NCBI GenBank assembly: GCA_900469345.1
Contig: UBWZ01000007.1
Span: 1-64,000 of the forward strand
Direction: 5' to 3'
Length of the DNA: 64,000 nucleotides
Source of the DNA: Hyphomicrobiales bacterium
GTDB taxonomy: Bacteria > Pseudomonadota > Alphaproteobacteria > Rhizobiales > Rhizobiaceae
The first letter of the stretch is position 1. The number at the start of each line of letters is the position of its first letter. This document shows positions 1 through 64,000 of the stretch, piece after piece. Position numbers and translations under genes: made by a program. The notes under the pieces are model-generated. The model was given only the letters and a program-made list of their open reading frames with translations, made no database searches and was not told the DNA's origin.

Positions 1-104
1 TCCATCGGCTCCGGCTCGGCAGCTACGATTGCGTCAGCGGCGTGGGCGCCGGAAACTGCAGCGAGGGCTGCAGCGGAGCCGAGGAGAAGGCTCTTGATGT
101 TCAT
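1..104 (-). CDS. Outer membrane porin, N-terminal fragment (cut by window edge)
   Basis: Only the first 34 codons are present; the gene runs off the left edge. The start MNIKSLLLGSAAALAA followed by a small-residue cleavage site (AHA-AD) is a Sec signal peptide of the kind found on rhizobial RopA/Omp2b-type porins, and the residues after cleavage (AIVAAEPEPM) match how those porins begin. The start is fixed by a strong ribosome site, GGAGGT, 5 bases upstream (110-115 on the plus strand). Family members form trimeric outer-membrane channels of about 340 residues. The call rests on the signal peptide and early mature sequence only. Confidence 0.75.
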   Translation of the reverse strand, partial: MNIKSLLLGSAAALAAVSGAHAADAIVAAEPEPM

Positions 105-501
105 TGTTGACCTCCAAGTCAAGTTTTGCACTAGGCGAAGCAGCAACTGTTCAGCGCCAAGCCACCGATACGCGCCGATAAGAATTCTCTTTGCGTCTGG
201 GACCAACCTACCCGATACGCTCCGGGCGGCAATTGCAAACCTGCTTCCGGGCCCTCTCGATGACCTGCTATTTGTCAAAGTGTGGCTAACTTGCAATGAT
301 TTGCACGTACGGACCCCTCAATCTTAACGAAGGGTTAGCGCCCGATGACGGGTAAAAGGGCAAAAGACGCGTTGTGTGCCGGGTTCGGACAGAATCGCAG
401 GCCTCGATCTGGAAAGCGTGCGGCTCTGAAGCAGCGAAAACGCCACGTCGATTCTCTTGTCCCATGGCTGGACACTTCGGAGACGCAGCCGAGCAATAGA
501 A
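105..501. other. Intergenic region upstream of the porin
   Basis: About 400 bases between the porin start and the terminator of the DUF4142 gene. No convincing gene was seen; the open frames here have no ribosome site and no recognisable sequence. The part next to the porin should hold its promoter. A minus-strand TTGACA lies at 273-278, but no matching -10 box follows at the usual distance, so no promoter is claimed. Confidence 0.5.
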
Positions 502-533
502 AACCCGCCAGGACCGGAAGATCCTGGCGGGTT
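502..533 (-). terminator. Intrinsic terminator of the esterase/DUF4142 operon
   Basis: A perfect 12-bp stem (AACCCGCCAGGA at 502-513 pairing with TCCTGGCGGGTT at 522-533) with an 8-base loop. In the minus direction it is followed by TTTTCTATT. It lies about 70 bases past the stop of the DUF4142 gene. Confidence 0.8.
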
Positions 534-565
534 GCAAGCCTGGCGGTATCGGCTGGGCGGGGTTA

Positions 566-595
566 CCGACGGCAGGTCCCGAGGACTGCCGTCGG
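566..595 (-). other. Second perfect hairpin just after the DUF4142 stop codon
   Basis: CCGACGGCAG (566-575) pairs with CTGCCGTCGG (586-595) around a 10-base loop, starting 6 bases past the stop codon at 602. It has no U-run in the minus direction, so it is more likely an RNA 3'-end stabiliser or attenuating structure than a stand-alone terminator. Confidence 0.5.
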
Positions 596-601
596 CGCCG
601 A

Positions 602-1129
602 CTATTGCTCGGCGACAAGTTTCATGACGTGGCTCTTGTGCATTTCGAGCTTCGGCAGCGTCTTGACGGCGAACGCCTTCACCGCGGCATCGTCGCCACT
701 CTTGGCATAGGTCGCAAACAGTGAAACCGCCTCCGCGTGTCCCTGCGCCTGCATGTCGATGTAGAGCGGTTGGAAGTCCTGGTCCGACGCTCCCGTGAGG
801 AGCTCGAGCATGGCAGCGTGCTTGGGGGACAACTGCGGTGCTTCGTCTCCAAGCTTTGCGGCAGACTTCAATGCGTCGCCAGCCTTCGTATGATCGGCGA
901 CCATCTCTTTGGCGAATGCCTTGACGTTGGCGTCCTTCGCCTTCTGTTCGGCAAGCCTGCTGGATTCGATCTCGAAAGCGTTCGAACTCGTGACCATTTT
1001 CACGAAGGAAGACTTGTCGACATCGAACGGCGCAGCGGCCTCGTCAGCCGGCTTGGGCTGCGCTGCTTGGACGATGGCTGGCGAAAGCATGGAAAGCGTG
1101 ATGATCGAGATGGAAATGAGCTTGTTCAT
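602..1129 (-). CDS. DUF4142 family exported protein
   Basis: 175 residues with a Sec signal peptide (about 1-22, ending VQA-AQ), then a helical domain with the pattern of DUF4142 proteins: SSFVKMVTSSNAFEIESSRLA, an AFAKEMVADHTKA segment and a C-terminal HKSHVMKLVAEQ. Members are ferritin-like helical bundles in the periplasm, often linked to stress; their biochemical role is not established. The start lies 12 bases after the esterase gene upstream, so the two are probably cotranscribed, and two hairpins follow the stop. Confidence 0.8.
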   Translation of the reverse strand: MNKLISISIITLSMLSPAIVQAAQPKPADEAAAPFDVDKSSFVKMVTSSNAFEIESSRLAEQKAKDANVKAFAKEMVADHTKAGDALKSAAKLGDEAPQLSPKHAAMLELLTGASDQDFQPLYIDMQAQGHAEAVSLFATYAKSGDDAAVKAFAVKTLPKLEMHKSHVMKLVAEQ

Positions 1130-1141
1130 GGGTGCTCTCCT

Positions 1142-2209
1142 TTACTTGGCTTTGCCGAAGGCGGCGACGAGATCGGCGACGGCCAGATCTTCGGCCTGCT
1201 TGGCTTCCGGAACGACCTTGCCCATGCCGAAGAACTCGTGGGTCACCCCTTCGAATGTCTTCATGTTGACGGCGACGCCGGCGTCCTTGAGCTTGCCGGC
1301 ATAGGTTTCGCCATCAGAGCGCAGCGGATCGATCTGCGCGAGGATGACGGTGGCGGGCGCAACGCCGGCGAGATCGGATCGACCGTTCAAGTTGATGCGC
1401 GGATCCTTCGCCTCGTCCATCGAGCTGGTCGTGTTCTTGACGAACCATTCCATGTCGGCCTTGCCGAGTGGCTTGGCTTCGGCGTTTTCCTTGTAGGACG
1501 GTGTATTCATGTCGGCGCCGGCAACGGGGTAGACCAGCAACTGATGGAGCGGCTGCTTCACCTTCATCTCCTTGGCCATCAAGGCGACGTTCGCCGCGAG
1601 ATTGCCACCGGCACTTTCGCCCGCAACGGCGATCTTGTCGGCATTGCCGTTCATCTCATGGATGTTCTCGACTACCCACTTGTAGGCGGTCCAGGCATCC
1701 TCGTGAGCGGCCGGGAACTTGTGCTCCGGTGCATGCCGGTATTCGACCGAGACGACGATTGCCTTCGCACCAAGGGAAAGGGCCCGCGGCGACGAATCGT
1801 AGACATTGATGTCCGCAACCACCCATCCGCCGCCATGGTAGTAGACGACGACAGGGAACGGGCCCTTGCCTTCAGGTGTATAGACGCGTGCAGCAAGCCC
1901 GCCGGCCTTCGAAGGAATGGTGATATCCTTCGTCGTCACCTGCGCTTCCGGGTTCGATGACACGCGCTGTTCCCATTGAACGGCCTTTGCCGCATCGGCC
2001 GGGCTTGCCTGGCCACGGGCCTCGGGCACCGTCAATGTCGAGAACGGCTTTGCACCAAGCGACTGAAGCTTATCGAGGACCGCTTGCATCGGGGCTGTTG
2101 GCTTGGCCATTTCCGGGGCCGTATCCTGGGCCAGCAAGGCTGTCGCACTTCCCATTGTCAGCGCAAGCGAGAGTGCGACCGTTTTCAGGCGGGTGTTCGG
2201 GAAAGTCAT
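1142..2209 (-). CDS. Secreted alpha/beta hydrolase (HSL-type esterase)
   Basis: 355 residues with a signal peptide (about 1-28, ending ALLAQ). It has the hormone-sensitive-lipase pattern: oxyanion motif HGGG at 125-128 and nucleophile elbow GESAGG at 197-202 (Ser199). Asp294 (QIDPLRSDGE) and His324 (GVTHEFFG) complete the triad. Members hydrolyse short-chain esters; the signal peptide puts this one in the periplasm or outside. The preceding residues 29-90 resemble the cap region of this family. It is the first gene of a probable two-gene operon with the DUF4142 protein. The natural ester substrate cannot be read from the sequence. Confidence 0.85.
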   Translation of the reverse strand: MTFPNTRLKTVALSLALTMGSATALLAQDTAPEMAKPTAPMQAVLDKLQSLGAKPFSTLTVPEARGQASPADAAKAVQWEQRVSSNPEAQVTTKDITIPSKAGGLAARVYTPEGKGPFPVVVYYHGGGWVVADINVYDSSPRALSLGAKAIVVSVEYRHAPEHKFPAAHEDAWTAYKWVVENIHEMNGNADKIAVAGESAGGNLAANVALMAKEMKVKQPLHQLLVYPVAGADMNTPSYKENAEAKPLGKADMEWFVKNTTSSMDEAKDPRINLNGRSDLAGVAPATVILAQIDPLRSDGETYAGKLKDAGVAVNMKTFEGVTHEFFGMGKVVPEAKQAEDLAVADLVAAFGKAK

Positions 2210-2458
2210 GGTGAAGTCTCCGTTTCAATCACCGCCCAACCAGCCGAACGAAGCGTCGTTCCATCGGCTTCCGCTTTCGCAAGAAGATTATACCTTGTCG
2301 GTTTCCGCAACGATTTCCGTGTATTGCCACCCGCTGAGGTCTGCTACGGGATAAGCCGCCGCTTGGGCTGACGTGTTCAAGCATTGCGAACCGCTTCGAT
2401 CGAAACTGCCACGTGCACGCTTGCCGTCTGCATGCCGCGACTTAACTTCCGGGAAGCC

Positions 2459-3649
2459 ATGCATTCCTTGCAAAGGATAAACATCCTGTCGAAACCACGC
2501 CGCATCGTCATTATAAGCGACTTCCAGGATGGAGAATGGGATGACCGGGACGTGCCTCCGGTGGACTGGTTCCGCGACCAGTGGCAGGCCGGCCGGCGCG
2601 GACGGCCGCCGGGGCTGATCGGCAGCAACGAAGAGGTCATGGTCGATGGCGGCTATATTGAACGCCTGCCTCTCGCGGCCCTCAAGACGGGCATGGTCGA
2701 TTGTGCCGAAGTCTGGACCCATTGGCGCGGCTCAGAACCGCCTACCGAGTGGATCGGCAACAGCCCGCATCTCACCCGCCGATCATTTCGGTTGACTGGT
2801 CCGGATGCACCTTTTGCTTCAAACGACATGCTCGGTCACATCGAAGCCTTCGGCCCACCGGACATCCTGTGCATCTGGGGGCTGGGGGTCAGTGAGGACA
2901 TCCTCCTCGCCTGTTCCGACAGTTTCAAGATCTACAATTCCATCGATGCGCCCGCACTGCGCATTCCCCCTGAGGTCAGCCGCCACTTCGATCTCGTCCT
3001 GACGGGCGCGCAATGGCAGTCGGACGAAGTGCATGCCCGCCATCCGGAGATGGCGACGTCGATCATGCCGATCGGACCCGAATTCGCATCCGAGATTACC
3101 TTCCATCCGCTCGACCTGCCGAAGATCTACGACGTGATCTATGTCGCCGCAGCCCAGCCCTACAAACGGCACGACATCCTGTTTGCCGCGCTTGCAAGAA
3201 CGCAGCGTCCGCTGCGGGCGCTTTGCGTCTGCGGCTATGGCGAGATGATCGGCGAGCTGCATCAGCAGGTGGCCGACCTCGGCATCGACGTGGATTTCGT
3301 CGGTCCGCCCGGTGTCCCCCTGGCCGAGGTCAATCGGCTGATGAACCAGGCACGGCTTGGCGTCGTCTGCGGTGTCGAAGACGGCGCGCCGGCCATCCTT
3401 ACGGAATACATGCTGGCGGGCATTCCGGTCCTTGCAAACAGCCACCTCAGTTGCGGGCTGCAGTTCATTATGCCGCAGACAGGGCGTTCGGCACCCGCAG
3501 AGGATTTCGATACGGCCATCGAAGCGATGTTGGATGAGCTGGACACGTTCAGTCCCCGCGACGTCGTGCTGTCGCACTGGACGTGGCCTCACACGATCGA
3601 ACGGTTGCGTGCGATCATCGCGGCAAAGGTGCCGCAAAAGATCTTTTGA
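2459..3649 (+). CDS. Glycosyltransferase, GT4-like (first gene of the fused-GT operon)
   Basis: About 396 residues from ATG 2459, chosen because GGGAAG lies 6 bases upstream; the frame is open from TTG 2384, but that start has no ribosome site. The C-terminal half has GT-B features: VIYVAAAQPYKRHDILFAAL (donor-binding domain start), VDFVGPPGVPLAEVNRLMNQA and EDGAPAILTEYMLAGIPVLA, the last standing for the usual EGxPxxxxEA loop with Asp-Gly-Ala-Pro. The N-terminal half is poorly conserved, as is usual for acceptor domains. No signal peptide or membrane segment, so it should act in the cytoplasm. It heads an operon of four glycan genes; donor and acceptor are unknown. Confidence 0.75.
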   Translation: MHSLQRINILSKPRRIVIISDFQDGEWDDRDVPPVDWFRDQWQAGRRGRPPGLIGSNEEVMVDGGYIERLPLAALKTGMVDCAEVWTHWRGSEPPTEWIGNSPHLTRRSFRLTGPDAPFASNDMLGHIEAFGPPDILCIWGLGVSEDILLACSDSFKIYNSIDAPALRIPPEVSRHFDLVLTGAQWQSDEVHARHPEMATSIMPIGPEFASEITFHPLDLPKIYDVIYVAAAQPYKRHDILFAALARTQRPLRALCVCGYGEMIGELHQQVADLGIDVDFVGPPGVPLAEVNRLMNQARLGVVCGVEDGAPAILTEYMLAGIPVLANSHLSCGLQFIMPQTGRSAPAEDFDTAIEAMLDELDTFSPRDVVLSHWTWPHTIERLRAIIAAKVPQKIF

Positions 3650-3708
3650 GCAGCTCGGAACAACGGGCGTCGCCGCTTGTTCGTCGTGCGAATGATGCGA
3701 GGTGTTTG

Positions 3709-4950
3709 ATGAACCTGTTGAGTGCGTTCCCGCAGTCGCCCAGCGCGACCTTGTCCGGAAGTGCCCCCCTGATCTGTTTCTCCCATCTGCGATGGGATTT
3801 CGTCCGGCAGCGGCCGCAGCACCTGATGGAGCGTTTTTCGCAGGAACGGCAAGTCTTCTTTTTCGAAGAATTCATCCCGACCGACCACCATCTCGCCTAT
3901 CTCGAAATCCATCCGTTTTCTGGCACACGGGTGAAATCCATCCGTCCGCGCATCCCGCATTGGTGGAGCGAGAGCGAACGAGAGGCATCACTCGGCCATC
4001 TGCTCGATGATCTGATCCAACTTCATGGCGGCGAACGCCCGATCCTGTGGTTCTACACGCCGATGATGTTCGGTTTCGCCAAGCACGTCGATGCCGCCGC
4101 CATCATCTACGACTGCATGGACGAGCTGGCCAATTTCAAGCTCGCCCCTCCGCAGCTTCGCGAAACGGAAAATGCCTTGATGGGCCGCGCCAATGCGGTC
4201 TTCACCGGAGGCGTCAGCCTTTATGAGGCGAGACGGGATCGGCACGACAACATCCATGCCTTTCCTTCCAGCGTCGACAGCCAGCACTTTCGCACCGCCC
4301 GCAGCTGCATGCTGGAGCCAGCCGACCAGGCAGCCATCCCGCATCCGCGCATCGGTTACTATGGCGTCATCGACGAGAGGCTCGACCTCGAACTCATCCG
4401 GTCCGCCGCAGCGGCGCGCCCGGATCTGTCCTTCGTCTTCATTGGCCCGGTCGTGAAGATATCACCCGATGATCTGCCACGCGCAGCCAATATCCATTAT
4501 CTTGGACAGAAGGCCTATTCCGATCTGCCCACCTATCTCTCCGGCTGGGACGTGACGATGATGCCGTTCGCGCTCAACGACGCGACCCGTTTCATCAGCC
4601 CGACCAAGACCCCGGAATATCTGGCCTCGGGCCGGCCGGTCGTCAGCACCCGCATCCGCGACGTCGTCCGCGGCTACGGCGCCGTGCCGGGCGTGTTTAT
4701 CGCCCACGACAAGGCGGAATTCATTCAGGCCTGCTCGGATGCGCTTGCCATGAAGGCAGACCCGGCCTGGCTCGATACGATCGATGAACTTCTGGCGAAA
4801 TCATCGTGGGATACGACCTTCAACAGCATGTCCCTGCTCGTCGATCAGGCGGTGCATCAGAATAGTATCCGTGTCTCGGCGTCAGAGACGTTTGTTCCGC
4901 AGAAGCGTCACAGCTTTGACGGGGCCAAAGCCGATTTCCAGCGTGACTGA
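3709..4950 (+). CDS. Glycosyltransferase family protein (GT-B type)
   Basis: 413 residues from ATG 3709, which has GAGGT 6 bases upstream; the frame is open further upstream without a better start. The N-terminal LICFSHLRWDFVRQRPQHL is typical of rhizobial and methylobacterial glycosyltransferases found beside UDP-galactopyranose mutase genes. Later come IIYDCMDELANF, a GYYGVIDERLDLELI segment and FISPTKTPEYLASGRPVVST, the nucleotide-sugar loop with the conserved Glu. Soluble, cytoplasmic. It begins 59 bases after the previous gene and overlaps the next by 8 bases, so translation is probably coupled. Confidence 0.8.
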   Translation: MNLLSAFPQSPSATLSGSAPLICFSHLRWDFVRQRPQHLMERFSQERQVFFFEEFIPTDHHLAYLEIHPFSGTRVKSIRPRIPHWWSESEREASLGHLLDDLIQLHGGERPILWFYTPMMFGFAKHVDAAAIIYDCMDELANFKLAPPQLRETENALMGRANAVFTGGVSLYEARRDRHDNIHAFPSSVDSQHFRTARSCMLEPADQAAIPHPRIGYYGVIDERLDLELIRSAAAARPDLSFVFIGPVVKISPDDLPRAANIHYLGQKAYSDLPTYLSGWDVTMMPFALNDATRFISPTKTPEYLASGRPVVSTRIRDVVRGYGAVPGVFIAHDKAEFIQACSDALAMKADPAWLDTIDELLAKSSWDTTFNSMSLLVDQAVHQNSIRVSASETFVPQKRHSFDGAKADFQRD

Positions 4951-7900
4951 AAAACTGCGCATCGTCCTGGCGACGGATAGCCTGAACCCATCCGGCATGG
5001 GCGAACATATGCTCGCCCTTGGCCGCGGCTTGTCCGGTGGCTGGGATGTCACCCTCGCCGTCACGCCAGAGGATCGAACAAGCCTGCTGCCGCGTGCTGC
5101 CCGCCACGGGCTGGGCGTCAAGCTTGCCGGCCATGCCGAAGAATTTGGTCGATGGCTCTCGCAAACCTCCGTCGATCTCCTGCACATTCATGCCGGCATC
5201 GGCTGGGAAGGTCACGAGATTGCGGCGGCCGGCGCCGCCAGCGGCATTCCGGTCATCCGGACCGAGCATCTGCCCTATCTTCTGACCGACGCGGACCAGA
5301 AGGCGCAATACAGCCGCGAAACGCAGAGGCTGTCGCACCATATCGTGGTGTCCGAGGCCTCGCGAAAGAGCTACGAGCCGCACATCGCACCGGAACGCCT
5401 GACGGTCATCCGCAATGGCATATTCCCGCTTGCGCCAAGCGGCACCTGCCTGAAGCGGGAGCTTGGCCTTGAGGGCAAGGTCGTGCTTTTGACGGTCGCC
5501 CGCTTTACCGCGCAAAAGGACCACGCGACGCTTTTGCGCGCGCTTCCGGGCATCCTGTCGGCCCATCCCGACGTCGTTCTTTTGCTGGTTGGATCCGGCG
5601 AAGAGCAATCCCGCGCCGAGGCGCTCGTCGATCAACTCGGGCTCCTCGATCACGTCCGCTTTCTCGGGCATCGGGCGGATATCGCCGATCTCATGGCCGT
5701 CGCCGATCTCTTCGTGCTTCCGTCCCTCTTCGAAGGTCTGCCTCTGGCGGTGCTGGAAGCCATGTCGCTCGGCGTTCCGGTGATCGCGACAAGAATCGGC
5801 GGAACCATAGAGGCGGTCGGAGATCAACACGCTTTCTTTGCCGAGCCCGGCTCGCCGGCATCGCTCTCGGCGGTCATTACCGAGGCGATTTCCGAGCCGA
5901 CCCGCAGGCAAGCTGCAAGCCAGGCAGGCCGAGAGCGCTTCGAGCAGCAGTTTTCCGCCGAGCGAATGGCATCCCAGACCGGGGAACTTTACGACCGGGT
6001 CCTGAAGGGACCGGCACAGCGAATGCAAAAGGACGACCATATGCAAAAGACACGCCTTGCCTTCATCGGAGCAGGGGGCATTGCCCAACGCCACCTCGAT
6101 ATCCTGGCCGGCTTCGAAGACGTGGAACTGGTCGGCTTTGCGGATCCGGACCTTGGCCGTGCTGACCAGGCTGCAATCCGGTTCGGCGCAAGGTCCTTCG
6201 AGAACCACCGCGACATGCTCGATACGGTCAAGCCGGACGCCGTCTATGTCTGCATTCCGCCGTTTGCCCATGGCGAACCGGAGCGCGACCTTATTGCCCG
6301 CGACATTCCCTTCTTCGTCGAAAAGCCGGTGTCGCTGGATCTTGCAACGGCGGAAGAGATTTCCGCAGCGGTCGAGGCCAAAGGGCTGATCACCGGTGTC
6401 GGCTATCACTGGCGCTATCTCGACATTGTCGACGAGGCGCGCGGCCTCCTTGCCGACAACCCGGCCCAGCTTCTGTCGGGCTACTGGCTGGACTCCACGC
6501 CGCCGCCGCAGTGGTGGTGGAAGGAGGGCCAGTCCGGCGGGCAGATGGTCGAGCAGACGACCCATCTCGTCGATCTTGCGCGCTTTCTCGTCGGCGAGGT
6601 GACGGACGTCTATGGCCGGGTTTCGCACAAGGATCGTCCGGAATTTCCGGGCCTCGACGTGCCGACCGTGACCACGGCCAGCCTCACCTTTGAAACGGGC
6701 ATGGTAGCCAACTTCGCGTCCACCTGCCTGCTCGGCTGGAACCACCGCGTCGGCCTGCACATCTTCGCCGACCGGCTGGCGATCGAGCTGACCGATCGCG
6801 ACATCATGGTCGATGTCGGACGCGGGCGCCCGGTGCGTGGCGCCGATGGCGACCCGGTCTGGCGCGAAGACCGGGATTTCATCGATGCGGTGCGCGGCGG
6901 CGAAAACCGCATCCGCTGCCCCTACAGCGAAGCGCTTGTCACCCAGCGGCTGGTGATTGCCATCATGTCGTCGGCGCATTCCGGAGATCCGGTGCATCTC
7001 GACGTGCCGATGACGCAGCGCAAAGACGTCGCTCCCCTGCAGTTCCAGCCGCGGCCAGAGATGCCGCAGGGCATGCCGCCCGGCCATCGCAAAATCCGCT
7101 CGCTCGGCGTCGAGGCGCCCGGCCGCGCCTACTTCTTCGAATACGAGGAAGGCCCGCCCGCCGAGGGACAGGTGCGCCTGGACACGCTCTACACCGGCCT
7201 CTCCGCCGGCACAGAGCTGACCTTCCTGAAGAATACCAACCCCTACTTCCGCTCCCGATTCGATGGCGGTCGCGGCGTCTTCGTCGAGAACGAGCCCGAC
7301 CTGCATTATCCGGTTCCATTCCTGGGCTACATGGAGGTGGCACGGGTCTCCGAATCGCGGGCGGCCGGCTACCACGACGGTACAGCCGTCGCGTCGGCTT
7401 ACGGCCATAAATCGGGGCACACCGCCGATCCTTATCATGACGTGCTGATCCCGCTGCGGGCCGACCTTGATCCGATGCTCGGCATCTTCGTCGGCCAGAT
7501 GGGCCCGATTGCCGCCAACGGCATTCTGCATGCGGACGCGGAAGCTTTCGGCGCGCATGTGCCGGCAATCGGCGCCGGTGTGAATGGTCGCCCGATTCTC
7601 GTGATCGGCGCCGGAACCGTCGGCCTGATGACGGCCCTGTTTGCCCGCGCTTACGGGGCCTCGGAGGTCATCATCACCGATCCGTCCGAGTTTCGCCGCA
7701 AGAAGGCGGAGCAACTGGGCCTCACCGCCATGCCGGAAGAACATGCCTGGCAACACGCCAAGGCACGCTGGCACGACGGCGCCATGGGCCGCGGCGCCGA
7801 CCTCGTGTTCCAGACGCGGGCGCATGCGGGCAGCCTGCATACGGCGCTGAAGGCTCTGCGACCTCAGGGCACGGTGATCGACCTTGCCTTCTACCAGGGC

Positions 7901-8176
7901 GGTGCCGACCATCTGAGGCTGGGCGAAGAATTCCACCACAACGGGCTGAACATCCGCTGTGCGCAGATCAACCGCGTTCCGCGCGGTCTCGCTCCGCTCT
8001 GGGACCGGCGCCGGCTGGCGCAGGCCACTGTCGATCTGCTGGCCCGCGACGGCAAGGCGATCCGCGAGCACATGATCACCCACGTGGTGCCGATGCACGA
8101 AGCACCCGCCTTCCTGACCGACCTCGTGGAAAACCGCCCTGAATTCCTCCAGGTCGTTTTCCAGGCGGGCGAGTGA
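4943..8176 (+). CDS. Triple fusion: GT4 glycosyltransferase - Gfo/Idh/MocA oxidoreductase - MDR dehydrogenase
   Basis: 1077 residues from GTG 4943, which overlaps the previous stop; the frame is open upstream, but those residues are a shadow of the preceding gene. Residues 1-360 are a GT4 transferase (PSGMGEHMLALGRGL near the N-terminus; donor loop EGLPLAVLEA with Glu264 and Glu272). Residues 367-690 are a Gfo/Idh/MocA NAD(P)-dependent oxidoreductase (FIGAGGIAQRH, then EKPVSLDL with Glu460-Lys461). Residues 715-1077 are an MDR dehydrogenase with Rossmann motif GAGTVG at 889-894. Its first loop reads TGLSAGTE, without the catalytic zinc-binding Cys of classical alcohol dehydrogenases. Gfo/Idh-MDR two-domain proteins are known from polysaccharide clusters, usually with the MDR first; the order here and the added GT are unusual. 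An in-frame ATG at 6041 with AAGGA upstream could also yield the oxidoreductase part alone. Confidence 0.82.
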   Translation: MTEKLRIVLATDSLNPSGMGEHMLALGRGLSGGWDVTLAVTPEDRTSLLPRAARHGLGVKLAGHAEEFGRWLSQTSVDLLHIHAGIGWEGHEIAAAGAASGIPVIRTEHLPYLLTDADQKAQYSRETQRLSHHIVVSEASRKSYEPHIAPERLTVIRNGIFPLAPSGTCLKRELGLEGKVVLLTVARFTAQKDHATLLRALPGILSAHPDVVLLLVGSGEEQSRAEALVDQLGLLDHVRFLGHRADIADLMAVADLFVLPSLFEGLPLAVLEAMSLGVPVIATRIGGTIEAVGDQHAFFAEPGSPASLSAVITEAISEPTRRQAASQAGRERFEQQFSAERMASQTGELYDRVLKGPAQRMQKDDHMQKTRLAFIGAGGIAQRHLDILAGFEDVELVGFADPDLGRADQAAIRFGARSFENHRDMLDTVKPDAVYVCIPPFAHGEPERDLIARDIPFFVEKPVSLDLATAEEISAAVEAKGLITGVGYHWRYLDIVDEARGLLADNPAQLLSGYWLDSTPPPQWWWKEGQSGGQMVEQTTHLVDLARFLVGEVTDVYGRVSHKDRPEFPGLDVPTVTTASLTFETGMVANFASTCLLGWNHRVGLHIFADRLAIELTDRDIMVDVGRGRPVRGADGDPVWREDRDFIDAVRGGENRIRCPYSEALVTQRLVIAIMSSAHSGDPVHLDVPMTQRKDVAPLQFQPRPEMPQGMPPGHRKIRSLGVEAPGRAYFFEYEEGPPAEGQVRLDTLYTGLSAGTELTFLKNTNPYFRSRFDGGRGVFVENEPDLHYPVPFLGYMEVARVSESRAAGYHDGTAVASAYGHKSGHTADPYHDVLIPLRADLDPMLGIFVGQMGPIAANGILHADAEAFGAHVPAIGAGVNGRPILVIGAGTVGLMTALFARAYGASEVIITDPSEFRRKKAEQLGLTAMPEEHAWQHAKARWHDGAMGRGADLVFQTRAHAGSLHTALKALRPQGTVIDLAFYQGGADHLRLGEEFHHNGLNIRCAQINRVPRGLAPLWDRRRLAQATVDLLARDGKAIREHMITHVVPMHEAPAFLTDLVENRPEFLQVVFQAGE

Positions 8177-10419
8177 CGATGGAGAGGACGCCTGTCCGCA
8201 TCCTGTTCGTCTTCGCCTGGCTGGTCGTCGGCGGAGAGGAAACCGAGGTCCGGCTGCTTGCCCAGAACCTCGACCGCAAGCGCTATCGCATCGATGTGGT
8301 CGCCTGCTTTCGCAAGCCCGAGATGCCCGAGCAGACGCACGAACAGCTGCGTGCGCTGGCGGTCGACGTCGATACGACGCCATACGAGCTTTCCTTCGAG
8401 GATACGGTCAGCTACCTGGCCGGCAAGATCCCCGGCTATGACGTCGTCGTATCATGCCAGAACGTCGCCGACGTCTACCCGGCCCTGGAACGGCTGCATC
8501 TGCGTCCGCCGCTGATCGAACACGGGGGTCTCGTATCCGAAGCTTTGGCCGGGCCGAAGCATCACACAAACCGCTACGTCGGCGTGTGCCGGTCGATCCG
8601 CGATGCCGCTGCCTCGGTGATGCCGGGGCGGGAGCATCTGGCGATCGAGATCCCCTCGATGGTGGACCTTACGGCCTTCGACCCGCTGCATCGCTATTCG
8701 GCGCGGGCAGCACTCGGGATCGCCGACGATCAGGTCCTGATCGGCTGGGTCGGGAGGCTCGACCCCAAGAAGAACGTCGAGGACTTTATCGAGGCGGCCG
8801 CCTTGGTCCACGCTACCGATCAGAACGCCCGCTTCGTCATCGTCGGCGGACCGGATGCCTTCATGCCTGACTATGCGCTGCGGTTGAAGGAGCTTTCTGC
8901 CCGGCTTGGTCTGCAGGACGTTTTGCAATTCCTCGGCGACCGCAAGGATGTGGAGGCGCTTTTGTCGGCCTTCGACATATTTGCCTGGCTTTCGCGCGGC
9001 GAAGGCATGCCGCATGTTATCGCAGAGGCGGGGGCCGCCTCCCTACCGGTGATCGCCACGCGGGACAATGGCGCCCTGCAGCAGATCGAGGACGGGGTGT
9101 CCGGGCTCTTCGTGCCCTTCAACGATCCTTCAGCCGTTGCCGAAAAAATGCGCGGCCTGATCGCCTCGCCGGAGCGTCGACGCGCGCTCGGCTCCGCGCT
9201 GCGGACGAAGGTCGAGGCTGACTATTCGGTTGCCGCCGTAATGCCGCAGTGGCAGCAACTGTTCGACGAGGTCATCCGGGAACGCCGGCCGGCTGGACCG
9301 ACGGGCCTGTTCAAGTCCTTCGTCCAGGGCGGCTTCGAGTGCTCGACCCATCGGCTTCGCCCGGGTGAAGGGGAGGTTCTCGGCCGTCGCCTCGACATGA
9401 TCGACGCCATCAACCACGATACCCATGCCGCGCAGGATTATCGCCAGCTGGCCGGGTTCGGCATCCGGACGGTTCGGGACGGCTTTCGCTGGCACCTGAT
9501 CGACCAGCCCGGTGGTTATGACTGGTCTAGCATCCGTCCCATGCTGCGGGCCGCCTCCGATACGGGAACGCAGGTGATCTGGGACCTGCTGCATTACGGT
9601 TGGCCGGACGATGTGGACATCTGGTCGCCCCGGTTCGTCGAGCGCTTCGCCAATTACGCTGCCGCCTGTGCACGGCTGGTTCGCGAGGAAAGCGATGAAG
9701 TACCGTTCTACTGTCCCGTCAACGAGATCTCGTTTTTCTCCTGGGGTGGCGGTGATGCCGGCTATCTCAATCCCTTCGCCAATGGCCGCGGGTTCGAGTT
9801 GAAGGTACAGCTGGCACGGGCCGCCATCGCCGCGATGGATGCGATCCTCGCCGTCGATGCCCGCGCCCGTTTCGTCCATTGCGATCCCGTCATCAACGTC
9901 ATCACAGAGCCCTCGCGGCCCTGGGAAGCGGGTGCTGCCGAAGGACATCGCCAGTCGCAGTTCCAGGGGTGGGATCTGATCGCCGGGCGCATGTGGCCGC
10001 AAATCGGCGGCGATGCCCGCTATCTCGATATCATCGGGGTGAACTACTACTTCAACAACCAGTGGATCCATGGCGGCCCGCCGATCGATATCGGCCACGC
10101 GCTGTACAAGCCGCTGAGCAAGATCCTCATCGAGACCTATGCCCGCTATGGCCGCCCGATGCTGATCGCCGAAACAGGGATCGAGAACGAGCGCCGCGCC
10201 TCCTGGTTCGACTATGTCTCCGAACAGGCAAACCTGGCGATCGCAGCCGGCGTTCCGCTCGAAGGCATCTGCCTCTACCCGATCGTCTGCCATCCCGGAT
10301 GGGACGACGAGAGAGCCTGCCAGAACGGGCTGCTGTCGGCAGAGGTTAGGGTCTCTGGCCGCGAGGTCCATGCGCCGCTCGCCGCCGCGATCGGCAAGGC
10401 GGTCGACGGCAACCGGTAG
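8173..10419 (+). CDS. Fusion: GT4 glycosyltransferase - clan GH-A glycoside hydrolase (GH1-like)
   Basis: 748 residues from GTG 8173, which shares GTGA with the previous stop; ATG 8179 is an alternative. Residues 6-370 are a GT4 transferase (WLVVGGEETEVRLLAQNL, GWVGRLDPKKNVEDFIEAA, and donor loop EGMPHVIAEA with Glu277 and Glu285). Residues 380-735 form a TIM-barrel hydrolase domain with CPVNEISFF (Glu518, acid/base position) and LIAETGIEN (Glu667, nucleophile position), the clan GH-A arrangement. No signal peptide, so the hydrolase should be cytoplasmic beside the transferase. It could trim, transfer or proof-read the glycan rather than degrade food. Last gene of the operon. Confidence 0.82.
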   Translation: MTMERTPVRILFVFAWLVVGGEETEVRLLAQNLDRKRYRIDVVACFRKPEMPEQTHEQLRALAVDVDTTPYELSFEDTVSYLAGKIPGYDVVVSCQNVADVYPALERLHLRPPLIEHGGLVSEALAGPKHHTNRYVGVCRSIRDAAASVMPGREHLAIEIPSMVDLTAFDPLHRYSARAALGIADDQVLIGWVGRLDPKKNVEDFIEAAALVHATDQNARFVIVGGPDAFMPDYALRLKELSARLGLQDVLQFLGDRKDVEALLSAFDIFAWLSRGEGMPHVIAEAGAASLPVIATRDNGALQQIEDGVSGLFVPFNDPSAVAEKMRGLIASPERRRALGSALRTKVEADYSVAAVMPQWQQLFDEVIRERRPAGPTGLFKSFVQGGFECSTHRLRPGEGEVLGRRLDMIDAINHDTHAAQDYRQLAGFGIRTVRDGFRWHLIDQPGGYDWSSIRPMLRAASDTGTQVIWDLLHYGWPDDVDIWSPRFVERFANYAAACARLVREESDEVPFYCPVNEISFFSWGGGDAGYLNPFANGRGFELKVQLARAAIAAMDAILAVDARARFVHCDPVINVITEPSRPWEAGAAEGHRQSQFQGWDLIAGRMWPQIGGDARYLDIIGVNYYFNNQWIHGGPPIDIGHALYKPLSKILIETYARYGRPMLIAETGIENERRASWFDYVSEQANLAIAAGVPLEGICLYPIVCHPGWDDERACQNGLLSAEVRVSGREVHAPLAAAIGKAVDGNR

Positions 10420-10543
10420 ACCGACACGGTCTGCGTGCCCGTTGCATCCGCGGCGGGCACCGGATAGCGGCGATTGACGCAGAGCAAGGTCAAGCTGGCC
10501 ATGCCGGATACGCTTGTCTCATCGGACGATCGGATTTGGCTTC

Positions 10544-10738
10544 ATGACCTGGCTCCTGCGCATCATTCTGGCTTGCACCGGCGTCGTCGCAGGGTGGTTC
10601 GTGCCGCACGACGACATCGGCTACACGATCATTCAGTTCGTGGTTTTTCTTTTGATGATCCTCGCCGCGTCCGTTCTGGTTCTCTACCGCCAGAGGCTCA
10701 TCAGCATATTCACGCGGTCTTCAACTCCGAAACGGTGA
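10544..10738 (+). CDS. Small two-helix membrane protein
   Basis: 64 residues from ATG 10544. It has two hydrophobic stretches, LLRIILACTGVVAGWFV and a longer one ending MILAASVLVLY, followed by a basic tail (RQRLISIFTRSSTPKR). The short loop between them (PHDDIGYT) is acidic. This is a typical small inner-membrane hairpin with positive charges inside. The ribosome site is weak. It follows the glycan operon by 125 bases, but a link is not shown. No function recognised. Confidence 0.5.
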   Translation: MTWLLRIILACTGVVAGWFVPHDDIGYTIIQFVVFLLMILAASVLVLYRQRLISIFTRSSTPKR

Positions 10739-11043
10739 CGAAGCCGGTCCAGCGGCTCGTTGGCCTATTTCCGCGTCCCGGCGCAGGTTGAACGGCGCGT
10801 ATTCGCCTCTCTGCGAGGTCGCCCAAGTCGTCCTGACGAAGCCCTTCGAGATGAAGGCGCACACGGCTCCGCGCAGACAACAGGTCCGGTTGTCGACCGC
10901 TCCACCTGTGCCTCCAGGGGTTGAAGGCCAAAGAAATCTATTTCTCATCAAAAAATTTTCGATTGGACAGCGCGGCCTAACGAAGCTCGACTGCTGTGAA
11001 CAAGTCCAAGCTGCATGTTCCGTTCAACAGTTTCGAGGCACCT
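10739..11043. other. Intergenic region with the leader of the peptide-type importer
   Basis: About 300 bases with no convincing gene; short open frames here lack ribosome sites. The right part holds the AT-rich element described at 10931-10968, which should be the promoter/operator of the importer operon. Nothing recognisable between 10739 and 10930. Confidence 0.5.
10931..10968 (+). promoter_or_regulatory. Putative LysR-type operator, copy A
   Basis: Contains AAATTTTCGATTGGAC at 10953-10968, nearly identical to AAATTTCGATTGGAC at 19555-19569. It also contains AAGAAATCTA at 10931-10940, identical to 18307-18316 in the divergent LysR promoter. An AT-rich element in an otherwise GC-rich region, shared by three promoters around one LysR gene, is probably that regulator's binding site. 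It ends 75 bases before the preferred start of the importer operon. Confidence 0.6.
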
Positions 11044-12594
11044 GTGACACCTTCCCACCTTCCGGATTTCAATGCGACGAGACGAACCGTTCTGATCAGC
11101 CTCAGCGCCGGCGTGGTCGCGCTTGCCATGCCGCAGGGCACGCTTGCGCAAACCGCGGGCGGCGGCGTCCTGAAATTCGGCCTGTCGACTTTCCCGCCTA
11201 CCCTCAAGCCTTTCGACAATACCGGCGGAGCGGCCAACACAGTCAAGCTGATGCTGTATCGCGGGCTGATGGGCTACGACGCAACCGGCAAGCTTGTGAA
11301 CGAAATCGCCGAAAGTGTGGCCTGGAGCAATCCGACCACCGCCGTCTTCAAGCTGCGGCCCAACGCCGTGTTCCATGACGGAAGCCCGGTCACCGCGGCC
11401 GACGTCGTCTTCTCGCTCAACGAAATCACCAAGCAGGGCTCGTCCGCCTACCTTAAGAGCGACCTGAAGATCATCAGCGCCGTCGAGGCGGTGGACGACA
11501 AGACCGTTCAGATTACGCTGAAAGCGCCGAGCGCCATCTTCCTCGATCTGCTGGCCAGCTATTGCTGCCCCGTCATCTCGGCAAAGAGCACCGACAGCGA
11601 TGTCATCGGTGCCGGCCCCTTTACACTGAAAGGGAGCGAGAAAGGCGTCTTTATCGAATTAGCACGTTTCAAGGACTACTATCTGTCGGATCAGCCGCAT
11701 GTCGACGGTATCCGCTTCATCGCCTATGCGGACGAGAACCTTCGCTACGCAGCCCTTGCGGCCGGCGACGTCGACCTCATCGAGTACCTGCCCTGGACGC
11801 AGTTCGACGCGGTCGAAGCCTCCAAGACGCTGAAGATGAAGACCACGCTTGGGCCCTTCATGTTCCTGCTGTTCAACGTCACCGATGGCCCCTTCGCCAA
11901 TGCAAAGGTGCGCCAGGCCGTCGGTTATGCGATTGAGCGCCAGGATGTCGTCGATGCTGCCTTTGCGGGACGGGGCGTTCCGCTTTACGGCCTTCCCAAC
12001 CCCAAGGGATCGCCCTTCGATCTCTCCGACCCCGCCCATGAATGGAAATACGACGTCGACAAGGCCAAGGCGCTGCTCGCCGAGGCCGGCTATCCGAACG
12101 GCTTCGAATGCCGCCTGCTGGCAACTGCCACCTACGGTATGCACCAGGACACGGCCTCCGTGGTCCAGGCCTATCTCGCCGCGATCGGCATCAACGCCAC
12201 GCTGGACCTCCCCGACTGGGGTACGCGCGTCACGGCCGGCAAGGAAGGCAAGTACAATATCGCTGTTCATGGCACGTCGGGAAATTACAACGACCCCGAC
12301 GCGCTCTGGTCGCTGCTCTATTCCGGCAACCCCTCCTATCTGCAGTCCTTCGGCTTCAAGAGCGCGCGGATCGACGGGCTCTTGGAACAGGGTCGCAACG
12401 AGGTCGATCCGGAGAAGCGCAAGACCATCTACCAGCAGCTGGTCGTCGCCTATTACGAGGAAGTGCCGCAGGTGCCGCTGAACTGGCGGATCCAGGCCTA
12501 TGCGATGAAGCAATCCGTCGAAGGTTTTGAACAGCTCCCGGGCTTCCTCAGCGGGTCATCAGCCTACGCGCTCGACGAGACGAAACTCGGATAA
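11044..12594 (+). CDS. ABC transporter substrate-binding protein, family 5 (peptide/nickel type)
   Basis: 516 residues from GTG 11044, preferred because GAGG lies 5 bases upstream and this leaves a normal leader after the operator; GTG 10996 (532 residues) is the other candidate. The N-terminus has a twin-arginine-like signal (ATRRTVLISLSAG, cleavage near TLAQ). The mature protein has the SBP family 5 pattern: PNAVFHDGSPVTAADVVFSL, FNVTDGPFANAKVRQAVGYAI and DVDKAKALLAEAGYPNG. It would bind the substrate in the periplasm and deliver it to the permeases that follow directly. The Cys pair in LASYCCPVIS is uncommon. Confidence 0.9.
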   Translation: MTPSHLPDFNATRRTVLISLSAGVVALAMPQGTLAQTAGGGVLKFGLSTFPPTLKPFDNTGGAANTVKLMLYRGLMGYDATGKLVNEIAESVAWSNPTTAVFKLRPNAVFHDGSPVTAADVVFSLNEITKQGSSAYLKSDLKIISAVEAVDDKTVQITLKAPSAIFLDLLASYCCPVISAKSTDSDVIGAGPFTLKGSEKGVFIELARFKDYYLSDQPHVDGIRFIAYADENLRYAALAAGDVDLIEYLPWTQFDAVEASKTLKMKTTLGPFMFLLFNVTDGPFANAKVRQAVGYAIERQDVVDAAFAGRGVPLYGLPNPKGSPFDLSDPAHEWKYDVDKAKALLAEAGYPNGFECRLLATATYGMHQDTASVVQAYLAAIGINATLDLPDWGTRVTAGKEGKYNIAVHGTSGNYNDPDALWSLLYSGNPSYLQSFGFKSARIDGLLEQGRNEVDPEKRKTIYQQLVVAYYEEVPQVPLNWRIQAYAMKQSVEGFEQLPGFLSGSSAYALDETKLG

Positions 12595-12606
12595 GGGGCA
12601 GGCTGG

Positions 12607-13560
12607 ATGCTGGCTTTCATTTCCCGTCGCCTGGCAACGGCTGTTGTCATGCTGCTGGTCATCGGTACGATCATCTTCTCGCTGCTGATCATCGTACCGG
12701 GCGACCCGGCAGAGCTGCTGCTGTCGACCGGCGGCGGCTCGGCGACACCGGAAGCCATTGCAAACCTGCGCTCCACCATGGGCCTCGACAAGCCTGTCCT
12801 CGTTCAGTACGCGACCTTTCTCTACGACACAGCACGGCTGGATTTCGGAACCTCGATCGTGGACAGCGGGTCGATTTCGTCGGCGATCGCCCTGCGCCTG
12901 CCGCGCACGCTGGAGATCATCGTCGTCGGTGCGATTTTGGCGCTTGCGGTCGCCATCCCGACCGGTACCGCTGCAGGGCTGCGGGCGGGCGGGCGCTTCG
13001 ATATTGCTGCCTCCGCCGTCAACGCCCTTCTGACCTCCGTGCCCGGCTTCGTCGTCGGCACCCTGTTCATCTATTTCTTTGCTCAGGTCCTGGGCTGGCT
13101 CCCGGCCGGCGGCTATGTGGCGTTTGCGGCCAATCCTGCGCAGCATTTGCAAATGCTGATCCTCCCTTCCGTGACCGTCGGCCTGCATCTTGCCACCATC
13201 GTCTTTCGCATGACGCGCGCCAGCGTTCTGGAAATGCGCGGTCACGATTGGGTGCGCACCGCCGTCGCCAAGGGCCTCCGCCGCAAACGGGTGGTCCGCC
13301 GCCATATTCTGCACAATGCGCTTGGGCCGATCATCACGGTGGTCGGGCTGCAGCTCGGCATCCTTCTCGGATCGACCGTTCTCGTCGAGTTCGTCTACAA
13401 TTGGCCGGGACTGAGCGGTCTCCTGGTCTCGGCCGTCGAACAGCGGGACTACCCGACGGTGCGAGCCGTCATCCTCACCGTCGCCGCGATCTTCATCGCC
13501 ATCAACACGGTGATCGATATCCTGTCCTCGCTGCTCGATCCGAGGATACGCCTGCAATGA
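12607..13560 (+). CDS. ABC transporter permease, DppB/OppB type
   Basis: 317 residues. The start MLAFISRRLATAVVMLLVIGTI is the first membrane helix of DppB-like permeases, followed by the family's N-terminal periplasmic region (PGDPAELLL, MGLDKPVLVQY). The later EAA-type loop RASVLEMRGHDWVRTAVAKG is the coupling helix that contacts the ATPase. The C-terminus [14 protein letters not shown] is also typical. It starts 12 bases after the binding-protein gene and overlaps the next gene by ATGA. Confidence 0.92.
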   Translation: MLAFISRRLATAVVMLLVIGTIIFSLLIIVPGDPAELLLSTGGGSATPEAIANLRSTMGLDKPVLVQYATFLYDTARLDFGTSIVDSGSISSAIALRLPRTLEIIVVGAILALAVAIPTGTAAGLRAGGRFDIAASAVNALLTSVPGFVVGTLFIYFFAQVLGWLPAGGYVAFAANPAQHLQMLILPSVTVGLHLATIVFRMTRASVLEMRGHDWVRTAVAKGLRRKRVVRRHILHNALGPIITVVGLQLGILLGSTVLVEFVYNWPGLSGLLVSAVEQRDYPTVRAVILTVAAIFIAINTVIDILSSLLDPRIRLQ

Positions 13561-15482
13561 TGTCGATGCCTCGCATTCCTACGCGCATGATCGTCCCGAG
13601 CCTCTTGCTTGCGGCACTGATCGTCATCCCCTTTGCCGCGCCGCTGATCACCGCTGAAGATCCGATCAAGATGGCGGTCCGCTACAGGCTCGCCGCTCCA
13701 GACCTTGCTCATTGGCTGGGCCGCGACGAGTTCGGTCGCGACCGGCTGGCGCGGGTGCTCTACGGCGGGCAGGTTTCGCTGACGGTCGCCTTTGTCGCCA
13801 CCAGCATCGCCTGCATCGTTGGAACATTCTTCGGGCTGATCGGCGCCTATTTCCGCGGTCCGTCGGAGTTCATCACCACCCGGCTGTCCGATATCGTCCT
13901 CTGTTTCCCACCCATCCTTCTGGCACTGCTGGTCGTCACCCTGTTCGGTCCGGGCGCCGGCACCCTCGTGGCGGTGCTGTCGGTCCTCTACTTTCCGACA
14001 TTTGCCCGCATCGCCTTTTCCGAAGCCCTGCGCGTTACGTCACTCGATTTCGTCGAAGCGTCGCGCGCACTCGGCACACCGTCACGCCGCATCGTTCTCG
14101 GGACCATCCTGCCGAACATTGCGGGCCCCCTGTCGGTCCAGTACTCGCTGACGGCCGCCGCCGCGATCACCATCGAGAGCGGCCTGTCGTTTCTCGGCCT
14201 TGGCGTCGTGCCACCGGCACCGTCCTGGGGACAGATGATCCGCGGTGCGCGCCAGTTCATGAACCAGGATCCCCTCGGCATCCTGATCCCTTGCGCCGCG
14301 CTGGTGCTGACGATCTACGCGATCAACTTCTTCTGCGACCGGCTGCGCGATACCCTGGATCCGAAGGGCGGCGCCGGCAGCGGGATGGACGATGTCTCGG
14401 CGCCGCTGGCGCTCGCAAACGCACCCGCGATCGACGATCCGGATGTGGTCGCCATGATCACCGACCTGCGGCTCGAGACCTCGCGCTACGGTACACCGGT
14501 CGCCGTCATCGAAGAGGTGTCGCTGACGCTGCGCGCCAACCAATGCACGGCGCTTGTCGGCGAAAGCGGGTCGGGAAAGTCGCTTTCGTCTCTCGCCCTG
14601 ATGGGGCTGCTGCCCGGGGCGATCCGCCAGGCGTCGGGAACGCTGCAGCTGCGGCGCAAGAGCGGCGATGTCGTCGACCTCGGCTTCCTCGATGCCCGCA
14701 CCCTCGAAGATATTCGCGGCAACGACATTGCCATGATCTTCCAGGAGCCGATGACCTCGCTCAACCCGATCCACACGATCAGCGGCCAGATGATCGAAGC
14801 GATCCTGGCGCACCGCCCGATGTCGAAAACCGAAGCGCGCAGCCATGCGATTGCGTTACTAAAGCGGGTCGGGATGAATGATGCCGAGCGGCGGATAGAC
14901 AGCTACCCGGACCAGATGTCCGGGGGCATGCGGCAGCGCGTGATGATCGCCATGGCATTCGCCTGCGAACCGCGCCTGCTGATCGCCGACGAGCCGACCA
15001 CCGCGCTCGACGTGACGATCCAGGCCGAGATCATCGAACTGCTGCAGAGCCTGAGACAGGATCAGGCAAGCGGGCTCAGCCTGCTGTTCGTCAGTCACAA
15101 TCTTGGAATCGTCGCCGACATCGCAGACCGCGTGGCCGTGATGTATTCCGGCCAGATCGTCGAGGAAGGCCTCGCCGATCTGATCCTGCGCGATCCGCAT
15201 CATCCCTACACGCGGGCGCTGATCGAGAGCATGCCGTCCTCACATGAAGCGCTCCATTCCACCGGTGGTGACCGGCTGCCGGCGATCTCCGGCACGCCGC
15301 CGCTGCCCTCGGCGCGCCCCTCCGGCTGCGCGTTTCGTGACCGCTGTCCGATCGCCATTGCCAGCTGTGCAGAAATCCGCCCGCAACTCTATCCCAGCCC
15401 GGACGGAGAGCGCTCGGTCCGGTGCCTGCGCGCACCCGAGGCTCCGGGCGGTCTGCAAATGTCCCGAACGGAGGCAGCATGA
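13557..15482 (+). CDS. Fused ABC permease (DppC type) and ATPase (DppD type)
   Basis: 641 residues from ATG 13557 (ATGA overlap with the upstream permease). Residues 1-270 are a DppC-like permease ([17 protein letters not shown], coupling loop [18 protein letters not shown]). Residues 300-641 are an ATPase with Walker [10 protein letters not shown]-loop QEPMTSLNP, signature MSGGMRQRV, Walker [13 protein letters not shown], and the peptide-type C-terminal cysteine motif ([14 protein letters not shown]), which in this family can hold an Fe-S cluster. Permease-ATPase fusions of this class are known. The partner ATPase is the next gene, giving a complete importer with a binding protein, two permease domains and two ATPase domains. 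Confidence 0.92.
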
Positions 15483-16447
15483 CCCAGGCTCCCCTTCTCG
15501 ACGTGCAGAAGCTCCGGAAAAGCTACCCGATCGGGCGCCGTGGACTGTTTTCGCGCCGCACCCTCAACGTCCTGCACGATGTCAGTTTCAGTGTCGCGCC
15601 CGGCGAGGTGCTGGGTCTCGTTGGAGAAAGCGGTTCGGGCAAGAGCACGATCGGCCGCGCCATATTGCGCCTGATCGAGTCCGAAAGTGCTGCGATGCGC
15701 TTCAAGGGACAGGATCTGAACACCATCCCGTCCGGCCGGCTGCGCGACTTGCGCAAGGACATGCAGATCATCTTCCAGGATCCCTATGCGAGCCTCGATC
15801 CACGCAAGACCATCCGCGCGGTGCTGTCGGAAGCACTCGATGCCCATGGCCTGCACAGGGGGCCTGCCCGAGGCCCCCGGCTGACCGAGCTCGTGAACCT
15901 CGTCGGGCTCGATCCGAGCTTTCTCGACCGTCGACCGCACGAATTCTCCGGCGGGCAGCGGCAGCGCATCGGCATCGCTCGGGCGCTCGCCGTCGAGCCG
16001 AGCTTCATCGTCTGTGACGAGGCGGTATCGGCGCTCGATGTTTCCATCCAGGCACAGGTGCTCAACCTCCTGGCGGATCTGCGCGCCATGACCGGCGTGT
16101 CGCTGCTCTTTATCAGCCACGACCTGTCGGTCGTGCGCTTTATCTCGGATCGCGTGATGGTCCTTTATCTCGGCCGGGTGATGGAGGTTGGGCCGGCCGA
16201 CCAGGTGCATTTTGCGCCCAAGCATCCCTATACCGCGGCGCTGGTGTCGGCCGAACCGAGCCTGCACCGCGAAAACCGTCGCATTCGACTGACCGGCGAG
16301 ATCCCCTCGCCGCTCTCGTTGCCCTCCGGCTGCATCTTCCGCAACCGCTGTCCCTATGCCTTGCCCGCCTGTGCCGACACCGTACCGCAACTGCAGACAG
16401 TGGGCGATCAGCACCAGGCGGCCTGCCTCCGACATGACATTCTGTAA
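15479..16447 (+). CDS. ABC transporter ATP-binding protein, DppF/OppF type
   Basis: 322 residues from ATG 15479, with GGAGG 5 bases upstream and an ATGA overlap with the previous stop. Walker [11 protein letters not shown]-loop FQDPYASLDPR, signature FSGGQRQRIGIARAL and Walker B FIVCDEAVSALD are all present, as is the C-terminal OppF-type cysteine cluster (CIFRNRCPYALPAC). Second ATPase of the importer. Confidence 0.93.
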   Translation: MTQAPLLDVQKLRKSYPIGRRGLFSRRTLNVLHDVSFSVAPGEVLGLVGESGSGKSTIGRAILRLIESESAAMRFKGQDLNTIPSGRLRDLRKDMQIIFQDPYASLDPRKTIRAVLSEALDAHGLHRGPARGPRLTELVNLVGLDPSFLDRRPHEFSGGQRQRIGIARALAVEPSFIVCDEAVSALDVSIQAQVLNLLADLRAMTGVSLLFISHDLSVVRFISDRVMVLYLGRVMEVGPADQVHFAPKHPYTAALVSAEPSLHRENRRIRLTGEIPSPLSLPSGCIFRNRCPYALPACADTVPQLQTVGDQHQAACLRHDIL

Positions 16448-16457
16448 GGATTTCCCC

Positions 16458-17270
16458 ATGCTGACTGAAAAGATCAAGATCGCCGAACTGACCAGCGAAG
16501 AAGCGCGGCAGTTCCTCAACGACGACGCCGTCATCCTCCTGCCGATGGGCTCGCTGGAAGACCAGGGCACGCACGCGCCGATGGGTGATTATCTCGCCGC
16601 GGAAGCCGTGGCGCTCGACATTGCCCGCGCCGCGCGCGCCGAGGGCATACCGACCTTTATCGCGCCAGTCATTCCGTTTGGCGGCGCCGACTACTTCGGG
16701 TCGTCGCATGGCGGCATCGCCTTGAGCCAGTCGACGCTCGTCGCTGTGCTCGATGATATGTTCGCCTGCCTTGCCCGCCACGGGCTGACCAAGGTATTGG
16801 TCATCAACGGCCATGGCGGCAATGTCGGCGCCATCAACGACGTCTCGCTGAAATGGCGCCAGACCAACGGCATGTTCGTCGCGTCGATGTATCTTTGGCA
16901 GATCAGCTACGAATTGCTGAAGGAGATCCTTGGCGCAGATGCCGCGGCCAAGTCCTCCGGTCACGGCGGCGATCCGCTGACATCGGTGGGCCTGCACTAC
17001 TACCCCGAGATCCTGCGCATGGATCTGGCAAAGGCACCGCCGAAGGGCCAGAAGGCGATGGGCGTCGACGTTGCGGGGTTTGCGGCGCTGAAATATGCAG
17101 GCGCCCGTCTGCAGGCGCCGATCGAGGCCATGGAAACGGCACCGCATGGCGTCTGGGGCGGCGACCCCGTTTTCTGCTCGGCTGAAACGGGAGCTGCCCT
17201 TACCGAGCGTCTGGTCAAGATCGGGGCCGGCTTCATCCGGGACCACGTGTCCCGGCGCTTTGCCGCCTGA
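16458..17270 (+). CDS. Creatininase-family amidohydrolase
   Basis: 270 residues from ATG 16458, with AAGGA 8 bases upstream; 10 bases after the ATPase gene. The metal-site motifs of the creatininase family are present: LPMGSLEDQGTHAPMGDYLAAE (Glu, His and Asp ligands), FGGADYFGSSHGGIALS, and VLVINGHGGNVGAIND. Family members are cytoplasmic Zn/Mn enzymes that open cyclic amides or cut amide bonds (creatinine, formamidopyrimidine and mycofactocin precursors). As the last gene of an ABC importer operon it probably hydrolyses the imported compound. The family is broad; creatinine itself is not implied. Confidence 0.85.
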   Translation: MLTEKIKIAELTSEEARQFLNDDAVILLPMGSLEDQGTHAPMGDYLAAEAVALDIARAARAEGIPTFIAPVIPFGGADYFGSSHGGIALSQSTLVAVLDDMFACLARHGLTKVLVINGHGGNVGAINDVSLKWRQTNGMFVASMYLWQISYELLKEILGADAAAKSSGHGGDPLTSVGLHYYPEILRMDLAKAPPKGQKAMGVDVAGFAALKYAGARLQAPIEAMETAPHGVWGGDPVFCSAETGAALTERLVKIGAGFIRDHVSRRFAA

Positions 17271-17364
17271 GAGATCGTCATCCGGACCGTGGCGTAAGCG
17301 GGTGCCGTACGCACCGACTGCGCCGCGACCGGCCACGAGCGCCGGGCGGCTGGACCGGCCTCGA

Positions 17365-18282
17365 TCAGGTAGCGCGAAACGTCACGTAACGCGGATGCGC
17401 CGCCGCCCATTCTTCCGCGGCTTGCCGGGCGAGCTGGAATATCTCCTCGGTCTGCGCCTTGCGGGCCCGGTTCTGATGAACGCAGCGAATGTCGAGCGGC
17501 GCCAGCTGGACGGTGGTAGGGATCTCCACCAGCATTCCGGTCGCGATCTCATGCTCCAGCGAGGCGAGCGGCATTGCCGAAGCGCCATAGCCGGCCCTGA
17601 CCATCTCGCAGATGGTGGCCAGCGAATTGCCTGTGTGCCGCGAGTTGGGGCGCCGCCTGGTTTCCTCGATGAGTTCGGCCACAGGACCGAAAAGAGGCGA
17701 GGTATGGGGGTAGAGGACGAGTGGCAGCTCGCGCAGCTCGTCGGGCGTCAACGGCCTGGTGATCTCGCCGACAACGTCCGGGCGAGCCACCCAGCCGACA
17801 TGATAGAGCACCGAAAAGCTGTCCGGGATCTGCGGCAGACCGGCTTCCCCGGTTACGAACGCCATGTCCAGTGCACCGGATTTGACCATCGGGCGCAGAT
17901 CAAGATTGGCGCCGGAATAGAAATCGACCAGTGGCGGATCCGGCAGGCTCGCCACCTTGTGGCGCAACGCGATTGCCCAGGTCTGGGTCACCATCGATAC
18001 GACGCCGATCGTATACCGTCTTTTCTGCTTGGATTTCAGTCGGCTGGTCAGGGTTTCGCTGAGGTTGAGAAACGTTTCGGCATATTCGGCAACCTCGTGC
18101 CCCTGTTCGGTCAGGGTGAAATCGGCTTGCGCGCGATCCACGAGAGGAATGCCGAAACTCTCTTCCAAACCGGCTATTCTTGCCGAAACCGCTGGCTGCG
18201 TCAGGCCGATGTGATCGGCGACGCGTTGGTAGCTTTTAAGACGGGTCAGCCAGTAGAAGGCTTCCAACTGTTTGAAATTCAT
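17365..18282 (-). CDS. LysR-type transcriptional regulator of the two-importer block
   Basis: 305 residues from the ATG at 18280-18282; an upstream TTG at 18288 is less likely. The N-terminal winged helix is clear: FKQLEAFYWLTRLKSYQRVADHIGLTQPAVSARIAGLEESFG. The rest is a LysR effector domain. It is transcribed away from the GhrA-like gene, with a 140-base shared promoter region holding a motif that recurs before both ABC importers. It is therefore probably the local regulator and sensor of the block's substrate or an intermediate. Confidence 0.9.
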   Translation of the reverse strand: MNFKQLEAFYWLTRLKSYQRVADHIGLTQPAVSARIAGLEESFGIPLVDRAQADFTLTEQGHEVAEYAETFLNLSETLTSRLKSKQKRRYTIGVVSMVTQTWAIALRHKVASLPDPPLVDFYSGANLDLRPMVKSGALDMAFVTGEAGLPQIPDSFSVLYHVGWVARPDVVGEITRPLTPDELRELPLVLYPHTSPLFGPVAELIEETRRRPNSRHTGNSLATICEMVRAGYGASAMPLASLEHEIATGMLVEIPTTVQLAPLDIRCVHQNRARKAQTEEIFQLARQAAEEWAAAHPRYVTFRAT

Positions 18283-18306
18283 GGCCAAAGCCTAGAGCAA
18301 TGCGGC

Positions 18307-18351
18307 AAGAAATCTACATAAAAATTCTCTATCGGCGCCACAGGAATTTTT
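18307..18351. promoter_or_regulatory. Divergent promoter/operator of LysR and GhrA-like genes, copy B
   Basis: Holds AAGAAATCTA (18307-18316, identical to 10931-10940) and AAATTCTCTATCGGCGC (18322-18338), which aligns with the AAATTTTCGATTGGAC elements. Also contains an 8-bp inverted repeat, AAAAATTC at 18320-18327 and GAATTTTT at 18344-18351. Its place between a LysR gene and a divergent target is the classic site for LysR autoregulation. Confidence 0.65.
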
Positions 18352-18424
18352 GCTTTGACCTTTAAGCCCAGCCTGCGGTGAATGGACGCCAGATTAGAAT
18401 AGAAGAGCCAGTTGAGGAAGCTCC

Positions 18425-19357
18425 ATGAACATTGCCGTGTCACTGCCAGCCGAAGACAAGACCGAGTGGTGGTGTAAGATGCTGCGAGATCTGATGCCGG
18501 ATTGGAATATCTACCCGATCGGCAAGGTGCCGGATCCGGATGCCGTGACGTATACGGTGGTCTGGCGCCCGGCGACCGGGGCGATGACGCCGTTTCGAAA
18601 CCTGAAGGCGATCGTGTCGCTTGGGGCAGGCATCGACCATGTGCTGGCCGACAAGCAACTGCCACTGGACGTTCCGATCATCCGCACGGTCGGCACCGAT
18701 CTGACGCAGCGGATGAAGGAATACGTCGCCCTTCACGTGCTGCGGCACCATCGCGAGCTGCCCGCCATGCAGGCCAACCAGATGCGCCAGGTCTGGGATC
18801 AGATCGTCGTACCGCCGGCCACCCAACGCCGCGTCGGGGTGATGGGGCTTGGAAATCTGGGTGCCGTCGCCGCCGATCTCCTTGTGCAGATAGGCTTCCA
18901 GGTGAACGGCTGGTCGCGATCTGCGAAGGACCTGCCGGGCATACAATGTTTTTCCGGCACCGAAGGATTCGGGGCCTTTCTGGAGGGGACCGAGATCCTC
19001 GTCTGCCTTCTGCCGCTCACCGAAAGTACCCGCGGCATTCTCAACGCGGACACGTTCAACCGTCTGAAACGCGGAGCGAGCATCATCAATGCCGCGCGGG
19101 GCCCGCATCTGGTCGATAGCGACCTGATCGAAGCACTCAATTCCGGGCAGCTCAGCGGTGCCACGCTCGATGTATTTCACACCGAGCCACTGCCTGCCGC
19201 CCATCCGTTCTGGACCAACCCCAAGATCACCGTCACGCCGCACGTCGCCTCGATGATAGACGCGCCGACAGGTAGCAAGATCGTGGCAAGGAACATCCGG
19301 ACCCACCACGAGACCGGAACGGTCGAAGATCTGGCCGATGCGAAACGGGGCTATTAG
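18425..19357 (+). CDS. D-isomer 2-hydroxyacid dehydrogenase, GhrA-like (glyoxylate/hydroxypyruvate reductase)
   Basis: 310 residues, the usual GhrA length. NAD(P) motif GLGNLGAVAADLL, catalytic Arg in NAARGPHLVD, catalytic Glu in HTEPLPAAHPFW and His in VTPHVAS are in place. GhrA-like enzymes reduce glyoxylate, hydroxypyruvate or related 2-oxo acids with NADPH in the cytoplasm. Divergent from the LysR gene and followed by a strong hairpin, so it is a monocistronic target. It probably handles a 2-oxo or 2-hydroxy acid released by the imported compound. Confidence 0.88.
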   Translation: MNIAVSLPAEDKTEWWCKMLRDLMPDWNIYPIGKVPDPDAVTYTVVWRPATGAMTPFRNLKAIVSLGAGIDHVLADKQLPLDVPIIRTVGTDLTQRMKEYVALHVLRHHRELPAMQANQMRQVWDQIVVPPATQRRVGVMGLGNLGAVAADLLVQIGFQVNGWSRSAKDLPGIQCFSGTEGFGAFLEGTEILVCLLPLTESTRGILNADTFNRLKRGASIINAARGPHLVDSDLIEALNSGQLSGATLDVFHTEPLPAAHPFWTNPKITVTPHVASMIDAPTGSKIVARNIRTHHETGTVEDLADAKRGY

Positions 19358-19419
19358 CGCCAACACCACGTCTTCGGTGACCGCTCGGCGGCCGGATAGA
19401 TTTCCTTTTTGGCGTTTCT

Positions 19420-19459
19420 GCAAAGCCCTCCGGCGCATCGCTGCACCGGAGGGCTTTGC
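19420..19459 (+). terminator. Hairpin terminator after the GhrA-like gene
   Basis: A perfect 14-bp stem (GCAAAGCCCTCCGG at 19420-19433 with CCGGAGGGCTTTGC at 19446-19459) and a 12-base loop, 62 bases past the stop. The U-run is poor, but stem length and position support termination. Confidence 0.65.
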
Positions 19460-19527
19460 CATGTCAAAATGACTAAATTACAGCCACTTAGACGCTCTTC
19501 AGGCTGAAATTTGAGCAGGCTAACGCC

Positions 19528-19569
19528 CAAAATTTTCCTGATGCGACTACTAAGAAATTTCGATTGGAC
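19528..19569 (+). promoter_or_regulatory. Putative LysR-type operator, copy C
   Basis: AAGAAATTTCGATTGGAC at 19552-19569 matches copy A in 15 of 16 positions over its right part with one base missing. A second AT-rich half, CAAAATTTTCCTGAT, lies at 19528-19542. It sits 166 bases before the polyamine-type importer operon, about 1.2 kb from the LysR gene. The 19358-19734 intergenic region holds this element and the terminator; no gene was seen in it. Confidence 0.6.
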
Positions 19570-19734
19570 TTTGAAGGCTCGAGATCGTTGCATCGTCGGG
19601 CAACGGATCCGCTGAAAAGCAGCGCCCTCGGCTCGGCATTGTCCTCCAGCCGGAAAGCTTGCTCGATCCCTGCTTCACCGGGCTGCCTGACAGCCACCTC
19701 GACACTCGGGCCGCCTTCCCCGACAGGAGACATG

Positions 19735-20787
19735 ATGATGCGTAGCAAGCTTCTTTCCACCATGGTGTTCGCCGCGCTACTCGCTACCACGGCTCAGGCG
19801 CAGTCTCCCGATGTGTCGGGTGAGATCACTCTCACCGCCTATTCCGGGATCTTCCAGGACAAGTACCAGGAGGCCGTGATCAAGCCTTTCATGGCGAAAT
19901 ATCCGAAAGTAAAGGTGAGCTATTTCGCCTCCAATGCCTCGTCGGCGATGCTGGGCAATCTGCGGTCGCAGGCCGGCGACCCGCAGACGGATGTGGTGAT
20001 CTTCGACGTCTCCACCTCGCTGATCGGCGACAAGGAAGACCTGCTGGCCGAGCTTAATACCTCGGACGTTCCCAACCTCGCCGACCTCGTGCCGCAGGCG
20101 ATCGTCAAGGAAGGCTATGGCCCCGCCGTGACGTTCGACAATCTGGTCGTCATCTACAACAAGGAGGCGTTTCCGACCGCCCCCACTTCCCTTTCTGTCC
20201 TCTGGGACAAGGCCTATGCCGGAAAGATGGCCGTTACGTCGATGCCATCGATTCTTGGCTCCGGCCTGATGGTGATGACCTCGGCGATGCTCAAGGAGGA
20301 CTATACCAAATCGGTCAAGCAAGCGGCGGCCAAGCTCGCCGAAATGGCGCCCGGCGTGCAGACCTTCGACCCGAAGCCCGATGCCTATACGCTGGTCATC
20401 AACGGCACCGATGTCCTGGGCACCGGATGGAATGCGCGCAGTCAGTATTATGCCGACCAGTCCCAGGGAAAGCTTGGGGTGATGCTGCCTCAAGAGGGCA
20501 CCATTCTCCAGATCAACACGATCAACCTGGTCAAGGGCTCCAAAAACCCCGATGCCGCCAAGGCCTTCATCAACTATGCGCTTTCGCCGGAAGCACAGGC
20601 TGCCTTTACGGAGGCGATGTTCTACGCTCCGGTCAATCCAAAGGCACAGGTGAGCCCGGCCGCCGCTGCCCGCACTGTCGCGGGCCAGCTGGACAAGACA
20701 CTGCCGCTCGACTGGGCCTGGGCCGCGACCAAATCCGACGAATGGAACCAGATCTGGAAGCGCCAGATCATTTCGGCCGGCAAGTAA
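19735..20787 (+). CDS. ABC transporter substrate-binding protein, PotD/PotF-like (family 1)
   Basis: 350 residues from ATG 19735. Three in-frame ATGs (19732, 19735, 19738) follow AGGAGA; the second gives normal spacing. A Sec signal peptide ends near TTAQAQ. The mature part has family 1 features (GEITLTAYSGIFQDKYQEAVI, VVIYNKEAF, NLVKGSKNPDAAKAFINYAL). Spermidine/putrescine-type binding proteins take up polyamines, but relatives bind thiamine, iron or opine-like compounds. First gene of an operon with an ATPase and two permeases. Confidence 0.88.
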   Translation: MMRSKLLSTMVFAALLATTAQAQSPDVSGEITLTAYSGIFQDKYQEAVIKPFMAKYPKVKVSYFASNASSAMLGNLRSQAGDPQTDVVIFDVSTSLIGDKEDLLAELNTSDVPNLADLVPQAIVKEGYGPAVTFDNLVVIYNKEAFPTAPTSLSVLWDKAYAGKMAVTSMPSILGSGLMVMTSAMLKEDYTKSVKQAAAKLAEMAPGVQTFDPKPDAYTLVINGTDVLGTGWNARSQYYADQSQGKLGVMLPQEGTILQINTINLVKGSKNPDAAKAFINYALSPEAQAAFTEAMFYAPVNPKAQVSPAAAARTVAGQLDKTLPLDWAWAATKSDEWNQIWKRQIISAGK

Positions 20788-20803
20788 GCGGCAGGACAAA
20801 TCC

Positions 20804-21895
20804 ATGACCTCTCCGGCAATGACGGCCCACATCCGCATCCGCGAGCTTACCTTCGACTATGGCGGAGACCGGCCGGCCGTGGACGCCCTGTCCTTTGACA
20901 TCGCCAAGGGTGAGTTTATCGGATTGCTGGGGCCGTCGGGCTGCGGCAAATCCACGACGCTGCGGATGTTCGCAGGCCTTCTTGCTCCGACCTCCGGGCA
21001 GATCGTCATCAACGGCGAGGATATCGTGGCGCGGCCTCCCTGGGAGCGCAATATGGGCCTGGTCTTCCAGTCCTATGCGCTCTTTCCGCACATGACGGTC
21101 GCCCAGAATGTCGCCTTCGGCCTGCGCCTTCGCAAGGTCGGCAAGGCCGAAACCGCCTCGCGGGTAGCGGAAGCGCTGCGCGCCGTTCGCCTCGACAATT
21201 TCGGCAGCCGGCGGCCAGCCGAGCTTTCCGGCGGACAGCAACAGCGGGTCGCGATCGCGCGGGCGATCGTCATCCAACCGGAAATCCTGCTGCTCGACGA
21301 GCCCTTGTCCAACCTCGATGCGAGGCTGCGCGACGAAATGCGCTTCGAGATCCGCGACATCCAGACGCGCACAGGCATTACGACGCTGTTTGTCACCCAC
21401 GACCAGCAGGAAGCCCTGACCATGTGCGACCGGATCGCCGTGATGAATGGCGGCAGGCTCGAACAGATCGGCACGCCGGTCGCCGTCTACGACCAAGCGG
21501 CGACGCCGTTTGTCGCCAATTTCATCGGGCGGGCCAACAGCGTGCCTGCGACCCTCAGCCACCTGTCCGGGGCACCGCAGCTGCGCCTGGAGGGCCAGTG
21601 GTTGCCGGCTCCGCGCGCCGAAGATCTTCCTGTCGGCGTTACCGACGGCACCAGGGTATCGGCGATGGTGCGCCCGCACGCCATCCGCCTCGCCAAGCCG
21701 GACGGCGGGTTGACGGCGCGCGTCGTCCGCCGCGTTTTCGTGGGCAGCGTCGTCGAAGTGGAGCTGCAACTGGCCGACAACCACACTTTGATCGCAGAGC
21801 TCCGCCCGGACAGTGATGGGGCTGCACTTGCCGAGCCCGGCGCCGAGGTCGCAATCAGCTGGCGGCCGACCGACATGCGGATCTTTGCCGCATGA
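20804..21895 (+). CDS. ABC transporter ATP-binding protein, PotA-like
   Basis: 363 residues. Walker [11 protein letters not shown]-loop [15 protein letters not shown], signature [14 protein letters not shown], Walker [13 protein letters not shown] and H-loop VTHDQQEA are all present. A C-terminal TOBE domain follows (about 270-363, including VRPHAIRL). Starts 16 bases after the binding protein and overlaps the next gene by ATGA. Drives the polyamine-type importer. Confidence 0.93.
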
Positions 21896-22761
21896 ACCGC
21901 TTTACCGTCCCGGGCACCAGCACGAGACTGACCCCATGGCTGCTTTTGAGCCCGGTGCTGATCGTCCTGACGATCTCCTTCATTGCGCCGATCGCCTGGC
22001 TGTTCCGCATGTCGCTGAACATTTCCGATTTCGGTGCGATCACCAAAGCCGTCAGCCTCCAGACTTATATCGGCATCCTGCAGGACAGCTACTATCTCGA
22101 TCTTCTCGGCCGAACACTGCGCCTGTCCCTAACATGCTCCGTCGTCGCACTTCTGCTCGCCTATCCGATGGCACTCACGCTTTCGCGGATGACCTCGCGC
22201 TGGCGCACGCCGTTGACGGTGCTGGCGGCATCGCCACTGCTGATTTCCGCGGTTGTGCGGTCGTTCGGCTGGATGGTGACGCTGGGTGACAGCGGCCCGG
22301 TCAACCACCTGCTGCGGACGGTCGGATTGACGTCGGAACCGCTGCACATGGTCAACAACTACACGGGTGTGATCATCGGCCTGTCGGAGGCCATCATGCC
22401 CTACATCTTTCTCACGGTTGCGGCCGGGCTCGGCAAGCTGGACAGGCGCCTCGATGACGCCGCCATGTCGCTCGGCGCAACGCCGCAGAGTGTCTTCTGG
22501 CACGTCACGCTGCCGCTCAGCCTGCCGGCCATCCTGGCTGGGTTGACGATCGGCTTCGTGCTGTGCGTGTCCTCGTTCATTACTCCTTCCCTGCTCGGCG
22601 GCGGGCGGGTGTTCCTGCTGGCGACCGAAGTCTACGACCTGGCGCTCGTCTCCCTCGACTGGCCGACGGCGGCGGCACTGTCCTTTCTCATGCTGGCCTT
22701 TTTTGTTGGCGCGATGGGGCTGGCGAGCATTGCCCTTCGGCTTTTGATGCGGAGGGCCTGA
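21892..22761 (+). CDS. ABC transporter permease, PotB-like
   Basis: 289 residues with about six hydrophobic helices. The opening [25 protein letters not shown] and the coupling loop [25 protein letters not shown] are those of PotB-type permeases. The start overlaps the ATPase stop (ATGA). Pairs with the next gene to form the membrane channel. Confidence 0.92.
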
Positions 22762-22764
22762 GAC

Positions 22765-23556
22765 ATGACGAAACTGCTCTCCTTTATTTCCCGCACCTAC
22801 GTCATCATCGTCTTCTGCATCGTCTTCATGCCGATGGCGATCATCCTCGTCATCTCGTTCAGCGCCGACAGCTATCTTTCCTTTCCTCCATCCGGGTGGA
22901 GCCTCAAATGGTACGCGGCGGTGCTCGGCAATACGGGCTTCATGCAAGGCTTCCGCAACAGCGCCCTCATCGCGGTGATCGTCGCGGGCCTCAGCCTCGT
23001 ACTCGGCCTGCCGGCTGCCTATGCGCTCGTGCGGCTGGACTTTCCGGGCCGCACCCTGATCCGGAGCCTCGTCATCGCGCCGCTGGTATTGCCTGCCATG
23101 ATGCTCGGACTCGGGATCCTGATGGTCTTCACGCCGGCGGGCCTGGTTGCCACCTATCCCGGGCTAGTGCTGGCGCACCTCGTCATGACGCTGCCGTTCA
23201 GCATCCGGATCCTGCAGACGGCGCTCTCCAATCTCGGCACGGATGTCGACGAGGCGGCGATGACGCTTGGCGCACGCCCCTTGCAGGTGTTTGTGCAAAT
23301 TACCCTGCCAAGGCTTACACCCGGCGTGATCGCCTCAAGCGCCATCGCGCTTATCCTCTCCTTCGACGAAATCGTGCTGTCGCTGTTCATCGTCGGGCCA
23401 CGGCTACAGACCCTTCCGGTTGCACTCTACCGCTATGTCGACGAACGGACCGATCCAATGGTCGCGGTGCTGGCCGTCCTGATGATCACTCTCTCGCTTG
23501 CGATCGTGCTGATCGTCGAACGCAGCATCGGCTTTGCCAAGGCGTTTGGCCGCTGA
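22765..23556 (+). CDS. ABC transporter permease, PotC-like
   Basis: 263 residues with about six membrane helices. FMPMAIILVISFSAD near the N-terminus and the coupling loop GTDVDEAAMTLGARPLQVFVQITLP are PotC features. Begins 3 bases after PotB. Completes the importer. Confidence 0.92.
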   Translation: MTKLLSFISRTYVIIVFCIVFMPMAIILVISFSADSYLSFPPSGWSLKWYAAVLGNTGFMQGFRNSALIAVIVAGLSLVLGLPAAYALVRLDFPGRTLIRSLVIAPLVLPAMMLGLGILMVFTPAGLVATYPGLVLAHLVMTLPFSIRILQTALSNLGTDVDEAAMTLGARPLQVFVQITLPRLTPGVIASSAIALILSFDEIVLSLFIVGPRLQTLPVALYRYVDERTDPMVAVLAVLMITLSLAIVLIVERSIGFAKAFGR

Positions 23557-23584
23557 CCCTTCATCTCACTGACTGGATCCAAGA

Positions 23585-24253
23585 ATGACTTACAAAATCA
23601 ATCCGATGCCTTCCCAGATAGCCGAAAGCGACCTTGCCCTTCTGGCACAGGTCGAGACCGCGACACTCGGCCACTGGCGTCATTTCGGCTTTCTCAGCCG
23701 GCAGATCCAGCCGCTCATCCCGGGCCGAAGGGTCGTCGGCACCGCAGTCACCATTGCCATCCCCGGCCCCGATTCCACCCTGCTGCACCATCTGCTCAGC
23801 CTCATTCGCCCGGGCGACTTCGTGATCGTCGATCGATTGCATGACGACCGCTATGCGTGCTGGGGCGGTGGCGTCACCGTCGGCGCCAAAGCAGCCGGCG
23901 CGGTGGGTGCGGTGGTCGACGGCCCCTGCACCGATCTCGAAGAAATCGTCCAGTCGGATTTCCCGATGTGGTGCCGTGGCATATCGCCGATCACCACCCG
24001 GATCTACGATCTCGGCGGCGCCATCAACGTCCCGGTCTCGGTCGGCAATACCGTCGTCATGCCGGGCGATGCGGTTCTGGCGGACGAAAGCGGCGTCATC
24101 GTCCTGCCGCCCGACGAGGTCGCATCGGAGGCCCAGAAGGCGATCGATATCCAGATCCGCGGCAAGGCCCGCGAAGCGAGCGTGCGCGAAACCGGCGTCA
24201 AGCTCGGCGATCTTTCGGGCGCGAGCGCAAAAGTGCTGGCAAAACTGCTTTGA
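23585..24253 (+). CDS. RraA/4-hydroxy-4-methyl-2-oxoglutarate aldolase-like protein
   Basis: 222 residues. The RraA fold signatures are present: GTAVTIAIPGPDS, the glycine-rich stretch CWGGGVTVGAKAAGAVGAVVDGPCTDLEEI, and PGDAVLADESGVIVLP. In enzymatic members a metal-bound Asp and an Arg-Asp pair cleave 4-hydroxy-2-oxo acids to pyruvate. Here the usual GGxxRD motif reads VDGPCTDLEEI: the Asp is kept but the Arg is replaced by Cys-Thr, so activity may differ. Placed between the importer and GGT genes, it likely acts on a breakdown intermediate. Confidence 0.8.
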   Translation: MTYKINPMPSQIAESDLALLAQVETATLGHWRHFGFLSRQIQPLIPGRRVVGTAVTIAIPGPDSTLLHHLLSLIRPGDFVIVDRLHDDRYACWGGGVTVGAKAAGAVGAVVDGPCTDLEEIVQSDFPMWCRGISPITTRIYDLGGAINVPVSVGNTVVMPGDAVLADESGVIVLPPDEVASEAQKAIDIQIRGKAREASVRETGVKLGDLSGASAKVLAKLL

Positions 24254-24331
24254 TGCCGAGTTCTCTTTCTAGCGCGTCATGCGCCCGCTAGACTGCCGCG
24301 ACCACTATGCCCTGCGAAATGAGATCTGACC

Positions 24332-26020
24332 ATGCCTCCTGCCCCCCTGCCCTTCACCTGCGAGAAATCTCCCGCCAGCGGCAAGGGCGGCATGGTGGTG
24401 ACCAACCATCCGCTCGGTTCGGCGGCCGGCTTCGAGATCCTTTCGGCGGGCGGCAACGCCGTTGATGCCGCCGTCGCCGCGCTGCTTGCACTGACCGTGG
24501 TGGAGCCGATGATGGTCGGCATCGCCGGCGGCGGGTTGGCGCACATCCGCATGGCCGGCGGCCCGCACGTGGTGATCGACGCCCTCTCCTCCGCCGCGGC
24601 GACCATGCATCCGGCGATATACGAACCGGTATCCGACGAGCCGGCCCGCGCCATGGAGGCCAAGGGACGGCGCAACATCATCGGCGCCTCTTCGGTTGCC
24701 GTGCCGGGCAACCTTGCCGGCTGGTGCGACATGCAGGCACGCTACGGCAAGCTTCCGTTCGCCGACGTCGTCGAACCGGCGATCCGGCTGGCGGCGCGCG
24801 GCTTTGCCGTCACCCACTACCTCTCTGGCGCGATCGCAGAGGCCGAGGGCGAACTGTCGAGCGACCGTGAGATCTCCCGTATCCTGATGCCGGGAGGCCA
24901 TGCGCCTTCCCCGGGAGACCGCCTGGTGATGGGCGATTACGCCGAAAGCCTGCGTCTGATCCAGCGCGAGGGGGCAGCCGCCCTGCACGACGGTGCGCTC
25001 GGCGCAGCGCTCGCAGCCCGGATGCAGACAGGGGGCGAGGATGCCGGCTGGGTGACGCAAGCGGATCTGCGCGGCTATCGCGCGATCGAGCGCCAGCCGA
25101 TCATCGGCAGCTACCGTGGCTTTGAGATCGCCGGGCCTCCGCCACCGGCATCGTCCGGCGTGCATGTCACCCAGATGCTGAACATGCTCGAAGCCTATGA
25201 CGTGGCCGGCATGGGCTTCGGCACTCCCGCTTCGCTTCATCTGCTGGCCGAGGTCATCCGCATCGCCTTTGCCGACCGGCGTGCCCATTCGGGCGATCCG
25301 GCGTTTGTCGACGTGCCGGTCGAACGGCTGACTTCGAAAGCCTATGCCGCCGAGTGCAGGGCGCAGATCCGCTCAGCTGCAAGCCCGTCTGCACCTCTTT
25401 CGGCGGGCCATGAAAGCCACGACACCACGCACATCACCGTCGCCGATCGGGACGGCAACATCGTCAGCGCCACCCATACGATCAACGGGCTGTTCGGCGC
25501 GCGACTGGCCGTACCGGGAACCGGCATCATCCCCAACAATTACATGAGCAACTTCGACCCGCATCCCGGCCGCGCTCTTTCGGTCGTGCCGGGAAAGCGC
25601 GTGCCGACATCCATGGCCCCGATGATCCTGATGAAGGACGGCGCGCCGGTGTTTGCGCTCGGCCTGCCGGGCGGCTTGCGGATCTTCCCGTCGGCCATGC
25701 AGGCGATCGTCAACCTGATCGATCACAAGATGACCCTGCAGGAGGCGGTGGAAGCGCCAAGACTATGGACGCAGGGCCAGGAGGTAGAGATCGAACAGGC
25801 CTACGCACCGCAACAGGCGGCCCTCGAGGAGCTTGGTCACGACGTGCGGGTGATGCCCCATATCGGCGGGGGCATGAATGCGATAGCCTTTGGCGAGACG
25901 ATGACGGGGGCCGCCTGCTGGCGCGCCGATGGCACCGTTGCAGCGCTCGGTGGCGGACTGGCCCGTCCGGGCGTCAGGTTCTGGCCGGACAAGGCACCGG
26001 AAAAACCATCACCGACATGA
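24332..26020 (+). CDS. Gamma-glutamyltransferase-family Ntn hydrolase
   Basis: 562 residues. The GGT pattern is clear: GGNAVDAAVAALLAL, PEM-like VVEPMMVGIAGGG, PPPPASSGVHVTQMLNMLE, and the self-cleavage site HDTTHITVADRDGNIVS with nucleophile Thr365. Family members mature into large and small subunits and move or hydrolyse gamma-glutamyl groups. There is no signal peptide (the start is MPPAPLPFTCEKSPASG), so unlike glutathione-degrading periplasmic GGT this enzyme should be cytoplasmic. That fits action on an imported gamma-glutamylated or similar amide compound. Confidence 0.87.
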   Translation: MPPAPLPFTCEKSPASGKGGMVVTNHPLGSAAGFEILSAGGNAVDAAVAALLALTVVEPMMVGIAGGGLAHIRMAGGPHVVIDALSSAAATMHPAIYEPVSDEPARAMEAKGRRNIIGASSVAVPGNLAGWCDMQARYGKLPFADVVEPAIRLAARGFAVTHYLSGAIAEAEGELSSDREISRILMPGGHAPSPGDRLVMGDYAESLRLIQREGAAALHDGALGAALAARMQTGGEDAGWVTQADLRGYRAIERQPIIGSYRGFEIAGPPPPASSGVHVTQMLNMLEAYDVAGMGFGTPASLHLLAEVIRIAFADRRAHSGDPAFVDVPVERLTSKAYAAECRAQIRSAASPSAPLSAGHESHDTTHITVADRDGNIVSATHTINGLFGARLAVPGTGIIPNNYMSNFDPHPGRALSVVPGKRVPTSMAPMILMKDGAPVFALGLPGGLRIFPSAMQAIVNLIDHKMTLQEAVEAPRLWTQGQEVEIEQAYAPQQAALEELGHDVRVMPHIGGGMNAIAFGETMTGAACWRADGTVAALGGGLARPGVRFWPDKAPEKPSPT

Positions 26021-26081
26021 CTTGCCAGCCTGAACGATGTTCGGACATTGATGCTTCCAGCATCCACGAGAGGCCCTACCC

Positions 26082-26816
26082 ATGACACAACGCTATATGC
26101 TGCTGACGGGCGCCAGCCGCGGCATCGGACACGCCACGGTCAAGCTGTTCCTCGAGAAAGGCTGGCGCGTGCTGACGGTCTCCCGGCAACCCTTTTCGGA
26201 GGAGTGCCGGTGGCCCTCGGCGCGCGAAAGTCACCTCCAGGCCGACCTCGCCGATCTTTCGCAAATCGACCGGCTGGTGGCGGAGGTTCGGGAACGCCTG
26301 GATGGTGCCGCCCTCCATGCTCTCGTGAACAATGCCGGCATCTCGCCGAAGGGCCCCGATGGCGCGCGCCTTGGCGTCCTCGATTCGGACGCCCTGACCT
26401 GGACGACGGTGCTGAACGTCAACCTGGTCTCGATCGCACTCCTCGCCCGTGCCCTTTTACCTGAACTGGAGGCCGCGCAGGGATCGATCGTCAATGTCAC
26501 GTCGATTGCCGGTTCGCGGGTTCATCCCTTTGCGGGCGTCGCCTATGCGGCATCCAAGGCGGGCCTCGCCGCACTCACCCGGGAAATCGCACATGAATTC
26601 GGCTCGCACGGCGTGCGCGCCAACGCGATCGCGCCCGGCGAAATTGCGACCTCCATCCTGTCGCCGGGGACCGACCTGCTGGTCGAGACCAATGTCCCGA
26701 TGAGGAGGCTCGGCACGCCGCTCGAGGTCGCCGAAACCATCCATTTCCTGTGCAGCGAAAAATCCGCCTACATCAACGGTGCGGAAATCCACATCAACGG
26801 CGGACAGCACGTCTGA
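26082..26816 (+). CDS. Short-chain dehydrogenase/reductase (SDR)
   Basis: 244 residues. Nucleotide motif TGASRGIG, NNAGISPKG, catalytic Ser in NVTSIAGS, YAASK (Tyr and Lys) and a C-terminal INGAEIHINGGQHV make a classical SDR. It would interconvert an alcohol and a ketone with NAD(P)H in the cytoplasm. Last intact gene of the probable operon that starts with the polyamine-type binding protein; it begins 61 bases after the GGT gene. Confidence 0.88.
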   Translation: MTQRYMLLTGASRGIGHATVKLFLEKGWRVLTVSRQPFSEECRWPSARESHLQADLADLSQIDRLVAEVRERLDGAALHALVNNAGISPKGPDGARLGVLDSDALTWTTVLNVNLVSIALLARALLPELEAAQGSIVNVTSIAGSRVHPFAGVAYAASKAGLAALTREIAHEFGSHGVRANAIAPGEIATSILSPGTDLLVETNVPMRRLGTPLEVAETIHFLCSEKSAYINGAEIHINGGQHV

Positions 26817-26868
26817 AGCCTGAAAAAATCGGTCATACTGTCGTCATAGCCTGGGCGGTTCGCAGTGA

Positions 26869-26949
26869 TCAGACGGGTTCGAGGTGCCATCCCCTGGCTC
26901 TCTCGTTTGCGCGAACAAGTCTCGCCATCGCCGCCGCCATCTCGCGGCC
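26869..26949 (-). pseudogene. Relic of an FGGY sugar-kinase C-terminus
   Basis: Read on the minus strand from about 26949 to the stop at 26869-26871, the frame gives MARLVRANERARGWHLEPV. This matches the end of the intact FGGY kinase at 35248 (RLARFAQAVERAKGWHLDP). The nucleotides also align around the stop (CGAGGTGCCATCCC in both). Only the last 20-27 codons are recognisable and no start is present. Confidence 0.6.
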
Positions 26950-26959
26950 TGCTCCGCAG

Positions 26960-27421
26960 CGGCCCATCGCCAACGGCTGGCCGCTCGCCGCCGTGGCCGG
27001 CAGCCGCCGCATGATGGAAGGCGCTTCCAAGGTCTTCGTCACCGGCTCGTTCTAGTACGGCTCGGCCTCCATGGCAGCGGCCCTCAAGACCCTGCATATC
27101 CTGAGGACGACGGACGCGCTTGCGCATACCGAGGCGATGTGACAGCGTCTGCGCGACGGTCTCGATGCAATTGCCGAAAGACACGGATTCGAGCTGAGCC
27201 AGACCGGCCCGCTGCAAATGCCGATGGTACGGTTCCACAACGATCCCGACCTCGCAATCGCCAACGCCTTCTGTGCTGCGGCACTCCGCCACGGCCTCTA
27301 CCTGCATCCTCGTCACAACATGTTTCTTTGCGCAGCCCACCAGCCGGAGGACATCGACCGGGCGCTGGGGGCGGCCGACAAGGCGATGCGGGACATTCCC
27401 GCCATGTCGTCGCACGCCTGA
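26960..27421 (+). pseudogene. Decayed class III aminotransferase (GSA-aminomutase-like), C-terminal part
   Basis: One reading frame carries the C-terminal third of a class III aminotransferase: RPIANGWPLAAVAGSRRMME, then KVFVTGSF followed by a TAG where such enzymes have Trp-Tyr-Gly. It continues GSASMAAALKTLHILR, a second stop (TGA at 27139-27141), and QRLRDGLDAIAERHG to CAAALRHGLYLHPRHNMFL. The N-terminal two thirds, with the cofactor lysine region, are missing. Two in-frame stops and the truncation make it non-functional. Confidence 0.8.
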
Positions 27422-27495
27422 ATAACCGGATGCTGCCGGCGGACGATCGCACGCGTTCGCCGGTCCCTGCTCAGCTGCCGCCAGACGAGGCTCCT

Positions 27496-27825
27496 ATGAC
27501 CGACAATCTCGTTTCATGCGCCCTTGCTCGGGGAGTGGCGATCGTGACGCTGTGCAATCCGCCCGTCAACGCGCTCTCGAATGGCCTGCGTGCGGCTTTG
27601 CTATCCACCCTGCAGGAGCTCGCAGAGAGGGATCATCTCTCGGCCATCATCCTCACCGCGACCGGTCGCGTCTTCATCGCCGGCGCCGACATTACCGAGA
27701 TGGACCTTCCGCCGGAGCGGCCGTATCACCCGTCGTCGTCCAGCTTTCCGGTTCGGCTGCGGCTTCGAGGCCATGCCCGGAGAGGATCCCTTGCCGCGTC
27801 GAGATCTGTCGTCAGATGCGAATAG
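27496..27825 (+). pseudogene. Truncated enoyl-CoA hydratase (FadB/FadJ-type N-terminus)
   Basis: ATG 27496 begins MTDNLVSCALARGVAIVTLCNPPVNALS, and the frame continues to GRVFIAGADITEMDLPPERP. That is the first part of a crotonase domain as found in bifunctional hydratase/3-hydroxyacyl-CoA dehydrogenases. Homology stops after about 78 residues. The remaining codons are out-of-frame debris, including FGCGFEAM in another frame, which recalls the oxyanion GGGxE segment. A full gene would exceed 650 residues. Its end overlaps the converging lldD-like gene by 14 bases. Confidence 0.75.
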
Positions 27826-28990
27826 AAACTGATGGAAGCTCGATAATTTCTGTCACACCCAACAGCCCCATATTTCTATGCAATTCACTTGAAAGAATGC
27901 TTGCGGCCTTTTCGACACCGGTTTGTGAGCCTACCGCCGCGGCGTAGAGGAACGGCCTCCCCACGAACACGAATTTTGCACCAGTCGCGAGGGCTTTTAC
28001 GATATCTGTCCCCCGACGAATACCACCATCGATCATCACGACCGTTTCTGATCCCACTTTGTCCACTATCGCAGGCAGAGCTTTCATCGGGGCTATAGCG
28101 CCATCAAGTTGCCTGCCGCCATGGTTGGAAACGATGATGCCATCCGCCCCGCGCTCTACGGCCATGGCTGCATCTTCAGGATGAAGTATGCCCTTCACGA
28201 CCAGATTCCCTGTCCATCTTTGCCTGATCCGGCTGAAGTGGTCCCAGCTCAGATGATCCTTCTTGCCGAAATCGCGCATGACGTTCGACGCAATGATCGG
28301 CGCACCGCGCGTCGCATACGAGTTCTCGAAATGGGGGATGCCGTGATTGAGTATCGTTCGTGCGAAGGTCCCGATCGTCCAGGCCGGATGGGTCAATCCC
28401 TGCCAGGCAAGACGAAGGCTTGGTCGAAGAGGGGTCGAGAAGCCAGCGCGAATATTGTTTTCGCGATTTGCCAGCACGGCGGTATCCACCGTCAGAACCA
28501 GGGTTTTGTAGCCTGCCGAAGCCACGCGATCTATCAATCCATCGATCCGGTCCGGCTCTCCCGGAAGATACGCCTGAAACCATGACCGGGGTGCAGCTTC
28601 GACGATCTCCTCCAACCGTATCAGGGATGAGCCGCTCATGATCATGGCAATCCCCGCATCCTGCGCAGCCCTGGCAAGGACGAGATCGCCACGATACGCC
28701 ATCAGGGCGCTTATACCCATTGGCGCTATCCCAAGCGGCGCGCTCCACTCCTCACCGAACAAGATTGTCTTCGTGGTTCTGGCCGAAACGTTTCTCAGCA
28801 CCCGCGGAGTGAGGCTTATGTCTTTGAACGCCTCGGCATTCATGCGCAAAGAGCCATTCGTCTCGCTCGCCCCGGCAATGTACCCAAAGAGCGGCGCGGG
28901 CAGATGACGTTTCGCCAGAACCTCAAAATCATCAAGAGACAGGACATCGAGCAAGCGATGCCCTGCCGATGCAGAAAGATCGGAAACCAT
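27812..28990 (-). CDS. FMN-dependent alpha-hydroxy-acid oxidase/dehydrogenase (LldD-like)
   Basis: 392 residues, the usual family length. FMN-barrel features: PLGIAPMGISALM, VDTAVLANRENNIRAGF, VKGILHPEDA with the flavin-contacting Lys, and SNHGGRQLDGA with catalytic His and Arg. Then VMIDGGIRRGTDIVKALA and FVGRPFLY. Such enzymes oxidise L-lactate, mandelate, glycolate or other 2-hydroxy acids to 2-oxo acids. It lies 89 bases downstream of tctA on the same strand, so it probably oxidises the acid imported by the TctABC system. The substrate is not determined. Confidence 0.88.
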   Translation of the reverse strand: MVSDLSASAGHRLLDVLSLDDFEVLAKRHLPAPLFGYIAGASETNGSLRMNAEAFKDISLTPRVLRNVSARTTKTILFGEEWSAPLGIAPMGISALMAYRGDLVLARAAQDAGIAMIMSGSSLIRLEEIVEAAPRSWFQAYLPGEPDRIDGLIDRVASAGYKTLVLTVDTAVLANRENNIRAGFSTPLRPSLRLAWQGLTHPAWTIGTFARTILNHGIPHFENSYATRGAPIIASNVMRDFGKKDHLSWDHFSRIRQRWTGNLVVKGILHPEDAAMAVERGADGIIVSNHGGRQLDGAIAPMKALPAIVDKVGSETVVMIDGGIRRGTDIVKALATGAKFVFVGRPFLYAAAVGSQTGVEKAASILSSELHRNMGLLGVTEIIELPSVSIRI

Positions 28991-29079
28991 GATTTCAGCC
29001 TTCAGCGATGACCAACTGGGCGGCGCTTCGACTTGCCTCGAAGACGGTGACCAAGGGCACCTCTCGGCGCCCTTTTCTG

Positions 29080-30588
29080 TCAGTCTTCGCTCGCCTCGAA
29101 AGCCGCTTTTCTGTTCTTGCGAATGGTGGGCAGGATCAGCGTGAGCAGCATCGCGGCCGTGATGACCAGGAGGAAGGCGCTGATTGGTCGCTCGAAGAAA
29201 ACCAGCCAGTCACCCTGCGACAAGAGCATCGCACGGCGCAGGTTTGTTTCCAGGAGCGGGCCAAGAACAAAGCCGAGAAGCAAAGGACCCGGCTCGCATC
29301 TTGCCTTTCGCAGGACGTATCCAAGGATACCGAAGAGGATGACCAGCGCCACGTCGAAGCCACGATTGCTGACGCTGTAAACACCGACACAGCAGAACAG
29401 CAAAATAGCCGGATACATCAGGCGGTAAGGGATCTGCAGAAGCTTCACCCACAGTCCGATCAACGGCAGATTGATGACGAGCAGCATGGCGTTGCCGAGC
29501 CACATCGAAGCGACCAGACCCCAGAACAGTTCCGGCTGGTTCTGGATGACCGATGGGCCGGGGGTAATGCCGTGGATCGTCATCGCGCCCAGCATCATGG
29601 CCATGATGGAGTTCGAAGGGATACCCAGCGTCAGAAGCGGGATGAACGACGCCTGCGCACCTGCATTGTTCGCAGCTTCTGGACCGGCAACACCTGCAAT
29701 CGCACCGTGACCGAACTTCTCGGGCGTCTTCGAAATGCGCTTTTCGACCGAATAGGCACTGAACGCGCTCAACGTCGCGCCGCCGCCCGGCAGAACGCCC
29801 AGGATCGTTCCAACACCGGTGCCGCGCAGAACCGCGGCCCAGCTGTCCTTGAATTCTTCACGGGTCGGCCACAGCCGACCGATCTTGCTTTGCAGAACGC
29901 CGCGGATTTCCTTGGATTCAAGGTTGGTGGCAATTTCAGCAATACCAAACAGACCGACGGCGATCACGACGAAATCGATGCCATCGTAAAGCTCGGTCGA
30001 GCCGAAGGTCATGCGGGCCGAGCCGCTGTTGACGTCGATGCCAACCATGCCGAGTACGAGACCGAGGCAGACCATGCCGATGGCTTTCACGACAGAACCA
30101 TGGGCGAGAATCGTGGCAGCGAGCAGCCCGAAGATACACAACGCGACGTATTCGGCCGGTCCAAAGGACAGTGCGAAGGCAGACAGCGTCGGTCCGGCAA
30201 TGGCCAGAGCGATTGTTGCAACCGTGCCCGCGAAAAACGAGCCGAGCGCGGCAATTGCCAAGGCGGCACCCGCCCTGCCCTTTCGGGCCATTTGGTAACC
30301 GTCGATCGCGGTGACCACCGCCGAGGCTTCACCCGGGAGGTTGACCAGAATGGCTGTCGTCGAGCCACCATACTGCGCGCCGTAGAAAATGCCGGCCAGC
30401 ATGATCAAAGCCCCGAGCGGCGGCAGGAAGAAGGTCACGGGGAGAAGAATTGCCACGGTCGCGGTCGGGCCGATACCAGGTAGGACGCCGATCAGGGTTC
30501 CGAGAAGCGCGCCGATGAAACAGAACATCAGATTGGTGGGTGTCAGGGCCTCGGAAAATCCGAGCATAAGGACGTCGAGAAAAGCCAT
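29080..30588 (-). CDS. tctA: Tripartite tricarboxylate transporter permease, large subunit (TctA)
   Basis: 502 residues with about a dozen hydrophobic helices. TctA signatures include GALLGTLIGVLPGIGPTATVAILLP near residue 30, MLAGIFYGAQYGGSTTAIL, and later LGIPSNSIMAMMLGAMTIHGI. With TctB and TctC it forms a cation-gradient-driven, binding-protein-dependent carboxylate importer in the inner membrane. Starts 31 bases after tctB. Confidence 0.93.
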   Translation of the reverse strand: MAFLDVLMLGFSEALTPTNLMFCFIGALLGTLIGVLPGIGPTATVAILLPVTFFLPPLGALIMLAGIFYGAQYGGSTTAILVNLPGEASAVVTAIDGYQMARKGRAGAALAIAALGSFFAGTVATIALAIAGPTLSAFALSFGPAEYVALCIFGLLAATILAHGSVVKAIGMVCLGLVLGMVGIDVNSGSARMTFGSTELYDGIDFVVIAVGLFGIAEIATNLESKEIRGVLQSKIGRLWPTREEFKDSWAAVLRGTGVGTILGVLPGGGATLSAFSAYSVEKRISKTPEKFGHGAIAGVAGPEAANNAGAQASFIPLLTLGIPSNSIMAMMLGAMTIHGITPGPSVIQNQPELFWGLVASMWLGNAMLLVINLPLIGLWVKLLQIPYRLMYPAILLFCCVGVYSVSNRGFDVALVILFGILGYVLRKARCEPGPLLLGFVLGPLLETNLRRAMLLSQGDWLVFFERPISAFLLVITAAMLLTLILPTIRKNRKAAFEASED

Positions 30589-30619
30589 CGAAATAATCCG
30601 ATCAAATCAGGAAAGGTCG

Positions 30620-31081
30620 TCAGAAGGGCCAGATCGGCATCTGGACGCCCAGTCCGTAAACGAAGAGAAGCGCGCCGAGCGTCGTCAGCACTGCGGTCGA
30701 GATGAAAATCTCCTTCCAGCGCGATTCCGGATCGGCGAGACTTCCCACAACCAGAAGCCAGATGGTTGCAGCGACAAAGCCGAAGCGTTCGGCTGCAAAC
30801 GCAAATCCTGCGATGGCGGCAACCAGAATAAGCAGCGGCTTGGGGTTAACCGCATCCAGTGCCTCATGCGGCTTGGACCACGCCTTGATGAGGACGATCG
30901 CGCCGATGAGCGCAATGATGCCGCACAGGGATTTGGGAAGAAAGCCAGGGCCCATCATGGCCGGAGTGCCGTATGTCAGGTCACGCCCGGCCCAAAGGCC
31001 AAGCGCTCCCAGAAATATCAGTACGCCGCCCGCAAGAATGTCGGGAAAGTCCCGACCGTTTGCTGCAGGCTTCGTGCTCAT
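30620..31081 (-). CDS. tctB: Tripartite tricarboxylate transporter small membrane subunit (TctB)
   Basis: 153 residues from the ATG at 31079-31081, which overlaps the tctC stop (ATGA); an upstream TTG at 31093 is less likely. Four hydrophobic helices, with DILAGGVLIFLGALGLWAG first and the last around TTLGALLFVYGL, as in TctB/DUF1468 proteins. Small integral partner of TctA. Confidence 0.88.
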   Translation of the reverse strand: MSTKPAANGRDFPDILAGGVLIFLGALGLWAGRDLTYGTPAMMGPGFLPKSLCGIIALIGAIVLIKAWSKPHEALDAVNPKPLLILVAAIAGFAFAAERFGFVAATIWLLVVGSLADPESRWKEIFISTAVLTTLGALLFVYGLGVQMPIWPF

Positions 31082-32037
31082 TGCTGCACCCAAGGTGTCG
31101 TGTCCCAGATCTTCTGGAAGCGAGCGAGACGGGTGGGCATTTCCTTTTCCCAGTCAGGGCCGCTGAGATAGGCCAGCGGCAGCGCCATCTGCTTGGCCTG
31201 CTTCTGGAACTCGGGATTATCCAGCGTTGCCTTGACGGCGGCGGCGAAACGGTCGGCGATTTCAGCCGGCACCTCACGCGGAGCCGCAATGCCGCGCTCG
31301 GAAGTCATCTCGACGTTGAATCCGGATTCGATGGCGGTCGGAACGTCTGGAAGCTCAGGCGAGCGCTCCTTGCCGAAGGTATTGATCATCCGCAGGCCGG
31401 ACGTATCGTTGCCGCCGAACTCGCTGACGTTGAGACCGCCACCGGTCACCTGTGCGCCAAGGATCGCGGTGCGAGTTTCGCCGGCACCGTTGAACGGAAT
31501 GTGCGTGATCTTCGCCCCGGCTTCAGCGCCGAGAATGATGATGGCAAGGTGATCATCCGTGCCGATGCCGGACGAGCCGAACGAAACCGCACCGGGCTTT
31601 GCTTTCGCTGCTTCGACGAATTGCGCGATGGTTTTGATTTCCGACGCCGCAGGAACGACGATAGCGGCCGGGTCATCTACGATACGAGCGATCGGCTTGA
31701 TAGTCTTTGGATCGTAGCCGAGCTTTCTCTGCACCTGCATGGACAAGAAACCGGGCGTGTTGATGTAGGAGAAGGTGTAGCCATCCGGCTTGGCCTTTGC
31801 CAACGCCGTATAGGCGATTTCGCCAGAAGCGCCGGGGCGGTTCTCGATGACGATGTCTGCGCCCAGTTCCTTTTCAAGATAGGGCTGCATGGCACGCGCC
31901 ATGACGTCTGTGCTGCCGCCCGGCGCGAAGGCAACGATCATCTGAATGGGTCGATCCTTCGGCCACTCGGCATGCGCCGAGCCAATCGTTGCAAGCAAAG
32001 TGCCGGCCGCCAAAATCGCCGTTCTTATCGTATTCAT
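31078..32037 (-). CDS. tctC: Tripartite tricarboxylate transporter substrate-binding protein (TctC/Bug type)
   Basis: 319 residues from the ATG at 32035-32037, which has GGAGG upstream. A Sec signal peptide ends at GSAHA-EW. The mature protein begins WPKDRPIQMIVAFAPGGSTDVMAR, the hallmark of Bug proteins, and continues IVIENRPGASGEIAYTALAKAKPDG. Binds the carboxylate in the periplasm. First structural gene of the transporter operon, 51 bases downstream of the IclR gene and on the same strand. Confidence 0.92.
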   Translation of the reverse strand: MNTIRTAILAAGTLLATIGSAHAEWPKDRPIQMIVAFAPGGSTDVMARAMQPYLEKELGADIVIENRPGASGEIAYTALAKAKPDGYTFSYINTPGFLSMQVQRKLGYDPKTIKPIARIVDDPAAIVVPAASEIKTIAQFVEAAKAKPGAVSFGSSGIGTDDHLAIIILGAEAGAKITHIPFNGAGETRTAILGAQVTGGGLNVSEFGGNDTSGLRMINTFGKERSPELPDVPTAIESGFNVEMTSERGIAAPREVPAEIADRFAAAVKATLDNPEFQKQAKQMALPLAYLSGPDWEKEMPTRLARFQKIWDTTPWVQQ

Positions 32038-32088
32038 TGATATGCTCCTCCCACGGAACGCTATGCGGGCCCGGCACCCGCTCTGCAA

Positions 32089-32784
32089 CTAGCCGGGGTG
32101 TCCTCCAAGCGCAGCGCTGAGTTTGCGCGCTGCAGCGCGGAGAATTTCGAGATTTTTCGAGACGGCCTCGTCGTTGAAACGCGATGGCGGGCCGGTCAAA
32201 GCCAGAGAACCGAAAAGGGTTTGTCCGTCGCGGTAGACCGGGACAGCGACGCTCGCGACCTGTGGGTCGCGCTCACCGATGGTGACATGAAACCCCTTCG
32301 CGCGAATATCGTCGTAGAGCTTTCCGCTGGCACCGGTGAAAGCCAGGATGACACGCCCTGGCGCGCCACGATCGAGCGGCATCGAATCGCCCACACGCGC
32401 CGAGTGGCGGATCGATTGCGTGGAATCGTGTCTGTGGAGGCAGACGCGGACATCGCCTTCCTTCACGTAAACCGCAGCGCTCTCGCCGCTCTCATCGCTG
32501 ATCTGGGTAAGCAAGGGCTCAACGATCGCAGCTGATTTGAACGTGGATTGATACAGCCCGCCGAGACGCACGAGCTTTGGGCCTAGCCGCCAGCTGGCAT
32601 CATCATTGCGAACGAGCATGGAGGATTTGGCAAGCGAGCGCGCGATGCGCAGCACTGTGGATTTGTCGAGTTCCGTTCGGCGCGCAAGCTCTCCGAGCGT
32701 CAACGAATAGTCGACGTCGGTGAAAGCTTCCAGCATCGAAACAGCGCGTTCGACAGCTGCGACACCTGAAGAATTACCTGACAT
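32089..32784 (-). CDS. IclR-family regulator of the tct/lldD cluster
   Basis: 231 residues. The N-terminal winged helix reads ERAVSMLEAFTDVDYSLTLGELARRTELDKSTVLRIARSLAKS. The effector domain has GRVILAFTG, VTIGERDPQVASVAVPVYR and SLALTGPPSRF. It is read in the direction of tctC and divergent from the hydroxyacid dehydrogenase gene. A perfect palindrome lies in the shared promoter. It probably controls both arms and senses the imported hydroxy acid. Confidence 0.9.
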   Translation of the reverse strand: MSGNSSGVAAVERAVSMLEAFTDVDYSLTLGELARRTELDKSTVLRIARSLAKSSMLVRNDDASWRLGPKLVRLGGLYQSTFKSAAIVEPLLTQISDESGESAAVYVKEGDVRVCLHRHDSTQSIRHSARVGDSMPLDRGAPGRVILAFTGASGKLYDDIRAKGFHVTIGERDPQVASVAVPVYRDGQTLFGSLALTGPPSRFNDEAVSKNLEILRAAARKLSAALGGHPG

Positions 32785-32807
32785 TGGTTCAACCTCCCGA
32801 GAAAAGA

Positions 32808-32828
32808 ATGTTGTACCAGGTACAACAT
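32808..32828. promoter_or_regulatory. 21-bp palindromic operator, probable IclR site
   Basis: ATGTTGTACC-A-GGTACAACAT is a perfect inverted repeat around one central base, in the 131-base divergent region between the IclR and hydroxyacid dehydrogenase genes. A further half-site, AGTACAA, follows at about 32839-32845. Length and arms resemble IclR-family operators. It lies 24 bases from the IclR start, where it could autoregulate that operon. Confidence 0.8.
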
Positions 32829-32915
32829 CTTTTCATCTAGTACAATAACCGATAATGAGGATTCGTCAACCGTCGCTCACCTATCAGGCGACGCACCGAA
32901 GTTCGGGAGGGATTA

Positions 32916-33938
32916 GTGAACGAAATCAATGCAGGAGAAGCTGCTGCAAACCTATCATCGGCAAAGGCGAGAGGTTTCAAGGTCCTTGTGACCGGGGCAG
33001 AATTGGCGCCTGAAGCAACAGAACTTCTTAAAAGCCATGCAATCGAAATCGTTTATGCGGATGGCTACAGCGGCCCGGAAAATCTCGCGGCGATCGCCAG
33101 ATCGAACGCGGTCGATGCGATCCTCGTCAGACAAGGCCAGATAAGCGATCAGGTCATCGCCTCCTCCTCCCGTCTTCGCGTCATCGCAAAACACGGCAGT
33201 GGTGTGGACAATATCGATCTCGACGCCGCCACCTCCCACCACATCCCGGTTCTGCGCGCCCTCGCGGCGAATGCCCAATCGGTCGCAGAGCTTGCGATCA
33301 CCCTGTCCGTGACACTGATGAAAGACATCGGCAGGCTGAGCGACACCGTGAAGGGCGGCGCATGGCCGAAGACGACATATGTCGGACGCGACCTCGCGGG
33401 CGCCTGCTTCGGCATTATCGGCTTTGGCGAGATCGGGCGCAGGACGGCGAAACTTGCGCAAGGGCTCGGCATGGAAACTATCGCATACGACCCGTTTGCG
33501 AAGGATGCAGATGGTACGCGCGTAAGCCGCGACCTGTCGGAGGTGCTTGCGCAAAGCGATATCGTCAGCCTGCATTGCCCGCTGACACCGCAGACCCAAC
33601 ACCTCATCAACGCCGAGCGGCTGAAGCTGATGAAGTCCACGGCCTTCATCGTCAACACGTCACGCGGCGCCGTTATCGACGAGGCTGCTCTTCTGGATGC
33701 GCTTGAAGTTGGAAGCATCGCTGGCGCCGCACTCGACAGCTTCGAACAAGAGCCGCCTGCGACCGATCACCCGTTCTGGGCTTTGCCAAACCTGATCGCA
33801 ACCCCTCACGTGGGCGGCGCAAGCCGATCGGCGCTCAGGAACATGGCCGTACAGAGTGCGCAGCACATTGTCGATGTCCTGACTGGCCTGCCCTTTGATC
33901 GTCGGGCGCTCGCCAACCAAAACCTCGCTCAGAACTAA
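32916..33938 (+). CDS. Hydroxyacid dehydrogenase, SerA-like (D-isomer family)
   Basis: 340 residues from GTG 32916, which follows GGGAGG. Features: KHGSGVDNIDLDAA, NAD motif GFGEIGRRTAKLAQ, catalytic Arg in NTSRGAVIDEAALL, Glu in FEQEPPATDHPFW and His in ATPHVGGASRSA. There is no ACT domain, so it is a stand-alone catabolic relative of phosphoglycerate dehydrogenase rather than the regulated SerA. First gene of a two-gene operon divergent from the IclR/tct operon. Confidence 0.88.
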   Translation: MNEINAGEAAANLSSAKARGFKVLVTGAELAPEATELLKSHAIEIVYADGYSGPENLAAIARSNAVDAILVRQGQISDQVIASSSRLRVIAKHGSGVDNIDLDAATSHHIPVLRALAANAQSVAELAITLSVTLMKDIGRLSDTVKGGAWPKTTYVGRDLAGACFGIIGFGEIGRRTAKLAQGLGMETIAYDPFAKDADGTRVSRDLSEVLAQSDIVSLHCPLTPQTQHLINAERLKLMKSTAFIVNTSRGAVIDEAALLDALEVGSIAGAALDSFEQEPPATDHPFWALPNLIATPHVGGASRSALRNMAVQSAQHIVDVLTGLPFDRRALANQNLAQN

Positions 33939-33968
33939 ACCGCCAGATATGAAAACGGAGGACGTGAA

Positions 33969-34643
33969 ATGTTGGGTTTCAGAGTATGCAGGCGCAAGCA
34001 GAACGTCAGCGCTGAATGGGTCGAGAAATTCAGAGCTCTGCCTGTCGCCAATGTGAGCGATGTCATGTCCCGCATGACATCGGGCGGGGCGCCGCTGCGA
34101 CCTTTCTATACGGGCCCGAGGATGGTCGGCGCCGCAGTGACGGTCAAGGCGCGTCCCGGCGACAACCTGATGGTCCACAAGGCACTCGACATCGCCGAGC
34201 CGGGCGACATCGTCGTCGTCGATGCCGGCGGTGATCTCAGCAATGCGATCATCGGGGAACTGATGGTTGCGCATGCAGCACAGCGGGGTCTCGGCGGCAT
34301 CGTCATCTTCGGCGCCATCCGCGACAGCGAGGAACTTCTAGAGGGCTCCTTCCCAGTCTTTGCCGCCGGCGTCACTCACCGCGGACCTTACAAGGATGGC
34401 CCGGGCGAAGTGAACGTCCCGATTGCCATCAACGGGATGGTCATCGAGCCGGGCGATCTCATCTGCGGTGACGCCGATGGACTTCTTTCCGTCCCGCTGT
34501 CATCGGTCGAAACCGTCTTCGAAGCCGCATCCAAAAAGCACGCGGCGGAAACAAAGCAGATGGAAAACATCAAGCTCGGCAAAAACGAACGCGCCTGGGT
34601 CGACGCGTCTCTCGCACGGCTCGGCTGTGTTATCGAAGACTGA
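33969..34643 (+). CDS. RraA-family protein, probable 4-hydroxy-2-oxo-acid aldolase
   Basis: 224 residues from ATG 33969, preceded by GGAGG. Motifs: NVSDVMSRMTSGGAPLRPF, VVVDAGGDLSNAIIGELMVAHAAQRGLGGIVIFGAIRDSEEL and PGDLICGDADGLLSVP. The GAIRD sequence supplies the Arg-Asp pair needed for metal-dependent aldolase activity, unlike the RraA-like protein at 23585. It starts 30 bases after the dehydrogenase and is followed by a hairpin. It may split the product of the hydroxy-acid pathway into pyruvate and another carbonyl compound. Confidence 0.83.
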   Translation: MLGFRVCRRKQNVSAEWVEKFRALPVANVSDVMSRMTSGGAPLRPFYTGPRMVGAAVTVKARPGDNLMVHKALDIAEPGDIVVVDAGGDLSNAIIGELMVAHAAQRGLGGIVIFGAIRDSEELLEGSFPVFAAGVTHRGPYKDGPGEVNVPIAINGMVIEPGDLICGDADGLLSVPLSSVETVFEAASKKHAAETKQMENIKLGKNERAWVDASLARLGCVIED

Positions 34644-34649
34644 GCAACA

Positions 34650-34675
34650 CGAGGCGTGGAAATGCCCACGCCTCG
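34650..34675 (+). terminator. Hairpin terminator after the RraA-family gene
   Basis: CGAGGCGTGG (34650-34659) pairs perfectly with CCACGCCTCG (34666-34675) around a 6-base loop, 6 bases after the stop. Only a short TT follows, so termination may be partly factor-dependent. Confidence 0.6.
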
Positions 34676-34696
34676 TTCAGCTGTCCGACCTGAGAG

Positions 34697-34966
34697 ATAG
34701 GTGACGTTTTGTACCGGAGACATGGGTAACACTTTTCGCTTTTGCGGGAGGTGTCGATGCCGTGGAAAAAGACTTAGATCATGGAGGAACGTCTAAGTTT
34801 TGTCGCCCGGCTTCTGGAGGGCGAGGGATGCCAGGAGTTCGGCATATCGCGCAAGACCGGCTACAAGATCTTCAATTGCTACGGGCAGGATGGCTCGGAG
34901 GCGCTGACGGATCGGGCAGGTTTGGCAAACCGCCGGGCCTACGGCTTTCGTTGGAACGACCCGTCC
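34697..34966 (+). mobile_element. Remnant of an IS481-family insertion sequence
   Basis: From about 34697 the DNA reads GATAGGTGACGTTTTGTACC and then GGAGACATGGGTAACACTTT, which look like the repeated end motifs of IS481-type elements. The transposase reading frame follows: ATG 34757 gives MPWKKT, then TAG, then MEERLSFVARLLEGEG, QEFGISRKTGYKIFN and SEALTDRAG, the N-terminal helix-turn-helix of IS481 transposases. The frame is broken by the early stop, and homology ends at about 34920. The DDE domain and right end are absent. Boundaries are approximate. Confidence 0.75.
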
Positions 34967-35247
34967 TGCTTGACGATGCTGCTCACCCAAAGCGATGATC
35001 GTGTCTCCTAGACCCCCGGGTTGCGGCAGCACTCGACAGCGGCTCGATCATGATGGTTAACGCTTTGTGGCGGTAGACGTGTCTCTTTCGAGACGCCGCC
35101 ATCGACTTCAGGAATGCAGTTGTGCTCAGCCGGTACTTGGTCGCAGATCCATCACGCCGTTTCAGGCGCTGTCTAAAAACTGCCATGCCGCGGTCGTGTG
35201 GACATCCAGGCGGGCGCGGGCCGTGGTTGCTGGGCGATTTGCACTCA
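34967..35247. other. Unassigned debris between the IS remnant and the FGGY kinase
   Basis: No intact gene. On the minus strand a frame from about 35180 to 34986 reads TKYRLSTTAFLKSMAASRKR and HVYRHKALTIMIEPLSSAAA. This has the composition of real protein but no convincing start or ribosome site, and I do not recognise the family. It could be the tail of a gene truncated by the IS event or by kinase-side rearrangement. Confidence 0.35.
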
Positions 35248-36660
35248 TCAGGCGGGATCGAGGTGCCATCCCTTGGCGCGTTCAACTGCCTGGGCAAAGC
35301 GCGCGAGCCGTGATCGGCTGTCGCACGGTGCCGGGGTCACGGTCTCCTTCGGCTCGGCCGGCGGGAGTTCCCGACCAAGGCCGACAGCCGCCAGTTGGGC
35401 AGCGCCATAGGCTGTCAGCTCGTCGATCCCGGGAATGATCACCGAACAGCCGGTCGTATCGGCGAGAAACTGGCAGAGATAGCGCGAGCGGCTGACGCCG
35501 CCGTCGACCGATATCCGCGTGATCGGCGCATTGAGCCGCATTGCCGCGATGATTTCGTTTGCCCGCAGCGCGATCCCTTCGATCAGCGCCTGCTGCATGT
35601 CCTGGCGGGTGGTTGCCCCGGTCATGCCGATGAAAAGCCCCGCCGCGCTGTCATCCCAATGCGGACTGCCGAGCCCCGTCAGGGCGGGCACGAAGGCAAT
35701 CCCGCGTTCGATTGCCGGACTGGCCCCGAACGCATCGAGCTCCCGGGGATCCTCCAGCAGTCCTATTCTTTGTGCCCAGTCCACCGCCGCACCGGCGGCA
35801 TGAACGCCGCCATCGGTGGCATAGCTTGTTTCTCCACCGATCGACCAGGCGACGGTCGGCAACAGCCCGTGGCCGCCATCGAGGCGCAACTGCCGACCCG
35901 TCAGGGACAGGGCGAAGGCACCGGTTCCGAAGGTGATCTTGGTGTCGCCCTCCGTCCTGCAGCCGTGACCGTAGAGCGCCGCCTGCTGATCGACCACCGA
36001 TGCCGTCAGCGCCGTGCCGTCGATCCTGCCGAAATCGCCGACCGTGGGCAGGATCGGCGGCAGGCACTCCATCGGCACGCCAAAGATGGCGCAAAGCGTG
36101 CTGTCCCACTGGCCCGACTTGATGTTCATCAGCGCCGTCCGCGAGGCGGTGGTGATGTCGGTCGCCGCGCGCCCCGTCAGCCGCTGCAGGAAGAATGCAT
36201 CCGTGGTTCCGAGCATCAGCCTGCCGGCGCGGCGGGCAGCCTTGACGCCCTCATTATGCTCCAGCAGCCAGGCCAGCTTCGCCGCCGAGAAATAAGGGCT
36301 AAGAGGCAGGCCGGAAAGCGACCTGACCTGGGTCTCCGTATCGGCGAGAGCAGCGATCTGGCCGGCGGTGCGCCGGTCCTGCCAGACGATCACCGGAGAG
36401 AGCGCCCTGCCATCCAAAGCGTCCCAGGCCAGGCAGCTTTCTCCCTGGTTGGAAAGGCCGATCGCCGTGACGCTGCCGGCAACCGAAAGCGCCGAGCGAA
36501 GGTTGGCAACCAGTTCTTCCGGATCATGCTCGACCCGGTCGGTGCCGGCAAAATACTGCCTGTGCGCGGCAGAAAAGACGATGCTTGCCTTGCCGTCTTC
36601 GGTCACCCGCAAGGCGCGCGTCGAGGTCGTCCCCTGATCAAGGGCGAGGAAAACACTCAT
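35248..36660 (-). CDS. FGGY-family carbohydrate kinase, glycerol-kinase-like
   Basis: 470 residues from the ATG at 36658-36660, which overlaps the upstream stop (ATGA). N-terminal phosphate loop LALDQGTTSTRALRV, then SNQGESCLAWD, IVWQDRRT, the DQQAALYGHGC and KITFGTGAF segments of the ATPase core, and ISVDGGVSRSRYLCQFLAD with ERAKGWHLDP at the end. It phosphorylates a polyol or sugar. The neighbouring GlpA-like flavoproteins point to a glycerol- or tetritol-like substrate, but this is inferred. Confidence 0.88.
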   Translation of the reverse strand: MSVFLALDQGTTSTRALRVTEDGKASIVFSAAHRQYFAGTDRVEHDPEELVANLRSALSVAGSVTAIGLSNQGESCLAWDALDGRALSPVIVWQDRRTAGQIAALADTETQVRSLSGLPLSPYFSAAKLAWLLEHNEGVKAARRAGRLMLGTTDAFFLQRLTGRAATDITTASRTALMNIKSGQWDSTLCAIFGVPMECLPPILPTVGDFGRIDGTALTASVVDQQAALYGHGCRTEGDTKITFGTGAFALSLTGRQLRLDGGHGLLPTVAWSIGGETSYATDGGVHAAGAAVDWAQRIGLLEDPRELDAFGASPAIERGIAFVPALTGLGSPHWDDSAAGLFIGMTGATTRQDMQQALIEGIALRANEIIAAMRLNAPITRISVDGGVSRSRYLCQFLADTTGCSVIIPGIDELTAYGAAQLAAVGLGRELPPAEPKETVTPAPCDSRSRLARFAQAVERAKGWHLDPA

Positions 36661-37898
36661 GGCGCGGGCTCCAGCGTCAGCAGAAGATCGCCGGTTCCCG
36701 AACGAAGATCCAAGCCGGCAAGGGAAAAGCGGATCGGTTGTTGCGGCGCGGCCCTGACGGACTGCGTCAGCAGGCGGCCGCCGTCCGCACCGGACAGCAC
36801 GAGCTTGCCGCGCGCGGCGCCTGTCGCGCGGAGATTGAGACCGTGCGCGGTTGCCGCACCTTCGATCGCCAGGCGCTGTGGGACTACGTATTTCAGCCCG
36901 GCGCCAGCCGTTACGCGAAGCGCGGGCTGATGACCGACCGGTCCTGCCGTGGCCTTGAGGTCGGCGGCAATCGCGCCGGCCACGCGACGTCCTTCGGCCC
37001 AGCAATGGCCGGCCGTCTCGACCGGGTGAACCACATTGCCGGCAACGAAGATGCGTGGATCCGAGCTTCGTCCGTGCTGGTCGATCATCGGTCCTCCGGT
37101 CCCCCGATCAAGGCAAAGACCGCTCGCCCCGGCCAGCGCCGCCTCTGCCACGAAGCGACCGGAGAACACGACGCCGTCGCAATCCAGAAACGTTTCCGAT
37201 CCGTCGCGCTGGCGCAGGCGCACAAAGGTTACCCTCCGTCCCCCCTCGATCGTGAGGATTTCCGCCCCGGTGAAGACGGGCACGCCGATCAGGTGCGGCA
37301 GGGCGAAAAAGCTCGGGCGGGCCTGCACCACCGGATGCGTTTCGACCATGGCGACCGGGCGAATGCCGTGGCTGCGACAGGTCAGCAGCGCCGACAGCGA
37401 TACGAGTTCGCTGCCGATGATCACCGGGCGGCGGAACGGCAGGCGCCGTTCCTGGTAGACAAAGGCCTGCAGGGCCGCGGTATTCATGATGCCGAGCGGA
37501 CGAACGCCGGGAACCAGCAGCTGCGCGCGCGTCGCCTCCCGGGCCCCGGTCGCTACCAGGATCCGGCTTGCTTTCATCTCCACCGTTCCGTTGGGGGTTG
37601 CCACCGTGAGCAGGCCCCGCGGCCCGATATGGATGACCGATCGCCGGACGAGAACGGATACCCCGGCTGCTTCAGCTTCGGCGACCAGACGTTGCGCATA
37701 GGCCGGACCGGTGAGGATCCGCTTAAACTCGCGCATTCCGAACGGGGGGTGGCCACAATGCCGGGGAATGCCGCCGGCCTCATCGCTTCGCTCCAGGACC
37801 ACCACCCGTTCAACGCCCAGCCTCTTCAACTCCGTGGCAGCCGCCAGACCGGCGGGTCCACTGCCGATGATGGCGACATCGCATGCGCTCTCGCTCAT
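36657..37898 (-). CDS. NAD(P)/FAD-dependent oxidoreductase of the polyol cluster
   Basis: 413 residues from the ATG at 37896-37898, chosen because GGAGG lies 8 bases upstream and it gives an ATGA overlap. FAD motif VAIIGSGPAGLAAATELKRLG, EAGGIPRHCGHPPFGMREF, a second site around RPVIIGSELVSLSALLTCRSHG, and a late DPRIFVAGNVVHPVETAGHCW. The HCGH segment recurs in flavoproteins that partner GlpA-like subunits in hydrogen-cyanide-synthase or opine-oxidase-type complexes. Likely one subunit of a two-flavoprotein dehydrogenase with the next gene. Confidence 0.85.
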   Translation of the reverse strand: MSESACDVAIIGSGPAGLAAATELKRLGVERVVVLERSDEAGGIPRHCGHPPFGMREFKRILTGPAYAQRLVAEAEAAGVSVLVRRSVIHIGPRGLLTVATPNGTVEMKASRILVATGAREATRAQLLVPGVRPLGIMNTAALQAFVYQERRLPFRRPVIIGSELVSLSALLTCRSHGIRPVAMVETHPVVQARPSFFALPHLIGVPVFTGAEILTIEGGRRVTFVRLRQRDGSETFLDCDGVVFSGRFVAEAALAGASGLCLDRGTGGPMIDQHGRSSDPRIFVAGNVVHPVETAGHCWAEGRRVAGAIAADLKATAGPVGHQPALRVTAGAGLKYVVPQRLAIEGAATAHGLNLRATGAARGKLVLSGADGGRLLTQSVRAAPQQPIRFSLAGLDLRSGTGDLLLTLEPAP

Positions 37899-39400
37899 CG
37901 GCCAGCCTCCGGCGACAGAGGCACGGGCAGCCTGCCCTCCGTCATCCGCGAGAGGCGGGTAAGACAGTTGAAGCCCTGGCATCGCCCCATGGCGCAGCGC
38001 GTCCGCCGTCTCAGCCCACCAAAGTCGCCGGGCGGCAGGCTGCTCGCCAATGTCGCCTCGATCTCACGACCGGTGACCATTTCGCAATGACAGACGATGC
38101 CATCATGGCCGCTCACCTGCCAGTCGCGCTCCAGATGTTCCGCCAGATTGGGCATCGGCATGGCCGGATGGCTGGCGTGCCGGCTGCCGCTTGCGGTCTG
38201 GCTCTTTGCCCAGAGTGCATGGACGTGGGCGGCAATGCCGAGAGCTGCCGTCAGACCCGTCGACCGTATGCCGCCGGCGCAAAAATATCCCGCCTCCGGA
38301 CGGCTATGGACCCGGTAGTGCTTTTCGTCCGATGCCGGTCGCAATCCCGCATAAATCGCCGTCACCTCAACTTCTGCCAGCGCCGGGACAAGCTCGACCG
38401 CCCTGGCGATCAGCGCCTCCAGTTCGGGCCGCGTCACGTCGGGCCGTTCGCGGTCGTCCTGTTCCTCCGCCGTGGGCCCGACCAAGAGATTGCCGAAGAT
38501 CGTCCGGGTCACAACCACGCCCTTGGTGCGGGCTGTCGGCACCGGCAAGAGGATTGTTCGCAGATGCCTGGCCGCGGCCTTGTCAAAGACGACGAACTGA
38601 CCCTTTCGCGGTCGGATTTCGAACTGTGCCTCGCCAAACAGCATCGTCTCGACGTGATCGCCGTGAAGGCCGGCACAGTTGATGACGCTGCGTCCCGTCA
38701 CGGTGCCGGCCGGGGTCTCCAGGTGCCACACCTCGCCGTCGAAGCGGGCCGCTTGCAGCCCGGCCCGAAACAGGAACCGGGCGCCCAGCGCCTTTGCTTG
38801 GGTCGCATAGGCGAGCGGCGACGACCAGGGATCGATAATGACTTCCCCCGGCACCAGCAGCGCCGCCCGCACATGGGCGGCAAGCCCTGGCTCGCGGGAA
38901 AGCACCTCGGCGCGGCTGATCAGCCTTGCATCGCGAACGCCGTTGAGATGCGCCTGCTGCAGCAGTTCGGGCAGCCGATCCTCTTCTGCCTCGTTCCATG
39001 CAGCAACCATCGCACCGGTATCGAGCACCGGCAGGTTGAAGCCGGCACGAATGTCCATGTACTCGCGATAGCCGGCCTGCATGCACTGAAGTTCGACGCT
39101 TCCGGGCGGCGCATCGAAACCGGTATGCAGGATCGCGCTGTTGGCCTTCGATGCACCGGACAGAATGTCGGGCGCCCGCTCAAGAACGACCACATCGGCG
39201 CCTTCGATCGCGAAACGGCGCGCCATCGCACAGCCGACGACCCCAGCCCCGATGATGATTGCGTCTGCGGGATTGCCGAATGCCGCCAAGAGGGTCTCCG
39301 CTTTTTGCGCGGGCCGCCATTGCTGGTAGCCAGGATAACGCTGACGCCAGCCTATCCAGCTGCAGGCATCGTGACGAGCGAAAATTGTACGTTCGGTCAT
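37895..39400 (-). CDS. GlpA-like FAD-dependent dehydrogenase with BFD-type [2Fe-2S] domain
   Basis: 501 residues from ATG 39400. That start has no good ribosome site, and a TTG at 39286 with GGAG upstream would remove a poorly conserved 38-residue lead. FAD motif DAIIIGAGVVGCAMARRFAIEG, then SGASKANSAILHTGFD as in glycerol-3-phosphate dehydrogenases, and a flavin-closing FCAGGIRSTGLTAALG. The last 80 residues hold a BFD domain with VCHCEMVT and RCAMGRCQGFNC, four cysteines for an iron-sulfur cluster. Probably oxidises the phosphorylated product of the kinase and passes electrons through its partner. First gene of the operon. Confidence 0.87.
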   Translation of the reverse strand: MTERTIFARHDACSWIGWRQRYPGYQQWRPAQKAETLLAAFGNPADAIIIGAGVVGCAMARRFAIEGADVVVLERAPDILSGASKANSAILHTGFDAPPGSVELQCMQAGYREYMDIRAGFNLPVLDTGAMVAAWNEAEEDRLPELLQQAHLNGVRDARLISRAEVLSREPGLAAHVRAALLVPGEVIIDPWSSPLAYATQAKALGARFLFRAGLQAARFDGEVWHLETPAGTVTGRSVINCAGLHGDHVETMLFGEAQFEIRPRKGQFVVFDKAAARHLRTILLPVPTARTKGVVVTRTIFGNLLVGPTAEEQDDRERPDVTRPELEALIARAVELVPALAEVEVTAIYAGLRPASDEKHYRVHSRPEAGYFCAGGIRSTGLTAALGIAAHVHALWAKSQTASGSRHASHPAMPMPNLAEHLERDWQVSGHDGIVCHCEMVTGREIEATLASSLPPGDFGGLRRRTRCAMGRCQGFNCLTRLSRMTEGRLPVPLSPEAGR

Positions 39401-39473
39401 TTTTATTGACTGATTGGGCGGTTCTCACCCGGCGGGCAATCGTGCTAGGGGATGATCGACACGCGGCGTATAA

Positions 39474-42350
39474 GTGGGATTAGCAGGTTTGAAGTCTGGT
39501 GAGAGACCGCCCGCGGCGGATTACGGCGCCTTCATTGATGCGCTGAAATTGTCGGGCTTCCGGGGAGAGGCGAGCGTCGCGGCGTCGGACCGCGTCGTCC
39601 TTGCCACCGACAACTCCATCTATCAGCTGCTTCCGGATGCGGTGGCCTGGCCCAGGGATGAAGCGGATCTGGTTCGCATCGCCTGGCTCCTCGACGAGCC
39701 GCGGTTCCACACCATCGTTGTCCGGCCACGGGGCGGCGGCACTGGCACCAACGGCCAGTCGCTCGGCGACGGCGTGGTGGTGGACTGTTCCCGCCACATG
39801 ACCGACATTCTCGAGATCAACGAAGCGGAAGGTTGGGTCACCGTCCAACCCGGCGTGATCAAGGATCAGTTGAATGCGGTGCTGGCCCCCCTCGGGCTCT
39901 TCTTTGCGCCGGAACTGTCGACCTCCTCCCGGGCGACGCTCGGCGGCATGATCTCGACGGATGCCTGCGGGCAGGGTTCATGCGTCTATGGCAAGACGTC
40001 GAACCACGTCCTGAATTTGCGCGCAGTTCTCGTCGGAGGGGACGTCCTGGAGACGCGGCGTGCAATCCCCGACCCGTCAAGCAGCGGCCGGACCGGCGAG
40101 ATCCTTGCCTGCCTCGACGACATTTCCAGTCGACAGGCGGACCTCATCGCCTCGCGCTTTCCCAAGCTCAACCGCTCTTTGACAGGTTATGATCTCGCCC
40201 ACATCCGCGAGGGCGAGACGATCGATCCGGCATCCGTGCTCTGCGGCTCGGAAGGCACGCTCGCGTTGATCGCGCAGGCGAAGCTGCGGGTCTTGCCGAT
40301 TCCGAAGGCCGCATCGCTGATCCTGATCTTCTACGCCGATTTCCAGTCGGCGCTTCGGGATGCTCGCGAAATGGCATTGCTCGGTGCCACCTCGGTCGAA
40401 ACGATCGATAGCCGCGTGCTCGGTCTGGCACGGGAAGAGCCGACGTTTTCCAAAGTTGCCCATCTTTTCCCGCAGGCGGGCGCAAAAGGGGTCAATGTCG
40501 TCGAATTCACCGACGACGACCCGGACGCCCTCGATCTGCGCGTCGCGCAACTGGCGGCACAGCTTGCAACCCTTCCGACGCGCCTGGCGCTGACGACGGC
40601 AAATGGACACGAGGTGGAGTTGGTCTGGGGGCTGCGCAAGACTGCAGTCGGCCTGCTGGGACGGGCCGGCGGCAGCAAGCGACCCATCCCTTTTGTCGAG
40701 GACTGCGCCGTCCCCCCGGAGCAGCTCGAACCCTTCATTGCCGGCTTCCGGGCCATTCTCGACCGCGAAGGACTGGACTACGGGATGTTCGGCCATGTCG
40801 ATGCGGGCGTTCTACATGTGCGGCCGGCGATCGATCTGACCGATCCCACCCAGGAGCCACTCATCCGCCGCGTGACCGAAGCGGTGGTCGCGCTTGCGGC
40901 GACCCATGGCGGGCTTCTCTGGGGCGAGCATGGCAAGGGCGTGCGCTCGGAATTCGTGCCCGAAGTCTTCGGGCCGCTCTATCCTTCACTGCAGCGGATC
41001 AAGGCGGCGTTCGATCCGCGCAACCAGATGAACCCCGGCAAGATCGCAACGCCCGACGACGGTCGTTTATGGAAAATCGACGAGGTCGCTCTGCGTGGAC
41101 AGAAGGACCGCGTGATCCCGGCCGATGTGCGCGACGTCTACGCATCCGCGTTCGGGTGCAACGGCAACGGCGCCTGTTTCAACCGCACGCTCGACGACGT
41201 GATGTGCCCCTCCTACAAGGTGACCGGCGACCGGCGCCATTCGCCGAAGGGGCGCGCCGGGCTCGTCCGCGAGTGGCTGCGCCAGGGAGGCCCGGACGGG
41301 CTGGCTGATCCGCAGTTCGAGAAGGAGGTCAAGCAGGCGATCGATGGCTGCCTTAGCTGCGGTGCATGCACCAGCCAGTGTCCCGTCCGGGTCGACATAC
41401 CGTCAATCAGGGCCCAGTTTCTCGACAGCTTCCACCGGCGCCACCGCCGCTCGCTGCGTGATGTCGCGCTCGCCCACCTCGAGGGTCTGATGCCTTTGGC
41501 CGCGCGGCTGCGCTGGGGCTTCAATCTGATGACCGAGGGGCCTGGGGCGGCCCTGATGGCGTCGATCGGGCTGACCGCCCTGCCGCACCTGCCCCGGCAA
41601 ACCTTCCAGCCGCGATGGCTGAGCCGCTCCGATATCGGCAAGCTCGACCCGACCGTCGACGTCGTTCTGGTGCCAGACGCCTTCACGCAGTATTTCGAGC
41701 CGCAGGTCGTTGCAGATCTTGAGGCGGTACTCGAGCGTCTGCATCGCAAACTATGGGTGGCGCCCTACCGACCATCTGGCAAGGCTCGCAAGGTTCTCGG
41801 CCGGCTTGCCGGATTTGCGCAGCAGGCAAAGCGGCAGAAGGACGGCCTGAAGGCGATCGCGGCGACCGGCGTGCCTCTGGTGGGGATCGAGCCGCCGATC
41901 ACGCTCTCCTATCGCCATGACTATCCGGACGACATGTCCGCCATCGCACTTCCGCAGGATCTGCTTGCTCCGCTGATCGCAACGGTGCCGGCGCAGCAGT
42001 CGGCAATCTCCGTGCGGCTGCTGCCTCATTGCAGCGAACGGGTGCTGGGCACAGCGGCCACCGCACAGTGGCACAGCATCTTTGCCCATCTCGGCATCGA
42101 CCTCCGCATTCCGGCCACAGGCTGCTGCGGCATGGCAGGAATCTGGGGCCACGAAGCTTCAAACCGCGCAAAATCCGGATCGATCTTTGCCCAGAGCTGG
42201 AAGGCGGCCACAGCGCCCGGTGCCGATGTCATCCTGGCCACCGGGTTTTCCTGCCGGTGCCAGACCAAGCATATGACCGGCCAGGAACTGCAGCACCCAG
42301 TCTCGCTGTTGCGGCGAATTCTTGAAAATCCCGTCGCCAACGAGGGCTGA
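39474..42350 (+). CDS. ydiJ: FAD-binding and 4Fe-4S D-2-hydroxyglutarate dehydrogenase, YdiJ-like
   Basis: 958 residues from GTG 39474 (start uncertain; TTG 39489 is possible); E. coli YdiJ is about 1018. Residues 45-530 are an FAD-linked oxidase domain (PRGGGTGTNGQSLGDGVVVD, GSEGTLALIAQAKLRVLPIP, FGHVDAGVLHVRP, AAFDPRNQMNPGKIATP). A YdiJ-type CNGNGACFN segment starts at Cys562, with MCPSYKVTGDRRHSPKGRA after it. CLSCGACTSQCP at about 626-637 binds a 4Fe-4S cluster, and a CCG-type motif ATGCCGMAG lies near the end. YdiJ homologues oxidise D-2-hydroxyglutarate to 2-oxoglutarate. The gene is divergent from the GlpA-like operon by 73 bases, and HglS, which makes D-2-hydroxyglutarate, is encoded 6 kb away. 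Confidence 0.82.
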   Translation: MGLAGLKSGERPPAADYGAFIDALKLSGFRGEASVAASDRVVLATDNSIYQLLPDAVAWPRDEADLVRIAWLLDEPRFHTIVVRPRGGGTGTNGQSLGDGVVVDCSRHMTDILEINEAEGWVTVQPGVIKDQLNAVLAPLGLFFAPELSTSSRATLGGMISTDACGQGSCVYGKTSNHVLNLRAVLVGGDVLETRRAIPDPSSSGRTGEILACLDDISSRQADLIASRFPKLNRSLTGYDLAHIREGETIDPASVLCGSEGTLALIAQAKLRVLPIPKAASLILIFYADFQSALRDAREMALLGATSVETIDSRVLGLAREEPTFSKVAHLFPQAGAKGVNVVEFTDDDPDALDLRVAQLAAQLATLPTRLALTTANGHEVELVWGLRKTAVGLLGRAGGSKRPIPFVEDCAVPPEQLEPFIAGFRAILDREGLDYGMFGHVDAGVLHVRPAIDLTDPTQEPLIRRVTEAVVALAATHGGLLWGEHGKGVRSEFVPEVFGPLYPSLQRIKAAFDPRNQMNPGKIATPDDGRLWKIDEVALRGQKDRVIPADVRDVYASAFGCNGNGACFNRTLDDVMCPSYKVTGDRRHSPKGRAGLVREWLRQGGPDGLADPQFEKEVKQAIDGCLSCGACTSQCPVRVDIPSIRAQFLDSFHRRHRRSLRDVALAHLEGLMPLAARLRWGFNLMTEGPGAALMASIGLTALPHLPRQTFQPRWLSRSDIGKLDPTVDVVLVPDAFTQYFEPQVVADLEAVLERLHRKLWVAPYRPSGKARKVLGRLAGFAQQAKRQKDGLKAIAATGVPLVGIEPPITLSYRHDYPDDMSAIALPQDLLAPLIATVPAQQSAISVRLLPHCSERVLGTAATAQWHSIFAHLGIDLRIPATGCCGMAGIWGHEASNRAKSGSIFAQSWKAATAPGADVILATGFSCRCQTKHMTGQELQHPVSLLRRILENPVANEG

Positions 42351-42354
42351 ACGT

Positions 42355-43071
42355 ATGAAACCGGCGGCGCGGCGCGATGAAATCCTGGGACTTCTGGACG
42401 AGATCGGGGAAGTGACCGTGGACGAGTTGGCCGTGCGCTTCGGCGCCTCGCGTGAGACTGTCAGGCGCGATTTGTCCCGCCTCGATGCTTTCGGGCACAT
42501 CCGCAAGTTCCATGGCGGTGCCCGGGCAGCGCGCCCTAACGGGGTGCCCTTGCGTGAGACCGCGTTCGATACACGCATGAACGAGCGACGGACGGAGAAG
42601 AACGCGATCGCCCGAAGGGCGGCCGATCTCTTCCCCGAAAATTCGGTGATGTTCATCGACACGGGATCCACCACGATCGCCTTCGCCCAGGCGCTTTCTA
42701 AGCGCCGCGGCATGACGGTAATCACCAACTCGCCGCAGATCGCCGGGATCCTCAGCCAGGCAAAAACGAATCACCATGTCTACTTGGTGGGAGGCGAAGT
42801 GGCCGCTGAGGGACGAGAGACACTGGGCGCGATGGCGATCGCGCAGATTGCCCAGTTCAAGACCGAAATGGCCCGTGCGATGATCGAGCAGGCGCAAAGC
42901 ATCACCGTCCTTGCGGATCATCAGAAACTCGGCCGTCCCGCTGTCTTTCAGGTAGCCGAGCTTGCGAAGGTTGCGCGCCTCGTGACCGACCGTCAACCCG
43001 GGCCGGAGATGTCGGACGCATTGTCTGCGGCCGGTGTCGAGGTTGTCCTTGCCGACCAGGGACAGTCTTGA
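42355..43071 (+). CDS. DeoR/GlpR-family regulator with an apparent internal deletion
   Basis: 238 residues from ATG 42355, which has GAGGG 9 bases upstream and follows the YdiJ-like stop by 4 bases. The DeoR helix-turn-helix is intact (RRDEILGLLDEIGEVTVDELAVRFGASRETVRRDLSRL), as are FIDTGSTTIAFAQAL and YLVGGEV. After LGAMAIAQIAQFKT the sequence jumps straight to EMARAMIEQAQSITVLADHQKLGR. Family members have about 25 residues between these blocks (the FDKAFxGxDG... region). The effector pocket is therefore probably incomplete while DNA binding could remain. Likely regulator of the divergent polyol cluster. Confidence 0.82.
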   Translation: MKPAARRDEILGLLDEIGEVTVDELAVRFGASRETVRRDLSRLDAFGHIRKFHGGARAARPNGVPLRETAFDTRMNERRTEKNAIARRAADLFPENSVMFIDTGSTTIAFAQALSKRRGMTVITNSPQIAGILSQAKTNHHVYLVGGEVAAEGRETLGAMAIAQIAQFKTEMARAMIEQAQSITVLADHQKLGRPAVFQVAELAKVARLVTDRQPGPEMSDALSAAGVEVVLADQGQS

Positions 43072-43118
43072 AGCTTCGTCATTTTCTGCTGCAGCAGTCT
43101 TGGCGGCCTGGCACCGCC

Positions 43119-45068
43119 CTACTTCGTCGTACGCCTGATCTTGCGTAGCCGCGAGCCTGACCTTTCCTTGACGGGAATAAGGTCGATATCGCTGACAAGC
43201 CGCGCTCCGCCATCCCGGCGTTCCAGCATGATCTTGCGGCTGTGGAACGCTTCCAGCTCGGCGCGATGCGCGACGCTGATGATCGTCGCCTCCGACAGTT
43301 CGTCGATCACCGTCTGCATCATCTTGTCCTGGCTTTTTTCGTCGAGCGCCGCTGTCGCCTCGTCCATGACGATGATGTCGGGATCGTTCAGAAGCAGGCG
43401 GGCGAAGGTCAGCCGTTGTTTTTCGCCGCCCGACAGCGTCTGGTCCCAAGGCGCCTCGTCTTCGATCCTTTCCTTCAGATGACCAAGTCCGACCTTGTCG
43501 AGAGCTTCGCCGATCTTTTCAGCAGACCAGCTGTCTGCGGCCTGCGGATAGGAGACGGCGCGACGCAGCGTACCCGAGGGAATGTACGGGCGCTGCGGCA
43601 GCATGAACAGCCTGCTGCCGGCGCGGAAGTTGACGCTGCCGCCACCCCAGGGCCACAGCCCGGCAATCGCGCGAACAAGCGTGCTCTTGCCCGAACCGGA
43701 TTCGCCGGCCACGAGCACCCTTTCGCCCGGGCCGATGACGACGTCGGTTTCCTTGACGACGGCTGTCCCATCACCAAGCGAGACGGACACATCCTTGAGG
43801 GTGAGCACCGCATCGCCTTCCGCTTCGCCGTGCACGATCCGGCCAACCAGATCGCCATTTTCTGCTCTCTCGAGACCATCGAGCGACATCATCAGCGAGG
43901 CGACGCGCCGCGCGCAGGCATTCCAGTCCGCCAGGCGGGGATAATTGTCGACGAGCCAGCCGAAGGCGCTCTGGACGATGGTGAAGGCTGACGCAGCCTG
44001 CATCACCTGGCCGAGGGACATGCTGCCGTCGAGAAATTTAGGCGAGCAAAGCAAAAGCGGGACCACGGGCGCGATCAGCAGCGAGCCGTGCGAGACGAGC
44101 GTCGTGCGCATGTACTGGTGCGCCAGCATCCGCCACTGGCGCCGCACATTGCCGAACCGCATGTCGAGGTCGTTGCGCTCTTCCTCCTCACCACCCAGCA
44201 AAGCGATACTCTCGCCGTTTTCCCGGACACGGGTCAGCGTGAAACGGAATTCCGCTTCGACCTGGTTCTTGACCTCCGAGACCTTCACAAAGTTCCTGCC
44301 GATAAAGGCAATCGAACTCGACGTGATGACCGCATAGACCACCGCCGCGACGACGAGGAATCCCGGGATAGTGATGTAGATGCCGGCAATCGGTAGGGTC
44401 AACGCACCGCCGATCGTCCACAGGACGACGATGAAGGTGGATGCGGAGACGAAGGCGGCGATCACGCCGGCGACGAAGTCGACGGGCGATTCAGTCGCGA
44501 TCCGCATGTCCTCCGAAAGCCTCGCCTCCGGATTCTGGTGGTCACCATCGATCAGGTTGAGTTGGTAGTAGCGGCCATTGGCAAGCCACCTCGCCACCAG
44601 TGTCTTGGTGAGCCAGGAGCGCCAGCGCCGCTGGATGCGCATCCGCACATACACCTGTGACGTCACGATCAGGACGCTGCCGAGCACAAGCGGCGGAAAC
44701 ACCGACGCGAGGAAATAGACCGTCGAAGCGTCGCGCTTCTCGATCGCATCGAAGATACCGCGGTTCCAGACATTGATGCCGTACTGGAATGCGACGTTGA
44801 CGCCGATAAGCGCCAGCAGTCCCAGACAAAACGGCCAGGCGAACTTGTCGCCCCGGCGGCTCCAATACCCGCGCGCGCTGATCCAGAAGCGCTTTAGAAG
44901 ATATCGCCTGCGCGCGATCTCCACCTCATCGGGCGTCAGGCCCGGGTCGGTTTCAACCTCTTCCGGCGGAGGCGGCTCGGCCATGTCGCGGTCGTCGCTT
45001 TCGCCTTTTTGGGCAGCGTTCCGGTCGGAAACATCGACCGATCTCGGGTTCAATTCAGCATCGGTCAT
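43119..45068 (-). CDS. ABC transporter, SbmA/YddA-type fused permease-ATPase (ExsE-like)
   Basis: 649 residues from the ATG at 45066-45068; the ribosome site is weak, and a later Met (MAEPPPPEE) is possible. After an acidic, proline-rich N-terminal region come membrane helices of the ABC_membrane_2 type (FCLGLLALIGVNVAFQYGINVWNRG, then PEARLSEDMRIATESPVDFVAGV). The ATPase follows: Walker [23 protein letters not shown], signature LSGGEKQRL and Walker B IIVMDEATAALDE. Relatives include E. coli YddA and rhizobial ExsE, linked to export of peptides or long acyl chains. Stands alone, converging on the DeoR gene. Confidence 0.88.
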   Translation of the reverse strand: MTDAELNPRSVDVSDRNAAQKGESDDRDMAEPPPPEEVETDPGLTPDEVEIARRRYLLKRFWISARGYWSRRGDKFAWPFCLGLLALIGVNVAFQYGINVWNRGIFDAIEKRDASTVYFLASVFPPLVLGSVLIVTSQVYVRMRIQRRWRSWLTKTLVARWLANGRYYQLNLIDGDHQNPEARLSEDMRIATESPVDFVAGVIAAFVSASTFIVVLWTIGGALTLPIAGIYITIPGFLVVAAVVYAVITSSSIAFIGRNFVKVSEVKNQVEAEFRFTLTRVRENGESIALLGGEEEERNDLDMRFGNVRRQWRMLAHQYMRTTLVSHGSLLIAPVVPLLLCSPKFLDGSMSLGQVMQAASAFTIVQSAFGWLVDNYPRLADWNACARRVASLMMSLDGLERAENGDLVGRIVHGEAEGDAVLTLKDVSVSLGDGTAVVKETDVVIGPGERVLVAGESGSGKSTLVRAIAGLWPWGGGSVNFRAGSRLFMLPQRPYIPSGTLRRAVSYPQAADSWSAEKIGEALDKVGLGHLKERIEDEAPWDQTLSGGEKQRLTFARLLLNDPDIIVMDEATAALDEKSQDKMMQTVIDELSEATIISVAHRAELEAFHSRKIMLERRDGGARLVSDIDLIPVKERSGSRLRKIRRTTK

Positions 45069-45223
45069 GGGCCCGTAAACGAGGACGGACTGAAAAGGTT
45101 TCACGAAGCACCGCAACTTCAGTCGACCAAAGGGGACCTTCCGATCGAGGTCGTTCGACACAACCGCTCCTTGGACGTCGCGACGCGCCCGCAAGGCTTG
45201 AACGACCTCGATCCGTCCCGGTT

Positions 45224-46456
45224 CTATCTCAGCGCTTCGCACGCCGATGCAATACGCTGCAGGGCTTGCATCAGCTCGCCTTCCGACGTCGCATAGGAGA
45301 TCCGGAAATAGGGCGAAAGGCCGAACGCCGAACCGGGCACGACGGCAACGTTCGCCTCTTCCAGGAGATAGTCGGTAAAGTCGCTGTCCGTTTCGATTTT
45401 CATGCCCTTGGGCGTCATTCTTCCTATCAGCCCCTGGCAGCCGGCAAACGTGTAGAATGCGCCTTCCGGAACCCGGCAGGTGATGCCGTCGATCGCGTTG
45501 AGCGCTGAGACCACGAGATCCCGTCTGGCTCTGAAACTTTCCTGCCGCTCCTTTAAGACATCTTGCGGTCCGTTGAGAGCCTCGACAGAGGCTGCCTGGC
45601 TGACCGAAGACGGGCACGATGTCGCCTGGCTCTGGATGATCGCCATCGCCTTGATCAACGGCTTCGGGCCGCCGGCATAACCGATGCGCCATCCCGTCAT
45701 CGCGTAGGCTTTGGAGACGCCGTTGATCGTCAGCGTACGTTGCTTAAGCCGTGGCTCGAGCGCCACGGGGGTCACGAACCTGAAATCGTCATAGACGATA
45801 TGTTCGTACATATCGTCGACCATCAGCCAGACATGCGAATGCCACAGCAGCACCTCGAGCAGTGGTCGGTAATCGGCTTCCCCGTAAGCTGCACCGGACG
45901 GATTGGATGGCGAGTTCAACAGCACCCACCGAGTCTTCGGCGTGATCGCCTGCTCGAGTTGATCCGCCCTCAGACGAAAACCCGCTTCCGCATCGCAGGG
46001 GATGAGCACCGGGACGCCGCCGCAGATCTCGACGATGTCCGAATACGACGTCCAGTAGGGCGTCGGGATGATTACCTCGTCGCCCGGATCGATGCTCGCC
46101 ATAAAGGCATTGAACAGGATCTGCTTGGCACCGGTCGCGATGGTCACTTCATCGACGGTGTAGTCGACGCCGTTTTCCCGCCGGAACTTGTCGACAACCG
46201 CCTTCTTCAGCTCCGGCGTGCCGTCAAGGGCGGTGTATTTCGTCTCACCCCGGTCAATCGCCGCTTTTGCCGCCTGCTTGACGTTGTCCGGCGTATCGAA
46301 ATCCGGCTCTCCGGCGCCCAGGATGATGACCGGCGCCCCCTCGCGCTTCATCGCGTTGGCCCGTGCGCCGATCTGCAGGATTTTCGAGACGCCCACGGAG
46401 GCGATCCTCGAGGCGGGCCTGAAGCCCGCCTCATTGATATTGGCCTTTTCGCTCAT
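45224..46456 (-). CDS. Class I aminotransferase (AspC/AatA-like), probable 2-aminoadipate aminotransferase
   Basis: 410 residues. Fold-type I features: ILGAGEPDFDTPDNV, TGAKQILFNAF, NSPSNPSGAAY, the Asp of VDDMYEHIVYDDF, and the PLP lysine in NGVSKAYAMTGWRIGY, with Arg in YFRISYA binding the carboxylate. Generic calls would be aspartate aminotransferase. Directly downstream (34 bases) of AmaB and HglS genes, it is well placed to convert L-2-aminoadipate to 2-oxoadipate, which is the step between those two enzymes. The specific role is inferred from context. Confidence 0.85.
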   Translation of the reverse strand: MSEKANINEAGFRPASRIASVGVSKILQIGARANAMKREGAPVIILGAGEPDFDTPDNVKQAAKAAIDRGETKYTALDGTPELKKAVVDKFRRENGVDYTVDEVTIATGAKQILFNAFMASIDPGDEVIIPTPYWTSYSDIVEICGGVPVLIPCDAEAGFRLRADQLEQAITPKTRWVLLNSPSNPSGAAYGEADYRPLLEVLLWHSHVWLMVDDMYEHIVYDDFRFVTPVALEPRLKQRTLTINGVSKAYAMTGWRIGYAGGPKPLIKAMAIIQSQATSCPSSVSQAASVEALNGPQDVLKERQESFRARRDLVVSALNAIDGITCRVPEGAFYTFAGCQGLIGRMTPKGMKIETDSDFTDYLLEEANVAVVPGSAFGLSPYFRISYATSEGELMQALQRIASACEALR

Positions 46457-46473
46457 GATGCTCTCCTCGATGC

Positions 46474-46501
46474 CGCCTATTCGATGTCGCCTATTCGATG
46501 T
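46474..46501. repeat. 14-bp tandem duplication across the amaB stop codon
   Basis: CGCCTATTCGATGT occurs twice without spacing, at 46474-46487 and 46488-46501. On the minus strand each copy holds the last codons and stop of amaB (ATCGAATAG), so the second copy is a duplicated tail after the working stop. A recent slippage event is likely. Confidence 0.75.
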
Positions 46502-48017
46502 CGAAAGTGACGCCCTGGGCGAGCGGCAGTGCCTTGGAGTAGTTCACCGTATTGGTGGCGCGGCGCATATAGGCCCGCCAGGCATCGGAGCCGGATTCGC
46601 GGCCGCCGCCGGTCTCCTTCTCGCCGCCGAAGGCGCCGCCGATTTCGGCACCGGACGTGCCGATATTGACGTTGGCGATCCCGCAGTCGGATCCGTCGGC
46701 CGCCAGGAAGCGCTCGGCCTCCTGCATGTTGAGCGTAAAGATCGACGACGACAGGCCGGCGCCGACGGCATTGTGGTCGTCCAGCACGGCGTCGAAATCG
46801 GAATATTTCATCACGTAGAGGATGGGCGCGAACGTCTCATCCAGAACCGGCCCTGCCTGCCTCGGCATTTCGACAAGCGCCGGCTTGACGTAATAGGCTG
46901 TCTCCAGGCCAGCCTCGCTCACCCGTTCACCACCGCTGACAGTGCCACCTTCGGCCTTGGCTGCCGAAAGCGCATGCTGCATCCCATCGAAGGCAAGCTT
47001 GTCCACGAGGGGACCGACCAGTGCGGAGGTTTCAAGCGGGTTGCCGATCGAAACGCTCGCGTAGGCCTTCTTCAGGCGCGGCACCAGTTCGTCGTAAACG
47101 CTGTCATGCACGAACAGGCGGCGAAGCGTGGTGCAGCGCTGTCCGGCCGTTCCCATGGCCCCGAAAGCGATGGCGCGCAGCGCCATGTCGAGATCGGCGG
47201 ACGGGCAGACGATGCCGGCATTGTTGCCGCCGAGTTCGAGGATCGACCGGGCAAACCGCTTGGCGAGCCTCGGCCCGACTTCCCGGCCCATGCGGGTGGA
47301 CCCCGTGGCGGACACCAGCGCCACCTTCGGATGGTCGACCAGGGCTTCACCGATGGTCCGGTCGCCGATCAGGACCTGGCTCAGCCCCTTGGGGGCGGCA
47401 CCGAAACGGGCAAGCGCCCGCTCGAAGATCGCCTGGCTGGCGAGCGCCGTCAGCGGCGTCTTTTCGGAAGGCTTCCAGACGACGGGATTGCCGCAGACCA
47501 GCGCCAATGCAGCATTCCACGACCATACGGCGACCGGGAAGTTGAAAGCGGAAATGATGCCGACAACGCCGAGTGGATGCCACGTTTCCATCATCCGGTG
47601 ACCCGGCCGCTCGGTGGCGATCGTCAGGCCATAGAGCTGGCGGGAAAGGCCGACCGCGTAATCGCAGATGTCGATCATTTCCTGCACTTCGCCCAGACCT
47701 TCCGAGGTGATCTTGCCGGCCTCGATCGATACGAGGCGGCCGAGATCGTCCTTGGCAGCCCGGAGTTCCTCACCCAGCAGGCGCACAAGTTCGCCACGCT
47801 TGGGAGCCGGCACCAGCCGCCACTCCTTGAAGGCTTGATGCGCTGCATCGATGGCGCCTGCGGCCTGCGCCCCGGAGACGGTGACCAGCTTGGCAATCTC
47901 CTCGCCGCTGACCGGGCTGTAGGACGGCATATCGCCGCCCGTCCATGCAGCACGCGACACGCCGAGCTTGTCGAGAAGGCTTGCGGTTTCCTGTTTGACG
48001 TCCACGGTCTTGGTCAT
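46491..48017 (-). CDS. amaB: L-aminoadipate-semialdehyde dehydrogenase (ALDH7-type, AmaB)
   Basis: 508 residues from the ATG at 48015-48017, with GGAG 7 bases upstream; the frame is open further up without a better start. ALDH motifs: NFPVAVWSWNAALALVCGN, VSATGSTRMGREVG, catalytic Glu in LELGGNNA, catalytic Cys in GTAGQRCTTLRR, and the ALDH7-typical GGAFGGEKETGGGRESGSDAW. ALDH7/AmaB oxidises 2-aminoadipate 6-semialdehyde to L-2-aminoadipate with NAD in lysine and pipecolate catabolism. Sits between HglS and the aminotransferase, as expected for that pathway. Confidence 0.9.
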   Translation of the reverse strand: MTKTVDVKQETASLLDKLGVSRAAWTGGDMPSYSPVSGEEIAKLVTVSGAQAAGAIDAAHQAFKEWRLVPAPKRGELVRLLGEELRAAKDDLGRLVSIEAGKITSEGLGEVQEMIDICDYAVGLSRQLYGLTIATERPGHRMMETWHPLGVVGIISAFNFPVAVWSWNAALALVCGNPVVWKPSEKTPLTALASQAIFERALARFGAAPKGLSQVLIGDRTIGEALVDHPKVALVSATGSTRMGREVGPRLAKRFARSILELGGNNAGIVCPSADLDMALRAIAFGAMGTAGQRCTTLRRLFVHDSVYDELVPRLKKAYASVSIGNPLETSALVGPLVDKLAFDGMQHALSAAKAEGGTVSGGERVSEAGLETAYYVKPALVEMPRQAGPVLDETFAPILYVMKYSDFDAVLDDHNAVGAGLSSSIFTLNMQEAERFLAADGSDCGIANVNIGTSGAEIGGAFGGEKETGGGRESGSDAWRAYMRRATNTVNYSKALPLAQGVTFDIE

Positions 48018-48266
48018 GAGTTTCTCCATTTCGATTTCGCTGATCCGGTTCATCCGTTCGAGGCCGAGGATAACCCTGGCCGCCACTGGCATCGGGCCTC
48101 GGGCCCAAAACAAGGCCGGTGTTTCCGACTGCGGCGCGAGCGTGCTGCCGTTTCTGACACTGTAGCCAACGACCGCGGAAACATCCGCGGTCGAGGAGGG
48201 CCGCGACACGAAAGCCGCGTGTCCATGGTCTAAGCGCACACCGGTCTCATCGGCGACGTCGTCGCT

Positions 48267-49664
48267 TCACTCTGCCGCTGACGCCATATCCAGGACAGCA
48301 AGGCACCGGTCGAGCGATGCGCTTTCGATCTCTCCGTAATGGGCGAACTCGTCGAGAACCGAAGCCCCGAGGTCGCGTTCGAACATCACCTGATTGGGAC
48401 TTGCGACAAAGTCCTGGGTCGCATCGTCGCCCAGGTTCGACTGGAAGATGCCGGCAGCGCTGACCGGAAGGAAATCCTCGTAGACGATCGGATCGAACTG
48501 GATCAGGCCCTCGTCGATCGCCATTTCCAGGTCGAGCTTGCGACCTGCCGCAGCTTCCCCCTTCGGCGTCAGCGAATAGGAGAAGTATCCGAGCCCGGCC
48601 TTGCGGATGTCGTTCCAGTCGTCGGGAAACGCTTTGAAGACATCCGCGAGGCCCGCCTCGTAAGCGGACGCATTGGAGCCGTCGGCGGCCGGACGAATGC
48701 GGGCCCGGGTCTCGTTGAGGAGCGCGTCATAGAGCGCGCGCCCTTTCGGGGTGAGTGCGATTCCGCGCTGTTCGATCTCGCCGAACCGGGCCGTGTGCGA
48801 GCCTGTCTGCCAGTTGCCGCTTGCGTCCTGGAAGGACACGGATTCCTCCAGCGCCTTGAAGGAGGTCTGGCGCAGCAGGATCGGGCATTTGCGTGCCGGC
48901 GGACCTTCGACGATCGCCTTGGGCGCAATTCCCTCCTGCGGCATCAGCGACTGCAGCTGGTCGATATCGAGCGTGCGCGGCGTCAAGTGATTGATGTGCG
49001 GACCCTTGAAGGACACGACATCGGCAATCAGCCGGTGCGCATCGTGCAGACGCGCATACATGTCGGGGCTGACGATGGCATGCTGGTGCCAGCGGAACGT
49101 TTCGAGAAGTTCGCCGACGAAGCGAGCCGCGTCGGCCTGATCCAGACCGCCGTCCCGCTCGGCCTTTTCGATGAGCGTAACCGCCTCACCGGTGAAGATC
49201 CTGCGCGACGCGAGAACTGCCGCCGCCTCCTCGCGCAGCGCTTCGTCAGCGATCAGATCCAGACGAAGGAGCGAGGTGAAGACCCGAAACGGATTGTGGC
49301 TCAGGCTCTTGCTGCCGACCGGACGGAAGGCGGTGGAGTGGACCGGAACGCCTGCGGTCGACAGATCGTAATAGCCGACCGGGACCATGCCCATGACCGC
49401 AAAAGCACGGCGCATCATGGCAAGCTCTTCCCGCGTTCCCAGCCGGATGGCGCCATGGCGCTCCTCGGAGATGCGGTCGAGCGAATCCGTTGCCGCGAGC
49501 CGCTGCTGCAGCGTCTCGTCCTGCGCCAGCGTCTGACGGTTGACCTTGGCTACGAGCGACATCAGCGTCCCGTAGGCGGGCACCTCGGCACGGTACATCT
49601 CCGACATTGCCAGGGAGAAGCTGGATCGGATAACGTCGGCTGCGACAAATTTTTCCGCGGTCAT
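48267..49664 (-). CDS. hglS: 2-oxoadipate dioxygenase/decarboxylase HglS (DUF1338)
   Basis: 465 residues from the ATG at 49662-49664; an ATG six codons upstream (49682) is also possible. DUF1338/YdcJ features: SMTAEKFVAADVIRSSFSLAMS-type start, GVPVHSTAFRPVGSKSL and SFKGPHINHLTPRTLDID with metal-binding histidines, and YEDFLPVSAAGIFQSNL near the end. HglS is a non-haem iron enzyme that converts 2-oxoadipate to D-2-hydroxyglutarate with loss of CO2, a step shown in Pseudomonas putida D-lysine catabolism. First gene of the minus-strand operon and divergent from a LysR gene. Confidence 0.88.
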   Translation of the reverse strand: MTAEKFVAADVIRSSFSLAMSEMYRAEVPAYGTLMSLVAKVNRQTLAQDETLQQRLAATDSLDRISEERHGAIRLGTREELAMMRRAFAVMGMVPVGYYDLSTAGVPVHSTAFRPVGSKSLSHNPFRVFTSLLRLDLIADEALREEAAAVLASRRIFTGEAVTLIEKAERDGGLDQADAARFVGELLETFRWHQHAIVSPDMYARLHDAHRLIADVVSFKGPHINHLTPRTLDIDQLQSLMPQEGIAPKAIVEGPPARKCPILLRQTSFKALEESVSFQDASGNWQTGSHTARFGEIEQRGIALTPKGRALYDALLNETRARIRPAADGSNASAYEAGLADVFKAFPDDWNDIRKAGLGYFSYSLTPKGEAAAGRKLDLEMAIDEGLIQFDPIVYEDFLPVSAAGIFQSNLGDDATQDFVASPNQVMFERDLGASVLDEFAHYGEIESASLDRCLAVLDMASAAE

Positions 49665-49775
49665 GCTCAGTCTCTCATCCATCTTATCACTATACGTTCA
49701 TTCCATTTCCTCATTATAATGAAGGAGCTTGGAACCATGTGGTGATGATTTCGGCTGATTTGATGCGGGCCTGGA

Positions 49776-50666
49776 ATGAAGTTAAGCCGAACACTGATCC
49801 CTGACCTGGCCATCCTGCAGGCCTTCGAATGCGCCGCACGACACGGCAACTTCACCCAGGCAGCAGCGGAACTGCAGCTGACCCAAAGTGCCGTAAGCCG
49901 CCAGATCAGGACGCTGGAGATGCAGCTCGGCGTGACGCTGTTCGAAAGGATCAGGAAACGGGTCGTTCTGTCGCCGGCGGGTAAAGCGATGCTGCCCGAC
50001 GTCATCCATCTGCTTGGCCAGACGGAAGACATGGTGTTGCGGGCGATGGCCTCGTCCGATGGCAAGAACACGCTGACGGTGGCAACGCTGCCGACCTTCG
50101 GCAGCCGCTGGCTGATGCGGCACCTGCCGGACTTCCTGAAGGCCAATCCGGGCACTGTGGTCAACATCACATCGCGGTCAGAGCCGTTCGATCTCGGCGC
50201 CGAGGATTTCGACGTCGTCATCCACTACGGGCAGCCGGTCTGGGCGCATGCGACCTGCACCTATCTGTGCAACGAAGTCGTCGTGCCGGTCGGCAATCCC
50301 GCCCTTGTCGGTTCCCGCGACATTCGCAGCGCCTCTGATCTGCGCAACGAGCCGCTGCTTCATCTTGCGGCACGGCCAAAGCTCTGGACGGAATGGTTCG
50401 AGGCCAGCCACTGCGAGGAAGCGAGCGCCTATCACGGCCATCGCTTCGACCAGTTCAGCATGATCATCGAAGCGGCCAGGCAAGGCCTCGGCTTTGCGCT
50501 CCTGCCGCGCTACCTGATCGAAGAGGAGATCGCGTCCGGCCAGTTGCTGGTCGCCCTCGACTGCCCGATGGCGACCGTCAACAGCTACTACATCGTCACG
50601 CCGGACGGAAAACAGGGGACGCCGGCGGCGCGCCTGTTTCAGGAATGGCTTCTGAGCCAGGTCTGA
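49776..50666 (+). CDS. LysR-type regulator (GcvA-like) of the lysine/2-aminoadipate genes
   Basis: 296 residues. Winged helix DLAILQAFECAARHGNFTQAAAELQLTQSAVSRQIRTLEMQLG, then a GcvA-type effector domain (TLPTFGSRWLMRHLPDFLKANPG, DFDVVIHYG, ARQGLGFALLPRYLIEEEI). Divergent from hglS with about 110 bases between starts, so it probably regulates that operon. The region between holds AT-rich repeats near 49680-49725 but no clean operator was identified. Confidence 0.9.
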   Translation: MKLSRTLIPDLAILQAFECAARHGNFTQAAAELQLTQSAVSRQIRTLEMQLGVTLFERIRKRVVLSPAGKAMLPDVIHLLGQTEDMVLRAMASSDGKNTLTVATLPTFGSRWLMRHLPDFLKANPGTVVNITSRSEPFDLGAEDFDVVIHYGQPVWAHATCTYLCNEVVVPVGNPALVGSRDIRSASDLRNEPLLHLAARPKLWTEWFEASHCEEASAYHGHRFDQFSMIIEAARQGLGFALLPRYLIEEEIASGQLLVALDCPMATVNSYYIVTPDGKQGTPAARLFQEWLLSQV

Positions 50667-50673
50667 GCCTGCC

Positions 50674-50868
50674 TCACGACACGATGCTGGCGGAAATGCT
50701 CTCTGCTATGGACTTCAAAAGAGGCAGTATGCCATCGCGCAGGGACTGGGGCGTATGGCGGACCCGAAGGGCGGAAAGATTGATCGTCGCGACAAGCTTG
50801 CCACGATGGTTCATGATCGGGACGGAAGTCGCATGCCGAAGGCCATCAGGTTGAGATGCAGTGGTGCA
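50674..50868 (-). pseudogene. C-terminal relic of an IclR-family regulator
   Basis: The minus-strand frame ending at the stop 50674-50676 reads QPDGLRHATSVPIMNHRGKL and then VATINLSALRVRHTPQSLRD to LPLLKSIAESISASIVS. That is the end of a PcaR/PobR-like IclR effector domain (VAxPI-x-RRGxxVAALNVS pattern). A TGA interrupts the same frame a few codons further upstream, and no N-terminal part follows. A dead gene fragment converging on the LysR gene. Confidence 0.75.
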
Positions 50869-51170
50869 TCATCTGGTCCGATCTTCCAGGCGTCGCAGAA
50901 TGCTGCCGGTGATCGGAAAGAGCCAGACGACGGAAGGCCTGTTCCATGCGTTTGGCGGCAGTGGTGGCGGTTTTCAAATTGCGCCGGCCGTGGGGGAATG
51001 TCTCGCTCTTCAGATTTGCGGTCACACGCCGCAGGTCAGCCTGCAACCGTTTTCCATCGAGCGCTTCCGCTCTTGCGTCCATACAAGCGACAAGCTTGCC
51101 AGCGAGTTCGATAGGGCGGCTGGCAGCTGAGCTTGGAGGCGGCATCGCAGCGGATGCCGCCTGGGCATGG
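50869..51170. other. Gene-free stretch with a perfect hairpin
   Basis: About 300 bases between the IclR relic and the quinone oxidoreductase. A minus-strand frame (to about 51145) contains IELAGKLVACMDARAEALDG but has no ribosome site and no family I recognise. AGGCGGCATC (51137-51146) pairs with GATGCCGCCT (51153-51162) around 6 bases, just past the stop of the oxidoreductase. It has no U-run but may help end that transcript. Confidence 0.45.
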
Positions 51171-52184
51171 TCAGGCCTGCGACGCCACGTCGATGACGAT
51201 CTTGCCCTTCGCCTCGCCTGCTTCGAACTTGCGATGCGCGTCGGCTACATCCTCGAGGTTGAAGCGTTGCGGGTCGAGGCGCGGTTGAAGCTTGCCGTTT
51301 TCGACCAACTGCGTAATCCTGGCGAGGATCTCTCCCTGCTCTTCCCTGTCGATGCCGAACATGATCGGGGTCAGAACGAGAACCATGTGGAGGTTGGCGC
51401 CCTTCAGATAAAGGGGTGCGAGGCCGTGGGTCGCCGCGCCGACCACGGTGACAACATCGCCGGACGGCCGGATCATCTTGAAGGCAGCATCGAGTGCCTC
51501 GCCGCCGACCGTGTCGAAGACAACGTCGAAGCCCTTGCCTCCCGTGTACTCGTTGACCACGTCCTGCGGCGTCGTCTGCGCCAGATCCAAACAGGCCCTG
51601 GCGCCAGCCTCGAGCGCAAGCGCCGTGCTTTCCGGTGTTCGCGTGACGGCAATCACATCCGCGCCGGCGATACCGGCCAGTTGCACAGCCATGTAGCCCA
51701 CACCACCCGCGCCGCCTGTCACCAAGACCTTTGTCATCGGCGTGAGCGTCACCTTTTCGAACAAGGCTTTCCAGGCGGTGACAGAAACCAGCGGCAGGGC
51801 GGCCGACTGCCGGAAATCGAGATTGGCTGGTTTGTGGGCGATCAGCGCCACATCGGCCAGGGCATAGTCCGAGAGAGCGCCGGCGACGTCACCTGCCGGG
51901 CCCCTAAAGCCACCGGAAAAGCCGTAGACCGCGTCTCCGACCGCAAACTTCGTCACTCCCGGACCGATGGCATCCACCACGCCGGCGAGGTCCGTCTGAA
52001 GGACCGCGGGAAAGGACGCCGGTGTCATGGGCAGCTTGGCCTTGCGTACCTTCGTGTCGATCGGGTTGAGGCCGGTCGCAAAGACCTTGACCCGCACTTG
52101 GCCAACGGCCGGCTCCGGCATGGGAAGATCGGTCAGCTTCAGGACGTCAGGGCTGCCCTGTTCGGTCGCGACAACTGCTCTCAT
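51171..52184 (-). CDS. Quinone oxidoreductase-like MDR enzyme
   Basis: 337 residues. MDR zinc-free quinone oxidoreductase pattern: ATGLNPIDTKVRKAKLP, QTDLAGVVDAIGPGVTKFAVGDAVYG, LPLVSVTAWKALFEK, and NADPH motif VLVTGGAGGVGYMAVQLA. The substrate-side Cys/His zinc ligands of alcohol dehydrogenases are absent, as in QOR. Reduces quinones or activated alkenes with NADPH in the cytoplasm. Divergent from a broken LysR gene that was presumably its regulator. Confidence 0.88.
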   Translation of the reverse strand: MRAVVATEQGSPDVLKLTDLPMPEPAVGQVRVKVFATGLNPIDTKVRKAKLPMTPASFPAVLQTDLAGVVDAIGPGVTKFAVGDAVYGFSGGFRGPAGDVAGALSDYALADVALIAHKPANLDFRQSAALPLVSVTAWKALFEKVTLTPMTKVLVTGGAGGVGYMAVQLAGIAGADVIAVTRTPESTALALEAGARACLDLAQTTPQDVVNEYTGGKGFDVVFDTVGGEALDAAFKMIRPSGDVVTVVGAATHGLAPLYLKGANLHMVLVLTPIMFGIDREEQGEILARITQLVENGKLQPRLDPQRFNLEDVADAHRKFEAGEAKGKIVIDVASQA

Positions 52185-52276
52185 GGAGGTACCTCTGTTG
52201 AAAAATCCGAAGACAGACGTCTTATTGCCACCTAATACCCCAAGTAAGACGCCGGAGGATACGAGACTGTTCCCCC

Positions 52277-52683
52277 GTGAGCAGCAATGACCAGCGACTT
52301 CAGAAAGTCAGCGGCATCGAGGCGTTCATCCGCGTCGCCGAGGCGTTGAGCTTCGCCCGGGCTGCCCAATTGCTCGGACAGGCCCCGTCTGCGGTGTCGA
52401 ATCCATCCGCCATATTGAAGGCCGCCTCGGCTTGCGGCTGCTTCACCGGACAACGCGCAGTGTCAGCCTGACCGACGAAGGAAGCGCCTTTTATGCCCGA
52501 GCAAGCCGGTGGGCGGCGGAACTGGACGAAATCCAGAGCGCCGTTCGCGGCGATTTGCCGATACAACTCATCTATCCCTCGCGGCGGCATCTTTCGAGAC
52601 GGGTCATCATCGATTTCGTCGTCCAGGCGATCGAGGATGGGCTTGGGGATGAATACCGGACGGCGACCGTCGCCAACCTCTAG
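52277..52683 (+). pseudogene. Broken LysR regulator gene (frameshift plus internal deletion)
   Basis: The first frame (GTG 52277) reads VSGIEAFIRVAEALSFARAA and QLLGQAPSAVSNP, a LysR helix-turn-helix. It then loses homology at about 52400, where GTCGAATCC probably was GTCGAAATCC. The shifted frame continues the domain: ESIRHIEGRLGLRLLHRTTR, SVSLTDEGSAFYARA and ELDEIQSAVRG. From there it jumps to LIYPSRRHLSRRVIIDFVVQ, the extreme C-terminus of a LysR, then TAG at 52681. The roughly 190 residues of the effector domain are missing. Two independent lesions, so inactive. Confidence 0.85.
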
Positions 52684-52714
52684 CCGCCCGCCTACTGGCC
52701 AGGCTGTCGCAGAG

Positions 52715-54499
52715 CTACGCGGCTTGCGATGGCTGCAGCTCGACGCTCGGGATGTGCGAAGCATGCAGCAGGACTTCGAAATCATCGATGCCGAGCGGTC
52801 GAGAAAACAGGTAGCCCTGCCCCTCGTCGCAACCGAAGCCGCGCAACAGTTCGGCCGCAGCACTGGTCTCGATCCCTTCCGCGACGACCCGGTAGTTGAG
52901 ATCGTGGAAAAGCTTGATCATCGAATGCACCAGCGTCTGTTCGCGCTCGGTCGTTTCCATCTCCTTGACGAAGGAGCGGTCGATCTTGACGACACGGGCC
53001 GGGACGTTCTGGAGGTAGGACAGGCTGCTGTAGCCGGTCCCGAAATCGTCGATCGCGAGCGTCATGCCGAGCGAGACGATCTCATCGAGCTTCGCCATCG
53101 CCTTGCTGCAATCCTGCATCAGCGCGCTTTCTGTAAGCTCCAGTTCGAGCATGCAGGGATGGACGCCGTGACGGGCAAGCGCCGACACAACATCATCGAC
53201 GAAATCGGCGTCGCTCAGATTGCTGGCGGAGATATTGACCGAGAGCGGCAGGTCCCTTCCCTGTCGTTGCCAGCTGGCGATCTGCTTCAACGCTGCGTTG
53301 AGCACCCAGGCCGTCAACTCCTTGACCAGTGGTGAGCTCTCGACGGCCGGGATGAATTCCATCGGGTAGATCTCGCCGAGTTCCGGATGCGTCCAGCGCA
53401 GCAGTACTTCCGCCGAACGGATATGCCCGGTCGCAAGGTCGACGCGCGGCTGAAACACGAGCCGCAACTGGTCGTCCGCCTTCATGGCATCCGAAAAATC
53501 GGAAAGCAGACGGAACGTGCGCCTGTGGAGTTGGTCGCGATGATCCGAATAGATTGCAACTACGCTGTCGCTGCTGCGAGCGTCCTGGGCGGCGCTCAGA
53601 AGCGCACGCAATGTATCTTCCGGGTCGCTCGATGAGCCACCAAAGCTTGCGATTCCGCAGACCGGGGTCGCGATATGGCGGATCTCACGGCTGAGCTCGC
53701 CGTTGCCCAGCAGAGCGAGCAGCTTGACCTGGTAGGCCTCCTCGCTCATGCCGACCGGTGCAATGAAGGCCAGCTGCGTCCGCCCGACATGGTAGATCGT
53801 CATGCGCGGCCCAAGGAAACCCCGCAGTGCGCGGGCGGCCTCGGCCACGACGGCATCAAGGGCGCTTGGACCCATCACGGTCGTATACCGCTCGAACTGG
53901 TGAGGCTGGCCGAGGTCGAGGACGACGGCCACCCTGCCGGAGCAAACGGGGTCACGGGCAAGGTCGCCCATGTCGTCGAAGAACTGCAGCCGGTTGGGCA
54001 GCCCACTGGCCGGTTCGATCCGGCCAAAGGCGTGCTGCATCTCGATCTGCGACATGACGATTGCGGCAAGATCTCGAAGTGCATCGAGCTCGGTTTTGGT
54101 CGCCGTTCGCGGTTCCGTCCCAAGCACGCAGAGCGCTCCCAGCCCATAGCCGTCCCGTGTGACCAAAGGCGTTCCGGCGTAAAACCGGATGCCGTTTTTG
54201 CCAAGCACGCTGTCTCGGTAGTAGGGATCGGCAGCAAAGTCCGGGATGACCAGGAAGGCGCAGGATTCAGCCACTTCGGCGCAGGGCGCCGTCTCGCGCG
54301 GGATCGTGTCGTGCGCCACGCCGACCCTCGACTTGAACCACTGCCGATCGACATCGGTCAGCGAAACCGCAGCAACGGGAAGATCGAAGATCTGCGCTGC
54401 CATGCGCGTGATGCGATCGAAGCTTTCGCTGATCGGTGTATCGAGTAGATTAAGCTTCAGTAACGCCTCTAGACGCTGCGCTTCGTTTTTAGCGGCCAC
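52715..54499 (-). CDS. GAF - degenerate GGDEF - EAL protein, likely c-di-GMP phosphodiesterase
   Basis: 594 residues, no membrane segment. GAF sensor about 25-155 (CAFLVIPDFAADPYYRD, FYAGTPLVTRDGYGLGALCV). The GGDEF-like region, about 163-320, has GRTQL (239-243) where the active-site GGDEF should be, so it should not make c-di-GMP. EAL domain about 340-580: the signature reads EVL (Glu364), with Asn422, Glu454, the Asp484-Asp485 pair, Lys506, Glu541 and Gln561 in place. All metal and catalytic residues therefore appear present. Predicted cytoplasmic enzyme that degrades c-di-GMP in response to a GAF ligand. Single gene. Confidence 0.87.
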   Translation of the reverse strand: MAAKNEAQRLEALLKLNLLDTPISESFDRITRMAAQIFDLPVAAVSLTDVDRQWFKSRVGVAHDTIPRETAPCAEVAESCAFLVIPDFAADPYYRDSVLGKNGIRFYAGTPLVTRDGYGLGALCVLGTEPRTATKTELDALRDLAAIVMSQIEMQHAFGRIEPASGLPNRLQFFDDMGDLARDPVCSGRVAVVLDLGQPHQFERYTTVMGPSALDAVVAEAARALRGFLGPRMTIYHVGRTQLAFIAPVGMSEEAYQVKLLALLGNGELSREIRHIATPVCGIASFGGSSSDPEDTLRALLSAAQDARSSDSVVAIYSDHRDQLHRRTFRLLSDFSDAMKADDQLRLVFQPRVDLATGHIRSAEVLLRWTHPELGEIYPMEFIPAVESSPLVKELTAWVLNAALKQIASWQRQGRDLPLSVNISASNLSDADFVDDVVSALARHGVHPCMLELELTESALMQDCSKAMAKLDEIVSLGMTLAIDDFGTGYSSLSYLQNVPARVVKIDRSFVKEMETTEREQTLVHSMIKLFHDLNYRVVAEGIETSAAAELLRGFGCDEGQGYLFSRPLGIDDFEVLLHASHIPSVELQPSQAA

Positions 54500-54705
54500 T
54501 GGTATACCTTCCGGATTGCCGCCGGACGTTACAACTGAGCGATATACATACAGTTAAACCAGCGCTTCAAATGTCTGAGACCGGCATGACATGATGAGGC
54601 GAAAGCCGCATTTCTTTCGAGGGATAGCTGGGCCCCTCCGACAGGGCGGCATCCCTGTCCTGGGGAAAGCGCCGCCTGGCCCCACAGCAGAATGGATGGG
54701 TCGGG

Positions 54706-55812
54706 CTAGAGGATGCCCCAAGCCCGGAAGCGCCCCCTCCCCGTAAGTTCTCGAAGTTGCAGTTCGGCGGCGATCTTCAGCGCGCCCTGCGGCGTGACCC
54801 CCAGGGCCTCGGCGATCATGCCGGCCGACACCATCGGCCGCGACAAAACGAGGTCGACGAGTTGCGGGAGGCTTGAGCTCTGGCGGCGTCCCACCAGACG
54901 GCGCTGCATCTGCTGCTGGGCAAGAAGGAGACGGTCGTGTTCCTTCAAGGATGCCTCCGCACCGGCGCGTATGGCGCCGAGATAGGCGATCAGCCGCTGC
55001 GTTCGCGAGCGACTTGTGCGCTCCTCGCGAGGGACCATCTTCAGTCCGAGATTGACTGCGGGCAGATGCGCAAGACCTGCGCCGGAGTGGCGAAGCACGT
55101 CCGCAACGAGCAGGCGGCCGAGCCACGGGGCATGCTGCAGAACCTGTATACTGTTCCATTCATCCAGCAGAACCGCCGCCCGTAAGACCGCCGGGAGATC
55201 CTGCGTGGCGCGAACGGCGGCCAGCCACTCGGCAAGCCTTGCATCCTCGTCCCAATCGGGTTCGTAGATGATCGGATCGCGGTCGCGGCTCGATGCCTGC
55301 AACCGGACGCCCTCCGTCGCCCCTTCGAGCAGACGCTTGCTTCGCTCGATCAGGGCATCGATCGCAGACATGTGGGCCGCCAGGGCGTCCTCCGCATCCG
55401 ACGTCAGGTACAGCGATGCCTTCGTTTCGGGCGCAGGACCGACGTCCTGTAAAGCCGGCTCTTGCCCTCCCCTGCCCCGCAACGTGCGCAGGCCCTCGGC
55501 GCTGAGACCCCATCCCGCGGGCTGGGCCACCAACCTGCGACGGGTGCGCAAGATGTCGAGAGCGACATTCAGCTCATGCGTCGGCGTGCGCAGGCCCATG
55601 CCCGCATCGTGGAAAACCAAGTCCTCTAGATGTACGAGTTCGCCATCAACCCAAAGCGAGGCGCAACAATCGAAGAAGTCTGCCCGGGTGGCGCAACCCT
55701 CCCGGAGGGCGGAACGTTTCAACCGCTCATCGGCGCGGGCAAGGGCGCTCGCTGCGTCTGCAACGGGTCCAAGCAAGGCGGCGAAAGAGAGTTGACCCGA
55801 ATCGTAAGCCAT
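54706..55812 (-). CDS. RHE_PE00001 family protein (DUF1612, HTH)
   Basis: 368 residues. The sequence fits the rhizobial RHE_PE00001 family: FFDCCASLWVDGELVHLEDLVFHDAGMGLRTPTHEL near the N-terminus, central YEPDWDEDARLAEWLAAVRATQDLP and LLDEWNSIQVLQHAPWLGRLL. The C-terminal winged helix reads VDLVLSRPMVSAGMIAEALGVTPQGALKIAAELQLREL. These genes are characteristic of rhizobial plasmids; function is unknown but DNA binding is likely. It is transcribed away from the parS-like pair about 240 bases upstream. Confidence 0.82.
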   Translation of the reverse strand: MAYDSGQLSFAALLGPVADAASALARADERLKRSALREGCATRADFFDCCASLWVDGELVHLEDLVFHDAGMGLRTPTHELNVALDILRTRRRLVAQPAGWGLSAEGLRTLRGRGGQEPALQDVGPAPETKASLYLTSDAEDALAAHMSAIDALIERSKRLLEGATEGVRLQASSRDRDPIIYEPDWDEDARLAEWLAAVRATQDLPAVLRAAVLLDEWNSIQVLQHAPWLGRLLVADVLRHSGAGLAHLPAVNLGLKMVPREERTSRSRTQRLIAYLGAIRAGAEASLKEHDRLLLAQQQMQRRLVGRRQSSSLPQLVDLVLSRPMVSAGMIAEALGVTPQGALKIAAELQLRELTGRGRFRAWGIL

Positions 55813-56049
55813 TGACCTAGCTATAGCTTAGGGCCGGTACGAAAGCGAGCAGCGGATTAGGTTTCGTTACCGTACATTAACCATAATCTGACGCCGACGT
55901 CCGGAAGCGGCTTACGCGCCAGACCCAATTGGGCGCTACCGCCCTGACGGGGTGTGTTCTGCTCGCGACCGTTGTTTTCTACCAAATCCACTGCGAACCG
56001 GCCAGTGATTTCACTGCTTATTCACAGCAACCTCGCAATTCGCGACTCG
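55813..56049. other. Intergenic region left of the parS-like pair
   Basis: Part of a 390-base gene-free stretch between the RHE_PE00001 and htpG genes. It is more AT-rich than its neighbours and contains a 10-bp palindrome, CCCAATTGGG (55924-55933), and ATTAACCATAATC around 55877. Promoters of the RHE_PE00001 gene and of htpG should lie in this stretch, but no clean -35/-10 pair was assigned. Confidence 0.45.
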
Positions 56050-56065
56050 GTTGACAGCTGTCAAC
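56050..56065. other. parS-like partition site 1 (repABC type)
   Basis: GTTGACAGCTGTCAAC is a perfect 16-bp palindrome that fits the repABC centromere consensus GTTNNNNGCNNNNAAC exactly. An identical copy lies 31 bases to the right. RepB (ParB) binds such sites to segregate rhizobial plasmids and secondary chromosomes. The repABC operon itself is not in this window. Confidence 0.75.
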
Positions 56066-56080
56066 AGTCGTTCCGCCCCC

Positions 56081-56096
56081 GTTGACAGCTGTCAAC
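56081..56096. other. parS-like partition site 2 (repABC type)
   Basis: Second exact copy of GTTGACAGCTGTCAAC, centre-to-centre 31 bases (about three helix turns) from the first, so both would face the same side of the DNA. The two sites end 106 bases before the htpG start. Bound RepB could also affect that promoter. Confidence 0.75.
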
Positions 56097-56202
56097 AACA
56101 TCCCGCCTCCAACGTTCCCTACCCTCTCGAAGGCGCTTGAAAAATGAGCCCGGACGGTCCACCTCAGAACCGCAAGTTTGCCTAGCCAGGGGAGCCTTAT
56201 TG

Positions 56203-58089
56203 ATGACCGCCGACGCCGCAGAGCTAATGACCGAAAACCACGTCTTCGAGGCCGATGTCGCCCGCCTGCTCCATATGATGGTCCACTCCGTCTACTCGGA
56301 CAAGGACGTGTTCCTGAGAGAACTGATCTCCAACGCCGCCGATGCCTGCGAAAAACTTCGATATGAAGCTCTGGCCGCTCCGGAGCTTCTCGGCGCGAAC
56401 GCAGCAGGCCGCATCACCGTGAGCCTGGACGAAGCGGGCCCGGCGATGACCGTCGAGGACAACGGCATCGGTATGAGCCGCGACGAGATGATCGAGGCCC
56501 TGGGCACGATCGCGCGGTCCGGGACCCGCGCGTTCATGGACCGCATCGAGGCCCACAAGGGCGGAGAGAGCGCTCAGTTGATCGGCCAGTTCGGTGTCGG
56601 TTTCTATTCGTGTTTCATGGTCGCAGACCGGGTCGATGTCGTGTCACGTCGCGCTGGCTCGGCCGAGGCTTGGGCTTGGTCGTCGGACGGCAAGGGCACC
56701 TTTGCCGTCATGCCGGCAGACTTGGAGGCGGCACCCGAGCGCGGAACCCGCATCACTCTTCATCTGATGGAGGACGCCCGGAAGTACATTTCGCGCACGA
56801 TGGTGGAGAAGATCATCACGGAGCAGTCGGGGCACGTCCCGGTCCCGATCTTTCTCGGTGAGGGCGCAGACATGTCCGAGCTGACGGATGGCAGCGCTCT
56901 CTGGACCAAGCCGAAGTCGGACATCACCAAGGATCAGCACACGGACTTCTACCGCAGTCTGTCGGGGCAGTATGACGACCCTGCCCTCACCGTGCACTTC
57001 CGCGCCGAGGGCCGCCACGAGTACACGGCCCTTGCCTATGTGCCCGGCACCCAGCCGTTCGACATGTTCGACCCGGACCGCAAGGGTCGCATGAAACTGT
57101 ACGTCAAACGCGTCTTCATCACTGACGACGCCGACCTTCTGCCTCGCTACCTGCGCTTCGTCCGCGGTCTCGTCGACACGTCGGACCTGCCGCTGAACGT
57201 CTCTCGGGAAATGATCCAGGAAAGCGCGATCCTGTCGTCTATCCGCAAGGGCCTGACGAACCGCATCGTGACGGCAATCGAAAAATTGGCCGAGAGTGAA
57301 CCCGAAACGTTTCGACTGCTTTGGGACAACTTTGGAGCCGTGCTCAAGGAAGGGATTTACGAAGACTTCGAAAAGAGCGCACAGCTGCTCGCGCTCTCGC
57401 GTTTTCGCAGCACCACGTCCGGCGAGGCAAAGCGCAGCCTTGCCGAATATGTGAAGGATGCGAAGGAGGGGCAGGACGCCATCTACTATATCGTCGGCAG
57501 CAATCCCGATCAGCTGCGCTCGTCCCCGCAGATCGAAGGGCTCCGGGCGCGTGGCGTCGAAGTGCTGCTTCTCTCCGATTCCATCGACAGCTTCTGGACG
57601 ATGAATGCGCCGGAGTTCGAGGGCAAGCCGTTCAAGTCCGTCACCCAGGGCACCGCGGACCTGTCGCGCTTTGAAAAGGTCGCAGGCGAGGGCGAACCAT
57701 CCTCGCCCGCGTCCGAAGACGTCGGCGACCTTCTGAGTTTTGCGAAGACGACACTCGCCGGCCAGGTCTCAGATGTCCGCGGCTCGGACCGCCTGACGGA
57801 GAGTGCAGTGTGTCTCGTCGCCGCTGAAACCGGCTACGATCGGCAGCTTGAGAAAATCCTGCAGAGCGCGGGGCAGCTGGATGCCACGGCCAAACCGGTG
57901 CTTGAGATCAATCTCGGCCACGCGATGATCCGGGCGATCGCGGACCGCATCGATGATACCGAGCTCAAGACGGATGCCGTACACCTGCTGCTCGATCAGG
58001 CACGGATCCTGGACGGGGACAGACCGTCCGATCCCCGCGCCTTCGCCGAGCGGCTGCAGCGGGTGTTTCAACGCGCCTCGAAGAACTGA
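56203..58089 (+). CDS. htpG: Molecular chaperone HtpG (Hsp90)
   Basis: 628 residues from ATG 56203, set by AGGGGAG 8 bases upstream; the usual HtpG length. The N-terminal GHKL ATPase is complete: FLRELISNAADACEKLRYE, VEDNGIGMSRDEMIEALGTIARSGTRAF and GQFGVGFYSCFMVAD. In the middle domain come LPLNVSREMIQESAILSSIRKGL and YYIVGSNPDQLRSSPQIEGL, then a C-terminal dimerisation domain. ATP-driven cytoplasmic chaperone induced by heat and other stress. Monocistronic; a second htpG elsewhere is possible if this replicon is accessory. Confidence 0.95.
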   Translation: MTADAAELMTENHVFEADVARLLHMMVHSVYSDKDVFLRELISNAADACEKLRYEALAAPELLGANAAGRITVSLDEAGPAMTVEDNGIGMSRDEMIEALGTIARSGTRAFMDRIEAHKGGESAQLIGQFGVGFYSCFMVADRVDVVSRRAGSAEAWAWSSDGKGTFAVMPADLEAAPERGTRITLHLMEDARKYISRTMVEKIITEQSGHVPVPIFLGEGADMSELTDGSALWTKPKSDITKDQHTDFYRSLSGQYDDPALTVHFRAEGRHEYTALAYVPGTQPFDMFDPDRKGRMKLYVKRVFITDDADLLPRYLRFVRGLVDTSDLPLNVSREMIQESAILSSIRKGLTNRIVTAIEKLAESEPETFRLLWDNFGAVLKEGIYEDFEKSAQLLALSRFRSTTSGEAKRSLAEYVKDAKEGQDAIYYIVGSNPDQLRSSPQIEGLRARGVEVLLLSDSIDSFWTMNAPEFEGKPFKSVTQGTADLSRFEKVAGEGEPSSPASEDVGDLLSFAKTTLAGQVSDVRGSDRLTESAVCLVAAETGYDRQLEKILQSAGQLDATAKPVLEINLGHAMIRAIADRIDDTELKTDAVHLLLDQARILDGDRPSDPRAFAERLQRVFQRASKN

Positions 58090-58105
58090 TCGACCCGTCG
58101 TGCAA

Positions 58106-58141
58106 TGCCCTGGCCCGAGCCAAGCCGGTGGGGCCAGGGCA
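58106..58141 (+). terminator. Strong hairpin after htpG
   Basis: TGCCCTGGCCC (58106-58116) pairs perfectly with GGGCCAGGGCA (58131-58141), 16 bases past the htpG stop. The stem is 11 bp and very GC-rich, but no U-run follows, so it may act as an mRNA end-protecting structure as much as a terminator. Confidence 0.5.
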
Positions 58142-58308
58142 GACGAGCGACAAGAGGTGAGGGGGAGAGAGGAAGACCGAAAAGGCCCAAACCATCCGCC
58201 GTAATCCTGCTTGAAATGCGGGCTTTTTGGGTCGAAACGATGCTCAGCCGGCCGATTTCGGGCAATGCACGCATAGGTGGCAAAATCGCTGGAATACCAA
58301 ACAACCGG

Positions 58309-58337
58309 TTGACGCGAGCTCAACCAATGTGTATCTA
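58309..58337 (+). promoter_or_regulatory. Sigma-70-type promoter of the cold-shock gene
   Basis: TTGACG at 58309-58314 and TATCTA at 58332-58337 are separated by exactly 17 bases, in an AT-richer stretch. Transcription would begin near 58345, giving a leader of about 130 bases before the coding sequence, a typical length for temperature-sensitive csp leaders. Confidence 0.7.
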
Positions 58338-58474
58338 CAAGCATCGATACTTTGTTTGCCGATCTTTGTTTTTGCTGCGCCTAGCGCCTATAGACGAACT
58401 ATCCCTCTCAAAAGTCGAAAAACTATCGTGCGTCGTACGATGGAATATCAATCTCTGCTATGAAAGGGTTCGTT

Positions 58475-58684
58475 ATGACCACTGGCACAGTTAAATGGTT
58501 CAACGCCACCAAAGGCTTCGGCTTCATTCAGCCTGACGACGGCAGCGCCGACGTTTTCGTTCACATCTCTGCCGTTGAACGCGCTGGCATGAGCTCGATC
58601 GTTGAAGGTCAGAAGCTCTCCTTCCAGCTCGAGCAGGACCGCAAGTCCGGCAAGATGTCTGCCGGCCAGCTTCAGGCCGCTTAA
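58475..58684 (+). CDS. Cold-shock domain protein (CspA family)
   Basis: 69 residues from ATG 58475, with AAAGGG upstream; an in-frame ATG at 58460 would add five residues not seen in the family. RNP1 [15 protein letters not shown] and RNP2-type [10 protein letters not shown] mark a complete CspA fold that binds single-stranded nucleic acid and opens mRNA structure. Own promoter, long leader and strong terminator make it an independent unit. Confidence 0.95.
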
Positions 58685-58736
58685 TTTCTTAGCCACCCCA
58701 TGATGCCCAACGGCGACATGGCGGCAAAGGATCACG

Positions 58737-58769
58737 AAGGCCAGGCAATCGTCTGGCCTTTTTCATTTT
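58737..58769 (+). terminator. Intrinsic terminator of the cold-shock gene
   Basis: AAGGCCAG (58737-58744) pairs with CTGGCCTT (58753-58760) around 8 bases, followed by TTTCATTTT. A canonical terminator about 53 bases after the stop. Confidence 0.9.
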
Positions 58770-58855
58770 GATCCATCGGTTCGGTGGCCCTCTACGGGAT
58801 CCGATTCCAGGCACGACCAGCCTTTCATAGGCTTTCCATCTATAGGAATTTCAGA

Positions 58856-59236
58856 TTGAGACATCCAAACGACAATAGCTTTGCCGAGCGCCGCAAGACT
58901 GCGGAAAATGCCAAGCGCGAGCTTTTGACGAAATTCGCTTCGGCCCCCAAGGCCAATGACCCCGAAATGCAGGAACGCCTGGCCGCTCGCGAAGCGGTTG
59001 CGGCGGCCCGTGCCGAGCGCCGCGCAGAACGCGAGGCCGTGAAGGCTGCAGAAAACGAGCGGGTCATGCGCGAAGCTGCCGAGGCTGCCGAAGCCGCCGA
59101 AGCTCAGGACCGCGCCGAAGCGGAAGCGCGTCAGGCCGAGGTCAACGACCGCGTATCGCGCGTCGTGGCGGACGAAGCCGCTCGCAAGGCGGAACGGGAC
59201 CGCCGTTACGCCGCGCGCAAGGCGCGTCGCGGCTGA
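58856..59236 (+). CDS. DUF6481 family protein, charged helical
   Basis: 126 residues from TTG 58856, with AGGA upstream; this start aligns with family members that begin just before a NSFAERRKTAENAKRELLTKF-like segment. The rest is one long Ala/Glu/Arg-rich helix (EAVAAARAERRAEREAVKAAEN and onward) ending in a basic tail, predicted coiled coil. Such proteins are common in rhizobia and often lie next to cold-shock genes, as here. Role unknown; the composition would suit RNA or ribosome association. Confidence 0.8.
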   Translation: MRHPNDNSFAERRKTAENAKRELLTKFASAPKANDPEMQERLAAREAVAAARAERRAEREAVKAAENERVMREAAEAAEAAEAQDRAEAEARQAEVNDRVSRVVADEAARKAERDRRYAARKARRG

Positions 59237-59309
59237 CGCGGCTCGCAACGGGAGTGGGATCGTGCCTGCTTCGGTGCCGCATGACGCGGCCGAAAGAGGA
59301 TCGATTTTC

Positions 59310-60350
59310 ATGAATGCCCCTGCACATGCTATTGACCAGCCCCTGCCCATCTCTGCGGGGGCGTGGCTCAAGATTCTTAGCAAATATCGGCAACCGCGGC
59401 TTGTGCGCAGCCTTTTCGAGCTGGCTGTCACAGTTCTGCCGCTGGCTCTCTTCTGGGCCGGCGCCTATGTCTCGTTCGCCTATCGTTTCTGGCCAGGCCT
59501 GATCCTTGTCCTTCCGGCCGCCGCCTTCCTGCTGCGCCTGTTCATGATCCAGCACGACTGCGGCCACGGATCATTCTTTGCACGCCGGCAACTCGACACC
59601 TGGACGGGACGGACACTCGGCGTGCTGACCCTGACCCCATACGACTACTGGCGTCGCGCACATGCCGTCCATCACGCGTCGGCTGGAAATCTCGACGAGC
59701 GGGGCGTGGGCGATATCACGACCCTGACCGTATCCGAATACCAGGGCCTGCCCTGGAAGGGACGCCTCGGCTACAGGCTCTACCGCAATCCGGTGGTGAT
59801 GTTCGGCATCGGGCCTGCCTGGCTCTTCCTGTTCAAGCACCGCCTGCCGTTTGGCATGATGCGGTCCGGGGCACTTCCCTGGATCTCCACCATGGCAACG
59901 AACCTCGCCTTCGCCGTTCTTGCCGCGCTGATGATCTGGGCGGTGGGCATCGGTGGCTTTCTCATCGTCCACCTGCCTGTCGTCCTTATGGCGGCGGCAG
60001 CCGGTGTCTGGCTGTTCTACGTCCAGCACCAGTTCGAGGATACCCATTGGTCGAGCGGCGGCGACTGGCAGTTTCCGCAGGCGGCGCTTCACGGCGCCTC
60101 GCACTACGACCTGCCGTTGGTGCTGCGTTGGATCACCGGCAACATCGGCGTCCATCACGTCCATCACCTGTCGAGCCGGATCCCGTACTACCGGCTGCCG
60201 GAGGTTCTTCGGGACCACCCGGAACTTGCCGGCATCGGACGGATCACGCTGTTGCAAAGCCTGCAATGCGTCGGGCTCGTCCTATGGGACGAAAAGAGCG
60301 GAAGGCTCGTGTCCTTTCGCGAGGCCGCCAGGAATTCGAAAACCGTATAA
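59310..60350 (+). CDS. Membrane fatty acid desaturase
   Basis: 346 residues from ATG 59310, with AGAGGAT upstream. The three histidine boxes of the membrane di-iron desaturases are present: HDCGHGS, HAVHH, and HHVHH near the C-terminus. Hydrophobic pairs lie between them (LPLALFWAGAYVSFAYRFWPG, VVLMAAAAGVWLFYVQHQFED). It would insert a double bond into acyl chains of membrane lipids. Its position beside a cold-shock gene fits a role in membrane fluidity at low temperature. Regiospecificity cannot be told. Confidence 0.9.
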   Translation: MNAPAHAIDQPLPISAGAWLKILSKYRQPRLVRSLFELAVTVLPLALFWAGAYVSFAYRFWPGLILVLPAAAFLLRLFMIQHDCGHGSFFARRQLDTWTGRTLGVLTLTPYDYWRRAHAVHHASAGNLDERGVGDITTLTVSEYQGLPWKGRLGYRLYRNPVVMFGIGPAWLFLFKHRLPFGMMRSGALPWISTMATNLAFAVLAALMIWAVGIGGFLIVHLPVVLMAAAAGVWLFYVQHQFEDTHWSSGGDWQFPQAALHGASHYDLPLVLRWITGNIGVHHVHHLSSRIPYYRLPEVLRDHPELAGIGRITLLQSLQCVGLVLWDEKSGRLVSFREAARNSKTV

Positions 60351-60456
60351 TCTTGAGCCGCACCCCGAAGCCGAGCGATAACGCTCCGGTCGCCGGGGGA
60401 GGGGGCTCGCCCAAGGGTCTGTGACGGCCGTGAACTTCGCACGGCCGCAGCAGCGT

Positions 60457-60768
60457 TCACTCCGCAGCGATGATCTGGAACGGCGGCGCACCCTCAGGCT
60501 GCGCCTTGTTCTTGTTGATCAGGTAGATCAGACAGCTCGTCCGCAAAAGCGAGGTGAAGTTAGAGATCGATCCGTTGATCTCCAGGGCCTCGTCATAGAG
60601 TGTCGAGATGAAGCGGGCTGTCGAATACCCCTGGTTTTCAGCAATCTCGTCGATCAGCAGCCAGAAGGCCGCCTCGAGCTGGATACTGGTCGAGTGTCCA
60701 CCAATCCTCAAGGATCGGTTGATCGGGCGATACCGTTCAGGATGCTGGCCCGCGTATATTTCACACAT
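60457..60768 (-). CDS. Ribbon-helix-helix domain protein
   Basis: 103 residues from the ATG at 60766-60768 with a very strong GAGGGGGAG ribosome site. The RHH_4-type pattern NRSLRIGGHSTSIQLEAAFWLLIDEIAENQGYSTARFISTLYDEAL predicts a beta strand followed by two helices that dimerise to bind DNA. Divergent from the VOC gene, with 190 bases between. May regulate itself and its neighbour. Confidence 0.85.
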   Translation of the reverse strand: MCEIYAGQHPERYRPINRSLRIGGHSTSIQLEAAFWLLIDEIAENQGYSTARFISTLYDEALEINGSISNFTSLLRTSCLIYLINKNKAQPEGAPPFQIIAAE

Positions 60769-60960
60769 GGTCTCCCCCTCTTATTTTTCCGCTAATATGC
60801 TCCTGATGGCTCCGATCGTCAAATCGCCCGGGCCCGCATTCCAGCCCTGGAATTGCCGCCGCACAGCAATCCGCCGCACTTTTTTCCGTTGCGGTAATCG
60901 GCTGCTACCCGCTGCCGCTCGCGACGTCGTATCCCTCATTAAAACTGAGGGGGAGACCAT
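60766..60960. repeat. Divergent leader region bounded by a 14-bp inverted repeat
   Basis: GAGGGGGAGACCAT is present on the minus strand at 60779-60766 and on the plus strand at 60947-60960, just before the starts of the RHH gene (where its last bases are the ATG) and the VOC gene. Each copy is the ribosome site of its gene. The region between contains the divergent promoters and no other gene. Confidence 0.7.
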
Positions 60961-61356
60961 TTGGCGAAGTCAATTCATTCGATGATCCGCGTCCTCGACG
61001 AGAGGCGTTCAGTGGATTTCTACGAGACGGCCTTTGACCTTCACGTGGCGGACCGGCTCGATTTCGATACCTTCACGCTCATCTACATGAGCAATGCGGA
61101 AAGCGACTTCGAGCTTGAACTGACGGTCAACAAAGGCCGCTCGGATGCCTATGCCCTGGGCGACGGCTACGGCCATCTCGCGGTTTCCGTCGCGGACCTG
61201 GCGGCAGACCATGCACGCCTGGAGGCGGTCGGACTGACGCCCGGCAAGATCGTCGACTTCAACCGCGACGGCAGTCTGCTCGCGCGCTTTTTCTTCATCA
61301 CCGATCCGGACGGCTACAAGATCGAGGTCCTGCAGCGACACGGCCGATACAAATAG
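60961..61356 (+). CDS. VOC-family protein, glyoxalase I-like
   Basis: 131 residues from TTG 60961, set by GAGGGGGAG just upstream. The paired beta-alpha-beta-beta-beta modules are visible: SMIRVLDERRSVDFYETAFDL, FELELTVN, YGHLAVSVADLAADHARLEAVG and FFFITDPDGYKIEVLQRHGRY. The Glu and His metal positions match lactoylglutathione lyase. It would isomerise the methylglyoxal-glutathione adduct; other VOC functions are possible. Confidence 0.85.
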   Translation: MAKSIHSMIRVLDERRSVDFYETAFDLHVADRLDFDTFTLIYMSNAESDFELELTVNKGRSDAYALGDGYGHLAVSVADLAADHARLEAVGLTPGKIVDFNRDGSLLARFFFITDPDGYKIEVLQRHGRYK

Positions 61357-61436
61357 GCGACGGGTGCCCGGAGGAGGGGCATCCGCCGCAATCAAACCCG
61401 CCCAGCGGGCAGCCTTCAGCCTTGAGGAGGAGAAGA

Positions 61437-61967
61437 ATGGCTACTTTGTACGAAAACAGGCGCGGCTTGTCCCGCCGCGACCTTCTGAAGCGGGGCACTC
61501 TCGGTGCTGCCCTGATCATCTCGGGGCAGGCAGTCATCTGTCCTGAAGCGGCATGGGCCGTCGAGGCACAGGCGCTTAAGCCGGAAACCATGGCGACCTT
61601 GATCAAGCTCGCCCGCGATATCTACCCTCACGACCGGTTGGCGGACCGCTTCTACGCGATCGCCGTCAAGGGACAGGATGCGCATGCCCAGAAGGACGAG
61701 GCTCACAAGAAGCTGATCGAAGACGGCATCGCCGACCTCGACCGACGGGCAGGGGCAGGGGGCTATTCAGGCCTTGGCTGGGAAGCGGACCGTATCGCGA
61801 TCCTGCACGATATCGAGAACACCCCGTTCTTCCAGGCCGTGCGGGGCGATCTCGTCGTCAGCCTTTATAACCAGAAGGAGATCTGGCCGATCTTCGGCTA
61901 CGAAGGCGAATCCTATTCCAAGGGCGGTTACATCAACCGCGGCTTCAACGACATAGAGTGGCTGTGA
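61437..61967 (+). CDS. Tat-exported small subunit of a GMC dehydrogenase (gluconate 2-dehydrogenase subunit 3-like)
   Basis: 176 residues from ATG 61437 after AGGAGGAG. Twin-arginine signal GLSRRDLLKRGTLGAALIISG, cleaved near AAWA-VE. The mature part (TLIKLARDIYPHDRLAD, LLKK-like ARAEDEAH segment, YNQKEIWPIFGYEGESYSKGGYINRGFNDIEW) resembles subunit 3 proteins that accompany membrane-bound GMC flavoproteins. As those flavoproteins lack their own signal, the small subunit usually carries the folded complex across the membrane. First gene of a three-gene operon. Confidence 0.85.
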   Translation: MATLYENRRGLSRRDLLKRGTLGAALIISGQAVICPEAAWAVEAQALKPETMATLIKLARDIYPHDRLADRFYAIAVKGQDAHAQKDEAHKKLIEDGIADLDRRAGAGGYSGLGWEADRIAILHDIENTPFFQAVRGDLVVSLYNQKEIWPIFGYEGESYSKGGYINRGFNDIEWL

Positions 61968-62038
61968 CGCCAGCCGCGTGACCGCGAGGAGGCGGCACCC
62001 GGCACGGCATCGCGGCATGATCCATCGGGAGGATGACC

Positions 62039-63610
62039 ATGGCTGCACCTTATGAACTGAAAGACGATCACGTCGTCGTCATCATCGGCTCCGGCGCCGG
62101 TGGCGGCACGCTTGCAAATGAACTCGCCCAGAAGGGCGTCGATGTCGTCGTGCTGGAAGCCGGCGCCCGGATCGAGCACGAGGATTTCATCAACGACGAA
62201 TGGGAGAGCTTTTCCCAGCTCGCCTGGCTCGACAACCGCACCACCGGCGGCGGCTGGCGGGTTTCCAGGGACTTCCCCAATCTGCCGGCGTGGATCGTCA
62301 AGGCAGTCGGCGGAACGACCACGCACTGGGCCGGCGCATCGCTGCGTTTCCAGGAGCACGAACTGAAGACGCTGACCCATTACGGAAAGGTCGAAGGCGC
62401 AAACCTGCTCGACTGGCCCATCACGCTTGCCGATCTCGAACCCTATTATGCCAGGGCGGAGGACAAGATGGGCGTCACCCGCACGAACGGCATCGAAGGC
62501 CTGCCCGGCAACAATAATTTCAAGGTCTTCAAGGCAGGCGCCGACAAGATCGGCTACAAGGAATGCAACACCGGTCACATGGCGATCAATTCCAAGGATC
62601 GTGACGACCGCATGGGCTGCCAGCAGACCGGCTTCTGCTTCCAAGGCTGCAAATGGGGCGCCAAATGGTCGACGCTCTATACGGAAATCCCCAAGGGCGA
62701 GGCAACCGGCCGGCTCGAGGTGCGGCCGCAAAGCCATGTGGTGAAGATCGAACACGACAAGACCGGCAAGGTCACGGGGGTCGTCTACGCAGACAAGGAC
62801 GGCAAGCTGCAGGAGCAAAAGGCCCGCGTCGTGTGCGTTGCCGGCAATTCCATCGAAAGCCCGCGCCTGCTGCTGAACTCCCAGTCGTCCCAGTTCCCGG
62901 ACGGCCTTGCCAACTCGTCGGGCCAGGTCGGCAAGAACTACATGCGGCACACGACCGGCTCGGTCTATGCCGTGTTTGAAAAGCCGGTGCACATGTATCG
63001 CGGCACGACCATGGCCGGAGTCATCCGCGACGAAGCACGTCACGATCCGTCGCGCGGCTTCGTTGGCGGCTACGAGCTGGAGACGCTTTCGCTCGGCCTG
63101 CCCTTTATGGCGGCCTTCCTCGATCCGGGCGGCTGGGGACGCTCGTTTACCTCGGCACTCGACAGCTATCCCAACATGGCAGGCATGTGGATCGTCGGCG
63201 AAGACATGCCGCAGGAGCAGAATGCCGTAAAGCTCCACAAGGAGCTGAAGGACAAGTACGGCATGCCGATTCCGGATGTCTCGTTTACCGATCACCCCAA
63301 CGACGTGGCCATGCGCAACCACGGCTATAAGCAGGGCGAGGCACTCTATGCTGCAGTCGGCGCGATCCGCTCCTTCCCGACGCCGCCCTATCCCTCGACC
63401 CACAATCTCGGCACCAACCGAATGAGCGAAAAGCCCAAGGATGGGGTCGTCAACAAGTGGGGCCAGACCCACGACATCAAGAACCTGTTCGTCTCGGACG
63501 GCAGCCAGTTCACGACGGGAGCAGCGGAAAATCCGACGCTGACGATCGTCTCCCTGGCTATCCGCCAGGCCGACCACATCGCCAAGGAGATGTCGTCCGG
63601 AACGATCTGA
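62039..63610 (+). CDS. GMC-family FAD dehydrogenase, large catalytic subunit
   Basis: 523 residues from ATG 62039, 6 bases after GGGAGG; ATG 62033 touches that site and is less likely. FAD motif VVIIGSGAGGGTLANELAQKG, GGTTTHWAGASLRF, FCFQGCKWGAKWS, AGNSIESPRLLLNS, and C-terminal STHNLGTNRMS with FVSDGSQFTTGAAENPTLTIV. Relatives oxidise gluconate, 2-keto-gluconate, sorbitol or other sugars in the periplasm. No signal peptide of its own, so export should be with the Tat subunit upstream. Electrons would go to the cytochrome encoded next. Confidence 0.9.
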   Translation: MAAPYELKDDHVVVIIGSGAGGGTLANELAQKGVDVVVLEAGARIEHEDFINDEWESFSQLAWLDNRTTGGGWRVSRDFPNLPAWIVKAVGGTTTHWAGASLRFQEHELKTLTHYGKVEGANLLDWPITLADLEPYYARAEDKMGVTRTNGIEGLPGNNNFKVFKAGADKIGYKECNTGHMAINSKDRDDRMGCQQTGFCFQGCKWGAKWSTLYTEIPKGEATGRLEVRPQSHVVKIEHDKTGKVTGVVYADKDGKLQEQKARVVCVAGNSIESPRLLLNSQSSQFPDGLANSSGQVGKNYMRHTTGSVYAVFEKPVHMYRGTTMAGVIRDEARHDPSRGFVGGYELETLSLGLPFMAAFLDPGGWGRSFTSALDSYPNMAGMWIVGEDMPQEQNAVKLHKELKDKYGMPIPDVSFTDHPNDVAMRNHGYKQGEALYAAVGAIRSFPTPPYPSTHNLGTNRMSEKPKDGVVNKWGQTHDIKNLFVSDGSQFTTGAAENPTLTIVSLAIRQADHIAKEMSSGTI

Positions 63611-63733
63611 GCCACCCTTTGCCCGGCCCCCCAGACCGGGCCCTCCCTGCGCAGGCCATCTCACACAGGCCTGCGCCACCTCGTGGCCGGGGAACCGGTC
63701 ACCTTTTTTTCAACGAAAGGACATGCCGACGCG

Positions 63734-64000
63734 ATGAAGCGCCTCCTCTTGACCGTCGCCGCGCTGGCCCCCAGCATCGCCCTTGCCGATGGTGATGCTA
63801 CCAAGGGCGAAATCGTCTTCAAGAAATGCTCTGCCTGTCACAACATCGACAAAACGGACAACAAGATCGGCCCCCACCTCGTCGGCATCCTCGGCCGCAA
63901 GGTCGCGGCGATAGACGGCTTCCCCAATTATTCGGATGCATTGAAAGCAGCCGGTGCCGGCGGCAAGGTCTGGGACGAAGCAAGCCTTGCAGCCTGGGTG
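63734..64000 (+). CDS. Cytochrome c, N-terminal part (cut by window edge)
   Basis: 89 codons are present. A Sec signal peptide (MKRLLLTVAALAPSIALA) is followed by GDATKGEIVFKKCSACHNID, with a CXXCH haem site, GPHLVGILGRKVAAIDGFPNYSDALKAAG, and a typical class I cytochrome c continuation. Starts 123 bases after the GMC gene. Expected periplasmic electron acceptor of the dehydrogenase, either a single-haem protein or the first domain of a larger subunit. Confidence 0.9.
   Translation, partial: MKRLLLTVAALAPSIALADGDATKGEIVFKKCSACHNIDKTDNKIGPHLVGILGRKVAAIDGFPNYSDALKAAGAGGKVWDEASLAAWV

Follow-up and report, generated by a model that had tools for sequence, protein, structure and literature searches.

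A conserved 43-bp site at three promoters of a probable LysR-type catabolic regulon in a Hyphomicrobiales bacterium

Overview

The window, by which we mean the whole 64,000-nt stretch of DNA that was analyzed, carries a cluster of ~16 kb and ~13 genes with one lysR gene, two ABC importer operons and genes for catabolic enzymes. Judging from sequence comparisons, it is quite likely that one autoregulated LysR-type activator directly controls the promoters A, B, and C of this cluster as a single catabolic regulon. Computation gave us the site at each promoter, its register, its conservation, its genome-wide specificity and its co-occurrence with this LysR; LysR binding, activation, autorepression and the inducer are what we infer from them. 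On the strength of a shared motif, the first-pass annotation had placed these 16 kb and ~13 genes in one LysR regulon, and our computational analyses support that proposal, the cluster and its sites recurring together in 15 other loci with LysR proteins 77–95% identical.

Genes of the cluster

11044..12594, + strand, SBP5, family 5 solute-binding protein (nearest solved relative AgaA)
12607..13560, + strand, Opp/Dpp-type permease B
13560..15482, + strand, fused permease C and ATPase D (65% identity to a gene of locus L092 annotated as permease/ATP-binding protein)
15479..16447, + strand, second Opp-type ATPase (67% identity to an L092 gene annotated as oligopeptide/dipeptide ATP-binding protein)
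16458..17270, + strand, creatininase-family amidohydrolase
17365..18282, - strand, lysR, LysR-type regulator (HTH_1 and LysR_substrate; conserved ATG at 18282)
18425..19357, + strand, GhrA-like D-2-hydroxyacid dehydrogenase
19420..19459, no strand, terminator-like inverted repeat with 14-bp arms 3' of ghrA (by eye; comparable ones, also by eye, in orthologues)
19735..20787, + strand, SBP8, polyamine/aminoethylphosphonate-type solute-binding protein
20804..21895, + strand, PotA-like ATPase
21892..22761, + strand, PotB-like permease (permease domain)
22765..23556, + strand, PotC-like permease (named from its position in the operon)
23585..24253, + strand, RraA-like aldolase/decarboxylase family
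24332..26020, + strand, gamma-glutamyltransferase-family Ntn hydrolase (GGT)
26082..26816, + strand, short-chain dehydrogenase (SDR)

Comparison with orthologues by eye makes 11044 a more likely start for SBP5 than 10996. The inverted repeat 3' of ghrA was not listed by the automated scan, which has a loop limit of 8. The LysR protein matches both PF00126 (the N-terminal HTH_1 domain) and PF03466 (the C-terminal LysR_substrate domain) above the cut-offs, and it was assigned to no named curated LysR subfamily, as the best 25 of 47 NCBIfam matches all fell below their curated cut-offs.

Three sites in one register

The sites lie at the following coordinates.

10926..10968, + strand, site A, 43-bp tandem site ahead of the operon for SBP5, permease, ATPase, and creatininase
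18317..18359, + strand, site B, 43 bp, between lysR and ghrA
19527..19569, + strand, site C, 43-bp tandem site ahead of the second importer/RraA/GGT/SDR operon

The three sites are in register and terminate in GAC, part of a -35-like hexamer. The patterns conserved in the orthologue alignments are AAAGAAATCTAT-N4-CAT-N-AAA..TTTTCGATTGGAC for site A, CATAAAAATTTTCTATG-N6-..GGAATTTTTGCTTTGAC for site B and CAAAATTTTTCTGATG-N7-TAAGAAAATTCGATTGGAC for site C; when columns are numbered backward from GAC, the distal-half CTAT/TGAT occupies identical ones at all three (gapless register alignment comprising 29 of the 49 site sequences available). Site B is made up of a distal dyad (18317–18333) with T-N11-A and a proximal half (18340–18359), the latter being the in-register counterpart of the proximal half of A and C. 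This T-N11-A, the LTTR box, is clear only in the distal half of B (18319/18331) and not in the matching columns of A and C, which are more alike than either is to B.

Every string quoted in the first-pass annotation sits where it had been placed. Its alignment of site B was out of register, the distal half of B having been paired with the proximal half of A and C. These halves do look alike, and a model of the B distal half ranks the A proximal element fourth in the window. The motif AAATTTTCGATTGGAC, described as having close variants at all three sites, was recovered at A (10953) and C (19554), but B was not among the matches with up to three mismatches; this search returned two matches in the window vs a shuffle mean of 0.23, with two of 100 shuffles reaching two. 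The second string, AAGAAATCTA, occurs without mismatch at 10931 and at 18307, as reported, although at 18307 it falls outside the conserved part of B, at a place where orthologues vary. In site A it is kept in 14 of 15 sequences (L022 is one base off). With one mismatch allowed there are three matches to this string vs 1.12 expected, and because 11 of 100 shuffles reach that count we consider it unremarkable by itself.

Conservation of the sites

Of the other loci aligned, all 14 retain site A, 18 of 19 retain site B (missing in L026, and with GAC reading GCG in L022) and 14 of 15 retain site C (missing in L022, where SBP8 follows ghrA at ~50 bp), although most of the loci are related and these counts are therefore not independent. 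No site was found in L026, the best weak profile match in that genome having an E value of 0.078. The distal half of the site shows strong conservation at each promoter, and its offset does not vary.

Models trained on the orthologues of a single promoter, with the window sequence left out, ranked the other two promoters, in register, 2–4 among the 127,916 positions of the window. After removal of the last six columns, which hold the -35, model A still ranked B fourth and did not have C in its top six, while neither partner was listed in the top six of models B and C. One way to read such cross-matches is that there are two overlapping kinds of LysR site, the strong dyad lying in the distal half of B but in the proximal half of A, as in the register of the first-pass annotation, and that LysR acts differently at the promoters. 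The rank of the A proximal element with the B-distal model, and its third and fourth ranks with the C-distal model, are consistent with this; however, the full-length models recover the fixed-offset register and the layout relative to the -35 is the same at all three promoters, and we regard two site kinds as unlikely.

Core promoter elements

10964..10992, + strand, predicted promoter A: -35 TGGACA, 17-bp spacer, weak -10 TCGACT
18355..18383, + strand, predicted ghrA promoter (B): -35 TTGACC, 17-bp spacer, -10 GTGAAT
19565..19593, + strand, predicted promoter C: -35 TGGACT, 17-bp spacer, -10 TTGCAT

The -10 hexamer of promoter A is not kept across all orthologues, and that of promoter C is identical in 15 of 15 sequences. 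Transcription is predicted to begin ~7 nt beyond 10992, 18383, and 19593 at A, B, and C, respectively. A stricter sigma-70 scan recovered none of the promoters A, B, and C. Part of the motif in the first-pass annotation is probably core promoter, since GATTGGAC overlaps the -35-like hexamer, with its 17-bp spacer, at A and C (B has TTGACC there). Much of the likeness between promoters sits in the -35-proximal half. This overlap, the weakening of the cross-scans once the -35 columns are dropped and the occurrence of TTCGATTGGAC ahead of another LysR-linked operon family in five loci would all suit a shared sequence that is mainly core promoter, i.e., an AT-rich upstream stretch plus a -35 in wide use, with no dedicated regulator. 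Set against this reading are the fixed offset of the distal half, a homologous operon in L092 that lacks the site, and the genome searches below, and we consider it highly improbable.

Genome-wide specificity and link to LysR

In the bacterium's own genome (4.9 Mb), a pattern search gave three matches, A, B, and C, and none with the reversed control. The profile search, which scored 150 of 444 first-look candidates and had the window sites in its training set, listed only these three as well (E values of 8.7e-7, 2.2e-7, and 1.9e-6, respectively, thus all 1.9e-6 or better), with no fourth up to E 10. Within that scope, the site is restricted genome-wide to these promoters, as a single regulon requires, and the concern that the motif might be common at unrelated promoters was not borne out.

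All eight LysR-bearing genomes of the genus have exactly two pattern matches, both at the cluster, and among the 49 members without this LysR three have one match each and 46 have none. A degenerate pattern, run on 20 genomes that encode a relative of this LysR, produced 40 matches, 37 of them at promoters A, C or D (unit D is described below); the other three precede a relocated creatininase gene in Poseidonocella and Mangrovicoccus, in both of which lysR-ghrA, with site B, is retained at a different location. A class-wide control had matches in 59 of 385 genomes, 58 of those being without this LysR at E <= 1e-70, and because this background exceeds that of the genus (3/49) the pattern is of use only within this group. 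The extended pattern WWWTTYGATTGGAC was tried on 57 genus members and gave 39 matches, 16 at the cluster in the eight LysR-bearing genomes and 23 elsewhere (17 within stop-to-stop frames of 150 codons or more and five representing a different conserved promoter); because of the latter 23 we no longer relied on the 11-mer core by itself as a specific marker.

These data also bear on whether A and C might serve a different transcription factor, leaving LysR to control only itself and ghrA via B. The likeness of A and C to each other points that way, as do L024 and L025, where lysR-ghrA keeps B and the adjoining peptide-importer operon is site-less. However, lysR was the only regulator gene read in this cluster, the A/C-type sites track this LysR across genomes, including at the relocated creatininase promoters in genomes that keep B, and one register is common to all three sites. 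A second factor is therefore, in our estimation, very unlikely.

Diverged relatives

Regulon membership differs in distant relatives, because the peptide-importer operons of L024, L025, L090, and L091, which are 46–52% identical to operon A, have no site of their own. On plasmids of Roseivivax and Sagittula (LysR 55% and 49%, respectively) the highest-scoring match within 28.9 kb again precedes creatininase and is weak (13.3 and 9.7), with the distal half one base nearer; the profile search did not list these matches. In favor of a link between site and LysR, A. tumefaciens HAMBI 105 carries a plasmid operon with 61–67% identity to operon A but no site within the 24.8 kb read, and this plasmid was not listed by the LysR search; the chromosome lay outside that search. 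TRAP genes adjoin creatininase in Mangrovicoccus, Roseivivax, and Sagittula.

Five loci (L016, L018, L019, L020, and L021) have the site before a gene of ~320 codons, unit D, the product of which presumably resembles 4,5-dihydroxyphthalate decarboxylase; in Pfam it has only a weak phosphonate-binding match, below the cut-off. We left unit D out of the window regulon, as its 66% homologue in the bacterium's own genome (contig C25) has no site and is accompanied by a divergent GntR-type frame, read by eye.

Proposed regulation

In the mechanism that we favor, LysR would contact the tandem site at each of the three promoters, the distal half, with its center ~65 bp before the predicted start, serving in recognition and the proximal half, which overlaps the -35 hexamer, in activation. 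Inducer-bound LysR would activate these promoters, with their weak -10 boxes, and so switch on the two ABC importers together with the creatininase, GhrA, RraA, GGT, and SDR enzymes. The B dyad is centered at 18325, 65 bp before a predicted start near 18390, and B is situated in the regulator's own divergent promoter region, as in 18 of the 19 other loci aligned. Since this dyad is 35–51 bp ahead of the lysR start codon, lysR is probably autorepressed.

A LysR-type switch of such design is of an ordinary kind. The excerpted text of PMC8407307 places the RBS of LysR-type promoters near -65 and the ABS at -35/-10. Shared with that description are a regulator with HTH_1 and LysR_substrate domains, a divergent target gene and, going by the predicted starts, a dyad at about -65 with a second half-site over the -35, whereas here T-N11-A is clear only at B and targets lie on both sides of lysR. 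Motifs were likewise inferred from orthologue upstream regions in Rhizobiales for RhizoBindingSites, which, according to its summary, covers nine symbiotic species (PMC7674921).

Substrate and significance

Our best guess is that the substrate is a lactam, pyroglutamyl or opine-like compound. A lactam or opine-like substrate is hinted at by the AgaA-like binding protein, the creatininase, the GGT and oxoprolinase-family genes in relatives. AgaA (6hlx) is the nearest solved relative of SBP5 (E 4.6e-102 vs 1.2e-51 for the next), and we take its role to be uptake of the opine agropinic acid in Agrobacterium. The window would share with that system an AgaA-like SBP5 and an Opp-type importer operon with a creatininase-family gene, and would differ from it in a second importer, GGT, RraA, and GhrA. 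The window GGT belongs to the same Ntn-hydrolase superfamily as 5hft, presumably the HpxW oxamate amidohydrolase of the GGT family. HpxW-like oxamate chemistry was considered for it and not retained, as GGTs such as 4y23 and 2e0w are closer than 5hft (E 1.7e-88 vs 2.7e-19).

The cluster was not found described in the titles and abstract openings of the open-licence papers listed. We tentatively raise the possibility that the cluster is a portable module for catabolism of a lactam or opine-like compound, with the LysR site moving along with the creatininase gene as one transporter replaces another: the window and close relatives have Opp and Pot importers, whereas the three genera named above have TRAP genes. 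LysR, GhrA, creatininase, and RraA would then be the core of an undescribed pathway. These analyses give a precise candidate regulon, with one regulator, three 43-bp sites of set register and a conserved enzyme core. Since the site precedes creatininase even where the transporter is different, it suggests which genes belong to the pathway and narrows the search for the substrate, to which the regulator, via its inducer, could lead.

Conservation of the cluster and its promoter sites

The three candidate operator sites, each of 43 bp and ending at the GAC of a -35-like hexamer, are as follows.

10926-10968: site A, upstream of operon A (SBP5, permease, ATPase and creatininase genes)
18317-18359: site B, between lysR (17365-18282, minus strand) and ghrA
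19527-19569: site C, upstream of the SBP8 importer/RraA/GGT/SDR operon

The first-pass annotation had proposed that an AT-rich motif shared by these promoters unites about 13 genes in one LysR regulon, and we find that this holds as a strong computational prediction. The strings it quoted all lie where it had placed them. Of the three supposed close variants, A and C are clearly variants of one sequence, whereas B is missed by the 16-mer of A with three mismatches allowed, and the shared 10-mer AAGAAATCTA has an unremarkable count.

Scanning of genome contigs with LysR, with confirmation by tblastn, returned 20 loci. Gene order is kept in 15 of them (L009-L023) as far as the DNA extends, L017 and L021 being cut off and judged on the available DNA only; the SDR gene is absent from its usual place in L015 and L018-L022. 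Four others (L024, L025, L026, and L027) retain the lysR-ghrA pair, and L028 was rejected as an unrelated, weak match. Alignment of the three intergenic regions showed site A in 14/14 other loci (the L017 DNA ends short of it), site C in 14/15 (missing in L022) and site B in 18/19 (missing in L026). In L022, site B has GCG in place of GAC, and only ~50 bp, in which no terminator-like repeat was seen, separate ghrA from the SBP8 start, as would be expected were SBP8 transcribed from B. In L027 (Mangrovicoccus ximenensis) site B is kept and the LysR match (10001-10477) covers residues 2-160 only; the frame seems to be broken or misassembled.

Specificity of the site

The pattern ATN16TTYGMTTKGAC, derived from the three window sites, has three matches in the window's own genome (reversed control, none). 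Profile R1, built from aligned sites including those of the window, also gave three matches there (E 2.2e-7 to 1.9e-6) and no fourth up to E 10, among the 150 of 444 first-look candidates scored. LysR is present in 8 of 57 genomes of the genus, and in all eight a corrected pattern matches exactly twice, both times at the cluster; 3 of the 49 LysR-less genomes have one match each, inside open frames. Across the 12 of those 49 that were searched with R1, the best match had an E of 0.116.

Register and promoter layout

Counting back from GAC, the distal CTAT/TGAT and the proximal half occupy the same columns at A, B, and C. A gapless alignment of 29 sites, chosen out of 49, has nine invariant columns, two of which would be broken by the omitted site B of L022. 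Weight matrices were trained on the orthologs of one promoter each, with the window excluded, and used to scan both window strands. Model A ranked B second and C third, model C ranked B second and A third, and model B ranked C second and A fourth. Against this, removal of the last six columns left model A with B in fourth place and C outside its top six, and neither partner site reached the top six of model B or model C; much of the resemblance thus comes from the -35-proximal half. A -35-like hexamer is present at each of the three promoters, with the best -10 likeness at a 17-bp spacer (means of 2.6, 2.9, and 3.0 of 6 matches); the -10 of promoter A is not retained by all orthologs, and a general sigma-70 scan found none of the three. 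The dyad center of B lies ~65 bp ahead of the predicted start.

A fourth unit and more distant relatives

Some relatives have a fourth site, D, divergent from promoter A and preceding a gene of ~320 aa, at these positions.

L016: 17530
L018: 19890
L019: 18218
L020: 20475
L021: 9618

Site D was excluded from R1 training and was recovered with an E of 2.0e-4 in the genome of L018. An FAD/Fe-S oxidase comes after the ~320-aa gene in L016. A homolog of the ~320-aa gene occurs elsewhere in the window's genome, without a site.

Across 20 genomes with a LysR relative the pattern matched 40 times, 37 of these at A, C, or D (16 genomes; two, in the L017 genome, assigned by identity to A and D of L016); the genome of L026 had no match. 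The remaining three, in the genomes of L024, L025, and L027, lie directly upstream of a creatininase homolog (62-63%) with an RraA homolog a few kb away. As these are mutually orthologous we count them as one event; two were recovered by the profile search (E 0.0033 and 0.0125). In L058, the sole relocated locus read, TRAP transporter genes lie between the two homologs. Plasmids of Roseivivax marinus and Sagittula carry LysR relatives (55 and 49%), and the top match in their 28.9 kb, scoring weakly at 13.3 and 9.7, is again at the creatininase promoter, where the distal half sits one base closer; the profile search of these records did not list these matches.

Counting against the regulon reading, the peptide-importer operons of L024, L025, L090, and L091, which share 46-52% identity with operon A, lack a site of their own. 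In favor of that reading, an operon on the Agrobacterium tumefaciens HAMBI 105 plasmid (L092, 6607-12813) shares 61-67% identity with operon A and has no site in the 24.8 kb read, the best score, 6.3, being located elsewhere; the LysR search, which for this strain covered the plasmid, did not list it. A DeoR/GlpR-type gene lies upstream of the operon.

Other promoters and neighboring genes

A different conserved promoter, ATTACA..GCATGAATTGC..CATAWTTCGATTGGAC, occurs at position ~3490 in each of L033, L034, L038, L043, and L053, and has the TTCGATTGGAC half in common with the window's sites. At the four of five loci read (L033, L038, L043, and L053) it separates a LysR-like gene, named by eye, from a solute-binding-protein-like gene.

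Adjoining the predicted regulon is a second catabolic stretch (27812-34643; genes named by eye from translations), with an FMN-type 2-hydroxyacid dehydrogenase, tripartite tricarboxylate transporter genes, an IclR-like regulator, and additional D-2-hydroxyacid dehydrogenase and RraA-like genes. The dyad ATGTTGTACCAGGTACAACAT (32799-32830), between the IclR-like gene (32089-32784, minus strand) and a dehydrogenase-like gene at 32916, is perhaps the operator of that regulator.

At 13560-15482, peptide-type importer permease C and ATPase D are fused in one gene; the annotations of L091 and L092 show this fusion too.

Putative function of the regulon

The nearest solved relative of SBP5, far ahead of the next, is AgaA, which binds agropinic acid, a lactam opine. 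Cluster relatives carry added hydantoinase/oxoprolinase-family genes, and the HAMBI 105 operon neighbors a C-N hydrolase, FAD-dependent oxidoreductases, a sugar kinase, and an aldolase. On this basis, our guess is that the substrate may be a lactam, pyroglutamyl, or opine-like compound. The predicted regulon belongs to a known class, the LysR-type regulated catabolic operons, and its comparative record is unusually clear.
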